Below, piece by piece: positions 1-64,000 of a stretch of DNA of 64,000 nt. This DNA comes from Prostheceraeus crozeri (lineage: Eukaryota > Platyhelminthes > Polycladida > Euryleptidae): assembly GCA_907163375.1 (NCBI GenBank), contig CAJQUW010000891.1, forward strand, positions 248,001 to 312,000. The letters are read 5' to 3'. The position numbers and the translations under genes were made by a program. Below the pieces are notes generated by a model. The model searched no databases. It was not told the origin of the DNA and worked only from the letters and a program-made list of their open reading frames with translations. The stretch's first letter is position 1; every line of letters begins with the position of its first letter.

Positions 1-125
1 ATTACTAAAACATAGGTAGTCCTACTATGAATTGAAGACGTAGCACTCAACATCATTCCGATATGTTGAGATGTAAAATAGCAAGCTTTATGCAAACAAA
101 TAAATTTAGGTTTATATTTGAAAAC

Positions 126-686
126 ATGCCTCATTACATTAGAACATGGAAATTAAATGACTCACAAAGCATTCACATAACAAATTCTAAGAAAGTAGTC
201 TTTCGTCACTTAATAACAAATAGTGGTGGAAAACATCGTGGCGTTTGCATTAGCCTTGACGCATTACCTTCACTGAAAGACTTCGCTGATCTGATTGACA
301 ACCATAAGACACGGATGAAGATTCCCCTCGATCAAAAGGTATGGATAAAGTGTGACTCTACCGTCAAGCTATACGTCTGTTCACCAAAGAGAGAAGATAT
401 TGACTATCGATTTTTCCGTTTCAGTGACGTCACATGGAGAAACTTTACAAAAGAGATACTACCACATATGATTTCATTCATTAAGGATGGAGGACATCAA
501 GCGGATGGAAGTCGTGAATCGCATGTTAACTACAAAAGTAAACTCAAAACTCAATCTTCAAGAAATCGAGCGGAACATTCCCAATCGAAAGCAATGGTTA
601 TTAATAAAACACAAGATGAAGCCGACAACGAATCTACATCTGGGAAGACCCTCAATGTTAACATGGAGGATACAGAGGAAGGATAA
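126..686 (+). CDS. PC4-like (transcriptional coactivator p15) protein, element A
   Basis: The first ~55 residues read as a PC4-type single-stranded DNA-binding fold: short beta strands (TWKLNDSQSIHIT, KKVVFRHLIT), then a GVCISL strand and a helix. A second similar block, with a WIK..STVKLYV strand and an aromatic-rich W-x-x-FTKEI helix, follows to about residue 120. PC4 family proteins bind melted promoter DNA and assist RNA polymerase II. The start at 126 is the first ATG ahead of the homology; an upstream TTG-opened extension is possible. The last ~60 codons overlap the TBP-like gene in the +1 frame, exactly as in element B (40714-41364). The fold assignment is from pattern recognition only. 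Confidence 0.55.
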   Translation: MPHYIRTWKLNDSQSIHITNSKKVVFRHLITNSGGKHRGVCISLDALPSLKDFADLIDNHKTRMKIPLDQKVWIKCDSTVKLYVCSPKREDIDYRFFRFSDVTWRNFTKEILPHMISFIKDGGHQADGSRESHVNYKSKLKTQSSRNRAEHSQSKAMVINKTQDEADNESTSGKTLNVNMEDTEEG

Positions 687-1056
687 ATATGTGACTATCC
701 TATTCTTTCCAAATGGAACAATCCAGTGTGTTGGTGGCTTCACTGATGGTGATCTACCATATCTACATTCTACGTTGGAAAATTTACTTAGTGACTCATT
801 ATCTGAATGGGAAGTGAAGACAATGACTGTGTTATGTGAATTGAACTATCATTATGACTTTCGTAAAGTCACATCATCAAATAATCTCACTTATGAAGTG
901 GAACTATTTCCAGCAGCACAGATGACTAACTGGCATCCATATCATGTTCATGTATTCCATAATGGAAAGATTGTGATAACCGGCATTAAAGACATAAATG
1001 ATGTTCCTCCCATCCTATGTGATTTGAGAAAAATATTTGTGAAATCTACATTGTAG
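505..1056 (+). CDS. TBP-like (TATA-binding protein) protein, element A
   Basis: About 183 residues, the size of a bare TBP core. It shows both saddle repeats. Repeat 1 has a KLNLQEIERNIPN helix region and the strand ILFFPNGTIQCVGG. Repeat 2 has the TBP hallmark YEVELFPA followed by VHVFHNGKIVITG and a terminal helix. The phenylalanine before each turn, which in TBP kinks the DNA, is kept in both repeats. The role expected from the family is promoter recognition for RNA polymerase II transcription in the nucleus, possibly redirected to viral promoters. It lies +1 to the PC4-like frame and converges on the protease gene. Upstream in-frame methionine at 487 is an alternative start. Confidence 0.8.
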   Translation: MEVVNRMLTTKVNSKLNLQEIERNIPNRKQWLLIKHKMKPTTNLHLGRPSMLTWRIQRKDKYVTILFFPNGTIQCVGGFTDGDLPYLHSTLENLLSDSLSEWEVKTMTVLCELNYHYDFRKVTSSNNLTYEVELFPAAQMTNWHPYHVHVFHNGKIVITGIKDINDVPPILCDLRKIFVKSTL

Positions 1057-1175
1057 CTATGTAAATATTTAGAAAAGAACTGTATATTTGTAAATACATA
1101 TTGAAATGTAAACATGTTTTGCTTTCCCTCTAAACCCAACGATTTGGAACATAAAACAAGGATATTTACATATAA

Positions 1176-1189
1176 AATAAAACTTTATT
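1176..1189. terminator. Overlapping bidirectional poly(A) signals
   Basis: AATAAA on the plus strand at 1176-1181 serves the TBP-like gene ending at 1056. AATAAA on the minus strand (TTTATT at 1184-1189) sits on the stop of the protease gene ending at 1188. This compact convergent arrangement is typical of small DNA virus genomes. Confidence 0.6.
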
Positions 1190-1613
1190 ACAAAACAGTT
1201 TCAATATACTTTGTAAGAATTACATCATTTTTATAGCAGTCTTTCGAAAAAAGTTGTAAAACACTTTTACAGTTATTTTTCAATGGTCTCTCGTTGATGA
1301 AATATAGCACATAACCGCCGCACATGAGAGATACATTGCTTTGAAGTGGAAACGATGTAACTTTCTTAATCGTCCAGGAGAACCTATTCATCCATAATGC
1401 AATGTCATGTAAGCGAGGTAGATTAAGAGAGTCAAAATATTCAGCCACTTTATAGCGATTGATGTACACTGCAACCCAATGTTTACCAGGAAGATTGTTG
1501 CTGTCCGTATTGATGATAAGCGAACAAGGATAGAAAGGAATTGAATTAGGTTAATTATCTCTAGAAAAGACATAAAGAAATATTGACTTGGAGTAGGGAT
1601 GAGCATTTCCCAT
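1188..1613 (-). pseudogene. Adenain-like cysteine protease, interrupted by one in-frame stop (element A)
   Basis: Reading from ATG at 1613, a 141-codon frame holds the adenovirus-protease-type triad: GKHW (His45), a FDSL Asp (residue 61), then Gln and Cys in LQSNVSLMCGGYVLYF. Codon 21 (1553-1551) is TAA; the frame resumes without shift on both sides and both sides align with the intact element B protease. The family matures capsid proteins. It follows the capsid gene at once, as in element B. The stop makes this copy probably inactive unless it is read through or translation starts downstream. Confidence 0.75.
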
Positions 1614-1645
1614 TTTCCTCAAGATTTGTATGTTGCTTAAGTTAC

Positions 1646-2929
1646 TCATCTCTGATAGCTGACAGTTACGTCTCGCATTCTCGTTATTTCAACTTTGCTA
1701 TCATAGATAGCATAAATGAGGCAAGTAATTGTTTTCTTCAAAGGTGACTCAAATGACACCTCTAGTCGTAGATTACCAGGCTTTGTAACTCCTACGCTTT
1801 CACCGCCTAGATCTGCATCTGCTGTGAGATTGTATATAATGAAGAAGTAACCATTTTTATACATATCCATTGTAATTCCATTTGAATCATCTGTGTTAAA
1901 CATGCTCAGTGCAGTGAAAGTAGAACCATATTCACGTGCAAATTTACCCTCTTTAAAATTAGGCTCATAAGCTTTGCAAGCAACAAATTTTCCATCCTGA
2001 TAGAGTGCTAGTTTACTAACGTTAAAGTGTTGGAAATTAAATGGATTCTTTTCAAAAGCACCAATAAATGACTCATTTTCCACAAATGTGATATACACCG
2101 CCTTCGGCATCGCAGTGGGAAAAAGATTTGGGTAGGCATAAGAGGATGATCCCGCACCAATTGTGAAGTTTGTTAACACACTGTGATTAACTGGATATAT
2201 TGCATTGCTTTTCCTCAATCCTGTCGCATGCTCGTTGATGACTGACGGGTTCATTGTTACTCTCCTTACATTGAGCACGGCACTACTTATGTTGATTTGA
2301 TAGTTTGTAGCTCCAAAAGCCATTAACGCGAACTCAGGATTTGCACGAATAAATTTTATTTGCATTTTAACCTGTGATAGTAGATATCTAGATTGACGAA
2401 GGAAATCAAGATAGACAGGTCCTTTCAAGCATAATTCCTTTGAATCTGCTGTCCATTCCATTCGTTTTTTTAAACCTCCATTTGAAACCTCATCAAATTT
2501 CCCTTGCTGATCATCATACCAGCCGGCAACTTGCAAGTGTGACTGTTTAGCTTGCTTCTGAAATTGCGTCATTGTATTTATGTATGCTCCATAGGGATAT
2601 GCTCGATCCCCTCCTTCAATCTGTTTGTCATTCAATATTAAATACACATCTGAGAATAGACTGGCAATAGGAAGATTTGTCAATCCCACTTTATCCTTAG
2701 TTGAATTAATATTGGTACCATCAGTCTTCTTAATTTGTATACACAATTCTAAATCAATGGATTGACAGTCAATATAATCTTGAGGATTACCAGGTATATC
2801 AAACTGAATAGGCTGTTGGTTACCATCGATATTTGTTGTGGGGACTATATCAACAATAGTTGAGGAAATAATGTCAGTTTGATGAGGTGGTGAATCGAAG
2901 AAACACAAAGCCGAATTGATACTCTGCAT
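1646..2929 (-). CDS. Major capsid protein-like (F54H12.2 family), element A
   Basis: 427 residues. It matches the family annotated as 'uncharacterized protein F54H12.2' in many invertebrate genomes: an N-terminal QTDIISSTIVD segment, an IQFDIPGNPQDYIDCQSIDL strand block, a VEGGD-like turn (IEGGDRAYPYGAYI), and a C-terminal FNTDDSNG motif followed by beta-rich LIYAIYDSKVEITRMRDV. It is very similar along its whole length to 38732-40012. Length and position (core-like protein, capsid, protease) fit the capsid role of Polinton-type viruses. Double jelly-roll structure is an inference that a structure prediction could test. The frame is intact. Confidence 0.7.
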   Translation of the reverse strand: MQSINSALCFFDSPPHQTDIISSTIVDIVPTTNIDGNQQPIQFDIPGNPQDYIDCQSIDLELCIQIKKTDGTNINSTKDKVGLTNLPIASLFSDVYLILNDKQIEGGDRAYPYGAYINTMTQFQKQAKQSHLQVAGWYDDQQGKFDEVSNGGLKKRMEWTADSKELCLKGPVYLDFLRQSRYLLSQVKMQIKFIRANPEFALMAFGATNYQINISSAVLNVRRVTMNPSVINEHATGLRKSNAIYPVNHSVLTNFTIGAGSSSYAYPNLFPTAMPKAVYITFVENESFIGAFEKNPFNFQHFNVSKLALYQDGKFVACKAYEPNFKEGKFAREYGSTFTALSMFNTDDSNGITMDMYKNGYFFIIYNLTADADLGGESVGVTKPGNLRLEVSFESPLKKTITCLIYAIYDSKVEITRMRDVTVSYQR

Positions 2930-2939
2930 CGTATTAGCT

Positions 2940-3422
2940 TTACAAATATGTTGTCTTCCTTCGTTTTGACTTGTTTCCAGTCGCTGTGGAATTTCGTTTG
3001 CGCTTTCTTGCTTTCACACGACGTCTTGATTTAGAACGTGCTGCTCTGGTGGGCTTTTTACTTCTCCTACGCCTTTGCTTAGTAACTCGACCTGATCCAA
3101 CTTGTCTTGACTTCCTACGTTTCTTCCGAACTGTACGCCTCGTCTTTGTTAAATCATCTAATGCGTCTATGGCAGATTGCTGTGCACGCAATTTCATGGA
3201 TTCACCGATATTCTCCCCTTGAAGTGCATCAGCTGCAACATTTGCACCAAAGTCTAAAGCTCTGTTTCCAACCCGCTTCATGAATGGTACGCCATACTTT
3301 TTGAGTGTTGGGAGAACCATACGTCTTAGTGCACCGAATATGCCTCCTCCAACTTGTCGTCTACCTCCAGCAAACACGGGATAGCCGCTCTGATAGGATG
3401 GACCACTGTAAATGCCTGACAT
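2940..3422 (-). CDS. Basic core/pX-like protein
   Basis: 160 residues. The N-terminus is Gly/Tyr-rich with GGRRQVGGGIFGALRR, followed by an amphipathic stretch. The C-terminal half is almost pure Arg/Lys/Ser/Thr with RRRRSKK and KARKRKRN runs, which looks like a DNA-condensing or nuclear-targeting tail. The GG-I-FGALRR-type segment recalls membrane-active or core peptides of adenovirus-like capsids, and a GG-x site could be a protease cleavage point; both are inferences. It lies 10 bases upstream of the capsid gene. No counterpart is seen at this position in element B. Confidence 0.55.
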   Translation of the reverse strand: MSGIYSGPSYQSGYPVFAGGRRQVGGGIFGALRRMVLPTLKKYGVPFMKRVGNRALDFGANVAADALQGENIGESMKLRAQQSAIDALDDLTKTRRTVRKKRRKSRQVGSGRVTKQRRRRSKKPTRAARSKSRRRVKARKRKRNSTATGNKSKRRKTTYL

Positions 3423-3465
3423 TATGTCCTGTAGATAATTATAGATCCCACAATAGCGTAAAGCC

Positions 3466-5043
3466 TTAATCTCGTGTCCTGATGTGTAGTGTTAAAACAG
3501 TAACACCACCACAGAATGGTACTACTTCACCTGTATCATCATGAATTGATATGTCAATTCTATTGATGACATTTCTGCTCATTGGTACATACATCGTGTT
3601 AATAAATTCTCGATTGATTAGTTGCTTCCTTACGGATGAGAGAGGAAATGTGCGCAGAAGTGGGGCCTCAATGTCGCCAACCCTTGTATATTCAATAATG
3701 TTACAATAGACGTATAAGTTACTTATATCACGCTCTAGTGATGGGGCTGTATCGCCTATTGATGAGCCTTCATAAATAGTTGATTTTGAGAATCCCAATG
3801 TGGACGTTAACACGCTATCCAGCTTGATAAGAGAGTTCTTCCCTACCTTTAGAATCATGCGTTTCTTATGTGGATCATAAGAAAAGTGATATTCATCTGC
3901 ATCAAGGTAATCTACACCAAACTCATTTAACTTTGTACACAATTCAGATGGCGTTTTCAAGCTTTCAATGTTCAAATTAACTCTTTTTACAAGTTCACTG
4001 GAAGTAGAGAATTCATCACCCAATATGTCTTCGCTGTATACGTGGATATCCCATGAAGCATTTGTTGATGCTTTGAGTTTAGAAGAGGACAATTGAACCT
4101 TGAATGTATCATTTAACTCTGTCAACCAAGGTGCGCTTTCAAGGCCCTTAAACATCCCAATCATTTCAGATCCGAATTCAATAACAGCGGACTCAGACTT
4201 TTCCAATGGTGTCTTTTTAGTAAAAACAATAAATTCTACCTCCTTTTCAACAGTAAATAAAGTTACTTTCTCTTTCTTATATTCACAAGTCATTAACGTT
4301 TCTGGCACTAATCCTTGAAACTTTCTTGCAAAGTCTTCAACACTTCTAATGACCTCAAATTTATTTTTTACTCGGATGCTCCTCTTTTGTAATGCATACA
4401 ATGGCACAATTCTACATTGAAAATCAGTGACTTTCCTCTCCGAATTCCACCCACGTCCATTGTACCAATACCTTGATGAGAAAGTTGTTCTGGAATACCC
4501 AAAAGTATGACTCAAATCCTTACCTAATACAAGAAGAACATGCTTCCCTTCCTTCATCAATTTTGTTGACCCCTTTATGACTGGTTTGTAGAATTTATTC
4601 AAAGTCAGCTTGAAGAGATCATTTATTCGTTCAAACATTCTACCGATTTCCTTTTCTGTATCTTGCAAGCTCATTGTGGGAGCTTTAGAATCAAAAGTTG
4701 ACGTTGCAAATGCCTTTTGAATTTTAATCATGTTTTGGACAGATGGTAAAGATGTTGAAAAAGGATGTAAAGTTAGATGATGAAAAGCCCATGTACCATG
4801 TAGACTATTTTGAAATATGCGAAAGCAATCATCCTTCTCTCGCACTTCTTTATGTAATTCAAAATAGTTGTTCTTTAGCAAACTGATATCATTGTAATAA
4901 GTAATTTCAGTTAGAGCAACTTCATGGGGTCCATGCAGAGTAATTGGATTAGCGAATTCAACAGAGTATAGAGATGGTTTGTTACTTGGGAATATCTTGG
5001 GGTTGCTATTGCTTGGAAGAATGATATTGAAGTTAGTAGACAT
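3466..5043 (-). CDS. Penton/fibre-like structural protein, element A
   Basis: 525 residues from the ATG at 5043 (an in-frame GTG lies at 5070). The N-terminus has the pattern ILPSNSNPKIFPSNKPSLY, then VEFANPITLHGPHEVALTEI, shared with two tandem proteins of element B (41779-43176 and 43215-44735). The C-terminus has GDIEAPLLRTFP and IDISIHDDTGEVVPF, also shared with the first of those. Such proteins recur beside F54H12.2-type capsid genes in invertebrate genomes. A minor capsid (penton) or fibre role is inferred from position and conservation, not shown. In element A the gene lies between integrase and core-like protein, unlike in B. Confidence 0.6.
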   Translation of the reverse strand: MSTNFNIILPSNSNPKIFPSNKPSLYSVEFANPITLHGPHEVALTEITYYNDISLLKNNYFELHKEVREKDDCFRIFQNSLHGTWAFHHLTLHPFSTSLPSVQNMIKIQKAFATSTFDSKAPTMSLQDTEKEIGRMFERINDLFKLTLNKFYKPVIKGSTKLMKEGKHVLLVLGKDLSHTFGYSRTTFSSRYWYNGRGWNSERKVTDFQCRIVPLYALQKRSIRVKNKFEVIRSVEDFARKFQGLVPETLMTCEYKKEKVTLFTVEKEVEFIVFTKKTPLEKSESAVIEFGSEMIGMFKGLESAPWLTELNDTFKVQLSSSKLKASTNASWDIHVYSEDILGDEFSTSSELVKRVNLNIESLKTPSELCTKLNEFGVDYLDADEYHFSYDPHKKRMILKVGKNSLIKLDSVLTSTLGFSKSTIYEGSSIGDTAPSLERDISNLYVYCNIIEYTRVGDIEAPLLRTFPLSSVRKQLINREFINTMYVPMSRNVINRIDISIHDDTGEVVPFCGGVTVLTLHIRTRD

Positions 5044-5083
5044 GTTAAACTCATATATGTAAGAAGACACATGCTATATTAGC

Positions 5084-6172
5084 TTAAAAGTTACGAGTGT
5101 CTCCCACCTCCACATTTTGTAGATCCTGGTGCGTTATCCAGCTATTGAATGAATCAGGATATCCTTTCCATTTAACTAGATATTTCCTTTGATTGCCATG
5201 ACCTTTCCTCCTAATTATTTTGTCAATCATATACACCTCTTCACTTCTGTCTACTACTTGCAATTCATAAGAGTAAAATTTTCCTTCAATTGGATTGCCA
5301 TGGTAATCTATTAATTTATACATGGTGGGTCTAAATTTTGTATTTACTTCATCTACAAAAAACTCTTCTTCAGTCCAATTAGGTAGATACCCCTTCTCAA
5401 ATGTAGACTTAACCTTTGAAATCCGAACTCTATCACCAACATTTATTTTCTTTTCATTGGAAATGTTTTTCGCTTTCTTATCATACAATCGAAGCCATAC
5501 ATCCATCGCATTATCTGGGGTAACATCGACAGGTTTCATCTTAATGATTCGATGGTAGCTTTCATTGTAATTCTTAACAAATTTCTGCAGCTCACCTATC
5601 CAAACATGTGTATTTTTTGCAGTGAAATAGCGCCATATTTTTGTCTTCAGTGTGCGATTGAATCTCTCAACCATGGCAGCTTTATAAGCACTTTTGACAC
5701 TAAACAATTCCACATTATGACTTTTAAAGAGACTTCGAACATGAGAGTTTTCGAATTCCTTCCCTTGATCGGTCTGTATTCTTTGCGGAACACGCCCCTC
5801 ATCGAAAATGCTCTGAAAAGCCGCTTCAACTTCTGGTCCTCGTTTAGATTTCAGCGCACGTGCCCAAGCATAGCGAGATAAAATATCTATTACGGTTAAG
5901 ATGTATTTATAGCCATCATTGTACTGTGATATCTGTTGCATGTCAGCCAAGTCCGCTTGCCATTGACTATCTATATTGTTAACAACATATTTTCTCGTTG
6001 GAAACCGCTTTCTCGCATTTTTGTGAAGAGTGTAAGTCGGTTGACTCTTTAACCACTTCTTGACTTTCTCTATCCCCACACCTGCTGCACGAGCTAGAAC
6101 CTCCGGACGACTGAAACTTGCGGGGTGATTTAAGTCGTAATAAATCTTTCTGAGTTTCACGGCTGTACTCAT
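5084..6172 (-). CDS. Retrovirus-like integrase with chromodomain (F54H12.3 family), element A
   Basis: 362 residues from the ATG at 6172. Order: N-terminal helix-turn-helix/zinc-free region with KIYYDLNHPASF; an rve catalytic core with D74 in WQADL, D135 in IQTDQGKEF and E169 in AMVERFNRT (DDE triad intact); a C-terminal SH3-like part (VGDRVRISK...KGYLPNWTEE); and a chromodomain (YMIDKIIRRKG...YLVKWKGYPDSFNSW). It joins element DNA to chromosomal DNA and leaves 6-bp duplications. The chromodomain may steer insertion to marked chromatin. It is the same family as 'transposon-derived protein F54H12.3'. The 5' end overlaps a Cys-rich reading frame. Confidence 0.92.
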   Translation of the reverse strand: MSTAVKLRKIYYDLNHPASFSRPEVLARAAGVGIEKVKKWLKSQPTYTLHKNARKRFPTRKYVVNNIDSQWQADLADMQQISQYNDGYKYILTVIDILSRYAWARALKSKRGPEVEAAFQSIFDEGRVPQRIQTDQGKEFENSHVRSLFKSHNVELFSVKSAYKAAMVERFNRTLKTKIWRYFTAKNTHVWIGELQKFVKNYNESYHRIIKMKPVDVTPDNAMDVWLRLYDKKAKNISNEKKINVGDRVRISKVKSTFEKGYLPNWTEEEFFVDEVNTKFRPTMYKLIDYHGNPIEGKFYSYELQVVDRSEEVYMIDKIIRRKGHGNQRKYLVKWKGYPDSFNSWITHQDLQNVEVGDTRNF

Positions 6173-6305
6173 CGTCTTTGTTCTGATTTGCACGCGTATT
6201 ACTCCCACAGCAACTGCTAACACAATTGATATCAACCTCTATTCCCTCTTCTCCTTTACCTTCGAGCGCAGATTTCAAACAGCAGCAAAACTTTTGTAGC
6301 GACAT
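5979..6305 (-). CDS. Small Cys-rich ORF overlapping the integrase start, element A
   Basis: 108 codons from ATG at 6305. Only the first ~45 residues lie outside the integrase gene; they hold the clusters KFCCCLK and CVSSCCGS and acidic residues. The remainder overlaps the integrase N-terminus in another frame. A Cys-rich ORF sits at the same place in element B (37436-37651), which argues that the N-terminal part is real. Clustered cysteines could be acylated or bind metal; no function is assigned. Confidence 0.45.
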   Translation of the reverse strand: MSLQKFCCCLKSALEGKGEEGIEVDINCVSSCCGSNTRANQNKDDEYSRETQKDLLRLKSPRKFQSSGGSSSCSRCGDRESQEVVKESTDLHSSQKCEKAVSNEKICC

Positions 6306-6335
6306 GATGAGAAGCAAAGCTTAATTTATATTTGC

Positions 6336-6986
6336 TTAATATTTACTATAATCCTTTCCAACACGCATTGAGCGCCTAGTAGCTCTTTTTGGTTGAAGAT
6401 CATTGGGATCATGAAGCTCTCGCTTGACCGCCATCGTGGGTGTTTTACTTTTTGTTTCATCTTGTAAGTGACCCTTGTCCAACTCATTCACAGTTGGTCC
6501 TCCAATAATATTGTGTGGTACATTTTGATCAGATAAAATTTTCTGAAAATATGACCACCCTTGTGGTGCACCTAGTTTTCGCCTTACATCTCTAACAGCA
6601 TATTGCAGAAGGTCATCTATGTGACTATTTCTAATAACATCACCAGTTGTTTCATCTATTATCTCCCCTCTCTCATTGAACTTCACATGTGGATCAATGA
6701 AGTCAAATAATCGCTCAGCGCGCACACGATATGGTCGAGGTGTTGACAAGGTTATAAATCGTCGCAACTTATCACGAATCTGTCGCCTCTCATCAATGTT
6801 TTCAGCTGCTAACTGCATTCGTCGATAGGGATCCTTAATCTTCTGAATTTCCATATCCTTTTGTGTTAGTTCCTTAAGTTGATTCGTAATAGGTTGATCT
6901 ATATTTTTGACTTCCTGTGCACTTTGTAATGTAGTCAATTGTACATACTCCTCTTGAGGAATGACTACCATCTTTGAATACGACAT
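6336..6986 (-). CDS. Conserved unknown protein of F54H12-type elements, element A
   Basis: 216 residues from ATG at 6986. It is homologous to 36742-37434 in element B: MVVIPQEEYVQLT at the N-terminus, then IKDPY, a TPRPYRVRAERLFD segment, FNERGEI, a DLLQYAVRDVRRK helix and a PQGWSYF motif. It is mostly charged helix and no enzyme motif is visible. The C-terminus is basic. In both elements it lies between packaging ATPase and integrase, so a virion-assembly or DNA-associated role is plausible but unproven. Confidence 0.65.
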   Translation of the reverse strand: MSYSKMVVIPQEEYVQLTTLQSAQEVKNIDQPITNQLKELTQKDMEIQKIKDPYRRMQLAAENIDERRQIRDKLRRFITLSTPRPYRVRAERLFDFIDPHVKFNERGEIIDETTGDVIRNSHIDDLLQYAVRDVRRKLGAPQGWSYFQKILSDQNVPHNIIGGPTVNELDKGHLQDETKSKTPTMAVKRELHDPNDLQPKRATRRSMRVGKDYSKY

Positions 6987-7025
6987 GTTTGAAAATAATA
7001 AGGCAACAAAGTACATTGCTTAAAA

Positions 7026-7661
7026 CTAACTGTGAACCGAGAAAACTGTCATTGGTTCAGCGGAATTAGGTATGATATTTGTTCGAAATCGAAGTCGTTC
7101 CGGACATTCCTGGGTTAGATCAATAAATAGATAGCCATGTGGTTTCTTAGTTACATCTTCATATATTTTTGAAAGAACTTTAGGTTGTTGAGGTAATATC
7201 TGTCTACTGAGATGATGTATCTGACTGCTGTCTCTTGGATTTTTAAATATTGCCAAATAATGTGTATTCAAACTCCTAGTTCTTTGCTCTTTCCCTCCAT
7301 CGAAAATGTTTTGGGTGATATAGATAATAAAAGCTTCCCTATGATGTGCAGTTTGAATGAACATTTCAGTTACATCCTTTGAAGATTTGCTTTCACGTAA
7401 TAGATCATCTAATACTAGTAAGTCACCTGCTTTGATGTCTTCAGTTGTCGGTAACCCTTGCTTCACATCATAACCTTTCTGGCGAAGTGCAGAATGTAGT
7501 TGTGGTTGAAATATGCCATAACACCATTTAACTCTTTTAATTTCTTTATTAAACATCTCATTTCTAAATTGTAGTAATTGAGTTACAAAAGTAGTTTTAC
7601 CGGACTGACTTGGTCCGGCCACACACATTGTGCGATCAGTGAATAGGCGAAAATCTGTCAT
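7026..7661 (-). CDS. FtsK/A32-type genome-packaging ATPase, element A
   Basis: 211 residues. Walker A GPSQSGKTTF (residues 16-25), Walker B LLVLDDLL (81-88), and a later IIYITQN strand, the sensor-like segment of this ATPase class. The product would pump element DNA into the capsid. It is closely related to 36131-36745 in element B: both share RVKWCYGI or similar, the TRSLNTHYLAIFKNPRD or NLNTHYYAIFKNPRD block, and KPHGYLFIDLTQECPE. The frame is intact and the start is the only ATG ahead of Walker A. Confidence 0.9.
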   Translation of the reverse strand: MTDFRLFTDRTMCVAGPSQSGKTTFVTQLLQFRNEMFNKEIKRVKWCYGIFQPQLHSALRQKGYDVKQGLPTTEDIKAGDLLVLDDLLRESKSSKDVTEMFIQTAHHREAFIIYITQNIFDGGKEQRTRSLNTHYLAIFKNPRDSSQIHHLSRQILPQQPKVLSKIYEDVTKKPHGYLFIDLTQECPERLRFRTNIIPNSAEPMTVFSVHS

Positions 7662-7769
7662 ATTGAAATTTCAAAAGCTTTAAAGACCAACACCCACCAG
7701 TTTGCTTAGAATAAAACAAGTCATGTTCCATAACAACTTTATTTACATTTAGAAACTTTCATTTCACAT

Positions 7770-8516
7770 TCACAGCATTTGTGTTTCCTCATCAATGTCA
7801 GCATTAAAATAACTTCTCGCGTCAATTTGAGCATCTTGGCGTTTCAATTTCAACTTAACACTCCCTTCCTTGGATTTCCGTCCCCGCTTTTTGCTTTCTT
7901 CAACATCCTTCCCATCTTTTGAAGTAGATTTATCGATGGTGATTAGACACTTATCAATCGGCATTGGCTCATAAACCAACTGTAGAACTTTCATTTGTAA
8001 CGATGCCACTTTTCCGGTTGAGCCGTGAGCACCAATGTATAGACCGTTGACGTGTATTAAACCCATGTATCGTCCGCGCTTCAGATCATCACACTCCATT
8101 GTATTTCCAAGTAGATCGAATGCTTGAAAGTGATCGGACAATTTCAAGAATAGCGTATCGAACTCGGGTAAATCCTTATAGCCACTTCCTTCCTCTAACG
8201 CCTTCCTCCAATGTGTAGGAGCACTTTCGGGCAACACAACGCATTCCTTCGCCAAAGAGTCGATGGTTTTGAGTATCATCTGCTGCCATTTCGGAAAGGT
8301 TACTCGCATTTGTCTCATGTTGCTATAACCAGATGAAGACATACCATTACTGTGGAAAAATGGAACTTGAAGGTAGAAACCATCGTCACCATAGCTCAAC
8401 ATTTGGAAGTAAAAGGTATTTCCAATCCCTTGAACCTTCCTTGTCGGTCGGAATTTAAAGAGATCACGTTCAAATGAGTCGCTCTCCTCTCTAACTATAA
8501 ACATTTTTTGAGACAT
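7770..8516 (-). CDS. Conserved unknown protein, possible OB-fold (element A)
   Basis: 248 residues, homologous to the spliced gene 33365-34136 of element B through IHVNGLYIGAHGSTGKVASLQM near residue 175 and a Lys/Ser-rich basic tail. The central GLYIG...K-ASL beta pattern could be an OB-like fold, and a single-stranded DNA-binding role would suit a protein-primed replicon, but that is speculative. A TATA-like box lies at 8604-8611 and AATAAA (minus strand) near 7740. No intron is evident here, in contrast to B. Confidence 0.6.
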   Translation of the reverse strand: MSQKMFIVREESDSFERDLFKFRPTRKVQGIGNTFYFQMLSYGDDGFYLQVPFFHSNGMSSSGYSNMRQMRVTFPKWQQMILKTIDSLAKECVVLPESAPTHWRKALEEGSGYKDLPEFDTLFLKLSDHFQAFDLLGNTMECDDLKRGRYMGLIHVNGLYIGAHGSTGKVASLQMKVLQLVYEPMPIDKCLITIDKSTSKDGKDVEESKKRGRKSKEGSVKLKLKRQDAQIDARSYFNADIDEETQML

Positions 8517-8603
8517 AATTCAATGTTGTACTTATTCGGAGCTTTTCAACCGTCAGTGATGAATGATAGCTTGAAAGTGATTAAAGAGTACAAGCGCGTC
8601 TCT

Positions 8604-8611
8604 CTTATATA
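8604..8611 (-). promoter_or_regulatory. TATA box upstream of the 248-residue gene
   Basis: TATATAAG on the minus strand, about 90 bases before the ATG at 8516, in a gene-free interval between two minus-strand genes. Confidence 0.5.
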
Positions 8612-8665
8612 CATATTCACATGAGTCATCAATCAATGATGACGTGTCAATCCATGATTCGTCGT

Positions 8666-9058
8666 CTACAGCAACACTGCGGCACCTGCCACAACTTTCC
8701 CTAGTGGACTGTTGAGTACATTGTAAATACTGTTTCCAATATCATTCAACATATTCAAAAACCCACCACCTCCACGCTGAACTAAGTTCCGCCTTTTCAT
8801 ATCACTGCTTCTTGGATTTGAAAATTTTCTAATGCTGTTTAGAGAATCAGTACTCAATAAAGGCTTGTATATTGGGAGGCATTTGTGTATTGCAAAAGCC
8901 AAATCACGAATGAAATCATCACTGGAGTTTTGAATTAATTTGCACTTAACTTTATTGTTTCGCATGCTGTTTAACTTTCGCAACGCCTTCTTAAACTGAC
9001 TTGAAGGTCTAAAAGAACCATTCTTCCGAGAAAAAGATGCCTTTCGTTTTGCAGTCAT
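8666..9058 (-). CDS. Small basic protein with GG-containing hydrophobic C-terminus, element A
   Basis: 130 residues from ATG at 9058. The N-terminus is basic (MTAKRKASFSRK), the middle helical (FIRDLAFAIHKCLPIYKPLL), then RNLVQRGGGGFLNML and a hydrophobic tail ending VVAGAAVLL. The element B counterpart (35749-36099) has the same plan ending QKGGFLSAILPMI. The pattern KR...QKGGFL is widespread in this element family. A Gly-Gly cut by the adenain-like protease releasing a membrane-active peptide would fit, as in adenovirus protein VI, but is inferred. Confidence 0.6.
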   Translation of the reverse strand: MTAKRKASFSRKNGSFRPSSQFKKALRKLNSMRNNKVKCKLIQNSSDDFIRDLAFAIHKCLPIYKPLLSTDSLNSIRKFSNPRSSDMKRRNLVQRGGGGFLNMLNDIGNSIYNVLNSPLGKVVAGAAVLL

Positions 9059-9124
9059 TTTTATTGTGTTAAAAGCAAAGCATTTATAAAAATATACATT
9101 TTTGCTTAGTTCCATGCAATAAAG

Positions 9125-9736
9125 TCAAACGGTAACAGATGGTAGGTCGTAGTCATCAACATCACTCAAGGTCTGTGTCGTTGCAGTTATAAGCTGTTCT
9201 ATATTACACATTAAATCCTTTGATAGAGGACAGCATGAACAGCATGGTTTTGAAGCGAAGACTTTTAAAAGATTAGCATAGTACGCTCTAAACTTGATTA
9301 TGTCCCGATCATCTTGCACTACCACATTGACGCTCATCGACGGGGGTCCGGTAAACATGTCCACCTTGAATTTACCACCATTTTCCTCATAGTGGCTAAA
9401 TACGATTATATCATGCAAACAAGTCCTCAATTTCCGTGTTCTCATTTCACAATAGCAACGAGAACTCTGTGGAATAGCTTCCGTCAAACTCAGAGGCTTG
9501 AACACTTCATCGAGCCAAAATCGTAGTACTCGCGTAAGGGCATTGGTCAATGTCCTCATTAAGAGTTTCTGAAGTTCAATATCATCTTCACAATGATAGA
9601 ATGTGACAATATCCTCCATCAGATCTATGAGATCAGCTTTGTAACCAATAACATCATTTGCAGAGTAGAAAATCTTGCTAGTAAACAGATTGTCTTTGTG
9701 AATAATTGAAACAGGAATGATCGTGGTAAATGGCAT
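9125..9736 (-). CDS. Unknown protein with CCSCC cluster, element A
   Basis: 203 residues, no recognised family. Visible features are a Cys cluster (KPCCSCCPLSKD near residue 165), two helical blocks and a VNVVVQDDRDIIKF strand. It sits between the basic small-protein gene and the IAP-like gene and has its own TATA-like box at 9792-9799, so it is probably expressed. The element B gene at the similar position (34966-35376) is not clearly homologous. Confidence 0.5.
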   Translation of the reverse strand: MPFTTIIPVSIIHKDNLFTSKIFYSANDVIGYKADLIDLMEDIVTFYHCEDDIELQKLLMRTLTNALTRVLRFWLDEVFKPLSLTEAIPQSSRCYCEMRTRKLRTCLHDIIVFSHYEENGGKFKVDMFTGPPSMSVNVVVQDDRDIIKFRAYYANLLKVFASKPCCSCCPLSKDLMCNIEQLITATTQTLSDVDDYDLPSVTV

Positions 9737-9791
9737 GTTTATTAATGTCTACAATCCTCAACAAGTATGGTTGTAATAGAAGTGTGATAAC

Positions 9792-9799
9792 CTTATATA
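9792..9799 (-). promoter_or_regulatory. TATA box upstream of the 203-residue gene
   Basis: TATATAAG on the minus strand, about 56 bases before the ATG at 9736. It is the same octamer as the box at 8604-8611. Confidence 0.5.
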
Positions 9800-9846
9800 C
9801 AAAAGCTGCACAATAGCAACCAATCACAGACACGCATGATGACTCA

Positions 9847-10350
9847 TCATGAACGATATACAGTGACTGTTGAAATTATTTCTTCATCACAAAGGGGACA
9901 AAATGTAGTTTCCAAGGGTATATAGCATGTAGAACACATGACAAAATGAGAACATGGTAACAAGAGAAGGGATTTTTCCCGTTCAAAACACCTAATGCAG
10001 TTCCGTTCACATAATAGTTTAAACGTCTCTGTTTCTAATTTCTTTCTGAAGTCACTTTCATTGTTAGAACATTTTGATAAATCAATTGAAGGTTTCACTT
10101 TTTTTATCTCCGTTTCAGAAAGTTCCAATTTCATCCTCCTAATTTCACTAACTTTATAATGTAGCATTGAGAAATCTTCTATCCAACTACGATCCAATTT
10201 AGCATTCATGGTATGCTCATCCAGATCCATTAGTCGTTCAACTAAATCACCAGCTTTGATATTTTCATTTAGATTTGTAACAGTTTCTATAGCCTTTAGC
10301 GAATAACCAAGGTATCTTGCAACAATCCATGAAATTGGGTAACTAACCAT
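9847..10350 (-). CDS. IAP-like UBA-RING protein without BIR domains
   Basis: 167 residues from ATG at 10350. Residues ~5-55 resemble the UBA segment of inhibitor-of-apoptosis proteins (ARYLGYSLKAIETV ... LVERLMDLDE). The C-terminus is a full C3HC4 RING: CIRC, then PCSHFVMCSTC, then FCPLCDEEI, followed by STVTVYRS, the way IAP RING domains end. No BIR repeat is present. The expected activity is E3 ubiquitin ligase; interference with host cell death is an inference from the family. It lies next to the element end with a TATA-like sequence at 10366-10374. Confidence 0.75.
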   Translation of the reverse strand: MVSYPISWIVARYLGYSLKAIETVTNLNENIKAGDLVERLMDLDEHTMNAKLDRSWIEDFSMLHYKVSEIRRMKLELSETEIKKVKPSIDLSKCSNNESDFRKKLETETFKLLCERNCIRCFEREKSLLLLPCSHFVMCSTCYIPLETTFCPLCDEEIISTVTVYRS

Positions 10351-10479
10351 CAAGCAACTTCCACGTATTTATAACTTAACCTAGTTATGAAAATAAATAA
10401 AATTGTCATCATAGTCACAATGGCCACAATTGTCGCATTCGAGCAAGCAGTCTCAAAACAAACACCTGTTTAAGTACCG

Positions 10480-10756
10480 AAATAGATGTTCGCATCCCTA
10501 TTCTAATTCACATACTCTAATTCAATTTCGGAACAAGCCGTTCCGAATCATTGAGTATGATCTCAATTCGCCTATCAATCGGAACGCGGTTCCTATTTAC
10601 ATGTTCCTATCCATGTTCGCATCCATTCGCAATTCGGAACATGTTCATATCCATGTTCGCATTCGCAATTCGGAACATGTTCGCATTGGCAATTCGGAAC
10701 ACATGTTCCAATCCATGTTCGCATCCACTATCAGTGCGTCCGCAATTCTAACTACT
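10480..10756. repeat. Iterated subterminal repeats at the right end of element A
   Basis: At least five imperfect copies of a GTTCGCAT / CAATTCGGAACATGTTC word, many internally palindromic (GGAACATGTTCC), run into the putative terminus ACTACT at 10756. These would be the inside of the terminal inverted repeat. The matching left end is not in the window. Confidence 0.55.
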
Positions 10757-11440
10757 CATGTAGAACACGAAAGTGGATAACACATTAGCGGCATGACGAT
10801 GTTAGTACAAAAGACCAATAGTCACCAAGGTAGACGTAAAGTAAACACACAGAATTAGATTGTTTAATCGTATCACTTTGCTAGAAGTGCAAACTGATTC
10901 AAACAGATGGCACATGAAGGAACTTGATAAGTGGGCAAAAAGACATTTTTAATACCTTACAGAGATAGGAAAAATAGTCGTGCGTCGCTTGCGGGTTGCT
11001 CTGATTCCTTCAAAATGCTCCGATCGCCACGACTCCTTCAGATTCGAAGAATTCAGATCATTGCGCAAAAGTTTTCTCGATAATGTTAGGCCCTCCGATC
11101 ATTTTTAAAAAAGTTAGCAGGCGCATGAAAAAACGTTCACAAACTTCACTGTAGAACTTGACATCGTCTGTGTCTCTTTGCTGTGTGATCCGGTTGATAA
11201 CAGTCACTGAAACTTTGCACAATTTGGCGTATTTAATGTTGAACTGGCTGCTGATTGTTCGATTGCTATGGCATTTAGTCAGGAGATTGTGCCATTTCAT
11301 TTACGTTACATGTTCCAATGTTTCCTTTCTAGTCAAACAGAAGAAGAGACGATCATTCTAATTCTGTGAGTGAACAAGATATCTTTCTGTACACAAAGGT
11401 CGTGTGCGAACCGCTTGATGCACAATGCCTCTCAGATGGA
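10757..11440. other. Flanking host DNA, no gene recognised
   Basis: Unique AT-rich sequence directly outside the proposed end of element A. Short open frames lack splice context or known motifs. The first six bases, CATGTA, would be the target duplication if the end call is right. Confidence 0.4.
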
Positions 11441-11446
11441 CAATAG

Positions 11447-11883
11447 CTAGAAATGACGAGGACGGAAAACTATCTTACAGCGATCCAATGCGTCATCAAC
11501 ATTACAAAAACATAATTGAAGATGACGAGTGATGGCACTAGATGCACGGTCGACTACGGCTTGTGCTATGAAGCCAATTGGGAGCATGCTCACGAATTCT
11601 GTCACCGAGCCGCCTACCGGTTCTACCAATGTGCTTGCTACTACAAGTGCACTGAAAACTGTAGATAACATTAGAATTGACAGAGACTGGCAAACGGTCC
11701 TTGGCACTTGAAATCGGAACACGAAGTGTCGAAAATGACAATTGGCTTAACAGCAGGAAACACTTTCAAAATATTACAAAGTGAACGCTTGAAATGAGAG
11801 GCAGCACAGTCATCTACAAAGGGGACACGAACAAAAGCAGGCTTCTTTTCGAGACTATATATGGCATACTTGGCAATGGACAC
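11447..11883 (-). pseudogene. Penelope-like element fragment (GIY-YIG endonuclease region)
   Basis: On the minus strand, pieces in different frames read in order like the C-terminus of a Penelope-like retroelement: a VRVPFVDDCAAS...LKVF block (11671-11883), then VIYSFQCTCSSKHIGRTGRR with LGDRIREHAPNWLH (11538-11741), the GIY-YIG core, then SAITRHLQ. At least two frameshifts separate them, so it is a relic. Confidence 0.65.
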
Positions 11884-12106
11884 TTAAAAGAGTATTTTTC
11901 AAAGAAAAATGACGGATGGCCATCAGCTATGAGGTCGGACTTTAAAAATTCAAATTCTGATTGTAGACTTTCTGACGAGCAAATGCGTGACGAACGGTAA
12001 AATAGCGACTTTACAAAACCGACTGTGTAATGTCTCGGAACAAACCTTTAAAAACTAGTATGCAGGCCGGTCCATGTACTTTTTCTATATGCTGTAGTGT
12101 GGATAG

Positions 12107-12215
12107 CAGGATTGGAACCGGCCGCCGGCCGGGCCGGTCCCGGCCGCAAATTTTGAAAACCGGCCGGCCGGCAGGCCGGTTTTAGTAATACCGACCGGCC
12201 GGTGCTTTTTCAGGC
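12107..12215. repeat. Left subterminal CCGGCC array of the hAT element
   Basis: Clustered CCGGCCGG words (for example 12119-12132 and 12162-12182) directly inside the terminal repeat. They mirror the array at 17797-17960 and are probable transposase binding sites. Confidence 0.65.
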
Positions 12216-12308
12216 CTTTTTGTCAACTGCCGACATCACCAACTGCATCACTGCTACAGCATTGTAGGAGCCTGCAAATATATAAAATAATGTCTGATGC
12301 ATATCTAC

Positions 12309-12362
<54 letters not shown>
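12309..12362. repeat. (TA)n microsatellite
   Basis: About 26 uninterrupted TA units inside the hAT element. Confidence 0.95.
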
Positions 12363-12366
<4 letters not shown>

Positions 12367-12904
12367 GTCTATATAGACCTATACTTAAATGTGTTGCCAT
12401 TACCTACTAACTGAACATTTGAAAATGGATTGTTGATTAAAGCTTTGATTGCTCGTAAATCTATGACCCAAAACTAGTAAAGTGTACTACATATACATTC
12501 TACTTGTCGATAATTTTCATATCAAGCATTTACACAGAAACGACAATTATAGGCCTATTTTTGGAAAAGTTAGGGACAGGCCCACATTGTAGAGGCACCG
12601 AATTATTGGTAGTTCACAACTATCTAGCTATTCAGAATATTGCGGGCTTAATAACATATTACGTGCTTATATTCAGAGCTTATATGTACTTAACAAGTAC
12701 AGTATATATTTGCACTTCAATGCATTGTATGATTTTTGGAAGTCATGAGAAAAGTAAAACTGCTTCTTGTTTTTTGTATCCTTTTAAGGTGAAAAACGCA
12801 ACAATAAGACACAGAACGAAACATCAAACTAAAATGAACTCTAAGCTATAATTCCTGAAAGAAGAGTTTAGAAAGTCCACACAGATTGTTGAAAATCACA
12901 AATA

Positions 12905-13105
12905 CTAAAGCCCAGACTTAGGAAAACCACAGATTGTTATTTTTGCCTCCTTCAAGCAGATCAGCGCTTCAAGAGACAGTGAGTTCAGTTGAGTCCTTTG
13001 AGACCACAGAGCATTTCCGGCCAAACTGAAATGTCTTTCACTCTCCCCACTGCTGACCTGGATGCATAAGATCGTCCTTGCGGTGCGATAGAGTAAAGGC
13101 ATCAC
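12905..13105 (-). pseudogene. hAT transposase C-terminal dimerisation domain
   Basis: The minus-strand frame carries the hAT C-terminal pattern: ILCIQVSSGESERHFSLAG, a basic-aromatic link (WSQRTQLNSLSLEAL), then LICLKEA. The Glu in SGESERHFS corresponds to the third catalytic acidic residue of hAT transposases. It is the 3'-most coding piece of this element. Confidence 0.8.
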
Positions 13106-14505
13106 TTTTTCCTTGTCCTTCCAAAATGATAAAGGATTGGTAGCCTGATTTTGACACCTGACTTCATCGCAGTAACTTAAATCAAAATGAATTTTCTCTC
13201 TGAAAAAAAGTAAGTGTCTTAGTGCTTCATTCAGATGTCAGCCATGTTTCAAGTACATACATCCAATACATAGCTACAACAAAACTCTTTTGTTCTTTCA
13301 GAACTATGAGGAGCAATCTTCCATTCATAAAACAAACGTGACATGTACATTCACTTAATAAGACACGAATTTAGGTCACATTTAGGCATTAATTTATGCA
13401 TGCATATAAAATTGTGCGATGTTAATGTACAGAAAAACATGGACAATAAATCCAAATGTTAAGAGCATGCCTATTTGATAACGCTTTTCAAACTTGAAGT
13501 TATTTATTTAAGTGAGACTATGTTCTTTCCAGACTTTCACTATAGGTTTGCAAAATCCGCTTTGTACATACAGGCCTATCGAAAATGATAGATTTCAAGC
13601 ATGCTTTCCTACACAGATATTCATTGTTTTGGCAAATACAATGCGCAAAACCGCACTTCTAACCGTTGAATTGAATTCCTGATGCAAACGCATAAACGTA
13701 GTAAAACTTGTGGCTTCGCTCACCTTGCAATAATGTATATTTTGGTGTTTAAATATGACAAGTCTATGCAACATATCTATGCAAGCGGATAAGTCGTTAT
13801 GCGAGCAAATCGCATGTGAAGAATCCTGCGTCGCACATGCATCAGATCATAGAATATGCAAAAAGCACTACTAGATACAGTACCAATGGTAGACATATTT
13901 ATGGATGCTGCATATTTAGGCATACACCAATCAATAACTTATGTAATTTCCTGAGTATGATGCCACAAAAATTGCACCTACAATCTAGGCCTAATTGTAG
14001 CTTACACGTACAAGGCAACATAAACAAAATAGCAGAGAAAGCATGTTTCAGATCTGACAATGCACTTAAGTTTTAGGAAAATCAACTGCTATTGCATGCA
14101 GAAGAAAACAAAGGAAGTTGCATCACGCGAATCGAATTTTGTGAAATGAAATGCATTGGAATGTGATCATCATTGGCAAAGTCATATACTTAAAGTATAT
14201 ACAGTGCATGTAGATGAGGCCCACTGACGCAAGCAACTTTATTTTTTTTTTTTCAGTAAATCTTTCATACTTGAATATAATTTTTCCTTGTATATAGAAA
14301 TTGCCAATTATTGTTCATCTCTTACATGTATATATATATTAGAAGTAAGGAGGTCAAGTATGTACGAGTTAGGTTACCTATACAACCTACTGTGTCACAT
14401 TTTCTGGCAAGAGCAGAGAGATACTACAGATAATAAACAGGCATGTACGTACATGAGAATGAAGACTGTGCTTACTTTATGCTTGAAGACGTAGACACAT
14501 TTTTG

Positions 14506-15133
14506 TCAGCTGTCGTAAAATTTGTCTCTAAGAGCGGCAAAGGGATCCTTTAGTTTTGATTCACTTGTACTAACAGTCATCGAGCTGGTTGCAGCAGTGT
14601 CATCAGTGCCAGTTTCCATCACCACATTTTTCAATTTCAATCCATTAACAACAACGAGCAAGCCATCAATGGCAGCTGAACGCAATGTTGTGGCTTCATC
14701 TGCAAATTCAAATGCTGAGAAGGTCGGATCCAAAAGGGTGGCGACTTGATAAAGATTTGTAACCTTTGACCAATACTTTTCAAGCATGAAATGAGAGATT
14801 TGCTCCTTCAGACGTTTTATCACAGAGTGATCATCCTCACTTATTCGACACACGTGATTGACAATGAGGTAGTACGTCGGTATCACTTTGTTCAAACTAG
14901 GACCGCTGCTGTCCTCAAGAGCGTCAAACAGTGAGTTGAATTGCTCAAAAAAATTAGCCAGCTCCTTCACCAAAGTGATTGAAATGTTTGCTAATCGCTC
15001 CTCCTCTTGGCGTTCTTCCAAGCATGATCTTAAGCTTTGAAAGGAAGCAAAGAACGACGAATACACAGCGTCAAAAGATCGCCACGGATGAGTCTGCGAG
15101 GACGTCTTTAAGGTTTTAGGAAGACGTTCTTGA
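14506..15133 (-). pseudogene. hAT transposase middle exon
   Basis: Begins after a probable acceptor (TTCAAG at about 15134) and reads through THPWRSFDAVYSSFF, then a typical hAT segment with LLDPTFSAFEF and ATTLRSAAIDGLL. The latter is the LDPR-like block found between catalytic residues in hAT proteins. A stop ends the frame at 14506. Confidence 0.7.
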
Positions 15134-15806
15134 ATGCCAAAAACAAAATATGTTAGTTAAGGATAAATTCTTACTACAATTCTAGATATATATTTCAATG
15201 ATGTCACTACACATTGACACAGGACATTGGAAACAATTGATCCACCTTTATAGAATGGAGATCAGTAAAAAAAATATTAAATGAATAACTCAGTGCAACA
15301 ACAAATGCTGAACAGCGAACACTATTTCATCGGCTCACTTGTGACTCGAAAATGTCACTTAAAAGATCTCTCCAAATAATTCTACTGTATCCCTCTTTAC
15401 AAGCCTATGTTTAATGAACTCGCCAAATTTGTTATTTCGAATTTCCTTACATTTGTCACTAGCTTAGAATGTTTTGGTCAAGCAGAAGTCGGCAACTTCA
15501 AATCCAGAAGGGTGGTTTTTATCCTATGAAAAGCATGAAAAATTTACATATTTTGGGGATTGGTCAATTGAATATTATCAGTTTAACATTTGAGCATAGG
15601 CCTATGGAATGTCAGTCAAAGTAAAGCGCAGTTTAATTGTCACAGATGCATTGAAGTATGTAGTGTCCAGTAGTAGTCTGTAAAATTATATTTGTACAAC
15701 TAGTCTAGTAGTCTCGCATCCATGCATATAAACTACTACTGTTAACTGTGAAATAATACATGTCAACATAGGAAATAAAGGAAGAATAGAAAAAGTTTTA
15801 GCTTAC

Positions 15807-16604
15807 CTGAGGATTTGTGAACGTAACCCGACACATCACGCACAGCCTTGTCCGTAAGGCGGAGAACTGTCATTTCTTTTTTAGTCTTTTCCCACGCGTT
15901 AGTTAGCACAGTAGAAATCCGATGACAAATCACTGCATTCGTGTTGAATCAGTTAATGCAGCGACGATGTTGGCTCCTGCATCAGTTGTAATTGGAGTGT
16001 CTTTTATATCTAGACCAAATTCGTCAAATATTTCATTCAAAGCACTCAAAATATTTGCCGCCGTCTTCCTTTCTTCTTCGAGTAATTTGCAACGAGCGGC
16101 ACTGTGCACAAGTTGGCATTCTTCGTTAATCCAAAACACACTGACCTCTAGAAAAGATCGAAAACGTTCTGGGTCGGTCCAGAGGTCTGTAGTGTACGCA
16201 ATGGCTCCTTCTGCTACCGCAGGTTGAATAAGCTCCTTGAAATGAAGTCGGAAGCGATCAAACTCGGTAAGTATATTATCTGATATTGTTCGTCGACCAA
16301 ACCATATATCCTTCACACTCACATGACCATATTTAGCTCCAATATATAGTAAAGTGTGGGCCAATTGCATTAAACCGTCGTTTTCAATGTCCAAAAAGCT
16401 ATGCTCACCTCCTAATACATAAACAGTCTCAGCTTCTTTCAACCTGGTGGTGTCCTCTCTTGACAATGTCTTCTTGTTAAATGCGAACTGTGGTATCGTC
16501 TTCTGTTTCGTCGACCCCGCGGTGCTCTTCTCCTTGCGCTTACTACAGCTGTTCACATGACGATGTGCGGCTGATAGTCCATAGTTCTTCCGTGTACCTC
16601 TCAT
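15807..16604 (-). pseudogene. hAT transposase N-terminal/DDE exon
   Basis: The minus-strand frame holds the end of a BED zinc finger (SAAHRHVNSCSKRK), the first catalytic Asp in AYTTDLWTDPERFRSF, and the second in DTPITTDAGANIVAAL. The frame breaks near 15935 and continues in another frame to a good donor (CCTCAG|GTAAGC, 15807/15806). The frameshift implies decay. Confidence 0.8.
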
Positions 16605-16659
16605 ATCTGGTGGTCCATGAATTTTAAAAAGCTAACTTCACAATGACGACAAGCAACCC

Positions 16660-16854
16660 ATCCAGTAAGTACTCTCATCGTGCCTGTAGTATATTTCAAT
16701 CCAAGATATCTGACCATGAGGATGTTGATGAATATTTCGTAATGTTTCTCTTTGCCTTCTCAGTGAACTCCAAAACACCATTGCCAATCATTTGCTTGAT
16801 TTCCTTGTCTGTGAGATCCCAGTCCGAAACGGATTCGGCGTCGAGGTCGGTCAT
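16660..16854 (-). pseudogene. hAT transposase first exon with BED finger start
   Basis: Minus-strand ATG at 16854 opens MTDLDAESVSDWDLTDKEI. In an adjacent frame at ~16640-16680 the BED finger start GWVACRHCEVSF is found, so the first part of the zinc finger is split by a frameshift or small intron from the HRH part at 16550. Confidence 0.5.
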
Positions 16855-17796
16855 GATTGTAAAACAGTCACAGAAAGTTGTCTGAAATATCTTGTGTAAG
16901 TTAAAATATCTTGTGCATGTTGCGTAATGGTATCAGTTTTACCGAATCAAACTCGTTGGAGGAAGACATAGTAACAAAGACAGAAGCCCCTCACTCAACC
17001 GAATTGACAGCTCTTCAAACAAACATTAGCCGAAGAAAACAATTTCTTAGCAAAAGTCTGTTTTAGAGTTCAACAGACTTGCTAAGTTGAAGCAGAATTA
17101 GGTTGCAATCATTATGCAATACCGATGTCACTAAGAAATTTACTATCAAACTTCTTTCCTTGCATCTATTTTCCCTCGGCAAGGTATTCTTTACATCACG
17201 TCTCTTTCCTACTCCTTCGAATCACACAGACAGCACCAAATATTGGTGCATTATCACAAAAAAATGTTAAATTAGGTAGATATTTGATAAATTTATCACG
17301 GCATCCTTCGACTCAGATTTACCCCGCCGTTGCGTAACTTCTTTCGAAAGCATTCATCGTGACACCTCAATTCACATTTGATGATTGCCCCTCGCTTGCC
17401 AATCCTTCCTTCGCTGCTGCTGAGGCTGTATGCAGATCTCCCCGCGTCCTCATGTTGCCCAATATCGTAGCAACAAATGTCGGTCGCCTCGGAACTAGAG
17501 TTTGTGACCAAGTAAACAACAAGAAATGGCATCCTCTAAACTTTCCTGAGAGTGAATAATTGCGAGCAGGGTCAACATGACACAAGACAACTAAATCCTT
17601 GATGCTATTAAGAAACGTCAAATCCTGTGATAGCCTAAATTATTATGCTAGTCCTTTATCAGACTTTATCTTACATATCGGAGTTACATTCATCTCATCA
17701 AAAATGTCATGCGGTTACTTTGGAACGTACACGTAGTAATACTCATCTACACGCTCATGATCTTCAATGACCATGAAAGCATCAGAATTTTAAATA

Positions 17797-17960
17797 GGCC
17801 GGCCTCCGACCAGCCAGTTTTAGATACGCCGGCCTTGGACCTGCCGGTTTTGAATGCACCGGTCTCGGACCGGCCGGTTTTGAAATCACCGGCCTCGGAC
17901 CGGCCGGTTTTGAATCCACCGACCGGCCGATTTAGATGACGCCGGCCGTTAAAAACCCGA
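17797..17960. repeat. Right subterminal CCGG array of the hAT element
   Basis: Five to six tandem imperfect copies of a ~32-bp unit containing CGGACCGGCCGGTTTTGAA run to within 20 bases of the terminus. They are related to the left array and each is palindromic at its core. Confidence 0.7.
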
Positions 17961-18307
17961 CCGTTTCCAACCCTGGTGGATAGTGCTCGACACGCTTTGT
18001 ACATTTTGCATGTAGTAGTGACAACTAACCGTCTTGCTCTTCTTCACATGTAAAGACAATGTTTGAATGACATTCATTAAAACAAGATAAAATATTGTGT
18101 ACACCAGCAATCCTTAAAAAGACCAAAGCATGCATCAACATAACGAACATAATGTGTACAGCGACTCTGAATGACATTAGTCAAAGAAAGCTCCAAATAG
18201 CCCATGAAAATGTCATGGCTATTCTGGTTATGGTCAAAAATTTAGAATGCAAATTACAAAGTCAGCATAAAATGCTTCCAACAAAATAAAAGAAGATGCC
18301 TGCCTGC

Positions 18308-19537
18308 CTATGACTCGTGTCTGTGAGGCGTTGAGGCCGCTCTTGACACCATTCGTCTCCAAGATGGTCGATCCAGGGCCAACTCCGATGCGTCATCCAT
18401 GGAGATACCGAGTTGATTGAGATCTTCGACAACCACGTCCATCCATCGTGTGTGTGGGCGCCCTCGAGGTCTTCTCCATCCAGACGCTGTCGGATTGAAG
18501 TCGAGCACACGTTTCGTTGGCAGTTCACTAGGCATGCGGAGCATGTGCCCCAGCCAACGCATGCGCCGTTGAGCTAGAAGACGTGGTAACGGCGGTTGGA
18601 GTGTGCGCCTGCGCACTTCGTCGTTGGTGATACGCTCTTGCCATCTGATGTTGAGTACTCGGCGTTGGCATCGGTTGTCAAAGCCCATAGTTCTTCTACC
18701 TTGCGTTGCGGAAAGAGGCCAGGTTTCGGAGCCATAAAGCAAAACCGAAAGGACACTCGCGTTATATATTCTCATTTTGGTCCGGTTGCTGATATTCCGA
18801 TGTCTCCAAAGAGGTCTCCAAAGTCTTCTGAGCACATCATTTGCTAGAGCTCTTCTTCGAGCCAGTTCTTCGTCAATACCACCTCGCCTGCTAATCTTCG
18901 ACCCCAGATAGATGAAGTTTGGGACAACTTCCACTATGTGATTGTTGACCACTATGGACTGTGGGGGTGTGCTCTCACTTATCATCATTAACTTTGTCTT
19001 AGAGTAGTTGACTTGGAGGCCCAATTTCGAAGCTTCATTGACGTAGATGTTGATGGCTTGAATGAGAGAATCCATATCAGGAGCGAAAAGAGCAGTGTCA
19101 TCTGCAAATTCGAGATCCGTTAGTCGGTAGCTACCCAGCTGAACTCCCTGTATCTGGTCGTCAACTTTATTCATTAGGTAATCAATCAGACAATTGAACA
19201 ATTCTGGTGCAGTTGTGCAACCTTGTCTTACGCCACTTTCAGTTTGAAACCAAGTTGAATCTTCCCCATTGACCCTGACGCAGCTATGGGAGTCTGAATG
19301 CAGGAGTTGTAGAAGCCGAATGATCTTTTCGGGTACACTGATTGAGCGAAGAATCAGCCAGATTGCATTTCTATCAGCAGAATCAAACGCAGCCTTAAGA
19401 TCCATAAATGCGATGCACAGATTTCTTCCACGACGATACTCGTGCGCCTTTTCGATCAGCAGTCGTACACTCGCTATTTGATCACTCGTACCACGTCCAG
19501 GCATAAAGCCAGCTTGTTGGGGGCGACGGTGATGATG
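18308..19537 (-). pseudogene. 5'-truncated LINE (RTE-like) reverse transcriptase
   Basis: Minus-strand open frame of about 410 codons starting inside the RT domain at QQAGFMPGRGTSDQ. It contains the RT motifs FMDLKAAFDSADR, VRQGCTTAPELFN and the catalytic LEFADDTALF, followed by VLLYGSETW and a C-terminal block RRMRWLGHMLRMP...RGRPHTRW. The endonuclease and first RT motifs are missing, as in typical 5'-truncated LINE insertions. The remaining frame has no stop, so the insertion looks fairly recent. Clade (RTE-like) is by motif memory only. Confidence 0.8.
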
Positions 19538-19608
19538 CATGACAAATACAAAATCAGGCCAATGTACAGACCAAGAGAATGGCAACAAACTGAGAGAAGA
19601 GGAGTGAA

Positions 19609-20052
19609 ACACACAATAAAAAAAATAAACGTTAGTATCTAACGCCTAAGTTGCATTAATCTTACGGATAATGAGGCGTTAGTTACCCGCTAGATTAGTG
19701 CAACTTAGGCATTAACTTACCGTTAGTTACTGCTTATATCATAGAAATTTATAACAATAACGCTTCTAGAATATAAGTAAAGCTTCATGCAATGCACAAT
19801 AGTGGCACATAAATCACACGCATTTTCACTTAGATACACTTGTCAACCTCCGTATCATTGGGTTAGAATCAGTCACATGTGCGATTCCAAGCTTTTCATT
19901 GGCTCTTCATGCCCCAACTTAGTTCCCCCGGATGTGCCGCGACCTTGAGTCAATTTCCATTCTAGTCAACTTCAGCTAAACTGTTTATTTCTATGGCTTA
20001 TATAGATAACGGAAGATTTCACGTTAGTTACGCGTTAGATTCACACTGAATA
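19609..20052. repeat. TAACG-rich palindromic repeat, copy 1 (possible MITE)
   Basis: Starts CACACAATAAAAAAAATAAACGTTAG and ends GTTAGATTCACACTG, with many ACGTTAG/CTAACGC words and a long inner palindrome (CTAAGTTGCATTAATCT ... AGATTAGTGCAACTTAG, 19642-19712). A second family member lies at 59848-60038 in opposite orientation. No coding capacity. Confidence 0.5.
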
Positions 20053-20122
20053 AAAGCACTTTTCTCATCACACAGTTCTTATTATACAGTTTCATTATGA
20101 TACAAGACCTAACTAGACAAGA

Positions 20123-20412
20123 TTAACAAAATTTATCTAAGAATCGCTTCGATGAACTTGTTTTGAATGGAAAAGTTTCCTTCAAAACAAGCTCTTGAAG
20201 GACACCCAGCAACTGTCCATATGGAGCAGGGTATGTCAGATCGAGGACATAATATACCGCTAGGATTGATCCAACAATGAGAGAAACGTCATCATATCGG
20301 TGTGGGCACATAACATTACCAGTTCTTGATCTAATTGTGAATGTTTTCTCCGAAACCACTACCTCGGGACCATATTTAGATGTCATACTACTTTCCTCCA
20401 TGATACGATCAT
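20123..20412 (-). CDS. Terminal exon of an unknown host gene
   Basis: Minus-strand exon with a clean acceptor (CCTTTGCAG at 20414) and a stop at 20123. It encodes ~96 residues including MCPHRYDDVSLIVG, a hydrophobic VYYVLDLTYP and PYGQLLGVLQELVLKE. The V-Y-L-x-YP...LLxFLQ pattern recalls the C-terminus of SAMD3-like proteins that are common as repeats in marine invertebrates, but the match is weak. Upstream exons were not found. Confidence 0.4.
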
Positions 20413-20440
20413 CCTGCAAAGGTAAGAAAAAATTCTTCAA

Positions 20441-21090
20441 ATTGATTAAAATTGCGAAGTCAAAACTGTGGGAATAAAATGCGCATAGGGACGTAAATGA
20501 GAGCTGAATAACAAAAAAAACTTATACGAGCACATGTGAGTCGTATTACTTGAATAATAATAACTGAAATATGTCATATTATATCAAGGTACATGAAAAA
20601 TAACACATGTTCAGTAGTCTTTCATATTGCATTAAATTATTACAGTATACTGCATTGCATTGACTTTTGTATAATGTCGAACCCTTGATTCACATCGCTT
20701 TTCCCGTCTTCCTATAATGTTCTACACTGTTCATTATAAAAAGAGATCTACAATATATCGGCTAGTCAAACCTCGTAATCTCAGCTCTCGCAAAATTCTG
20801 ATGTAGATGTATTTTCTGCTATGGTACCGTAATTAGCACCGACCGATATCTACAATATCAAGAATCAAATCCTATTTTGTGCTTATCCTATCAAGAACCA
20901 AATTCAACAATTGCTTTATTTTGATTCTAATTATCTTACTTGATAAATAACTAAATAACAGATTGAACAAAGATGATTGTCCTTTCATTGTTTGCTTTAT
21001 CGCTGAAATAACATTGTCCGGGTGCTGTAGGCCCATCGAAGTCGCAATTAACACCCTTTATTCAACAATAGAATAAAGCTACCTCTGTCG
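20441..21090. other. Intergenic or intronic AT-rich DNA
   Basis: No open frame with splice context, no repeat structure and no known motif was seen. Confidence 0.4.
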
Positions 21091-21093
21091 ATG

Positions 21094-21216
<123 letters not shown>

Positions 21217-21426
21217 TTTATATATATCTATACATGTTTATACACATGTTTAGACAGATTTGATAAATTTATCAATTGCCAGGTTACTTGTCTAAACATG
21301 TAATGAGTAGCGCCTGCGTGAAGCGCCTCAATCTCGGATGCGGTATTAAGTGATTGCAGAAAGCAGTCCGCCCTCCACGTGCCTGCGTTAAAGCAGTGCC
21401 TTCCTGGCTAATTCACGCTCTCAACA

Positions 21427-21569
21427 GATGGTCCGGTGGCCTTGTGGTTAGAGGGTATGCTTGCACGTCCTTTAGCTCCAACGTCGCTGGTTCAAACCTA
21501 CCCACGACTGATGAGGCCCAACAGGCCGAAACATGTCTCGTGGTGGTTACATCTGTTGAGATTTGATAA
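21427..21569 (+). mobile_element. tRNA-type SINE carrying a hammerhead ribozyme
   Basis: The head has RNA polymerase III-like boxes: TGGCCTTGTGGTTAGAGG (A box like, about 21440) and GGTTCAAACCT (B box, 21489-21499). A minimal hammerhead ribozyme follows at once (21502-21543). The tail is ATCTGTTGAGATTTGATAAG. tRNA heads fused to other RNA domains define SINEs; the ribozyme is the unusual part. Confidence 0.65.
21502..21543 (+). ncRNA. Minimal type I hammerhead ribozyme
   Basis: All core elements are present in order. Stem I 5' strand CCACGA (21502-21507); CTGATGA (21508-21514); stem II GGCC/GGCC with loop CAACA (21515-21527); GAAA (21528-21531); a two-pair stem III (A31-U36, C32-G35, loop AU); cleavage triplet GTC ending at 21537; stem I 3' strand TCGTGG (21538-21543), pairing perfectly with CCACGA. 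Self-cleavage is expected after C21537. The very short stem III is typical of the minimal hammerheads known in Penelope-like and other retroelements. Confidence 0.85.
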
Positions 21570-22716
21570 GTATATACAGTAGAATTAGCATATATCGGCG
21601 CCTCAAGGGACAGACGAAAACCGCCAATATACGCGAACCGCCGATATATGCGAACTCCCTGAATTTTGAAGTTCTGTGAAATCTACACGAGCTCTGAGAT
21701 CATGCCATGCATCATACAATGTATATACGTGTATTGACTCATGAATTATTGCGTTGCTATACTTAAATACATGTACATATTGACTTATTGTCCAACATCT
21801 ACAGTGCATGCACATGTAATTGTGTCTATGTATTCAATAGATATCTAAAAATTGTGCCTTTCTGAACTGATGCTTGCAACGTAAGTATCGCAAGCCGGAT
21901 ATCACTATGTTTGTCAAAAACTGAGTATGCTTTTTGAATCAAGAAGATTGAAGCTTCTTCATGCCTACATGCTTACCTGCTATATGAAGCACAAAACAAA
22001 GAAGAGTATGCATAAATCAAGACGCCGCTAAGATCACGTGCAGGCGAAGCCAGCCAATCTAAGTCAATCAAGACGCTGCTAAGAGTCACGTGCAAGCGAA
22101 ACCATAGAGATGGATGGGGTGACGAGCCGCTTTCTGTCTAGAGAGAGGACATGCATTGAACTCAGCAATGTTTTCGACGGTAGCTTGTACTCCTTTGATG
22201 ACGCAACAGTCACTAAGTCAGGTCTGACAATAGCATCGTAGGTGAAGGCGTTAACAATGCAATCATCACGTCGAATGAAAGACTAATTATGTGAGAATTA
22301 TCAGTGAGATACAGTGGCAAGCCTACTTATCTTTCCTCGGCTGCTAGATTCTACAATTTTGATCAAACCCCCAAACATGATCGAGATGAATTGTAGAAGA
22401 TCTAAATTTTCACATGCCACTAGAATAGTTAGAATCGGAGAGTCCTAACAGAATCTACAGCCATCCGCGTCCACATATACTGTCATTCTAGTGACTCTTC
22501 TACGCAAAACACATCGCTTGAGGATTTCCAGGAAATCCGCCGTTATAAACGAACTTTTTTCTGTCAGGGACAGCGAAAATGCGCCGATATAGGCGAACCG
22601 CCGATATAGCCGAAGCCGATATAAGCGAACTCGATTATATGGAAAATATAGGAAATTTTGCCGGGACAAAAAGAAACCGCCGATATAGCCGAAGCCGATA
22701 TATGCGAATTCTACTG

Positions 22717-22742
22717 TATATATATATATATATATATATATA
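22717..22742. repeat. (TA)n microsatellite
   Basis: Short TA run. Upstream, at 21592-21660 and 22570-22720, are degenerate CGCCGATATAGGCGAACCGCCGATATAxGCGAA words that form a minor interspersed repeat. Confidence 0.85.
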
Positions 22743-22810
22743 AGAAATGTATGCTCCTGCCCCACCGAATCGTACTCTCCTGCCCCACTTGTACACTCCT
22801 GCCGCACGGG

Positions 22811-23640
22811 CGAGCACCTCCAATTGCCTGGTCCGACGATTGCTGTAGGCCCCGGTCCCTTCAATTTTCGTATTTAGAGTTAGCTTTTTCGGAATATGAT
22901 TGTGCTGTGATATGTACTGATATGAATGAAGATATATGGCTGTCAGAGCACCTCCAAATGCCTGGTCCGACGATTGCTGTAGGCCCTGGTCCCTTCAATT
23001 TTCGTATTTAGAGTTAACTTTTTCGGAATATGATTGTGCTGTGATATGTACTGATATGAATGAGGATACATGACAGTCAGAGCACCTCCAAATGCCTGGT
23101 CCGACGATTGCTGTAGGTCCCGGTCCCTTCAATTTTCGTATTTAGAGTTAGCTTTTGCGGAATATGATTGTGCATTGATATGTACTGATGTGAAAGAGGT
23201 GCCATGGCTGTCAGAGAACCTCCAAATGCCTGGTCCGACGATTGCTGTAGGCCCTGGTCCCTTCAATTTTCGTATTTAGAGTTAACTTTTTCGGAATATG
23301 ATTGTGCTGTGATATGTACTGATATGAATGAAGATATATGACAGTCAGAGCACCTCCAAATGCCTGGTCCGACGATTGCTGTAGGCCCTGGTCCCTTCAA
23401 TTTTTGTATTTAGAGTTAGCTTTTGCGGAATATGATTGTGCATTGATATGTACTGATGTGAAAGAAGTGCTATGGCTGTCAGAGCACCTCCAAATGCCAG
23501 GTCCGACGATTGCTGTAGGCCCCGGTCCCTTCAATTTTCGTATTTAGAGTTAGCTTTTGCGGAATATGATTGTGCATTGATATGTACTGATGTGAAAGAA
23601 GTGCTATGGCTGTCAGAGCACCTCCAAATGCCTAGTTCTA
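22811..23640. repeat. 134-bp tandem satellite, about six copies
   Basis: CCTGGTCCGACGATTGCTGTAGG recurs at 22827, 22961, 23095, 23229, 23363 and 23497, and in a diverged form at 23631: always exactly 134 bases apart. Units come in two variants (TTTTTCGG...GCTGTGATATG and TTTTGCGG...GCATTGATATG). Because 134 is not a multiple of 3, the apparent open frames are artefacts of the repeat. Confidence 0.95.
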
Positions 23641-23644
23641 TGGT

Positions 23645-24470
23645 TGCTGTGGCGTTATATGTTTGTTATATTTCTAGGGTGTCATCATTAGGTAAGTCGA
23701 TTAACTCACTGATTTTGCTGTAGATTCGGCAATATATAGACTATTCCCTATAGGCCTACTGACTTATCGCACAGCGAGTCCAAGGAGGATAGGCTAATCA
23801 GTGGCTACTTATACAAAATGAAAATGCAATATCCTTTTATAGTAGGCCTATGTATTATAACTGACTGACGAAGACAGACATTAACTAACTTTCCGTAAAC
23901 ACATCGACGCCGACGCATCACTATCAGATAAATGGCCACAGATCTCTTAATTTTTATCAGCTTGTGGTTTGATACTCATGATGCGATTTAGGAGAACCCT
24001 ATCTGACTATAGGAAGCAAAAAAATAGCTTTTTGAATATTTGTTTCAGTGGACAAAAAATCGACCACTTTTGCTGGATTTCACCATCTGCTTAATTCACA
24101 TCTTCAAAACTACATACCTTCATATGAACCCACTATTCAGTTAAAAAAGCAAGACATGAATATGAAGAACAGAAATATAATGAATTCCCATGCAATAAGT
24201 ATACTAAGACAAAAAAGAAAACATGTAAGACAAAAGATGAAAATATGTAATAAGTTACACTGTATGTACTTAAAGCAACGTAGATAAACAAAAGATGGTA
24301 AGAATGCATGCGCAGTTGTAAAAAATTACAGATTTCGTCGATTGGTTGAAAATGGAAGATAATGCGAGTATACACAATTTATTCTAAGAAGTTCATTCTG
24401 GCGAAAGCATCAGACTGCCTGCCTTCGTGACCTTTTCGGTGAAGGGAGGCCTTCGTATCCGACCAAAAGC
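23645..24470. other. Gap without recognised gene
   Basis: AT-rich DNA between the satellite and the acidic exon at 24479. Two TAGGCCTA words; no supported gene. Confidence 0.4.
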
Positions 24471-24478
24471 AGTCGTTT

Positions 24479-24750
24479 TCATAAAGAAAGAATGTTCTCT
24501 CCCTCTACTTCCTCTTCCTCAGTCTCTTCTTTCCTTTCCTCCCCGTTCTCGTCCTCCTCAACCTCTTTGATCTCTTCGTTCTCGTTCTCTTCATCCTTTT
24601 CCTCCCCGTTCTCGTCCTCCTCAACCTCTTTGATCTCTTCGTTCTCGTTCTCTTCTTCCACTTCCCCGTCGTTTTCTTCATCTGTTTCTTCCACTATAGT
24701 CGGCCAGTTGTTTACCTCAGTTTGGTCGAACTCTAACAGCTTCGAGTATT
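24479..24750 (-). CDS. Acidic last exon (probable 3' exon of the 29.0-24.5 kb gene)
   Basis: Starts after a probable acceptor (CCTTCCAG at 24751-24758) and reads YSKLLEFDQTEVNNWPTIVE, then a Glu/Asn/Asp tract made of two 63-bp tandem copies (EENENEEIKEVEEDENGEE) and a stop at 24479. Linkage to the zinc-finger/recombinase gene upstream rests only on strand and distance. Confidence 0.45.
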
Positions 24751-25717
24751 CTGGAAGGAAAAAGAAGATTGATAAGATTAACTTTGATATAATGAAGTAT
24801 CAAGGGAGAGAGAGAGAGAAAATTATAAAAAATTTATTTAAAAACCAAATACAGGATTTTTATTCATTGAGTTGCAAAAAGTAAAAATATGACATGCGGT
24901 GATATCATTAAAAAATGAATCAATATTGATTAAGGGATATTACCAGCGTGCCGGTTGACAATAGTGAGTTATATTTTTCTATTGTCATTTCCACTGCTTC
25001 AGAGTACCGGTATTCATCACGCTATCAAAATGTCTTTTAAGTAAATGTAGGTCTTTTAAAGTATATGAAGATGATTTCAGGTGGCCAAGAAGCTCATGCA
25101 CATGAAACGTACCAATACTGAAAATTAATGAAAATATACGAAAGATAGATAAACAGAACACACACGCAGAGAGAGATTTTTCGAATATTATTAATTTATT
25201 TCATGTATATAATAAGTTTCATAATGCTTCGTGGAACTTACTTTCGAGCGAGTCATTTTTGACAGAGAATGTTTCTACCGGAAACATTCACCGAATGAAG
25301 CAATGCTCTGGCTAACAACTCGCTCGGAATCCCGTTTTCGCGGCCGGTTGTTGTGCAAGCCTTCCTTAAATCAGTCTATGTGCATTGGCGTTTGAGAATC
25401 TAAAGAAAATTAGAAAAAATGAATGAAGGATGATCCCACGAGTCTCATCTGGAACGTCATGACCGTATTTCGTCGACATCAGTGGAGGTTCACGTCAAAT
25501 TTCACCGTAGGCCATTTTGCCAAATTAGAAGTTAAACTGAGGAAAGGTAACTCTAGACTGCATATGTATGTAGAATACTTCTAGCCTAAGTAAGATGGAG
25601 TCAGGTATCCCTTCATTACTCTCGAAAACGATAGCATAGAGAAATTTTATTGTAAATGTCTTACTATTGAAGTTTATATTGATAATGCTTGATACGGAAA
25701 TATCATAGAAATCGTAC

Positions 25718-25932
25718 CTCTTTCGACACATTTATGATTATGTGCCCGAGTTTGATAAGAGGCCTCCCGTCAGCTTTAATAAAGAAGGGCTGGCGGAGCC
25801 ACGAGTCACACTTGATATTTCTATTCGCTGGTAAACTTCGATGTCGTGTAAGATAGACGTGTAAGAGCTGCACCACCCTCTTGCTGACACGGAGCAGCGC
25901 CGATCCATAGGTACCGGAGGTTTTGTGTGATC
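25718..25932 (-). CDS. Exon: tyrosine-recombinase-like catalytic beta region
   Basis: Bounded by acceptor TCGGCAG (25933 side) and donor AAAGAG|GTACGA. In the frame set by the previous exon it gives GSHKTSGTYGSALLRVS, KRVVQLLHVYLTRHR, and later PFFIKADGRPLIKL. The HKT-x-x-x-GSA pattern followed by a helix and F-x-x-x-G-P/R-L matches the catalytic half of phage-integrase/Crypton-type tyrosine recombinases in metazoan genes. Confidence 0.5.
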
Positions 25933-26001
25933 CTGCCGAAGGAAAAACTTACAGCTTAATATTAAAACAATAACGGACAAACATAGGGGTATTGCCTTTA
26001 C

Positions 26002-26138
26002 CTTCAATAAGGTATACCTCACCACCGGATTGCGTTGTTTCCACAGGATTCTCAATTGCAAAGACCGTTAAGTTCTCAAACGGCTCGAGACGTATAGGGC
26101 ATACGAGGACCAAAAGCGTCAATAAATTATCTCGGCAC
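26002..26138 (-). CDS. Exon: tyrosine-recombinase-like, catalytic Arg region
   Basis: Acceptor TTTCCAG, donor GAAG|GTAAAG. Joining to the previous exon restores K-V-C-R-D-N. Reads LTLLVLVCPIRLEPFENLTV. The IR-x-x-P-x-ENLTV pattern is how tyrosine recombinases present the first catalytic arginine. Phase matches both neighbours. Confidence 0.55.
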
Positions 26139-26310
26139 CTGGAAATACGAGTTAAATTTTCATTATTTCTGCTATCGGGTACACGATCAACAGTAGCGCC
26201 AGGAAAATACTTACTAAATGTATAATCTTCAATGTTTCAACAAGATAAAAGCAAGACCTATGGTTAAAAGTATATAGAAAATAAAATAGTAGAATTGACA
26301 TTGTACTCAC

Positions 26311-26417
26311 ACTTTAAAATCTGTTGCTTTCGTAACATTGGACGAACATTCTGCGAATAGCTGCCGGAGGTCGAGCAACGTCAGGCGTCCTAAAGATTTA
26401 TTTACGTCATTGGAGTT
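26311..26417 (-). CDS. Exon of the zinc-finger/recombinase-like gene
   Basis: Acceptor GTTCAG, donor GTGAGT; 107 nt encoding NSNDVNKSLGRLTLLDLRQL and about 15 further residues. Phase joins correctly to the exon at 26138. Confidence 0.6.
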
Positions 26418-26595
26418 CTGAACGGAAAGCAAAGACAATGAAAGATAATGTTGAATAATACATAGTCTTTGATGGAAAGAGTTGCTTATAAGTTAGCCTG
26501 TTTACACAAGTATGCAAGAAAATGTGCGGATTGACAACGTTTAATCAGTAAATTTAATGAACTATAGTTTATTTACTAGTGGAACAGTTTCTCAC

Positions 26596-26883
26596 TTTAA
26601 TGTGACGGGCTTTAGTTTGGAGTCCCGCACGTAGGCCCATCACCAAATCGATGCTCCGAGTGAGCTCACCTGGAACGACATCTTGCATCAACTCTCCGTA
26701 AGCATCATCTTGCTTGAAGTTATCAAGCATCCACTGGACAGCGCGACAAAATGAGATGAATTCTGCGCATGTCGTGGCGCGAGTGGAATGCGCGTATGAG
26801 CAGTCCTCTAGCTCATAAGCCTTCATTAACCGCCCATCGCACATATCCGCCACAGTAGCGAAGTGACCAATAATACGGCTTGT
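26596..26883 (-). CDS. Exon of the zinc-finger/recombinase-like gene
   Basis: Acceptor CTTTTCAG, donor GTGAGA; 288 nt, 96 codons with no stop. A helical segment RAVQWMLDNFKQDD resembles the N-terminal SAM-like DNA-binding region preceding the catalytic domain in tyrosine recombinases; moderate support only. Confidence 0.6.
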
Positions 26884-27561
26884 CTGAAAAGTTGCAATAA
26901 ATGTAAGATTGCAATGGGTTGGTCTCCCAAAATGTCAGCAGTGCTATAGAAAACGTTGATGTATATATAAGCTAGTTATCTCATAAACGTAAATTAAGTT
27001 GTCTTCGTTTTCATGTCTTCATCGGATGATACATTCAAAATTGGAAAATTTAATAGAGCAAATGAAAGCATTCTATTCACTATACTTATTAAATTTGAGG
27101 TAAATCGCAAACATTAAATTATTCCGGATCATCATGTCCGATATAAAAGTATTTAGGTCCTCATTATTGTTGCACTACATTTACTTAGTCGCTTATGATG
27201 TTAAGTTACTATAAAGGCTGTTAAAACAGACTTTTCGACTTTCAATTTAACTTTTAATGGATAGTATGTGTTTCGATATTCAAGACAAACAAATTGTGAA
27301 TCACTTTGAAAAATGTTCAAATCTGCTATCGACAAAGTGACAAACTTTTAATCGAACTATTGAACTTTTCATCTCGTGCAAAAACTAAATTACATAGAAA
27401 AATATTTACAATACGCAAATGCTTGATATTGAAACTAATCAGGAAATTTTGAAATCTTAAGTTGCATACTCAATACTTTTCTCTTATCTCTGAAAACGAC
27501 GGATTAACAACCCTGAATACCATTCCTCTAAATATCCACTCGAATTCTAAAATCGGATTAC

Positions 27562-27796
27562 CCTCATGTGGTGCCGCAGGATGAAATCCCGCGTATGTTC
27601 GGCCGCTTTCTTGGTTACTTCTTTGCCGCGATGTGTGGAGGGCGACAGCACGGACAAAGCGCTTCCTCCATACTTCTTCAGATTTACTGAAGAATCTAGC
27701 CAACTTTCGCCGTTCGCGGCGATCAAGAGGCAAAAGTTGGTGACCATATACTGCAACGAGCTCGGTCCACATGGAGTTAATCAACGGATCTTCGCT
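27562..27796 (-). CDS. Exon of the zinc-finger/recombinase-like gene
   Basis: Acceptor GTTTTAG, donor GTAATC (weak). Encodes SEDPLINSMWTELVAVYGHQ and a basic helix-rich part (RRERRKLARFFSKSEEVW). No known motif. Confidence 0.5.
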
Positions 27797-28376
27797 CTAA
27801 AACAAATTCATACAACTTTCGTGGAATATACTGAGTTTCTGAAAATATTTTCTTTATATACAAAAACATCACAGTTATAAGAGGCCTTTCGACCGGTTCT
27901 CTTTCAAGCATTACACCGGTATGAAACTGGTACCATTACATGTGATTTGATGTGAACTTTCGAATTGAAAAAAATATGAAATGTTAAAATATTAGAAAAT
28001 TAACAATGTATAAAAATTTATAAATTAACAAAAATAAAAAAACTGAGATATTACATATTGTCTAAACATATCATAAATTTTTCAATTCAAAGTTTACATG
28101 AAGTAAATGTAATGATTTCTGTTTCATTCTGGTCTAATGCCTGAAAGTGAACCTATCGAAAGGCCTCGCATAATTACGTTTTTTGAATATTAATATTGTG
28201 CAGTGTCTTTCATGACACTTTCTTTCGAATAAATGTGAAGTAACTTATCTTTCATTTTGCTGAAAATAAAACTTAAGATATTTACAGATTGAGCAATATG
28301 TAAAAAGCATCATTCAAAAATCTTGTACATTGAGTAACATTTAATAATCTTTAATTTAATCAAACGAAATACTCAC

Positions 28377-28451
28377 TTCAATTGCATCGTCCTCAACTAT
28401 ACAAACGTAGTTGGGATGAGCCCGTTTTATATGTTGACCGACGCGCCTCGT
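28377..28451 (-). CDS. Exon: second half of a C2H2 finger
   Basis: 75 nt between acceptor TTTTACAG and donor GTGAGT. Reads TRRVGQHIKRAHPNYVCIVE. The HIKRAH pair completes the CPKC begun at the end of the upstream exon. Confidence 0.65.
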
Positions 28452-28693
28452 CTGTAAAAGGTAGAAACTTTCAAAATCATATTCACCTATCGAGCTAAAT
28501 AAATCATGATTATCAAAATATTTTAGATTCTTTTATTAACAGTTATCTTCTTATATCATCTAAATAATTTTCTCAATACCGCACAGAAATAGATCTTCAA
28601 TGATCTACAATAACGAAAAAGCATTTTTGTGCTTAATTATAAGCCTAATTACTCATAAAATTTGTAATTTACGCAAAATTCAAATGGACTTAC

Positions 28694-29034
28694 CACAAAA
28701 TTGCATTTCGGGCAGACCCTGAGCGGTCGAGTGACAGGTCTGGAGTTAGTTTCAGAGGGTATTGGAACAAGGTCGGAGGATAGTGCAGGGTCGGAAGATG
28801 GTGCAGCGTCGGAAGTTGGTGCAGGATTGGAAGGGGACAGTAAAGGCTCAAAGGAATGCGGCGCTGGCGTGTAAGATACCTTTAGGATTGCCGCAATTTC
28901 CAGAGGCTCCACTTTATGAGCTCGTTGTAGATGGCGACGAAAATGCTTACTCGTCTGCCTACTTTTGCAGACGGGGCATTGCGTGACAGTGCGTTGATAT
29001 CTTACACCTTTCAACGTGACACTCTCTGTCTTTC
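28694..29034 (-). CDS. Exon: C2H2 zinc fingers and Pro/Ser linker
   Basis: Acceptor TTTCCAG at 29035, donor GTAAGT at 28693. Finger 1 is CPVCKSRQTSKHFRRHLQRAH; here the pair CPVC...HLQRAH is plain. A linker of PSSDPALSSD-type repeats follows, then CPKCNFVV, the first half of finger 2, which is completed in the next exon. It begins without an initiator, so earlier exons exist to the right. The combination zinc fingers plus tyrosine recombinase is known from Crypton-derived and related metazoan genes. Confidence 0.65.
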
Positions 29035-31588
29035 CTGGAAAGCAAAAATGGAATTTCTGTGATACGACACCGGGTTCCTATACAAAGTTGAAAATGATAC
29101 GCGTAGAAGCAAATAAACGTAATTCGCACGATTTGCAAACTCGTATGTTCAAACGTATGCTCAAATTCAAAACGACGAAACTAAGGAACAAAGTATGGTG
29201 GTATATGCATGGTGGTATGGTGAACTTGGATTGAACTCTATAGCTTAAGCAAGGAATAATGAAACAATCTTATCTCTATCATTCAGATAAGGTTCTTATA
29301 GAGCTATAATATGATGATTAAATACAACTTGTCAACTAATACAAACAAAAACGTATTCAAAAATAGTGTGAACCTGAAACCGTTGTTGAAATTATCTTGA
29401 CCAACCAATGTGTCAACAACCTGTTGAAGGCTGAATCTGGTCTCCTAGACAATCTTTTGCCTTAGTTCGGAACTGAGGAAGACTATACACCGAAAGCTTC
29501 TGCGAACGTAGTCTTCTTCTTTTTTGGAAGTCTGGTTTTGAATTTTTAGATTCTCTCACACAAATGCACACTCTCTACCAGTGGATGTAACTGATTTCGT
29601 GTTTTGTGTTGTTCTTTAGGTATGTGTATGTTCAACTGAAGGACAAATAACAAATAACAAGAACGCAAATGAACAATGGACTTTAAATTTCATTACTTTC
29701 TGAGGTCATTGGCAGTTCTATTTTCTGAAACCGTGAATGGCTTCGACTGGGAATAAGATTATAATGAACATCCATTTCTGAAAGGAATAACCGTCAAAAA
29801 TTTCATAAAATAGCTTTTCATTTCTATACCACAAATCATGCATTCAAAATGCTTTGCCCATAACGCCACTAACTCTAACCTATATACACGTACTTACGAC
29901 TCAATAGTCTACTAAGTGCGTGATAATGATGATGGATGCTCTATCAGTCTGTTTCATAGTTATCTACAAGGCTTGGTTACTTAACACAAATCAGAAGAAG
30001 CTTGTCGGACGAGCAGACACATTAAGACTATTGAAACCATGCTGCCTCAGATCGTTAATATGTGATGTCTACTTTCCATTACTTGGCATCTGCTACAATA
30101 GTGTATCGGTAAAGACGCAGATCTGTATGTGAATGGTGTGCAGGTCGATTCCGCGATTTTGTCAATAGACATAATGAATGTCGCAAATATTTTGAGAAGA
30201 AAACTGTATGTCTACAATAAGCTTTACGCCTGATATACAGAGAAAGAATCTTTTAAGATATTTAGTTGATTTAGTTAGAAGATGTAGTTGAATATCGTGT
30301 AATATCGATGACATGATTCATAACTTTTCATAGAGAACTATTTTCGCATACAAATACATTCATACATTTTAAAAATACAATCTTTTGATTTTTGCACTAT
30401 ATTTGTGTGAATTAATAAGAAAAAAGGGCCAACAACAACGGCGATAATTGCTACCGGTACGACACATACACAATATCTAATAAAACGTAATTAATGACCG
30501 TCATTTTTACCGAGATCAAATACATCTTACTTAACGTAACAATGAATGGGAAAAGGTTTCAATATCAGCAATCTCAGAATGAAACTATAAGTTAAGCAAT
30601 CCTAAATGTAGAACTTACAGTTTCTAATAATCTTAAACAGCTGAGATACCTAACTTTTGAACACAGCTTTAAAATAGTACTATTTTTATTTAGTAAGATT
30701 AAACAAAACATTGAAAAGTTTATTCAAATACAAAGTTTAAATTTTTTCCTTTGTCAAGTTCTTTTAAGTATAGAATAGTATGCCAATATGTTACTAAAAA
30801 TTCGTTAATAGTTGAAACAATTATTTTGAACCATAAAATTCAATTATATACGAAGAATTGGTTTCTTTCAAATGGACAAAGATAATGTGATTTTTTCACA
30901 ATTACGCAGTAAATATTGCGTTTGATAGAGCTAAAATATAATATTTGCATTATCTGACACTCATTATACTTCCAGAATTTATTACTTGCTGCAAATAGTC
31001 CCGTAATTATCTAAAAAACAGTATTTCATATTTTGACCATGTAAAATACATGTGGTTTCACATGTGCGGTACTTCCCCGACCGTTTCAAACAAATCTGAT
31101 GAAAGATTCGAACTTTTCGTGCAAAATTACCCTAAAAACAGCTCTTACTTAAAAAATTGAGCCTAAGTGCGAAACGATTTCTGATTGAGTGGACTATTAT
31201 CATGATAAAACGACTATGCATAGGGTCGGTATCCACGGATCAAAAAACATGATTATTTTATATTCAAAAATATATTTACTTTTTTATTCCTACTTTCCAT
31301 TGACCTAACCAACATGTAAGGACTCTATATCGCCCGCCCATCACCCATGGCTCATCTCATATGCCACGTCTTCTTCCTCTAGCGGTTGACAGGGCTTTAG
31401 TAATTTACATGTATGGCCTCATTTACATGTATGTAGGGGTCAAATTGCCCACTTTCTGATGTCACAGCATGAAATAAACTATGTTCATTCCGAATCCATA
31501 AAAAAATCCCATCAAAAACGATTATCTGTAGATATATATTCACATTCTAATGAAATGACATACGTGGTGGGGCAGGGTGGAACATTTC

Positions 31589-31590
<2 letters not shown>
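29035..31590. other. Long gap without recognised gene
   Basis: AT-rich DNA. If the zinc-finger gene continues rightwards its 5' exons should lie here, but none could be supported. Confidence 0.4.

Positions 31591-31592
<2 letters not shown>

Positions 31593-31641
<49 letters not shown>
31593..31641. repeat. (TA)n microsatellite
   Basis: About 24 TA units. Confidence 0.95.
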
Positions 31642-31645
<4 letters not shown>

Positions 31646-32041
31646 TCTTAGCTCTGCGTGCAGTTAACACAACGGCCGAGTACTGTGATTTCAATTTCTG
31701 TACCAATTTATCACAGGTCCATCGAAAAAGTGGAATTGAGGTTCATCAAGGTCAATTCCAATTCCAGTAGATTTAAATATCGTCAATTCCAATTCTAATT
31801 CCAATTCCGACTTTTCCAACTCTGGCTATAACTGACTCTCAAAAAAAATAACTTTATCGCTTTCAGATGACATGATTGATCCGTGAATCGTATCCACCAA
31901 TATAATGTGGGTTGAGCTAGCAGCCTTATATTTGGCAGTTGTTATGGAATTAGAAATATATTATAACAATACCCTGTAAACCTCGATTCACATCTCCATA
32001 TACAATAATAATAAGCGAACGATTCTTCGAGTGACTGACTT

Positions 32042-32047
32042 GGAGTT
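32042..32047. repeat. Target-site duplication, left copy (GGAGTT)
   Basis: Six bases identical to 53039-53044, flanking the terminal inverted repeats of element B. Six-base duplications are characteristic of Polinton integrases. Confidence 0.93.
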
Positions 32048-33210
32048 AGTAGTAAGCAAACGGCAAACACTCGACCGTCGCGCCCCCCCCCTCTGGAACG
32101 GCAGAGTGTCGTGGTCGGCCGCCGTGGTGCTTCGAGTCTGACTCCCCCCCCCTCTGGAACGACAGAGTGTCGTGGTGTGCCGGACAGGTGGGTCCACGTT
32201 CACAAACTGTTCGCTGACTCCCCCCCTCTGGAACGACAGTGTCGTGGTGGACTTGGGCGACCGCCAGGAATAGTCTTGAGGCTATAGTGTGTGATGTTTT
32301 TCGTGCAATCTGCTGAATGTTGGGTTGTAAAATGGGCTGTTTCGAGTGGAAGGAGTGGTCGGATGAGAAAACGGAGGCCGGATTCGGATTCAGCGTGAAA
32401 TTCTGCATCGGTATGGTGAATTTGAACGCCATCGGAGAGAAAAAATTTTCGCTGACGTCCCCCCCCCCTCTTGACAGCTCGCTTCGATTTTGGCTTCCAG
32501 TGGACGGATTTTGTCGTGCCATAGCTCGTTTGAAAGCTAAGAGTGAGACAAATTCACTGAAAGAATCGGCTTGTTCATATCTGTCTTCGTTTAGATGTGA
32601 GACGCCATTTAAGATTTTGGGAGATTGGCGAAAAACGACAGAGTTAGAATTTGGGACGTTTTGGGCTGTAGCTTCAAAACGAAGCATCGGATGGGAAAAC
32701 GGATTTCAGATTTGGAATCAGCATGAAATTCTGCATCTGTATGGTGAGTTTCAAGTCAATCGGAGAGAAAAATTTTCAACATTTTTCGAAAAAACGACAG
32801 AGTTAGAATTTGGGACGTTTTGGTGTGTAGCGCCCAAACGAAGCATCGGATGAGAAAACGGAGGCCAGATTCGGATTCAGCGTGAAATTCTGCATCGGTA
32901 TGGTGAATTTGAACGCCATCGGAGAGAAAAAATTTTCGCTGACGTCCCCCCCCCTCTTGACAGCTCGCTTCGATTTTGGCTTCCAGTGGACGGATTTAGT
33001 CGTGCCATAGCTCGTTTGAAAGCTAAGAGTGAGACAAATTCACTGAAAGAATCGGCTTGTTCATATCTGTCTTCGTTTAGATGTGAGACGCCATTTAAGA
33101 TTTTGGGAGATTGGCGAAAAACGACAGAGTTAGAATTTGGGACGTTTTGGGCTGTAGCTTCAAAACGAAGCATCGGATTGGAAAACGGATTTCAGATTTG
33201 GAATCAGCTT
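32048..33210. repeat. Left terminal inverted repeat region of element B
   Basis: Matches the right end (52450-53038) in inverted orientation. It is longer than its partner because of internal duplications: a 486-bp unit starting at 32471 recurs partially from 32957. Five C8-C10 tracts occur (about 32083, 32146, 32220, 32459, 32946). Three of them are followed by CTCTGGAACG(A/G)CAG-type words containing the hairpin CGACA-(GAG)-TGTCG. Open frames here are repeat artefacts, not genes. Confidence 0.9.
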
Positions 33211-33261
33211 GATGTTATTTTCCAATGAGGATCATCATCCAATGAGAATCAAGCATTTCTA

Positions 33262-33269
33262 TATAAATA
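33262..33269 (+). promoter_or_regulatory. TATA box of the left early unit
   Basis: TATAAATA about 100 bases before the split ATG at 33365, just inside the terminal repeat. Confidence 0.6.
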
Positions 33270-33364
33270 GCGAGCCTTCCACAGTGAGAATCATTCCATC
33301 GTTGAATCACACGAGTGACGGACGCATATTTTCTCTCTCTATTCTATTCTATTATCCAACTAAA

Positions 33365-34136
33365 ATGGTAAGTCGCTACTTTCCTCCCTCTCCTCCCTTG
33401 AACGTAAACTTAATACAATCTTTTTCATTTTCAGGCATCTACTCCATCTGCTACACTAGTAGGACAAAATGGCGGTCAAACGTTACAAGGTTCGCTACGG
33501 TCAGATCATCTACAACTGAGGCCAGTGGAAGAAACAACCAAGGTACATAATCCTACACCGCTACAGCGTAAATTTAAACAAGTCTTGCGTTATGACGATC
33601 ATAGCGTAGTACTGCAAACGGGAATGCTCCCTTCCACGGATGTCAAGATAATGCGCAATCAGTATGGGGACTACATACTGATCCCCGTGAGTCCGTACAT
33701 TCGCCACCAACTTGATATTATTGAGGAGTACGTGACATTAAATATGGACATTCCTACTCCTCTTGCTCAAGAGTGGAAGGCTAGAGATGACAAGGATACT
33801 CCCTATAGAAAGATTTGGGATGGTAATCACATTTGCCTACCGGTATCACATTGGTGTACTTACTATAAGGAGGGAGATCATTCAATACCCATCAGATGTG
33901 ATGAGCTCGGAGAAGGTACTTGGGATATCCTTTTCAAAGTGAATGGGCTATATTATGGTCGACACAAGGATAATAAAATAGCCTCTCTCTCCATGCATAT
34001 GGAATCCATCCTATATATTCCAAAACCACCCAACGTGGATGACGTAATTGATCAAATCCTTAACAGCAGTGGTACGAAGCGCAAGTCGGAGAAGAATGCT
34101 GCCTCAAAACGCAAATCAAAGAAGGAGAATTACTAG
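33365..34136 (+). CDS. Spliced conserved unknown protein, possible OB-fold (element B)
   Basis: The start codon ATG (33365-33367) is followed at once by GTAAGT; a 67-nt intron ends TTTTCAG at 33434; exon 2 (33435-34136) reads ASTPSATLVGQNGG in frame through 234 codons. It is homologous to 7770-8516 of element A (VNGLYYGRHKDNKIASLSM block; basic tail KRKSKKENY). Function unknown; a single-stranded DNA-binding or regulatory role is only a guess. The intron directly after ATG is repeated at the other end of the element (49029). Confidence 0.7.
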
Positions 34137-34170
34137 TCCTTTCCTAACTCTACCCTATGACAATTCGCTT

Positions 34171-34296
34171 ATGTGCTTTGAGTGTCGTAGACGTGGTCTT
34201 ATTAGATACATTTTACTTCTTCGTTGCCATCATATCATTTGTGTATTTTGTCGTGAAAAGCATCGATGTAATTCTTCATTTTGTAATATGTTATAG
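34171..34296 (+). CDS. Very small RING-like protein
   Basis: 41 residues from ATG at 34171: CFEC, then LLLRCHHIICVFCREKHRC and SSFC. This gives C-x2-C ... C-x-H-x3-C-x2-C ... C, most of a RING, with the last pair reduced. It overlaps nothing else and lies between the first gene and the exonuclease. Compare the full IAP-like RING of element A. Could be a relic. Confidence 0.45.
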   Translation: MCFECRRRGLIRYILLLRCHHIICVFCREKHRCNSSFCNML

Positions 34297-34329
34297 AACG
34301 TTTCCTTAGATGTGTAATTTCCGTTTTAG

Positions 34330-34878
34330 GCTTCTATCATCATTTTTATGGATTGTGAGGGTGAACCTGTACAGGAGCTCAGTGCTATTGCTATGAACAA
34401 TTGGACATATCAGAATGTTAGTGTCTATCATCAACATGCCAACTGCGATCCCAATGTTGATCAATGGGCGAGAAAACACATTCATGGACTTAATCTGAAA
34501 TATTTGCAAGACTATGGCTTTTCTTGTGAGAGTGCTCTTCTTATTGACTTTAAACGATGGTTAGCTGCTTTCAATGTTATACGCATCTTTTGTAATAATC
34601 CTGCTAAGGAGAGGAAAGTATTTCCCAATCTAATCATTGATGATATTTTGCTCCCGCCTTGGGATAGTAGAGTGAATCAACATTATCATGAAGTCACGAA
34701 ACGTTTTAAGGATTTGTGTGTTCCTATTTTGTCTATTCGTTGTGGTAGCTACGTTCATAACCAATGCTTCTTTCCTCCTTACCTCAACACTGCCAAAGTC
34801 CTGTATGGTTATCATTGCTCGCTGTATGATAGTTACCACCTGTATCTATTTTATCTCTTTCAAACCATTGATTTATAA
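34330..34878 (+). CDS. DEDDh-type 3'-5' exonuclease-like protein
   Basis: From the acceptor-like TTTTAG at 34329 the frame reads ASIIIFMDCEGEP; an internal ATG is at 34348. Motif I is D-x-E in MDCEGEPVQELSAI. WARKHIHGL lies near residue 55, like the HGI segment of epsilon-type exonucleases. Motif III is YGYHCSLYDSYHLYLF, where His and Asp have the H-x4-D spacing of DEDDh enzymes. An intermediate Asp is expected in the IIDDILL part. The role would be trimming or proofreading during replication, or RNA decay. No copy is seen in the visible part of element A. Confidence 0.6.
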   Translation, partial: ASIIIFMDCEGEPVQELSAIAMNNWTYQNVSVYHQHANCDPNVDQWARKHIHGLNLKYLQDYGFSCESALLIDFKRWLAAFNVIRIFCNNPAKERKVFPNLIIDDILLPPWDSRVNQHYHEVTKRFKDLCVPILSIRCGSYVHNQCFFPPYLNTAKVLYGYHCSLYDSYHLYLFYLFQTIDL

Positions 34879-34965
34879 TGCATGCTTGTTACCGTTATTC
34901 AATAAATGTTACTATGAGAAGAGTTGTTGTTTTCATGCAATGGATGGGTTAGATAAAGGGCGATC

Positions 34966-35376
34966 ATGTCTTTCTCAAACGACTGCGGAACATTACATTT
35001 TCATAGGCAAAGTTTAAAAGGAGCTGTTCAAGATTATGTGATAAATTTTCATGAAGATGAGACCGACATCGAAGTAGTGGTCGATGATGCTAGCACTCTA
35101 TTTCTAGAGTTAATGAATACATTCTCTGATAGCATTGTCATGGCGCGATTAGTTGCGAAAATTAAGTTTAGTCATTTTGGAAAGGAAGAGGTGGAAAGTC
35201 GCTCTTTCCATTTTGCTTCTTATTCAATGGAAGTGGTAGATCACCCCGAAGAATTTTTTAAAAGACATATGATAAAAATTGCTGAACGTCTTAACGCATT
35301 TAACCATCATGGTAGCAGTCTAGTGATTGAAGCGATTTCAGATATTCACATTCAAATTTCCATAAAGAAAAATTGA
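34966..35376 (+). CDS. Conserved unknown protein of element B
   Basis: 136 residues from ATG at 34966. Alpha/beta pattern with LFLELMNTFSDSIVMARLVAKI and a C-terminal helix-strand block (FFKRHMIKIAERLNAFNHH ... LVIEAISDIHIQI). The same architecture occurs in the N-terminal part of Polinton-type DNA polymerases (compare the first ~100 residues at 48490-48200), so it may be a free-standing version of that domain. Low certainty. Confidence 0.5.
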   Translation: MSFSNDCGTLHFHRQSLKGAVQDYVINFHEDETDIEVVVDDASTLFLELMNTFSDSIVMARLVAKIKFSHFGKEEVESRSFHFASYSMEVVDHPEEFFKRHMIKIAERLNAFNHHGSSLVIEAISDIHIQISIKKN

Positions 35377-35378
35377 AA

Positions 35379-35697
35379 ATGCAGTGGTACTTGATTGTAG
35401 CACAACTGGTTTTCGAGCTATGTCTGCTCACTCTCGAAGTATATTCCTTCTGTACATGCGTCTATTATTTAGAAAAGGCTAGCAAATTCATATCTTCAAA
35501 AAGACTTGCTATAGACATCAGTAACGGTGAAACTATGTGTTGCGATGTATGTAAGCGAAAGGATGGAAATGAAAAGCTTCAAGAGATGTAAGCACGCTTT
35601 TTGTCAACGCTGTTTCATACGTAATTGCATTCAACTTTGCCAATGTAACCACTGTGATATTGCTCATTTCGAGTGTCACTTATGTCGCAATAGTTAG
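35379..35697 (+). pseudogene. Membrane-anchored RING gene split by a frameshift
   Basis: The first frame (35379-35591) has an N-terminal hydrophobic segment (YLIVAQLVFELCLL) and the first RING half CCDVCKRKDGNEK. The second half, RCKHAFCQRCF and later CNHC / CHLC, continues in the +1 frame from about 35555 to the stop at 35697. A one-base indel in the AAAA run near 35567 would explain it. Either a broken viral E3 ligase or a frameshifted one. Confidence 0.55.
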
Positions 35698-35748
35698 TAC
35701 CTATGCAAATGTGGTAAAGATAGGTTTTAGCAAAGACTAACACGGAAA

Positions 35749-36099
35749 ATGGCGAAACGTAAAAGTCAAAAGTCTTCAAAGTTTTCTTCAGCCATTCAAG
35801 CTCTCCGACGAATGAAAGCAAATCAGCGATACAATGCTATACGACATGCTAACGATAAATTCATTTGTGAAATTATTTCTCATGTGAGGAAGTTGAGGAC
35901 GAAGAAATTAGCACCAAAACAACGAAAGTTACTTAAGCGATATGCTACGAAATTGCGTTTCATCTTCAATCCTAAAGTCACCCTTCAAAGAAAGAGGAAA
36001 ACTCTAACACAAAAGGGCGGTTTCCTTTCAGCAATACTTCCAATGATAGCTCCTGCCGTGGGTAACCTATTGGATAATATCTTTGGCTCTAAGCGTTAA
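35749..36099 (+). CDS. Small basic protein with QKGGFL C-terminus, element B
   Basis: 116 residues. MAKRKSQKSSKFSS start, FICEIISHVRKLR helix, KQRKLLKRYATKLRFI, then LTQKGGFLSAILPMIAPAVG. Counterpart of 8666-9058 in element A. The basic-helix then GGFL-hydrophobic tail pattern is widespread in this element family. A virion core or membrane-lytic peptide precursor cut after GG is an inference. Confidence 0.65.
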   Translation: MAKRKSQKSSKFSSAIQALRRMKANQRYNAIRHANDKFICEIISHVRKLRTKKLAPKQRKLLKRYATKLRFIFNPKVTLQRKRKTLTQKGGFLSAILPMIAPAVGNLLDNIFGSKR

Positions 36100-36130
36100 T
36101 TATGCAAATGTTGAATCTCAAAGTAATAAA

Positions 36131-36745
36131 ATGGATTTCAGACTTCAATGTGATAAAGTTCTGACTGTATCAGGTCCATCTCATGCAGGTAAAACTGTTT
36201 TCACGCTGAATTTATTGGATAAAAGAAGGGAGTTGTTTAAGGAACCTATCAATCGAGTGATTTGGTGTTATGGTATTTATCAACCGTCGCTGTTTCAGGA
36301 ATTGCAAAGTCGCAACTTTATTCGACATGAAGGAATTATTCCAGTGGATAAACTTCAGTCTAATGATGTTGTATTGGACGATTTATTAAAAGAAAGTAAG
36401 AATTCAAAAGATGTTACAGATATGTTCACTCGCGCAGCACATCATAAAAGGTGCTTTATCATCTATATCACACAACATTTGTTTCCTGATGGAAAAGAAG
36501 CTCGTACACGAAACCTGAATACACACTATTATGCTATTTTCAAGAATCCGCGAGATAAAAGTCAATTTGAAATTTTAGCGCGACAAGTTGCACCCAGAGG
36601 ATCAAAAGCCTTAATTGAAATTTTTCAAGCAGCTACTGAAAAACCATACGGTTACTTATTCATTGACTTTACGCAAGAGTGTCCGGAAGAATTTAGATTT
36701 CGAAGTGATATTTTGAAAACTCCCATGATTATCTACAAACTATGA
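36131..36745 (+). CDS. FtsK/A32-type genome-packaging ATPase, element B
   Basis: 204 residues from ATG at 36131. Walker A GPSHAGKTVF (residues 15-24), Walker B DVVLDDLL, sensor-like FIIYITQH. The next gene starts inside its stop codon (ATGA at 36742). Homologous to 7026-7661 over the full length. Confidence 0.9.
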   Translation: MDFRLQCDKVLTVSGPSHAGKTVFTLNLLDKRRELFKEPINRVIWCYGIYQPSLFQELQSRNFIRHEGIIPVDKLQSNDVVLDDLLKESKNSKDVTDMFTRAAHHKRCFIIYITQHLFPDGKEARTRNLNTHYYAIFKNPRDKSQFEILARQVAPRGSKALIEIFQAATEKPYGYLFIDFTQECPEEFRFRSDILKTPMIIYKL

Positions 36746-37434
36746 GTTCTTATTCTCGCATGATTGTTATTCCTCAGGATGAATATGTACAATTGACTGC
36801 CATGCAGCAAGTAAAGCAACCTCTTGCAAATCAAATGTATAGGAAAGAAATAGATTATCAGCAAAATGTTCACATCAAAGATCCACATCATGCTGTATTA
36901 TTACAATCGGAAACTGTTGAGCAATTGAAAAACTTGAAGAATAAGATGCGTGACTCTGTATCGACTGCTACACCTTTAGCATCTCGCGCACATGCCATAT
37001 CTCTTTTCAACAGTATTGAACCCCATCTCAATGTAAATGATAGAGGAGAAATCATTACAGATGAAAATAAAGTGATTGATGCTTCACGTTATGAAGACTT
37101 GATTCAGTATGCGACACGTAGAAAGCGCCGTCAGGGCTATGTTCCACCTGGTTGGACATACTTTCTTAGACTATTGAAAAAGCATAATGTACCAAAATTT
37201 GCTTTGAATAATGAGACATTGAAAGAACTTGATTCAACAGTGGCTACTGCTCCAATGCTTCAGACGATGAAAATGCCAACAAATTGGTTTAAGGCGTCAC
37301 CTGCTACATCCCCTCCCACACTCACTAAGCAAACAAGAGGAAGAACTCGACGTAGATCTACATCGCCACTAAAACTAGTAAAAGGAAAACGTAAAACAGC
37401 TCCTCCCAGGAAATACATGTTCTCAGACTATTAA
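36742..37434 (+). CDS. Conserved unknown protein of F54H12-type elements, element B
   Basis: 230 residues, homologous to 6336-6986: MIVIPQDEYVQLT, IKDPHH, TPLASRAHAISLF, VNDRGEIIT, DLIQYATRRKRR and PPGWTYFLRLLKKHNVP are shared. The C-terminus is Arg/Lys-rich. Overlaps the ATPase stop by four bases. No enzyme motif. Confidence 0.7.
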   Translation: MSSYSRMIVIPQDEYVQLTAMQQVKQPLANQMYRKEIDYQQNVHIKDPHHAVLLQSETVEQLKNLKNKMRDSVSTATPLASRAHAISLFNSIEPHLNVNDRGEIITDENKVIDASRYEDLIQYATRRKRRQGYVPPGWTYFLRLLKKHNVPKFALNNETLKELDSTVATAPMLQTMKMPTNWFKASPATSPPTLTKQTRGRTRRRSTSPLKLVKGKRKTAPPRKYMFSDY

Positions 37435-37435
37435 T

Positions 37436-37651
37436 ATGAAGCAGATGTGTTGCTTGCCATGTAATGAGACGCCAGAGGTGAATGTCGTTGTCACTTGCAC
37501 TTGCTGCGCCAGCTCTCACAATGAAACCCCTAAGCAATGTGAACACGATCGCAAAACCGCTAAAGCTAAATGCTGCAGTTGTTGTAAATGTAGAAAGGCA
37601 AGAAAACAAAAAGATGAGAAGGAGGAAAAAGAGTCAGTCGTCATCGACTGA
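37436..37651 (+). CDS. Small Cys-rich protein overlapping the integrase start, element B
   Basis: 71 residues with 14 cysteines: MCCLPC, CTCCASSH, KCCSCCKCRK, then a charged tail. It overlaps the integrase ATG (37614) by ~38 bases in another frame. The positional twin in element A (5979-6305) also begins with CC-clusters, so this is a conserved small gene. Lipid attachment or zinc binding is possible; function unknown. Confidence 0.55.
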   Translation: MKQMCCLPCNETPEVNVVVTCTCCASSHNETPKQCEHDRKTAKAKCCSCCKCRKARKQKDEKEEKESVVID

Positions 37652-38702
37652 ACGTTTGAAGTCAATCTATTATGATGTAAAACATCCGGCAGGATTTGCA
37701 TCTATCAAGAAATTATCAAAAGCGAGTGGTCTTCCACAATCACAAGTGAAACGATGGTTAAAGGGTCAGGCTACCTATACACTCCACAAACAAGCGAAGA
37801 AGAAGTACCGCACCCGCCATTATATTGTTCATGACATCGATGAACAGTGGCAAGCAGATTTGTGCGATGTCGCCTCCATTTCAAAACATAACTCGGGCAA
37901 TAATTTTATTTTAACCGTCATTGATATTTTCTCGCGTTATGCGTGGGCTCAACCTTTAAAAACTAAAGAAGGGAAAGGAGTAGCAAAAGCATTCCAAACA
38001 ATTTTTCGAGAAGGTCGCATTCCAAAAAGAATTCAGAGTGATCAAGGAAAAGAGTTTGAAAATCAGCATGTGAGAAGATTATTTGAGAGGCATGACATTG
38101 AGTTGTTTAGTGTAGAGAGTGCTTATAAAGCTGCACTCGTTGAACGTTTTAATCGCACATTAAAAAATCGCTTGTGGCGACATTTTACTGCCAACTTGAC
38201 ACAAAATTGGACAAAGGTTCTACAAGATACACTCCATGCCTACAATCACTCTATCCATCGTTCTATTGGACTCAGACCAGTAGATGTAAATGCTGACAAT
38301 GTAGATAAAGTGCGCGAATCATTCCAACGTAAACGCACTCATGTGAAAAGTGATGTGAAAATTGGTGATAAAGTTCGTATCTCAAAAGTGAAAAGTGTTT
38401 TTGCTAAAGGGTACCTTCCGAATTGGACAGAGGAGGTATTTACAGTATCAAGGATTAATCAAAAAGACTCTCCGACCACCTACAAGTTGAAAGATTACGA
38501 TAATGAGGAAATTGAGGGTAGCTTTTACCGCGATGAGATTGAGGGAGTCACTGAAAGTGAAACATATTTGGTAGAGAAAATCATTCGATGTAAAAAACGG
38601 CAAGGTGAAGAATGGTGTCTTGTTAAATGGACTGGTTATCCTTCAAGTATGTACTCTTGGATGCGTCGTGCCGACATCTTTCATCTAAGTGATCGACAGT
38701 GA
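37614..38702 (+). CDS. Retrovirus-like integrase with chromodomain, element B
   Basis: 362 residues from ATG at 37614, the same length as the element A enzyme. Catalytic core: WQADL Asp, IQSDQGKEFEN Asp, ALVERFNRT Glu, all present. C-terminal DNA-binding part IGDKVRISKVKSVFAKGYLP, then chromodomain YLVEKIIRCKKRQGEEWCLV with WTGYPSSMYSW. The frame is intact and flanking ends carry a perfect 6-bp duplication, consistent with its activity at the time of insertion. Confidence 0.93.
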   Translation: MRRRKKSQSSSTERLKSIYYDVKHPAGFASIKKLSKASGLPQSQVKRWLKGQATYTLHKQAKKKYRTRHYIVHDIDEQWQADLCDVASISKHNSGNNFILTVIDIFSRYAWAQPLKTKEGKGVAKAFQTIFREGRIPKRIQSDQGKEFENQHVRRLFERHDIELFSVESAYKAALVERFNRTLKNRLWRHFTANLTQNWTKVLQDTLHAYNHSIHRSIGLRPVDVNADNVDKVRESFQRKRTHVKSDVKIGDKVRISKVKSVFAKGYLPNWTEEVFTVSRINQKDSPTTYKLKDYDNEEIEGSFYRDEIEGVTESETYLVEKIIRCKKRQGEEWCLVKWTGYPSSMYSWMRRADIFHLSDRQ

Positions 38703-38731
38703 TTCATGCAGTTCGACAGTAACTTCTAATC

Positions 38732-40012
38732 ATGGAGTGTAAAACTTCCGGTTTTTGTTTGTTCGATCAACAAGCCATACAGACAGATATTCTTAGTTCA
38801 AGTATTGTAGATTATCATCCTCGAACAGCTGAGAATGCTGGCCCCATTGAATTTGTTATTCCTGGTGGTAGTGATGACTACATAGATTTGAGTTATGCGA
38901 TGCTTGATTTGAGGTTTAGAATTCAGCAAGCAGATGGAACTGCTATTGACGATGCACATAAAGTTGGACTGAACAATTTACCATTGACTACATTACTTCG
39001 CGATGTTTCTCTAACGATTGGAGAGCAGCAGGTGGAAGGTGGTCAAAGCGATTATCCCTATAAATCATATTTCAATCATGTATCACAGTTTCATGCAGCA
39101 GCACAAAAAAGTCATATGGAAGCCATGGGATGGTACAGAGATGAAGCAGGAAAATTTGATGTTGAAACAAACAGTGGCTTTGTAAAGCGATCTGCTATGA
39201 TTAAAGATAGTAGAGTATGTCAGCTATATGGTCCGCTGAATTTAGACTTCTTTAGACAGTCAAAGTTTTTACTCTGTAATACCAGCATGCGACTCAAGCT
39301 GACATTGAATAAGCCTGAATTTGCGCTGAATGCATTTGCTAAAGTTGACAATTTTAGAATTCATGTGGAAGATATTTCACTTTACATTCGTCGAGTAGTA
39401 CCGAATCCAAGTGTCATTAGAGGACATGCTGAAGGTCTTAACCGTCAAAATGCCATTTACCCCGTTCAGCATACAAAGCTTCTCACCTTTACAATTCCGA
39501 AAGATCAAAAGAGTTTCATGAAAGATGGCCTCTTTCCATCGGAAGCACCGAAGCTCCTCATGGTGGCAATGATTGAAAATGATGCATTTAATGGTAATAT
39601 AAAGAAGAATCCTTTCAATTTTAAACACAATCAGTTAAGTGAAATTGCTTTACGTGTAAATGGTGTGAGTCATCCTGGTCCACCCTACAAACCAGATTTT
39701 GCTTCGGATCAATTTATGCGCAGTTATGTTGATTTTATGGATGTCTTTGGCTTTTACAATACGGATGACACCAACGGACTGACTATGAAAGAGTTTAAGA
39801 GTGGATATACTATTTATGCATTTGATTTGACTGCTGACAGCAATATTAGTGCACCCTATCGTCAAGCGGACGTGCCTCATAATATTCGTTTGGATTTGAC
39901 GTTCAAAAGAACACTACCTGAGACGATCAATGTATTAATTTATGCAGTCTTCGATTCAAATATTGAAATTACAAAGTATCGTGACGTGATTCTTCAGTAT
40001 AATCGTTATTGA
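38732..40012 (+). CDS. Major capsid protein-like (F54H12.2 family), element B
   Basis: 426 residues, collinear with 1646-2929. Shared marks are QTDILSSSIVDYHP, IEFVIPGGSDDYIDLSYAML, VEGGQSDYPYKSY, FYNTDDTNGLTMKE and the C-terminal LIYAVFDSNIEITKYRDV. Lies 30 bases after the integrase and overlaps the protease frame. No stops. The capsid role is inferred from family and context. Confidence 0.72.
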   Translation: MECKTSGFCLFDQQAIQTDILSSSIVDYHPRTAENAGPIEFVIPGGSDDYIDLSYAMLDLRFRIQQADGTAIDDAHKVGLNNLPLTTLLRDVSLTIGEQQVEGGQSDYPYKSYFNHVSQFHAAAQKSHMEAMGWYRDEAGKFDVETNSGFVKRSAMIKDSRVCQLYGPLNLDFFRQSKFLLCNTSMRLKLTLNKPEFALNAFAKVDNFRIHVEDISLYIRRVVPNPSVIRGHAEGLNRQNAIYPVQHTKLLTFTIPKDQKSFMKDGLFPSEAPKLLMVAMIENDAFNGNIKKNPFNFKHNQLSEIALRVNGVSHPGPPYKPDFASDQFMRSYVDFMDVFGFYNTDDTNGLTMKEFKSGYTIYAFDLTADSNISAPYRQADVPHNIRLDLTFKRTLPETINVLIYAVFDSNIEITKYRDVILQYNRY

Positions 40013-40470
40013 GTTGGTTGACTGCTGACGATATTAAGACTAAAGTGCAGCGTAATGCAGACGAAGCGACGTTGAAAGCTTTCGATAATGTCTATTCACT
40101 CGATACCTTACCACCTGCAGTAAATCACTATACCATCTTTATTGTGCTAAACACTCATTCGCAGAATTTAGGCGGTGAGCATTGGAAAGCGATCTTTATT
40201 GGAGAAGACCGACGTGGTGAACTATTTGACTCTCTTGCTCAACCTCCAAATATACCAACACAGCAGTGGTTGAGAAAACATACGCGTCAATATCAGCGAA
40301 ATGAACGCATACTACAACATCCACTTTCATCAACGTGTGGTGCTTTTGTACTGTACTTCATCTTAAAACGTTTACATGTATCTCGATTTGCATCTATTAT
40401 TCAAAACTTTTCATGTAATCCATCCTCTAATGAAAAAATGATTTGTAAGTTCTATCATGATTTGAAATAA
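40009..40470 (+). CDS. Adenain-like cysteine protease, element B
   Basis: About 153 residues. Active-site pattern in order: GGEHWK (His58), ELFDSLA (Asp74), LQHPLSSTCGAFVLYF (Gln103, Cys110). There is no ATG before the active site; the frame opens with TTG overlapping the capsid stop (TTGA at 40009-40012), which suggests reinitiation at a non-ATG codon or joining to the capsid transcript. The enzyme would mature virion proteins at Gly-Gly-type sites. Intact, unlike the element A copy. Confidence 0.85.
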   Translation: MSWLTADDIKTKVQRNADEATLKAFDNVYSLDTLPPAVNHYTIFIVLNTHSQNLGGEHWKAIFIGEDRRGELFDSLAQPPNIPTQQWLRKHTRQYQRNERILQHPLSSTCGAFVLYFILKRLHVSRFASIIQNFSCNPSSNEKMICKFYHDLK

Positions 40471-40496
40471 GAACATCATGTTGGAAAAATTGTTTT

Positions 40497-41042
40497 TTAT
40501 TTTACAATCCGCTGGGTACGTACATACTCAATGAGATAGTCTAGGATCACATTTTCTTGTACATGAGATGTTAGTCCAGTAATGATCACTTTACTATTAT
40601 GAAAGATTGCCACATGCACAGGTAACCAACAACTAATGAGAGCTGCAGGAAAAAGTTCGGGTTCATAACACAAATTGTAACTGCTGGTACGAATCTTCAA
40701 AAATGATACACTTTCACTCAATTGAGTAGAGATCACCATATTGTCCACAGTCAGATTCGACATCACACACCTCTCCCTCTTCCATATCCGACGTAGTAGT
40801 CTCTGTAGCTCTAAGCGCATTGACTGCGCCGATGAATGAGAAAGGGCGCCGAGAATCTGTACAGTCCCATTTGGGAAGAGTTGAAGATTCCGTGAATTGT
40901 TCATCTTCACCACTAACATTTGAGGTCGGCCCGGGTAATACTTGCTGTTTGGAAGCTGTTGGTGTAATGTTGTGAGATCGATTTTGGTGTAGAGTCTGAA
41001 GCGACGGAGAATGTTGACGATGGTGTAGCGATGGCGCTTCAT
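40497..41042 (-). CDS. TBP-like (TATA-binding protein) protein, element B
   Basis: 181 residues from ATG at 41042. Repeat 1: KIDLTTLHQQLPNSKYYPGR, MLVVKM, then LQLFPNGTVQILG and a long helix. Repeat 2: CYEPELFPAALISCW, VAIFHNSKVIITG and a final helix. Spacing and the FPELFP-like and F-x-N-x-K-V-x-x-TG signatures match the TBP core; the YEPELFPA word is nearly identical to cellular TBP. Similarity to 505-1056 of element A covers the full length although sequences have diverged, so the gene is old in this lineage. Confidence 0.85.
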   Translation of the reverse strand: MKRHRYTIVNILRRFRLYTKIDLTTLHQQLPNSKYYPGRPQMLVVKMNNSRNLQLFPNGTVQILGALSHSSAQSMRLELQRLLRRIWKRERCVMSNLTVDNMVISTQLSESVSFLKIRTSSYNLCYEPELFPAALISCWLPVHVAIFHNSKVIITGLTSHVQENVILDYLIEYVRTQRIVK

Positions 41043-41364
41043 GATGAAAGAATGAGTAAATTGAGCGATGCACCTTCCTTTTATACTTTTCCCAACTACC
41101 TTGATGAAATGTGAAGTTAGTATGAAGTTGGGAATGATAGAGTTGAATTCGCCGATTGTTGACGCGCAGCCAGATGCGATTTCCAATACGTGAATGTCTT
41201 TTCATATAGAAGTATTTCAAGTCCTTCATGATATGATGTAGAGATTGAAAATGACGATAAGATAAAGCAAACTCTCTTCTCACATTTCCAGTTGAATCTT
41301 TGAAATAGACGTTTCGATCATGATCCGTTTCAATACGTTGTAGGGAATCTAATTTCCAACTCAT
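40714..41364 (-). CDS. PC4-like protein 1, element B (3' part overlaps TBP-like gene)
   Basis: The first ~107 codons (to 41042) hold the PC4-like block: MSWKLDSLQRIETDHDRNVY, RREFALSYRHFQSL, then IWLRVNNRRIQLYHS and a FHQGSWEKYKRKVH helix. Downstream the frame stays open for another 109 codons while overlapping the TBP-like gene, which is in the +1 frame. The same relative frame occurs in element A. Whether the overlapping part is translated, or a +1 shift fuses PC4 to TBP, cannot be decided here. Confidence 0.55.
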   Translation of the reverse strand: MSWKLDSLQRIETDHDRNVYFKDSTGNVRREFALSYRHFQSLHHIMKDLKYFYMKRHSRIGNRIWLRVNNRRIQLYHSQLHTNFTFHQGSWEKYKRKVHRSIYSFFHHEAPSLHHRQHSPSLQTLHQNRSHNITPTASKQQVLPGPTSNVSGEDEQFTESSTLPKWDCTDSRRPFSFIGAVNALRATETTTSDMEEGEVCDVESDCGQYGDLYSIE

Positions 41365-41386
41365 GATGTGTGGTAGTCATGTCTGA

Positions 41387-41743
41387 TTAAGATTTGCATA
41401 GTAGGGCGATGAACTCACGACGAATAAATGTCATGATGGAGCGATGTATATATCTTCTATACTTCTCCCAATTGTATTTGCGAAATGAGAAACAGTTTGC
41501 GGAATGAGAATGGTAGATTTGAATTTCATTTCTGTAATGTTGAAGCCAAACTTGATCACCCAAGGAGATGAATCTTAATGTTTCAAAATATTCCAAATCC
41601 CTCATGATATCATTGAGGTTGACAAATTGTCGCCATGTTAATGTAATTCCTCTTGATGTATGACCATAAGAATTTTTGAAATGTACGTTTCCATCACGAT
41701 CAACTCTGATATATTGTAGAGAGTCCAAAATCCAAGTCTTCAT
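41387..41743 (-). CDS. PC4-like protein 2, element B
   Basis: 118 residues from ATG at 41743. Paralogue of the preceding gene: MKTWILDSLQYIRVDRDGNV, RGITLTWRQFVNLNDIMRDL, QVWLQHYRNEIQIYHS, FSFRKYNWEKYRRYIHRSI. It starts only ~35 bases from the oppositely directed structural gene at 41779, so both probably share a promoter region. Confidence 0.55.
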   Translation of the reverse strand: MKTWILDSLQYIRVDRDGNVHFKNSYGHTSRGITLTWRQFVNLNDIMRDLEYFETLRFISLGDQVWLQHYRNEIQIYHSHSANCFSFRKYNWEKYRRYIHRSIMTFIRREFIALLCKS

Positions 41744-41778
41744 GATGTTATGCAAAGTTGCAGATCAGCAATATAAAA

Positions 41779-43176
41779 ATGTCGTTTTATCATATTTTGC
41801 TTAGCAATGCGGCTACAAAGAGATTTACTAGTAATCGAGCCGCACTCTTTTCTACTCCCATTGATCATGCACAACAGCTAAATGGAAATTGGGAAGTGGG
41901 TGTCACTCAACTTGTTTATAGCAACTGTGTCTATACTTTTGATCATGAGGTGATGACTATTAATATGAGACGTACAGCTGCTTATCAATGTGAAAAGGGG
42001 TGCCGAGTATACATTCCACAGTGGCCAAAGAAAGATCTCTTATCATGTAAAAAGTTTATATATGATTTCTTGAATAAAGCGTGTAAACATATTGCCCAAT
42101 TTACTCCGCACAATGATGATTATACTTATGTACATCATGTAGTTGAGAAAGATTGGATTGTTGGTTTAAGTCCAAGTTTAAGAAATGATTTAGGCTACCT
42201 CGCTAGCGCCTTAACAAGCTATGATAATTTTAACGTTAATTACCACATAAGTGGTCATAAACAGTTAATATATCGAGAGGAAGCTTATTATGTAGATCTT
42301 ATTCCAAGAAATGAGAAGACGTTGGTGAAGAAGATTGTGATTAAGCCAAGAAAGACAAACATGACTCCTGAAACATTATTGAAGAAATTTAATTATCTCC
42401 TTCGAGTTGATGGTAAACAAGTGGCAACATTGACTTATATCAAATCATCTAATCATATTGCAATAAGTAAATTAAATGATGATGATCTATTATTAGTTTG
42501 TTCAAAAGATTTTCATCAGTTCTTACGACATCGTTCTGCAGCTGTTCATGGAAAATTTGATATGCAACATTTACCATGTGAAAGGTCAAATCAATTTGAT
42601 ACAGAATGGACCGTATCTTTATACAGAAAGTGTGTAGAGCCTTTAGGTGGTATCTTACATGAAACAAGAGTGTTGATGCCTCGCATTATTACTTCGGTTA
42701 AATTGGTTGTAGATTATTTAAATGAAGTGATTAATGAGCAACATATTTCATTTTCTGAAAAAGAAGGTGTTTTGTCTCTCACTATAAGTGGAAAAGGTAT
42801 TGAACTAATTATTGATAAAACTCTAATGGACATTTTGGGTTTTGATCAAAATATCTTTAAAAGTGGTACTGTAACCAAAGCTAGCGCAGACATGTCGCTA
42901 TCGCGTCGTATTAACTATTTTCAGATATATTCCAATACTGGTGAAGATGTACGTGTGGGAGATGTTGAAGCTCCATTGCTAGCAATGATACCATACCAGC
43001 CAAAAAGCTGCAGTATTTTATCTGAGCATACTTTCAAGAAAGTGCATTATACAAAGCTGAAATCAAACTACATCCCACAAATTGATATTGCCATTTATGA
43101 CGATGCTGGTGCGTTGATTCCTTTTCATAAAGATGCTGTGACAAGTATCACACTCCATTTCCGAATGAAGAGTTAA
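41779..43176 (+). CDS. Penton/fibre-like structural protein 1, element B
   Basis: 465 residues from ATG at 41779 (the frame opens at a TTG, 41758). Starts SFYHILLSNAATKRFTSNRA, then QQLNGNWEVGVTQLVY. The C-terminus VGDVEAPLLAMIPY ... QIDIAIYDDAGALIPF is shared with 3466-5043 of element A. Overlaps the next, paralogous gene at TAATG. Structural role inferred. Confidence 0.6.
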   Translation: MSFYHILLSNAATKRFTSNRAALFSTPIDHAQQLNGNWEVGVTQLVYSNCVYTFDHEVMTINMRRTAAYQCEKGCRVYIPQWPKKDLLSCKKFIYDFLNKACKHIAQFTPHNDDYTYVHHVVEKDWIVGLSPSLRNDLGYLASALTSYDNFNVNYHISGHKQLIYREEAYYVDLIPRNEKTLVKKIVIKPRKTNMTPETLLKKFNYLLRVDGKQVATLTYIKSSNHIAISKLNDDDLLLVCSKDFHQFLRHRSAAVHGKFDMQHLPCERSNQFDTEWTVSLYRKCVEPLGGILHETRVLMPRIITSVKLVVDYLNEVINEQHISFSEKEGVLSLTISGKGIELIIDKTLMDILGFDQNIFKSGTVTKASADMSLSRRINYFQIYSNTGEDVRVGDVEAPLLAMIPYQPKSCSILSEHTFKKVHYTKLKSNYIPQIDIAIYDDAGALIPFHKDAVTSITLHFRMKS

Positions 43177-43214
43177 TGCAAAAGTATGCTAATATATTTT
43201 CCAATGTGAATAAT

Positions 43215-44735
43215 ATGGAAAGTGAAAATAAGGACTCGTTTCTAATCTACTTGCCCAGTAATGCTTCTATGAATAAATTTCCCAAAAATAAACCATCAGA
43301 CTATCGAGTAGAATTAAATCGGCCACTGCATTTAGAAGGTGAATGGGAGGTTGGCGTTTCTAGTATTTGCTATGATAGCAATATTCAGAATGTGAATGAT
43401 TTGGAAGAAATGATATTGACTCCTCGCACCCATGATGGAATAACGATGAATAATGCATTTCAGTTCCCATACAATTTAACATCAGATGGAAAGTGGAACT
43501 ATGAATGGATTCAGATAAAATCAGATTCTTATGAACCATTTGGGAATGAGAAAATTATTAAGGCATTCAACAGTGGTAATACTTCCATCATGAAGAATAA
43601 AAATCAGAAAGCTTATGAGTTTACTATCTATCATTGGAGTGGGAGACAGTTCCTCCGCTTTCATTCTTTTACTAAAGGTCTTACGCTGAGGTTGGATAAT
43701 GAATTCTATCCACATCTTGGTTTTGGTCATGGACTACATCTAACATCAATTGCTACTGCAAATGTTAAAAAAATTTATTCAAATCGAATCAACAAATTTC
43801 ATTATAGATTTAAAATATTTGATGAAGATGTTGTAGAATGCGAAGAACGCATCATTTTGAAAAAGCGTGGTGTTCAACCTTTATCACTTATTGAGTTAGT
43901 AAAACGATGGAATGAGACTGTGGGTAAGAAGTATGGAGAGAAAATTATGGCGGACAAAAATAAATTGGTTATTCAGAAATATAATGACAAACTTACAGTT
44001 TATTTCTCTCCAACCTTGCGTCATTTTGTAAGACATTATACACCTATTATTGGAAGCGGTGTGGTGTATGGTTCTCATGAATATCACACTAAAGCTGATT
44101 CAGTTAATGATGAATGGTGGGTGGACATCTATGGTGATCGCATCAAGAAAATTTACCAGTCTTATGAAGAATCTAAAGTTGCTATCAATATAATGCCGCG
44201 TCTATATCATACAGTTGAAAGCTTCATTCATGTAGTAAATCCTTATATACAACAGAAGTTGAAGCATGTGATGAAAAGTAAATATGATGTAAAGACACAC
44301 CACATTTCGTTTTCAATTGAAAATCAACGCGTTGTTCTGAAACTGGGTGATGACATTCAATGTCAATTGAGTAAAAATTTGAAGAAACTCTTTGGTTTTT
44401 CAATGCTACAAACTGTGTTTACTGCTGCGCATACGATTGGTATAGAAACACCAATGACACTTGATAAACATGAACAGCACCTTTACATTCAAAGTGATTT
44501 GATTCTACCTATTTCTGTTGGTGAGAAAAAAGAATACATTTTACGTGATTTCATTCATGATAAAGACGCTTCATATGGAATAGTCGAGAAGATGTTTGAA
44601 TCTATTTTCTATCATCCCGTCATCAAACAAATGATACCCTCTATTGCTATCAAAATTACCAATGGTTTACAAGAGTGCATCCACGTGAAAGATACTAAAT
44701 CCCTCATAACGTTAGTGTTTCGGAAAACAAAGTGA
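43215..44735 (+). CDS. Penton/fibre-like structural protein 2, element B
   Basis: 506 residues from ATG at 43215. N-terminus MESENKDSFLIYLPSNASMN then LHLEGEWEVGVSSICY, the family signature. Paralogue of the upstream gene and of 3466-5043. The mid-region is diverged. The transcript probably ends at AATAAA at 44831. The two copies may form hetero-oligomers or serve as penton and fibre. Confidence 0.6.
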   Translation: MESENKDSFLIYLPSNASMNKFPKNKPSDYRVELNRPLHLEGEWEVGVSSICYDSNIQNVNDLEEMILTPRTHDGITMNNAFQFPYNLTSDGKWNYEWIQIKSDSYEPFGNEKIIKAFNSGNTSIMKNKNQKAYEFTIYHWSGRQFLRFHSFTKGLTLRLDNEFYPHLGFGHGLHLTSIATANVKKIYSNRINKFHYRFKIFDEDVVECEERIILKKRGVQPLSLIELVKRWNETVGKKYGEKIMADKNKLVIQKYNDKLTVYFSPTLRHFVRHYTPIIGSGVVYGSHEYHTKADSVNDEWWVDIYGDRIKKIYQSYEESKVAINIMPRLYHTVESFIHVVNPYIQQKLKHVMKSKYDVKTHHISFSIENQRVVLKLGDDIQCQLSKNLKKLFGFSMLQTVFTAAHTIGIETPMTLDKHEQHLYIQSDLILPISVGEKKEYILRDFIHDKDASYGIVEKMFESIFYHPVIKQMIPSIAIKITNGLQECIHVKDTKSLITLVFRKTK

Positions 44736-45040
44736 AGTCTTTATACAACATTTATTGAAATATGTACATGAATGTGAAGCAATAGACTTTATACAACATC
44801 CACTGAAAATATATACATGAGCGCACTTCAATAAACATTGCTATATACAAAAAGTCTTTTTACTTCGTGAAGGGTGGAAATATACAGGGATAGGAAAAAT
44901 GTCTTTCAGTGGAAAAGTCATCACATGGGGAATGTACAGATGTGGACACATATTCACAAGGAAAAAACAATCTCATGCGATACATAAAACAACAATGTTT
45001 ATCTACAGAAATCAACATCAAAATACTAAGTTAAGGATGA
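44736..45040. other. 3' flanks of convergent units
   Basis: Contains a tandem UTR duplication of CTTTATACAACAT(T/C)(T/C)A...TGAAA.TAT.TACATGA (44739 and 44788) and AATAAA at 44831. No gene. Confidence 0.45.
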
Positions 45041-48000
45041 TTATGCTAAGACGTCTCCTGAATGTTGTAGTGTGAGTTTAATTCTTTTGGGTGGTGGTAT
45101 GTTTGTGTCAGGATGTCCATGTGGAAGAGATATATTGTGTTCTAACCAGCACCTCTTATCCTCCCATGCTGAAAGCGCCCGTTTCCTAAAAGTATGAGTT
45201 TTGATCTTATGCGACTTAGATTTTAAGATTGTCATATTGACAAACGTAATATTTTTATTTCAATAGGCTTTCCTGAAATTCTTATGTTTCATGTTAGAGA
45301 CCAATGATCTTGATATGCCTTTAGCACGCTTAATACTATCGTCGCTATCCTTTAATTTCATACTGTACATTTTTGGACGGAGGAGAATCATTTCATCTAT
45401 TTCCTTCCCTGCTGTCTCATCCTTAAAGCAGCCAAGTTTTGCCTTATTTTTGATGGAGTAGAGTGGGTGATCAGTAGGATAATTTGATGTATCAAAATAT
45501 CTTTCTAAAGATTTTCCTACTTCATTGAAATTTAAATCTTTTTGAGTGGTAATACCTAAGAAGAAACTATCTGTATCACCACCCAACAAACGAACCTCTT
45601 TTACGAGAGGACATGGTTTTAGTATTTTATAAAAGAGTTGGTACATTTCAAGCTTAGAGTAATCTAGTACAGCTTGGCCAATATAGATGGGCTTGCACAA
45701 CTCAACTTCAGATTTTATCATTTTAACACCTACAAGGTCCTCATCGATAATGTCTGTATCGATGAATAGAGGTGATGAGACCAATTTCTTAAATTTTGTA
45801 ACATCATTGACTAGTTTATAGTTTACACGTTTTCTAACATCCTCCATCGTCTTACCAAATAGACTATTATTCTTATACTTATAAAAATCTTTTTCAAAAT
45901 TATTTTGGGCTAGTGCACGTTTCTGGCTGTTGCTATCAATATATGGTTTGAGGAAGGCTTTCTGTCTAAATTTAATAATGCGGTGAACTCTTTTTAAAAT
46001 CATACCCATTTCTAAATAAAATTTTAAGATGCTAAAGTGGACTAGATAGTTTTCCTTATCATACTGGGAGAGTAAAAGTTTGCGGCAAGGCTTATAGTCG
46101 GGTTGACCGCATGATTCTAAATCTTTATGAAATTGTTTCATAAAGTCGGAAAACATATCTTTGGTCACTTCACCTGATTCGGGTGCGAGTGGAAAATCTA
46201 CGGTTTTATGTTTAATATTATTTGGATAGATTAGATCTATTTCAAAATAATATCCCCAATCACCTTCATCTGGGATTGCTAGTATGTTAGAAGGGTTGGA
46301 GAGATGCTGAATTTCACTATCATCTAACCAGCTAAACTCAGAGTGAGGGAGTGGTTTGGATATTGAACTACCATATAAATTATTTTGGTCATAATACTTA
46401 AGATGAGTCTGATCATCGCCTACTAATTTTGATTTTAACCTATGTTTATTTACAAATGTGAGACCACCGCGAATTCCTCGCTCAAATAAATTATACATCT
46501 CTGGATCTTGTAAGAGATGAATGGTCTCACCAGTCATTTTAAAAGCAGACTTAAATGACATGGCTGGCAGACTGACAAAGTGGACGGGATCTAACTTATC
46601 TTCTTCTAATGCCACTCGTCGAAACTCCTGAAATACATCAGCCAGCAAAAATACATCTAACTCAAGGTAGGCAATCATATATTCAGCAAATGTATGGCAG
46701 TCAAATTTTATCCATGCATCTTGTGCATGATCATAATCTTCGGTCTTACATTCTGCACCGCTCAAATCATTTTTAAATTTATCTATGGGCGGAAGAGAAG
46801 TCTCGCCGAGTTTACTAATCGCATCAAAATATGCATATGGAAAGACTCCTTTCCGTGTGATGACTTCATCGGTTAGATTTGGATATTGTTTCTTAAGATT
46901 TTGTGTTAGTGGAAGAGACTTTAGATTTTGTACGAGAGAGGCCAGTGATGCAGTCATAAATTGGTAGGAATCTAAAAATGTTATATCAAAATAGACCGTC
47001 TTATTTTCTTTAGTTTTATCGACAGGTACTTTTGCTGTCATGGCCATAAACTTCTCTCTCGTTTGTGCTATTACATCAAGCTTCCACTCTTTCATTTGAC
47101 CTAAACCTCCTTTTATTATCATATGGCTGTCGTAGCCCTTGAAATTATGGAAAATGACGGGTAATGTACGCCGTTTCATCCTAAGTGAAAAATTGCATTT
47201 TGAACATAGTACGTTTCTAAATTTACCAGTGATGTGATCATGGACGCGCACTTTCTTAATCTTATCATCATCAAATGTTTTCCTACATTTGAGGCAAACG
47301 TTGCAACTATCAAATTTTGCTTGATCATCTGCTGTCATATGCAATGATCTGCGATAGAGTTCACCATCATACTTTTGTTGAAATTTTACAGCCTATTCGA
47401 GGAATTGTAGGAATTGGTAAATACAATCCTCACCTTGCCAGACGTGCATTTTATTTTTTCTATTTTGGAAATGGTCATGCCATACTTCATAGCAGGAAAT
47501 GGCTGCTGCTCGATGGGTGTTATCATCGATATAGCATTCGATGTCGGCATAGATGACACCAAGAGGACTTAGTTCATCGCCATTCTCTCTATATGAAAAC
47601 TCTTTATTTTTGGGCATGCGCTCCATTTGTAGTTTACCTCGCTTACACCATTCGTAATGAGTTTCAAATCTATTTTTACTCCTAAAGTTCCGAATGCATC
47701 TGTCACAGTAATAAATCTCTGAGCTAGAATTTCTTAGGTGGTGGTATAAGCGAGAAATTTTGGGAATACCGCAGTAGTGCCATTCCTCACTATCATCCTG
47801 TCTTACTAACAAAAGGTTAACAACGTGATCATAACAACTCGAACGCGAGTTGTAACGGACGCCCTTCAATCCCTTTTCCCAAACATGGAGAACTATTTTG
47901 ATGTTGTTCAATTTTTCAAATTTTTCTATATCTTTAATTTTCATATCTTCACTATTGCAGTCATCAAACTTTAATTCATTCTCCCACTGTTGATACTTAC

Positions 48001-48523
48001 TCTTACGGTATCGGCTATACTGTACATCATTATAGTGGAGAATGGAGAGGACGGCATACTTAAAACATTGCGATTCGCAATCTACAGAAATGACTGCTGC
48101 TTTATTTCTTAAATTTTTCGGAAGTTTAAAGGAGCCTCGTCCAGAGTAGTTCTCTAATAAAGGGATTTTAATCATGGCGGTCTCAATACCATCAAAAACG
48201 AGTCCACTATCACGCTCGTTAAATTTATCTATATTTAATTTTAACCCTTGGATATGAAAATTTATCCAAGACTCACAGTCTACAACTTCGGTTGCAGGAG
48301 AGGAGGGTATGTGAAACTCCAACCTCTCTACTATTTGACCAGTATGGTGATCGATTTTTACATATTTTATTTTGAGATAGATGAGCGCCTTCATTCTAAA
48401 ATTGACTAAATTGTTGAAGAGCGCACCAATCAAAGATGAATTTTGATGAAACCATTCTTCAAAGTCAGTAATGGTTTCTGAGGATTCCATCCGGTAGTTC
48501 CTCACTAAATTATTTATTGACAC
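45041..48523 (-). pseudogene. Protein-primed family B DNA polymerase with two in-frame stops
   Basis: One continuous reading frame of ~1,160 codons (likely first ATG 48490) broken by TAG at 47395-47393 and TGA at 45262-45260, with no frame change. Order: N-terminal alpha/beta part with VISVDCESQCFKYAVLSIL; two CxxC-type motifs; Exo I GVIYADIECY; Exo II FHNFKGYDSH; polymerase motif A YYDQNNLYGS; motif B KNNSLFGKTMEDV; motif C GGDTDSFFLG; then, after the TGA, the conserved tail RKRALSAWEDKR. All catalytic motifs are kept. It would replicate the element from a terminal protein. The stops make full-length product unlikely without readthrough. Confidence 0.9.
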
Positions 48524-49029
48524 TTCAGAGAGTCGGATAGAGGAGGTGCTGTTAGTATAACTATCGTCACTGTGTGTGTATGTCGAAGTCTATGTGAAGA
48601 TAGTTCAAAATGTGACTCAAAAGACTGAATGCATAAATCGCAAGAAAAGGAGACATCGTTAACAGAATCATCCCCACCTTCGGAGATTGATGCTGACTTA
48701 GGTCTACAAACACCTCGCTTGATGTGTCGGATGAGATCACGCTTCCTCGTGAAGATGTGTCCACAGTCAGCACATTCCCGATCGTTGCATTCCCGCGACA
48801 ATGTTGATATGGACTCGCTCGAGATGGGACTGGTATCACCTGAAAGAGAAATCATTCTATCATCTGTGTTCAAGTCTCAGTGTATTGTTACAACCTACCT
48901 TGACTCAACAACTCTAAACTTTCCTCGAGAAGGGAGGGTGTTGGTGATGAAGTTGATGCCTGAAATTGAGGAAAATGCTATTAGCCACACGTTTGAGGGA
49001 GATGAGTGAAGAAATTTTCAACTTACCAT
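48514..49029 (-). CDS. Spliced C2H2 zinc-finger protein leading into the polymerase
   Basis: Exon 1 is ATG (49029-49027) followed by GTAAGT. A 67-nt intron ends TTTCAG; exon 2 (48959-48899) reads ASTSSPTPSLLEESLELLSQ. A second intron (GTAGGT...TTTCAG) leads to exon 3 from 48839 in matching phase. Exon 3 has two fingers: CADCGHIFTRKRDLIRHIKRG and CDLCIQSFESHFELSSHR. The frame ends at 48514, overlapping the polymerase frame (-1). Polinton polymerases often carry such fingers at their N-terminus, so this may be its first part separated by a frameshift or a missed intron. Confidence 0.65.
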
Positions 49030-49183
49030 TTCAATGAAATCAAGTTTAAGGTTGATACTTCAACAAGATAGAGACTTCACTCAAATTTGGAATTCACTTG
49101 TACGCCTCAAATATAGAATTCGCCAGAGAACACTTCACTTATACGTCTCAAAGACAGAGTGAAATGACACGAATGTCACTTTG

Positions 49184-49192
49184 CATATATAC
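49184..49192 (-). promoter_or_regulatory. TATA-like box of the right leftward unit
   Basis: GTATATATG on the minus strand, about 160 bases upstream of the ATG|GTAAGT exon at 49029. A divergent plus-strand gene starts at 49289. Confidence 0.4.
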
Positions 49193-49288
49193 TTTCATAT
49201 TCATCATTCATTGGCTGTTCATTCTGATTGGTTGCTTGTTGATACTTAAGAATTAGAAAACATTTCAAAGTCATTATTCACAGTCAAC

Positions 49289-49738
49289 ATGACAAGCCCT
49301 CCGACAACATCAAACACAAAATTCTCTTCTCCATGCTCAACACCAGAGGCGCTCGTTGCACCAAACGCTCCAACGAAGGGGAAGGTAGAGAAGGTGTACC
49401 GACTGGACAATATCAGAAAGTTATCATTACCAGCGGACGAGGAAGAGGAGAGTGTATGTGAGAAGGAGTGTCCCGACTTAACAGGCGTGAGGTGGAAGTA
49501 TCTCCAGTACGATACTGACGATGTGATGGAGATCACCAGCACGAAATTCCTCCACCAATTATGGGAGTGGTACACCCCTAACTCCCAGCCACGAACTATG
49601 GCGGAGTGGGAGTATATTGACAAAGTGAGGCTCGCAGTGGAAGAACGATTAAAGCAACTGAACTGTTTTTGTTATCTATGTGAAGCCAGACTCTGGGACG
49701 ATATTGACGATGAAGACCTTTTGAAATACATGCCATAA
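49289..49738 (+). CDS. Unknown acidic protein of element B
   Basis: 149 residues. Ser/Thr/Pro-rich start, acidic middle (DEEEESVCEKECPD), then Trp-rich helices (LHQLWEWYTP, MAEWEYIDKVRLAVEERLK) and a CFCYLCEARLWDDIDDEDLL end. AATAAA follows at 49738. No family recognised; it is divergent from the zinc-finger/polymerase unit. Confidence 0.5.
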   Translation: MTSPPTTSNTKFSSPCSTPEALVAPNAPTKGKVEKVYRLDNIRKLSLPADEEEESVCEKECPDLTGVRWKYLQYDTDDVMEITSTKFLHQLWEWYTPNSQPRTMAEWEYIDKVRLAVEERLKQLNCFCYLCEARLWDDIDDEDLLKYMP

Positions 49739-50283
49739 TAAATTTTTATTTCGTATTATCTTTGCTTTCATACTGACTTACTTGAATGGGACTTCAGTGG
49801 ATGATTTAATCATGTATACTTTTTCATTTGGAAATAGTAGCACGCTTAGTCTAACTTGTAAATCTTCTAACATTTCATATGGGCGATGATGGTAGATGAA
49901 ATAGTGTTAAATAAAATTAAGATAGCTTACACTTCTGATACAGGGATAGCAATCGACTGCGATCCATGTGTAAAGAGCTTGTTAGATTGCGGAAGAGAGA
50001 AGTGTGTTATGTTGCGTGTGGCGCGTGAGTGTCCTCCCATTTCATTCCATTCATCAATTCGTCTCATTGATAGAGACAGGTAGAACTGATGGTTCTCATA
50101 ACGTATGCAATGGAAAGTTTTAGGCAACCTTCGACAGTTGGCTAAATGTCGCCCTGGCGCGAATGCATGCTACGTTGAGACAGAGGCAATCACTTGCAAA
50201 CATGACGCAGAGAGGTTTAACAAGATTGACCATTGCCGAATGTCCCTTGCGGTATACATAGCTACGGGTTTCACCGCCGCCCT

Positions 50284-51687
50284 TTACAGGAACGCCCGTC
50301 GAAAGGAAGTATTACACCGAACTTCATTTGCAACGTTCAAGTTGACTGATAGCAGATTCAACTTAATGATAGTATTCGCCAGTCCGAAGACTGCCCAGGG
50401 CAAACCGCGTGGAGGTTCTATCATGTCTTGCCCCATGGTGGCCCTTAAGAGAGCCGTTGGTTCGTTCTCGTCGTATCTGAAAATAGAAGGAAAAATAGAT
50501 GAAATTATATTCAAGTGATAGAGATGATATTAACTTACCATAAGAGAAATTTAGCCGGTTCGTGACCCCTTCGATGGTGGTGGCTGAGGCAAGTACTTGG
50601 CCGGCAGTTTACGCTTCCGGTGGCGCAATTCTTTGATGTCGCCATCATGCTTGATGGAGACATGGATACAGCGCATCTCCGCCATTGCTCCCTCGTAGCA
50701 TTCGAACGTGCTGTCGACATCCTCACTTTGCAGCAGAATGTCATCAACAATCCTGCTGTTGATAATTGGTAGGTGGAGTGTTGTTCTGCTCGTTCTCAAC
50801 CATTTTCATTTTTAGTTGCTCAATCTTGAGCTTAAGCACCCCTTCTTGTGTTTTTAAATTTTTAATATTTGCTGCCTGCTCTTCAACTCGCTTTTCACTT
50901 TGCAGTGCCCTATCCCGAAAAGCCTCCAAATTTATGACCTGCGTTTTGAGGTTCTTGATTTCCTGGACTTGAGCTTTCAGGTTAAAATTTTCACCTCTCA
51001 AAGTCTCGCATTCGTTCTAAAGCGACTCAGCTCATCTTTCAATTTATTGAGCGCAAACTCCTGGCTAACTTTGGCAGCCTGATCGTCCTTATTCCAGGCT
51101 AAAGTTTGGGCTTTAATCCCCTTCAATTTTTTCGGGGAAGATTGGCTGATTGGCTTCGCTATTCCTTTAACGGGCACTACAACCTCCTCAGAGTCGGACT
51201 CGTCTGAGGTGTCTGAATCACTGCTTAGATCATTTCCTGTAGTCGGAACAGCAGGATCGGCTGTTATTGCATTCTGCAATTCTTCATTTCCTGTAGTCGG
51301 AACAGGAGGATCGGCTATTATTGCATTCTGCAATTCTTCATTTCCTGTAGTCGGAACAGGAGGATTTATGATATCTGCAATTGCATTCTGCAGTTCTTGA
51401 TCCAAATCGACCAATTCAAAATAGGGGGCTATGATTTTCCCTATGTCCGAAGTTGTATAATTTGCGAACTTAACAACTGGACAGTTCTGATGCCTCTCAT
51501 AAAATTTTTCGTGCTGCTTGCCTCTTAAAAACTTTTGGCAATGTGTACAGCCGGAAACAACACCTTTCTCAACATGAATGTGAGGCGTGTTCTTATATTT
51601 ATTCAAGTGGCGTTTAAACTCACCACCTCTCTTCACTTCACCACAAGAGCACTTTTTAAACAGAAATTTTGAGTTGCCTCCCATATT
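50284..51687 (-). CDS. Spliced accessory gene with zinc-finger-like start and 18-residue repeats
   Basis: Begins after acceptor CTTCTACAG with ATG at 51684. N-terminal CSCGEVKRGGEFKRHLNKYK and CTHCQKFLRG...YERHQNC look like paired C-x-C/H zinc knuckles. Three 54-bp direct repeats (51231, 51285, 51339) encode ELQNAI.ADPPVPTTGNE. A coiled coil follows (VQEIKNLKTQVINLEAFRD) in a neighbouring frame from 51001, then a donor GTAAGT at 50538 and a last exon (50484-50284) starting YDENEPTALLRATMGQ. At least one frameshift lies inside. No family was recognised. Confidence 0.4.
51231..51400. repeat. 54-bp tandem repeat, three copies
   Basis: CATTTCCTGTAGTCGGAACAG recurs at 51231, 51285 and 51339. It keeps phase in the minus-strand gene. 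Confidence 0.85.
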
Positions 51688-51739
51688 CTGTAGAAGGAAA
51701 GATAAAATAGAATTACTGACAAGTAACATTGACAATCAT

Positions 51740-52440
51740 TTTAAAAATACAACTAATATGTCATTCAATACTTGAGGATAGACAAGCTAGGCTGATGAAT
51801 CCGTTACAGGCATTACTGAGAGGGGATCTTATCCCGACTCCAAGGCCTCGGCCCTCAAATCCAACCTCCCGCGGACAGAGCGTGCGTCATATCACTGTGT
51901 TGGTATTCGGACCCCGATTTTGACATGAAAACCGGTGGAGTTATTTACATCAGGAAGCAAGTCTCGAGCCGAAGCTCGCCTCTGACAGCTTTATAAAGGT
52001 CTTTATTGAAATCAGAAGGTTTGAAAACCCCGAAAATCGACAAAAATAGTGAATTTAAATTTTTCAACTTTTTAGCACTACTTACGACATTTTATAAGTA
52101 GTCTATCACTTAGGGCAGGTCAATAGCGACCGAACCTTTTTTGAATCAAGTCAAACGGACTTGTAGAAGCAAAGTTACAAGCCTTTAAAGTTTTGGAGTC
52201 TTTTATGGCCTGGAGACGAAGGCCATCTCCTGGCTAACCTCTAAGTCTGACGGCTTAGCTGATATCAGCAATGAAATTTTCTAAGTCGGTTTCTTATAGA
52301 AACTTGGAATTTGGAATGTCCGAAGCTATCATCGGAGCTCAGAGAAACGACCTACCTTTGACAATCGTTCTCCTCTAAATGAAAAGTCTCTGTCGGTTCC
52401 CAGCTTATATAGTGTGTGGCGATCAGCTGATGACGTAATA
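51740..52440. other. Element B interior without recognised gene
   Basis: Between the accessory gene and the right terminal repeat. No supported frame. Confidence 0.4.
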
Positions 52441-52449
52441 CCCATCATC

Positions 52450-53038
52450 CAAACACTAAAAACCCGTCTATCTCCGGTTCTAGTGCTCCGATTGAGCTGG
52501 AAACACGCCATGTCCATGTAGAATTTGACGCTGAATCCGAATCTGGCCTCCGTTTTCTCATCCGATGCTTCGTTTTGGCTCTACAGTAGGCAGCCATCGC
52601 AAAAATTCTGTCGTTTTTCCGAAAAATGTTGAAAATTTCTCCCCGATTGACTTGAAACTCACCATACAGATAGAGAATTTCACGCTGATTCCAAATCTGA
52701 AATCCGTTTTCCCATCCGATGCTTCGTTTTGAAGCTACAGCCCAAAACGTCCCAAATTCTAACTCTGTCGTTTTTCGCCAATGTCCCAAAATCTTAAATG
52801 GCGTCTCACATCTAAACGAAGACAGATATGAACAAGCCGCTTCTTTCAGTGAATTTGTCTCACTCTTAGCTTTCAAACGAGCTATGGCACGACTAAATCC
52901 GTCCACTGGAAGCCAAAATCGAAGCGAGCTGTCCAGAGGGGGGGGAGTCAGACTCGAAGCACCACGGCGGCCGACCACGACACTCTGCCGTTCCAGAGGG
53001 GGGGGCGCCGGTCGAGTGTTTGCCGTTTGCTTACTACT
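52450..53038. repeat. Right terminal inverted repeat of element B
   Basis: Inverted copy of the left end. It has two G8 tracts (about 52937 and 52998) against five C tracts on the left, and lacks the ~305 bp present on the left between the second and fourth tract, as if lost by exchange between C tracts. Confidence 0.9.
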
Positions 53039-53044
53039 GGAGTT
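53039..53044. repeat. Target-site duplication, right copy (GGAGTT)
   Basis: Identical to 32042-32047. Confidence 0.93.
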
Positions 53045-54720
53045 CATTCAGTATCTGATTTCTGTCTAAAACAGGCTCATGAGAAAATGACGCTACGCTG
53101 CTCCTTCTGCACCTGCTGAATGATCCCAACCTTTTCGGAATGTCACATAACTTTGAAAATTTCCTTTGGCGTAACACGACTGTGATACTGGAAACCAATT
53201 TATCCTGAAAAATGAGACATATTTTAACGTTCCAACAAATAAATAATTATAATGATGCAAATCTCAAATTTGTGAAACTACTAGGACAGCTTCGTTATAT
53301 TGCCATTTCGTATATAGGGTTTATAGGATATTTATCAATATGGAAAGTACGACTGGTCAAGATTAAGGAATTCCTACTCACTTTGAAAAAAATTGCAGAA
53401 ATTCACACGAGGATTCACATGGTAACTCAGAGGTCAAAATAAGAGAAAATGATAATAAATGCATTAAGCAGACTTATCGATGCTCTGCGGAACCGCGTAG
53501 AATTCTCCAAATCTCCACCACTTTCTGCACAACTAGCTCATCTAAAACAGTGAAGATCTATTGTGAGAGCTTTGTTCCTTATTGTCCTCATCTGATTGAT
53601 TCATTTCGTTCGATGCTACCATTATTCATTACATGTCCTTTTAGATTTTATTCCATGACTTCTCCGAACCATCTAACACGCAAACTGTTTCTGTGTCTTG
53701 CATTTGGTCTCACATTTTCTGTTCATCAATCCGTAACCAATTATCGCCAATTCTGGCCAAGTTCCTTTTAGATAACGTTGAGAACTCAGGAAAAAAATGA
53801 GAATGTCTGCATAAATCCGTAACCAATTATCACCAATTCTGGCCAAGTTCCTTTTAGATAACGTTGAGTCAGAACTCAGGAAAAAATGAGAATGTCTGCA
53901 TAAATCGTGGTATAACCGATCATTTAACGATTGACAGCGTCAAGTACTATCTAACTCTGACTTAATACAATATAGAATATTCGAGAAATTCATAAAACAT
54001 GAGTGGAATCCTGAAAACATAACAGGTCTGTGAGATCTGAGTGCTGCAATGTATTCAAAATTATTTCAATATCAACATATTTACTGTTAAGGCCCTAACG
54101 AAATAAGCATATAATTCTGTAACTGTTATACTTACAAAATCTTCACACGCCGTTGGATACAAATGCTTCAGTGAGGATTTCAAACGCATAAAGAATTATT
54201 TTCTCGCTATGGAATCTGGCGTTGATGGCATATTCGATTCACAATATTCCATCAGTGAGGATTTCAATTCTCTCTCGACAAAAACAGAAGTAGACACGCC
54301 AGAAAGATGTCGTTTCACGCGATGTGTGAACTTCTCAGGTCATCTAACGTAGTCGACGCGAACGGAGCCTTTACCATCTGCAAATGCAATTTTATCATTT
54401 ATTAAACAGTATTAAATTCAAAGTGCAACTTCAAAGCGTAACATAGCATCAGAAATTAGACATTTTATTTCGACTGACTGAGAAGAATACTGGTCAACTT
54501 TAATGCTTTACTTTTTTTCAGAAAATAGAATTACCTTGCTGAAATTGTAAAATAATTGATCGAATATGGGGGGTCCCTAATGATAAGATATGAATTAAAT
54601 ATGAAATAAACAACTGAATTTACTATGCAAGAACGCGAATTTGATGTGTGGGTTTCTACATCCCTAACCCTGCATCCATGTAAAAAAATTTCCTCTTCCT
54701 CTTTTAAGGTATCATGTCTA
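53045..54720. other. Host DNA without recognised gene
   Basis: Contains an 86-bp tandem duplication (CCGTAACCAATTATC at 53731 and 53817). Confidence 0.5.
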
Positions 54721-55978
54721 ATTCAACGTAGCAAAGTGCGTCAAGGTAACAAAATTTAAAAAACAAAACAAGCTAATGACTAGTTAATTTTCAATAGGTA
54801 CAAAATATGATTTAAAAGAAAATTTTTATATCCTAAAATGTCAAAAAAAAAAATTTAAAAAATGCTTACTAGAAGGACAAACAACGCTTCTCCTCTCCTC
54901 ATGTGTAATGAATTGGCGAGTAAGTCGTTCTGTTCAAAATTATGTTTATCACTTATATATTGAAAAGATCCTATTTAACAGTCTGCCCATTCAGATGATA
55001 AGAGGACAGGTCTGTTTCCAATCAAAATACCAGATCTAGCTAACACAGCGGGATAACGCTATCTAAAATCTACCAGGTGTGTAAGAGAATTAATGTTAGT
55101 TCCTTAAGCTAAAACGTGAAATAAAATTCTACAAAATATGCATACAAATTATTTGACTATTTTTAATGAGGTCATCAACAGGAACTTGGTCAGGACGATC
55201 GCGTTTCGACCGCTTCATCCTGGACGCTCAAACCCGACCAAGCGCGGTCCTGTACATTTAAGATGCACAGCCTCAAAAGTTATATTTATAATAGGAAAAG
55301 ATTAGCATCTATCAAAAAAAATAGTCACTATTGACTGAAATGTACCTCAGGCACTTGAAAGAAGGACAGAGTCCAGCCAGTAGAGGTCAAGAGGCGGGGA
55401 CATAGTCCACCTTCAACTCAAGACGTGCTGCAAAAACAATTCAACGTAGCAAAGTGCGTCAAGGTAACAAAATTAAAAAAAACAAAACAAGCTAATGACT
55501 AGTTAATTTTCAATAGGTACAAAATATGATTTAAAAGAAAATTTTTATATCCTAAAATGTCAAAAAAAAAAATTTAAAAAATGCTTACTAGAAGGACAAA
55601 CAACGCTTCTCCTCTCCTCATGTGTAATGAATTGGCGAGTAAGTCGTTCTGTTCAAAATTATGTTTATCACTTATATATTGAAAAGATCCTATTTAACAG
55701 TCTGCCCATTCAGATGATAAGAGGACAGGTCTGTTTCCAATCAAAATACCAGATCTAGCTAACACAGCGGGATAACGCTATCTAAAATCTACCAGGTGTG
55801 TAAGAGAATTAATGTTAGTTCCTTAAGCTAAAACGTGAAATAAAATTCTACAAAATATGCATACAAATTATTTGACTATTTTTAATGAGGTCATCAACAG
55901 GAACTTGGTCAGGACGATCGCGTTTCGACCGCTTCATCCTGGACGCTCAAACCCGACCAAGCGCGGTCCTGTACATTT
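54721..55978. repeat. Direct duplication of ~540 bp
   Basis: 54721-55259 and 55439-55978 are almost identical (start ATTCAACGTAGCAAAGTGCG, end CGCGGTCCTGTACATTT), separated by 179 bp. The 3' end of each has a GC-rich, partly self-complementary segment (CTTGGTCAGG...CGACCAAG-like). Non-coding; possibly an unclassified transposon or a segmental duplication. Confidence 0.85.
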
Positions 55979-56353
55979 TTGCATTTTTGTACATCTAACT
56001 TATTTTTGCATGCATTTCTATGACTTCAACTAAATTTCTTTGATTTAGGGATGGGCAGATGGGGCTGGTCCACAGCTTAAAGTCTGTGGCCTCATGATAT
56101 CTAACAAACTATAAGTTAGATATCATAACTTTGAATTATCATACAGCCTAGCATTATTACTTTTCATATGTCTCTTGAAAATGACTATGGACTTGTATAG
56201 TCGAAATTAGTTGAGATTCATTAATCCACAAAATTTATAGCATATTTTACTAGGCTTTCCCAAACATTTTTATAATTTCTAATAGCCAAGGCATATGAAC
56301 AAAAACTACTTCTATAAGCTTAAGCTGAAGGCTTTAAGGGTAAACTCACTTAC

Positions 56354-56800
56354 CTAGCACCAAAATTCGAAAATATTGTTCCTCATAATCTAGGCACATT
56401 GGGTAACGCCATAGGACATATGTTAAATACTCCATCACTCTTCGTATGAAACGCAACCCATGGAAATATCAGCTCATTAGGATTAACCAGAATTCTTTCT
56501 GAGTTTGAATGCTTGCAGATAAATATATGATCAGACCCAACCAATTCCAGCCTATTTGTAGATAACAACTTCTTTTCGCCTTCCATTACAATCGACGTTA
56601 TGAGATGAAAATCCAGCATCTCATTTTTGTAGCATGTTATTATGTCGTTTGGTTTGTGGATGACACCATTCACTTTCAAGGCGATAATTTCCTTTTTCCT
56701 CATGGATACGTCGTCGAACTCACAATATATGTCAGACTTTACATTTCCTGACGCATTCCTAAGATTGTATCGTGTTCTAAGATCACCCCTGCCTTGCTAA
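56354..56800 (-). CDS. Exon of an unknown host gene
   Basis: Minus-strand frame running TRYNLRNASGNVKSDIYCEF then EIIALKVNGVIHKPNDIITC, LELVGSDHIFICKHS and WVAFHTKSDGVFN, with a good donor (GCTAG|GTAAGT) at about 56354. The pattern VNG-x-x-x-K-x-x-D...V-F...HFHAF-like is a recurrent marine-invertebrate gene family of unknown function. A stop lies ~30 bases before the donor, so it may be decayed. Confidence 0.35.
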
Positions 56801-57935
56801 TACAATCGGAATTTCATTGGCTGCTGAAGTGGCAATGATAAGCTTCCGTCCACCTCTAGCTAGAGGGCGAAACTCTACGCCTGTATCCCTTGCGACTGTT
56901 ACCTTCAACATTCAAATACAGCGTTGTAAAACTACAAACTAAGTACGAGTGCGGTAGATTCCATACCAACAATTTTCGTTCGTCTCGAAGTAAAATAATG
57001 TCCATCAGCTTCGTACTCTATCCCTCAAGTGCATAGTGAATGTAGATTGCTTCACTGTGACACAGAGTATCTTACTTATTATTTATTTTATTCGGTATGG
57101 CGCTTCAGGTAATATAGGTCTATATGACTACAATTCTATCAACATTTTCGTCATTCGTAGAAGATTTGTGTGATTTTTATCATTCATTTGACAATCGTTT
57201 TATAAAGGACTACTTACAGAAAATATATCAGACTGTATGTCAATTTGACTTTCAAAGCATGAGACAAATAGCCTTCCATGAACATTACTAAATAAGAAAA
57301 CTGTATTCCCTCAACTTCATTTCAACTAGGTTAAGATCATTTCGTTGATCGGTTCAATCTTCCGCTAAATACCATTAACGACTATGATCGCGTTTCAAGT
57401 TCCATTTCGTCATGTCGGTCAGCTTGCACACCAATATTACTATCCGATCTTACATCGGAATTCTGGTGCCGCCTACAGTCATACATGCTTTCCTTCTTTT
57501 GTCATCTGGCATAAAAAAGGCCTGCAATCAGTAATACTATGTGTATGCCTATACAACATCTACAAGACGAGTGATAAATTCATGCTAGATATTGGTGACT
57601 TACAATAACACTACCTGCAGTTATGGCTAAATTGGTGAGAGTAGATTATTTCACTCATCACTGGAATTGCAATACAATTCGCAAACGCTTCCTTATGACT
57701 CCCCTTCACCGTAGTCTAAAAGCCCAATGAGGGACCAAGGCAAAATGAGTGTGCAAAAACCAATATGTTCCTAACTCAACGCTATAATAGCCCTTAGATG
57801 AAAATGATCAGGATCTACTTGTGGTAACAAAAATGCACTGGTAAAGCTGTGGTAAGAACATTTGCCTAGCGTATAACTGTTGTTTACGTAAAAACAAAAA
57901 TTGCACATTGTAATGTCAAGATATTCCTGCTTACC

Positions 57936-58019
57936 TGTAGATATAAATGAGGATAAATCATTATCCTTAGAAACCACTATCTTCTTCTCGTTATTAATGT
58001 TCACCTTAACCGCGTTCAT
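57936..58019 (-). CDS. Possible first coding exon of the same unknown gene
   Basis: ATG at 58019, MNAVKVNINNEKKIVVSKDN..., ending at donor ATCTACAG|GTAAGC. Same strand as 56354-56800. Confidence 0.35.
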
Positions 58020-58294
58020 TTCGGCAGCTGGTTTTTTTCACTGAAAGTGAATTCCTAGGCGGTTTCAATGAATGCTGTAATTAAAGCAAAATATAACCTC
58101 ATCACTTACAGATGTTCAATTTACTCTGATGCGTTACTTATGCAATACTTTTTGGAGATACAGTATGCACATAAACTGTTGTTAAACACCAGTCTTCAAC
58201 ACTAAGATGGAAATAGATTAGGTGCCAATAGGTAATGCAACTCTAAGAATACATTGTTTTCTTATGATTAAGTAACAGCAACAAAATTCATGAA

Positions 58295-58643
58295 TTAATG
58301 AAACTAGTTGCTGGATGTAAGCATAGTGGAATGCCAATGCAGGTCACCATTAGCTGGTGAATACACAAGTAAATACTTGCACAGTTTGCTGGAATCAGCG
58401 CTTGTCTCACAGAGATTACATGCAAATATGAAAGAGAGAAAGCATCCATAGCGTATTGCCATATATTGCCTAATTAATGAAACTAGTTGCTGGATGTAAG
58501 CATAGTTGAATGCCAATACAGGTCACCATTAGCTGGTGAATATACAAGTAAATACTTGCACAGTTTGCTGGAATCAGCGCTTGTCTCACAGAGATTACAT
58601 GCAAATATGAAAGAGAGAAAGCATCCATAGCGTATTGCCATAG
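58295..58643. repeat. 179-bp tandem duplication
   Basis: TTAATGAAACTAGTTGCTGGATGTAAGC begins at 58295 and 58474; here only the first 20 bases need quoting to find both copies. They differ at a handful of positions. Non-coding. Confidence 0.9.
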
Positions 58644-59847
58644 ACATATCATCAACACAAAAAATACAAGTCAGATAAAATTAATTTCTTATAGATCATA
58701 GCCTACTGAGTTTGCTAGAAATTCCCATTATTACTGACTATATGATGCGCTTGTAGAGATTAGCTGATTGAAGTCATGGAATACATTGTACTATTTCCTA
58801 GCAAAACATACATTCATAAAGGTTGTGAAATGTAATTTACTTACACAGAAATAAGAAAATTATAACTCACCAACTCAACCGGTATATGATGAATGATCTG
58901 CGATTCAAAGGTACATGCCTTCGAAGTTGATTCGGAATTGAGTGGAAACACTATGTCTAAATCATGACGTCAGAAAATATTGTGGGAAAGAATAGTTTTG
59001 AATAAACCATACTGTACATGCACAAAATGAATATTCAATAAATGACAAATAGATATACTGATTAATGACGTCCTTCAAAATTGTAAATATTTCTGGGGAA
59101 CATAAATCAACGTTGAACATTCCCCCCTTGTCCCTCCCAAGTTTAGAATTCTGTATTGATAATATTGTCTGTCTGTCAGCTACAAGGCAGTTACGAACTA
59201 GAATCATTTAGCTGTTTTAATGCTTATGAACGCGGCATATCTTGAATATCTAAATTATTTTACTGTTATACACTGATAATCTCAGGATCAATTATATGAT
59301 GGGCAGTAATACTATCAATCAATACATTTAGCCTGCTGTGTACTGCTTATTTACAGTATGTGTTAATCTGTTTTGTTATTGCACCCATGATTGATACTTA
59401 CCATCTCAAATATAATATGCCCTACACTTTCGCATAAGGTTGTGATAATTTCATTCAGTAAATACTCTATGACAAAATATCAGATTTGATGGAGGTACTT
59501 TTGAAGGAACATCTCTAAAATTTGCTATCATATATGTATCGAAAATTTTAATTCTTATATAAATTATACCAAATAGGCAATATATCAGCATAGAAACTAT
59601 TGATATACACTGATAACAATGCCAGTTTTACAGTGCAGTCCAAGTAAGTCATTATTTGCACTTGCTAGTGCACGGAAAGTCGTGTCAAACAAGTAAAAAA
59701 TATTTCCAAAGTTGGAGGCGCGGCCGTCTGGCGCGTTTAAGTTCGGTGTATCTAAAGCACACCAATCACTTAGTTTAGTTTACGGAACAATGAGTTTGTA
59801 CATATAGTAGGCCTATATGATATGTATGATGTAACTAAAATACACGG

Positions 59848-60038
59848 TGTTATCTAACGCCTGAACGTTTATATCCGTTAGTTTACAGTTAGTTTCTAAC
59901 GGGTATGATATGCTAACGCTGAAACTAACGCCTGTTAAAAAAAATAACGGCACAGATGCGTATCTAACGCTAATCTAACGGCCATTCATCACATCTAACG
60001 GCTATAAGCGTTAGTCATCCGTTATTTTTTTAGTGTGC
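59848..60038. repeat. TAACG-rich repeat, copy 2
   Basis: Runs from GGTGTTATCTAACGCCTG to CCGTTATTTTTTTAGTGTG, with many CTAACG words. Its right end, inverted, matches the left end of the copy at 19609. Confidence 0.5.
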
Positions 60039-60189
60039 AAATGAAAAAGAAAACTTGGTGCAAGAAAGATAATTATGAAAGTGTGTTATTCATTCAATCA
60101 ACCACCAAATTTGATATTGAAAAAATAAATTAGAAAGAGAAATGAGGAAAAGTGGATTCAAAATCAAGGTTAAAGAAACAGCAAAAAAT

Positions 60190-60560
60190 ACCATAAAATC
60201 AAAACTACAAAGATTAAATCCGTTCAAGAAGAGGAAATGCACAGACGAATGCCTCGTATGCAAAAGTAATGGCAAAGGAAAATGTAATGCATAGGGAATA
60301 GCCTACAAATTAAATGTGAAGGATGCAAAGGGATATATCGGAGAAACAGCAAGAAATGCGAAAATCAGAGGAAAAGAACATATAAAGCAATTGAAGGAAA
60401 AAAGGATACATCAAGTTTAACGAATCATTGCAAAGAACATCATGACAACATATAACAAGAATTTTCAATGAGCATAACAAGTGTGCATCATAATAACGCA
60501 ATGGAACGTCAAATAACGGAATCAGTCAACATCAAAAACAGTATGTAACAGAAAAGGATC
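60190..60560 (+). pseudogene. GIY-YIG relic of a retroelement
   Basis: Plus-strand pieces: KKRKCTDECLVCKSNGKGKC, then (after a stop and shifts) GYIGETARNAKIRGKEH. The Cys pairs followed by Y-I-G-E-T-x-R...R-G-K-E-H are the GIY-YIG domain found in Penelope-like and some LINE elements. Heavily damaged. Confidence 0.55.
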
Positions 60561-60719
60561 GTCATCAACAGCAAAACAGAGTGGAACCAACCAAACATGA
60601 CAACAGTAACTATACAGAAGAACTAGAGAGATATGAATGATAATGCACTGTGAACTATGGAACTACGACAATCAATGAATTGTGGTATACGTGGATATTT
60701 GCTAGATATCGATAATAAC

Positions 60720-62700
60720 ATTTTTTTTGAAATTAATGAAATGATATTGTTTTTCAGTCTTTTAGTAATTTTTTGTTTTCTTTCATTATGAAAAACAATA
60801 ATTATTATAATTATTTATTTTTATATATTATATATTTCATATTATTATTATGATATTATTATTAAATAATTATACATTAATAATTATAATTATTATTATT
60901 AAATTGTATATTATTTATAATTATAAATAACAACAAAAAATGATATCAAAGTCTTTCTTTACAAGATCTATTGAAATTACTAAAAACTGATAATAACATT
61001 GATAGTTTGTAATTTTGTAGAGATTTCAAATGATTTAACATTTGATTTCCAAAATTTTTACTTAGGATTTCTTTATATCTCAATTGATAGGGCCAGACCG
61101 GCGAAATGTATTTTGATACAATTTATCAATTGATTTTTTGTGCGTAGAAATACTGAAAAACAATATCGTTTCATTCATTTTAATTCGAAATTCGAAAAAC
61201 ATGACAATACCTGAAAAATTTCAATGATAGGACAATGTCTATCCAAGTTTTTCCTCAGCAACAGAGTCCGCATGTTTTGCACACTGCATAGTGAGTTGAG
61301 GGAACTTGAACTGGCGATGGTTTATATGGGCAGCGGGAAACACTGAGTTGGGATCATAACATAGTTCCTATGTAAACTATAAGCATAGGTTGATTTTATC
61401 AGGTCCTCATTCTCCTTGTGAAAGACGGAAAATGTTAGATTTACATATTTTTCAAATTGTGTTACAACATTATTGAAGCTGATTTTTGGAAATATTTTAC
61501 TTCACTTCAAACCCCCATACTCTGACAACAAAGGTCTGTCGCAGTGCATTGAATATCGAAAGAGAATCATAACTATTAAGTCAACAAAATACACCGACAC
61601 GTTTCATTCCCCGACCGCACTCGCTCGACCCAGGAATCGATCCGAAGTCTGCGGTGGAGACGAGCTCGCACCTTCTTCACTAAGCCACGCTGACGTCAGC
61701 TCTATCTTGCTGACAAAATGTGTTTCGATTAGATTGTTTTCGAAATTATGGAAGCACTTTTCATCTGAGTACATCGCAACAACGGGAGTTGTTTAGTGTC
61801 TGTGTTGATATCATTACTAATTACGCCTGTGGAAGTGGAATCAACCATGGACCACATTGTAACGGCATGATGATCTTGAAGTTTCTAAATTTCAATATCG
61901 GGATTCTCTGTTGCCTAGAGGTGAATATAATGTAGATTCACCATGGAATTCACATGTAACGCTGCTTCGTTTGGTGTGTTGAAGGCATCACTGCTCGTGA
62001 CTATCAATTACTGTCTGGCGAAATAGCAACTTTTTCAACAAGCATGTTTGAATCTTTTCACAACTCATTCTTGAAACGATGTTTTGACTGCATCGAGTTA
62101 GACGGCAGTCAAGTTGAAGGCTAATTTGAGACTTGTGACTATTCTGACCGTTTTTTAGTTGCAACTTACTTAACTTTCTTGCAATTGTTGGTCATTTTTC
62201 TGAAAGAAGGAAGAAAAATCGATATTTTGTGCTATTTTTTGTATTGGTGATTACTTTTAGTATTAGAATACGATCGCATTGAGATGACTATAGATTCAAT
62301 GTCAAATCTCACACATCTCGTAAGTTGGTTACCCTGGTTACATTAGAAGCATGAAACATGAATTCAATATTGAGTCTATGCCCTGTGACACCCGTTTGAA
62401 AATAAATCGTTTATGCATCACCCTGTATAATGTTTTACATAATCATGCACACAACTACGACAGACTTTCGTGAAATACCTGAAGTTCTCAGAATAACATC
62501 TTAACATTCGTAGTCATAGTTCATCGATCATAACATTCTCGATCACAAATTTTCACTGCAACGACAACAAGGACAGCCGCTGCTTCAAGGTGTTTTCTAC
62601 GACTTGATAACTTAGAAAACAAACAGCGCAGACACTTTTTATTTGTTTAGATTTAGTTACAACAATGTCTGTAATCCAGAAAAATACTGATGATGTTAAT
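60720..62700. other. Very AT-rich, then unique host DNA, no gene recognised
   Basis: 60780-60960 is almost pure AT. The rest probably includes the intron before the kinase exon. Confidence 0.4.
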
Positions 62701-62761
62701 GCGAACTATATGAACTACATAATTAATTGTAATGAAATCTATCATTCAAATCCTATTTCAG

Positions 62762-62911
62762 GCAAGAGGTTTTCACGGTGAACATACGGAATCTCCTGAT
62801 GGAATTTATGATCTCAGCAATAAGCGAAGAGTGGGATACACGGAACTCGATGCAGCCACTGAAATGGCGCGTGGTGTTGCCGAAATCATAAAGTTAGAAT
62901 CTCGCATGTGA
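62762..62911 (+). CDS. Last coding exon of a phosphagen kinase (arginine/creatine kinase family)
   Basis: Acceptor CCTATTTCAG at 62761. Reads [20 protein letters not shown], then [18 protein letters not shown] and [11 protein letters not shown], then TGA at 62909-62911. RG-x-HGEH-T-E is the C-terminal active-site loop of guanidino kinases, and SNKRR-x-G followed by a helix ending in KLE is how they finish. The enzyme transfers phosphate between ATP and arginine or creatine. NKRR favours an arginine-kinase-like member. AATAAA lies near 62993. Earlier exons were not located. Confidence 0.8.
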
Positions 62912-62989
62912 ATAACTGACTGTAACATGTCTAAATTTTTTTGACATTGATCTCTTTCGATTATCAAATGCAACTAGTATTGTATACAA

Positions 62990-62999
62990 ATCAAATAAA
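62990..62999 (+). terminator. Poly(A) signal of the kinase gene
   Basis: AATAAA inside CAAATAAATAAG, ~80 bases after the stop. Confidence 0.55.
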
Positions 63000-64000
63000 T
63001 AAGTCCTTTGTTTTTCATCGATTTTTCACCGTAAAAGGTTGATATGTTCCCGTAAAAGGTTTGATATGGTAGGAAATGTGTCATTGGAGGAAGTGGAGAG
63101 GAAGCAGGTATATTTCTCAAAATTCAGATCCTGTAGCTACTGTCCTTGGAAATCAGGGGGGGTCATTCGCTAGTGTAGCTCGAAATCCTTGTACAACAAT
63201 TCAGTGCGCTTTAAATGAAATCAGGAAATAATGAACAATGTTTGCAGCTGAGGGAAAATGCCTTGACTCTGCGATGGATTGCAATTAGAGATGCAATGGG
63301 TTTCAGAAATATGTTCGATTGTGAGCCTAATCCTGATGTTGTAGTGAATATCAACGGAACAAGGGACGATTTTTCCACTTGCGTTACTTGACTGTCATAA
63401 TTTCGTTTCATTTCTAATTCATGTTGTAGTAGTTTCATTATAACTATTTTTCAGGTATGATGAAGAGTGGGGGTTTATAATTCTGATGTCAAAAAAACAC
63501 TTGTCTGATGTTCTCCAAACTCCTCTCGCAGAGATGCCCAATCTTGCACGATCTTCTGTAGTCCTTGATTGAAGAAAGATGTCATTTCCCACTGGAGAAG
63601 AGCTCAGGGTCTGTATTACATTCTTGCAAACATAACGCATAAATTCCGCAATAACATCCCGAAAAAGATAAGGGTGCAAGGAAACATAGGCCTACACTAG
63701 GTGACATGCCACGCTCAATTACGCGCAATTAGGCCTACACATGGCCCTAAACATCCGTGGCTATGCGGGACAATTCTGCAACATCTGTTTTATAAGTTAG
63801 TAGTTGGCAGTCCCGTTATATAGACTTTGCGTCTCATGTGTCTGCATGTATCAGAGACTGAGCAATGTGATAGGACCTCAATTTCATGCTCAGGGAAGAC
63901 AGAACATGCTTAGCGGATCATCCGTGGTTCAAGCGGCAACGCAGACAACCGTAGACGACGCGCAAACTATAAATGCTCGCCCGCGCGTATCATAAACATT
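63000..64000. other. Host DNA without recognised gene
   Basis: No frame with motif or splice support. Two TAGGCCTA words near 63690 and 63732. Confidence 0.4.

Follow-up and report, generated by a model that had tools for sequence, protein, structure and literature searches.

Two Polinton-like elements in the genome of the polyclad flatworm Prostheceraeus crozeri encode proteins that are two-repeat TATA-binding proteins (TBPs) by profile and, for one of the two, also by predicted fold. The elements, here called A and B, lie in a window of 64,000 nucleotides (the whole stretch of DNA that was analysed; contig CAJQUW010000891.1, positions 248,001 to 312,000). From the residues kept in these proteins and their relatives we infer that the element-specific TBP rather probably works at the elements' own promoters, where it would bind DNA and TFIIB and recruit host RNA polymerase II through the latter. 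How animal Polintons switch on their genes is, to our knowledge, an open question.

TBP genes in two Polinton-like elements

The two genes are as follows.

487..1056, forward strand: TBP-like gene of element A (TBP-A), 189 codons
40497..41042, reverse strand: TBP-like gene of element B (TBP-B), 181 codons, product starting MKRHRYTIVN, with two TBP repeats

Pfam matched PF00352 over two stretches in each protein, above the curated cut-off and with high significance (E=1e-18 for TBP-B, 4.6e-14 for TBP-A). This bears out the original prediction of a TBP homologue at 40497..41042, made from the sequence together with a proposed profile search, and the saddle motifs that it quoted are present in both proteins. 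The companion gene that it placed at 505..1056 of element A is also there, with a different start: the frame begins at 487, and 505 lies slightly inside it. A phmmer search of the PDB with TBP-B returned 35 rows (best E=3.5e-10), of which all but one are named as TBPs or TBP fusions, and the exception, ECU04_1440, aligns as a TBP does; with TBP-A, TBPs ranked on top (best E=1e-4) and unrelated rows appeared from E 0.37 on. Structure prediction, proposed as a further check, was applied to TBP-B, and the AF2 model is confident and has the TBP saddle fold; Foldseek with this model gave 44 matches at E<=0.001, which were TBPs. TBP-A and TBP-B are 32% identical over 170 amino acids and, as had been suggested, strongly diverged but collinear, the TBP gene in both elements being convergent with, and running towards, a protease gene and a capsid candidate. 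The other features of the two elements are listed below.

32048..53038: element B, 20,991 bp, with inverted terminal repeats beginning AGTAGTAAGCAAACGG (longer form AGTAGTAAGC)
32042-32047 and 53039-53044: target duplication GGAGTT (6 bp) flanking element B
36083..36745, forward strand: ATPase candidate of element B, 52% identical to 7026-7661; AAA/A32 matches weak, below cut-off
37482..38702, forward strand: integrase (rve) with chromodomain, element B; PF00665 E=5.7e-11, PF00385 E=1.9e-5, the latter just under cut-off
38732..40012, forward strand: candidate major capsid protein of element B, 426 amino acids, 43% identical to 1646-2929
40009..40470, forward strand: putative cysteine protease of C48/adenain (Ulp1) type, element B, convergent with TBP-B; PF02902 E=8.4e-4, 19.7 bits against a cut-off of 20.7
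45260..48523, reverse strand: polymerase region of element B in two frames, 45260-47344 (with an endonuclease VII domain, PF02945 E=1.8e-5) and 47393-48523
1188..1469, reverse strand: protease counterpart in element A, a 93-amino-acid frame convergent with TBP-A, 28% identical over 88 amino acids to 40009-40470 (E=1.7e-8)
1646..2929, reverse strand: candidate major capsid protein of element A, 43% identical to that of element B
5084..6235, reverse strand: integrase with chromodomain, element A; PF00665 E=1e-12, PF00385 E=1.4e-9
7026..7661, reverse strand: ATPase candidate of element A; AAA_14 E=7.9e-5, under cut-off

Element B has the AG-starting inverted terminal repeats, with AGTAGTAAGCAAACGG at both ends, and the 6-bp duplication that mark a Polinton/Maverick, and these together with the chromodomain integrase and the putative protease uphold the Polinton-like nature assigned to it. 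It shares terminal repeats, duplication and integrase, as well as protease, ATPase and polymerase candidates, with Polintons/Mavericks and adintoviruses, whereas TBP is absent from the descriptions of these that we found. The capsid candidate of element B had no significant match in Pfam, PHROGs or the PDB, and the polymerase region shows family-B polymerase motifs by eye, spread over two frames, with no polymerase profile or PDB match. The integrases of the two elements are 53% identical. Element A sits at the left edge of the window and is cut by it. A Pfam scan of 30 ORFs of the two elements (element A as cut by the window edge) found no RNA polymerase subunit and no TFIIB; the element TBP would therefore need a host polymerase.

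Several further features were observed in the window. A tandem array with a 134-bp unit (22678-23781, seven copies in register) lies between elements A and B, and a RING-finger ORF (9847-10353, reverse strand, PF13920 E=3.5e-10) beside the element A genes has no counterpart among the compared ORFs of element B. A small forward-strand ORF of element B (34966-35376) is 29% identical over 125 amino acids to the N-terminal part of 47393-48523 on the reverse strand, which suggests that the N-terminal domain of the polymerase-region ORF has been duplicated. Element B also carries two large paralogous ORFs on the forward strand (41758-43176 and 43176-44735, 23% identical), for which element A has a single counterpart (3466-5070).

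Copies, selection and relatives

We mined the 2.05-Gb host assembly for further copies. Of 10,982 first-look candidates, 150 were scored in a Pfam TBP search and every one of them matched; the 30 loci fetched from this search comprised four host TBP/TRF2-like exons and 26 element copies. The host's own TBP is canonical (loci L001 and L003), and L002 is what we take to be its TRF2-like gene; such a gene set speaks for a bilaterian host. Counts with the element proteins as queries are minimum values, and because they cover the best-ranked copies they overstate the intact fraction. TBP-B found at least 150 copies (150 scored of 11,862 candidates, 30 of them fetched), full length without exception, 98-100% identical and none with a stop; with TBP-A (150 scored of 10,521) at least 102 copies matched the 189 residues throughout at 100% identity, and no stop was present in 149 of the 150. 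A 47-base stretch of TBP-A recurred exactly only 20 times, so most of the 102 same-protein copies must differ there by silent changes. Over ORF1 (the gene upstream of TBP, described below) and TBP, 13 copies of family A (that of the window plus 12 fetched ones, of which 10 belong to the 100% class) differed by 0.53% on average, with 6 of 78 pairs identical; the difference among 42 B copies was 1.5%. Families A and B seem to have been amplified recently.

Two more families were distinguished by hit patterns: C (L006, L008, L014, L018, L019, L020, L022, L023 and L028, the last 44% identical to B) and D (L004, L005, L007 and L010, with L005 41% identical to B), although L010 may form a separate family. 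Homologues of the capsid candidate, the protease, the 41758-43176 type of ORF or the polymerase region were found in the flanks of about 1.5 kb at 54 of the 56 element loci fetched with Pfam and with TBP-B and at none of the four host TBP/TRF2 loci; the remaining two element loci, L018 and L020, have the ORF1 neighbour. Beside TBP in family C, seven of the nine loci (L006, L008, L014, L019, L022, L023, L028) have the polymerase region rather than the protease; the ORF1-TBP pair thus remains unbroken although the gene order around it varies.

Comparison of TBP-B with B', a subfamily 80% identical to it, gave dN 0.08-0.10, dS 0.32-0.40 and dN/dS 0.2-0.3 in all five comparisons; the copies were picked by protein match, which pushes such values downwards, but with a distant query. 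Among 42 B copies, pN/pS was 0.24 for TBP (biased low, the copies being picked by protein match), 0.21 for the ORF1 domain and 2.1 for the ORF1 frame in the overlap with TBP. By dN/dS the element TBP is under purifying selection, and the proposal that the gene was long kept within the lineage agrees with this, with the four or more diverged families that a single genome contains and with about 100 relatives elsewhere.

Those relatives came from searches of 5.8 billion proteins, with two sets of 64 and 82 matches that amount to 111 different proteins, some of them fragments. Their sources (ena, lgn, jgi, mgnify) are taken to be mostly metagenomes; one of the 111 is a Phytophthora TBP, and another, P0003, has no source listed and appears to be the window's own. 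The phylogeny with host TBP and TRF2-like rows that had been called for separated elements A-D and 28 chosen relatives from the remaining rows by a branch with 99/98 support, in a tree of 38 rows with few cellular rows, one very long row and an arbitrary midpoint root; on the other side are the host TBP, the TRF2-like protein, the Phytophthora TBP, a haloarchaeal virus TBP and two proteins, P0062 and P0063. The element TBPs, in this tree of few cellular rows, do not group within animal TBP/TRF2. TRF2/TLF is likewise a divergent TBP paralogue and is present in the same host (L002), but the host TRF2-like protein groups with host TBP, apart from the element genes.

P0062 and P0063 represent a second TBP lineage on another branch than the element TBPs. 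The ORF1 on P0112, a JGI contig of 10,296 bases, and the ORF1 of element B are 99% identical, which places the host of element B or its elements in another data set as well. A third clade of relatives, of P0059 type, was not found in the host genome, where the best 5 of 150 matches were the 80% B subfamily. Scans of IMG/VR with TBP, capsid-candidate and ATPase alignments, run as exact peptide patterns and thus weak evidence of absence, found no relative, and the best match in a phage collection was only the TBP of Haloarcula virus HJTV-2 (E=0.2, two records).

Conserved residues, an overlapping gene and a predicted promoter

Residues were compared in an alignment of 68 family members with the Phytophthora TBP as reference; the 68 are a 43-row set (41 of the 64 proteins of the first relative search and the window's two) less P0045, plus 26 relatives of at least 160 amino acids from the second search. 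Functional labels are those that we presume from TBP structural work. The minor-groove Asn are kept (N58 and N149, each in 64/68), as are three of the four DNA-kinking Phe (F104, F179 and F195, each in 68/68). At the fourth position, the first kinking Phe of repeat 1, all 68 members have Pro (P88, in a GRPxM motif) where the reference has Phe, so that only three of the four kinking Phe expected of a TBP are conserved in 68/68, and the concave-face Val of repeat 1 is Gln (Q110) in 68/68 where the reference has Val. These two changes and an identity of about 25% to host TBP set the element proteins apart from cellular TBP (the TFIID subunit, PF00352). P0062 also has Gln at the Val position. The TFIIB-contact residues of the C-terminal stirrup are largely retained (E175 67/68, E177 67/68, L178 61/68), and T203, the Thr before the last conserved Gly, is invariant (68/68), where the reference has Cys and host TBP has Thr. 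As we read the alignment, the surfaces that would contact TFIIA and further regulators of TBP appear to diverge, so that pre-initiation assembly may differ.

Upstream of TBP, and overlapping it in another frame, is the gene that we call ORF1.

40714..41364, reverse strand: ORF1a of element B, with a predicted two-repeat PUR/Whirly-like domain and a tail overlapping TBP-B in another frame
41387..41743, reverse strand: ORF1b of element B, a paralogue of ORF1a, 44% identical over 112 amino acids
63..686, forward strand: ORF1 of element A, a distant counterpart of ORF1a and ORF1b (E=0.001 and 7e-4), overlapping TBP-A in the same relative frame as in B
41077..41085, reverse strand: TATAAAAGG, lying within ORF1a and predicted to be the TATA box of the TBP gene
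41051..41055, reverse strand: initiator-like TCATT, 30 nt downstream as counted from the first T of the box, with a candidate start A at 41053

The overlap of ORF1 with TBP in element A is unlikely by chance (open-run P=0.0014). The predicted fold of ORF1 has two beta4-alpha repeats packed as in PUR/Whirly proteins, and we predict from the model that ORF1 has the fold of a PUR-alpha/Whirly-type single-strand-binding regulator; this membership is by predicted fold, with no sequence-profile match to PUR-alpha, Whirly or MRP1-MRP2. A PC4-like identity was also considered: it had no profile support, and the predicted fold points to PUR/Whirly; a PC4 chain is absent from the listed structural rows, which excludes nothing. 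Fusion of ORF1 to TBP, prompted by P0045 (275 amino acids), was set aside for families A-D, whose tested copies keep two different frames, both open; a single frame joining the two does occur in individual copies, for example L012, L016 and L076.

In element B, TATAAAAGG starts 43 nt ahead of the TBP ATG and is followed at a fixed distance by TCATT. Across all element loci fetched for families B, B', C and D, the exact arrangement of TATAAAAGG, 21 nt and TCATT occurs in 51 of 61 (41/43 in B, 2/5 in B', 6/9 in C and 2/4 in D). Nine of the ten misses differ in the box or in TCATT by one or two altered bases or by a one-base insertion, and L010 is boxless; in B', three of the five copies are altered in the box or TCATT. 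The box occurs twice in the whole window, both strands together, and one of the two is that at the TBP gene. Family A has no canonical TATA at the corresponding place, and over 27 element genes the enrichment of upstream TATA boxes is weak (4 genes, two on the reverse strand, against 1.2 expected, P=0.03). Because the box encodes Tyr-Lys-Arg and TCATT a conserved Ser of ORF1, the conservation is partly explained by the protein; the codons TAT AAA AGG together are expected at about 6% by element codon usage, and the same trio in three families at 2e-4 if the families were independent, which strictly they are not. The TBP gene of families B, C and D is probably read from a TATA-initiator promoter within the overlapping upstream gene.

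How the element TBP may act

The suggestion made at the outset, that the elements recruit or redirect RNA polymerase II, fits the conserved residues and the embedded TATA. In the mechanism that we favour, the element TBP would bind and kink TATA-like element promoters, and its conserved YEPELFP stirrup would bind host TFIIB and thereby bring host RNA polymerase II to the element genes, while the changes on the DNA surface of repeat 1 (Phe to Pro, Val to Gln) would give it a promoter preference unlike that of host TBP. In families B, C and D, host TBP could be the first to drive the TBP gene itself, perhaps followed by the gene's own product. The ORF1 protein, with its predicted PUR-alpha/Whirly fold, might be a partner of TBP at promoters that have opened, or during replication.

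We weighed this against three other explanations. Retention of the TFIIB-contact motif (67/68, 67/68 and 61/68) beside divergence of the other surfaces, and frames free of stops in 150 of 150 scored TBP-B and 149 of 150 scored TBP-A copies, would also be expected of a protein that occupies host promoters or titrates TFIIB and so damps host transcription instead of serving element promoters. We regard such a role as unlikely, since a pure titrator would not need all the DNA-surface residues that are kept (three Phe, both Asn), and the TBP gene itself carries a promoter-grade TATA in most B and C and some D copies. Another use of the fold, in replication, packaging or integration through bending at terminal repeats or origins and not in transcription, could account for the neighbouring gene with its predicted binding of single-stranded nucleic acid and for a repeat-1 DNA surface that is changed in every aligned member; the stirrup for TFIIB, however, is selectively conserved and has no obvious use in replication, and we consider this reading improbable to much the same degree. 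That a host TBP gene was recently captured and has no function in the element is very improbable: TBP and TRF2-like genes are at hand as donors, but the element proteins are only about 25% identical to host TBP and lie with 28 relatives beyond the 99/98 branch, and the gene is common to at least four diverged families and under purifying selection.

A TBP that redirects the host polymerase has already been proposed for an algal virus: Chrysochromulina parva virus CpV-BQ1 encodes a TBP and two TFIIBs, and its authors, in the available text of PMC12085832, propose that they act with host RNA polymerase. That virus and others like it are large algal viruses, and CpV-BQ1 brings TFIIBs, whereas the carriers here are animal mobile elements with no TFIIB among the scanned ORFs. 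Megavirus chilensis has RNA polymerase subunits and a TFIIB of its own besides TBP (PMC11464507, in excerpt), none of which is among the scanned element ORFs. African swine fever virus (ASFV) B263R and some protist TBPs, according to a portion of PMC5825884, also have three kinking Phe, as do the element TBPs. Structure matches in BFVD included the algal-virus protein EsV-1-53 and showed TBP folds in several giant viruses. Part of PMC10132985 lists TBP among the core functions of mirusviruses, in 59% of them, and in 0% of Nucleocytoviricota by that paper's clustering, in contrast to the giant-virus TBP folds in BFVD; mirusviruses thus share TBP with the elements but are large plankton viruses of another group, not Polintons. 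In endogenous viral elements of a green alga TBPs are sporadic, and no double jelly-roll capsid gene was identified there (PMC10675990, in extract).

The original prediction knew of no TBP in animal Polintons, and a full-text literature search, with subscription papers and most preprints outside its reach, found none described, no paper combining Polinton and Whirly and none that uses the term F54H12.2. In the sections at hand, TBP terms were absent from PMC11071308, PMC10120064 and PMC4642659 and confined to the references in PMC12220804, the TATA match in PMC11640650 was a primer sequence, and the TBPs in PMC11464507 and PMC12085832 belonged to large protist viruses. New here, besides the animal mobile element as carrier, are the residue pattern over 68 members, the overlapping predicted PUR/Whirly gene and the predicted TATA-TCATT inside ORF1.

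Taken further, and tentatively, these features might form a compact initiation module in animal Polintons, in which a retuned TBP and a PUR/Whirly-like single-strand-binding partner, encoded by overlapping genes with an embedded, self-controlling TATA, divert host TFIIB and RNA polymerase II. The overlapping gene pair with its predicted internal promoter is an unusual compression of the genome, and a promoter code of another kind is predicted from the changes that all aligned members share on the DNA surface. With at least 102 protein-identical copies and several diverged families in one genome, the element TBP is a testable second TBP that can be compared with the host's. If the initiation module is real, an animal mobile element without a polymerase of its own for transcription would have an orthogonal pre-initiation pathway.
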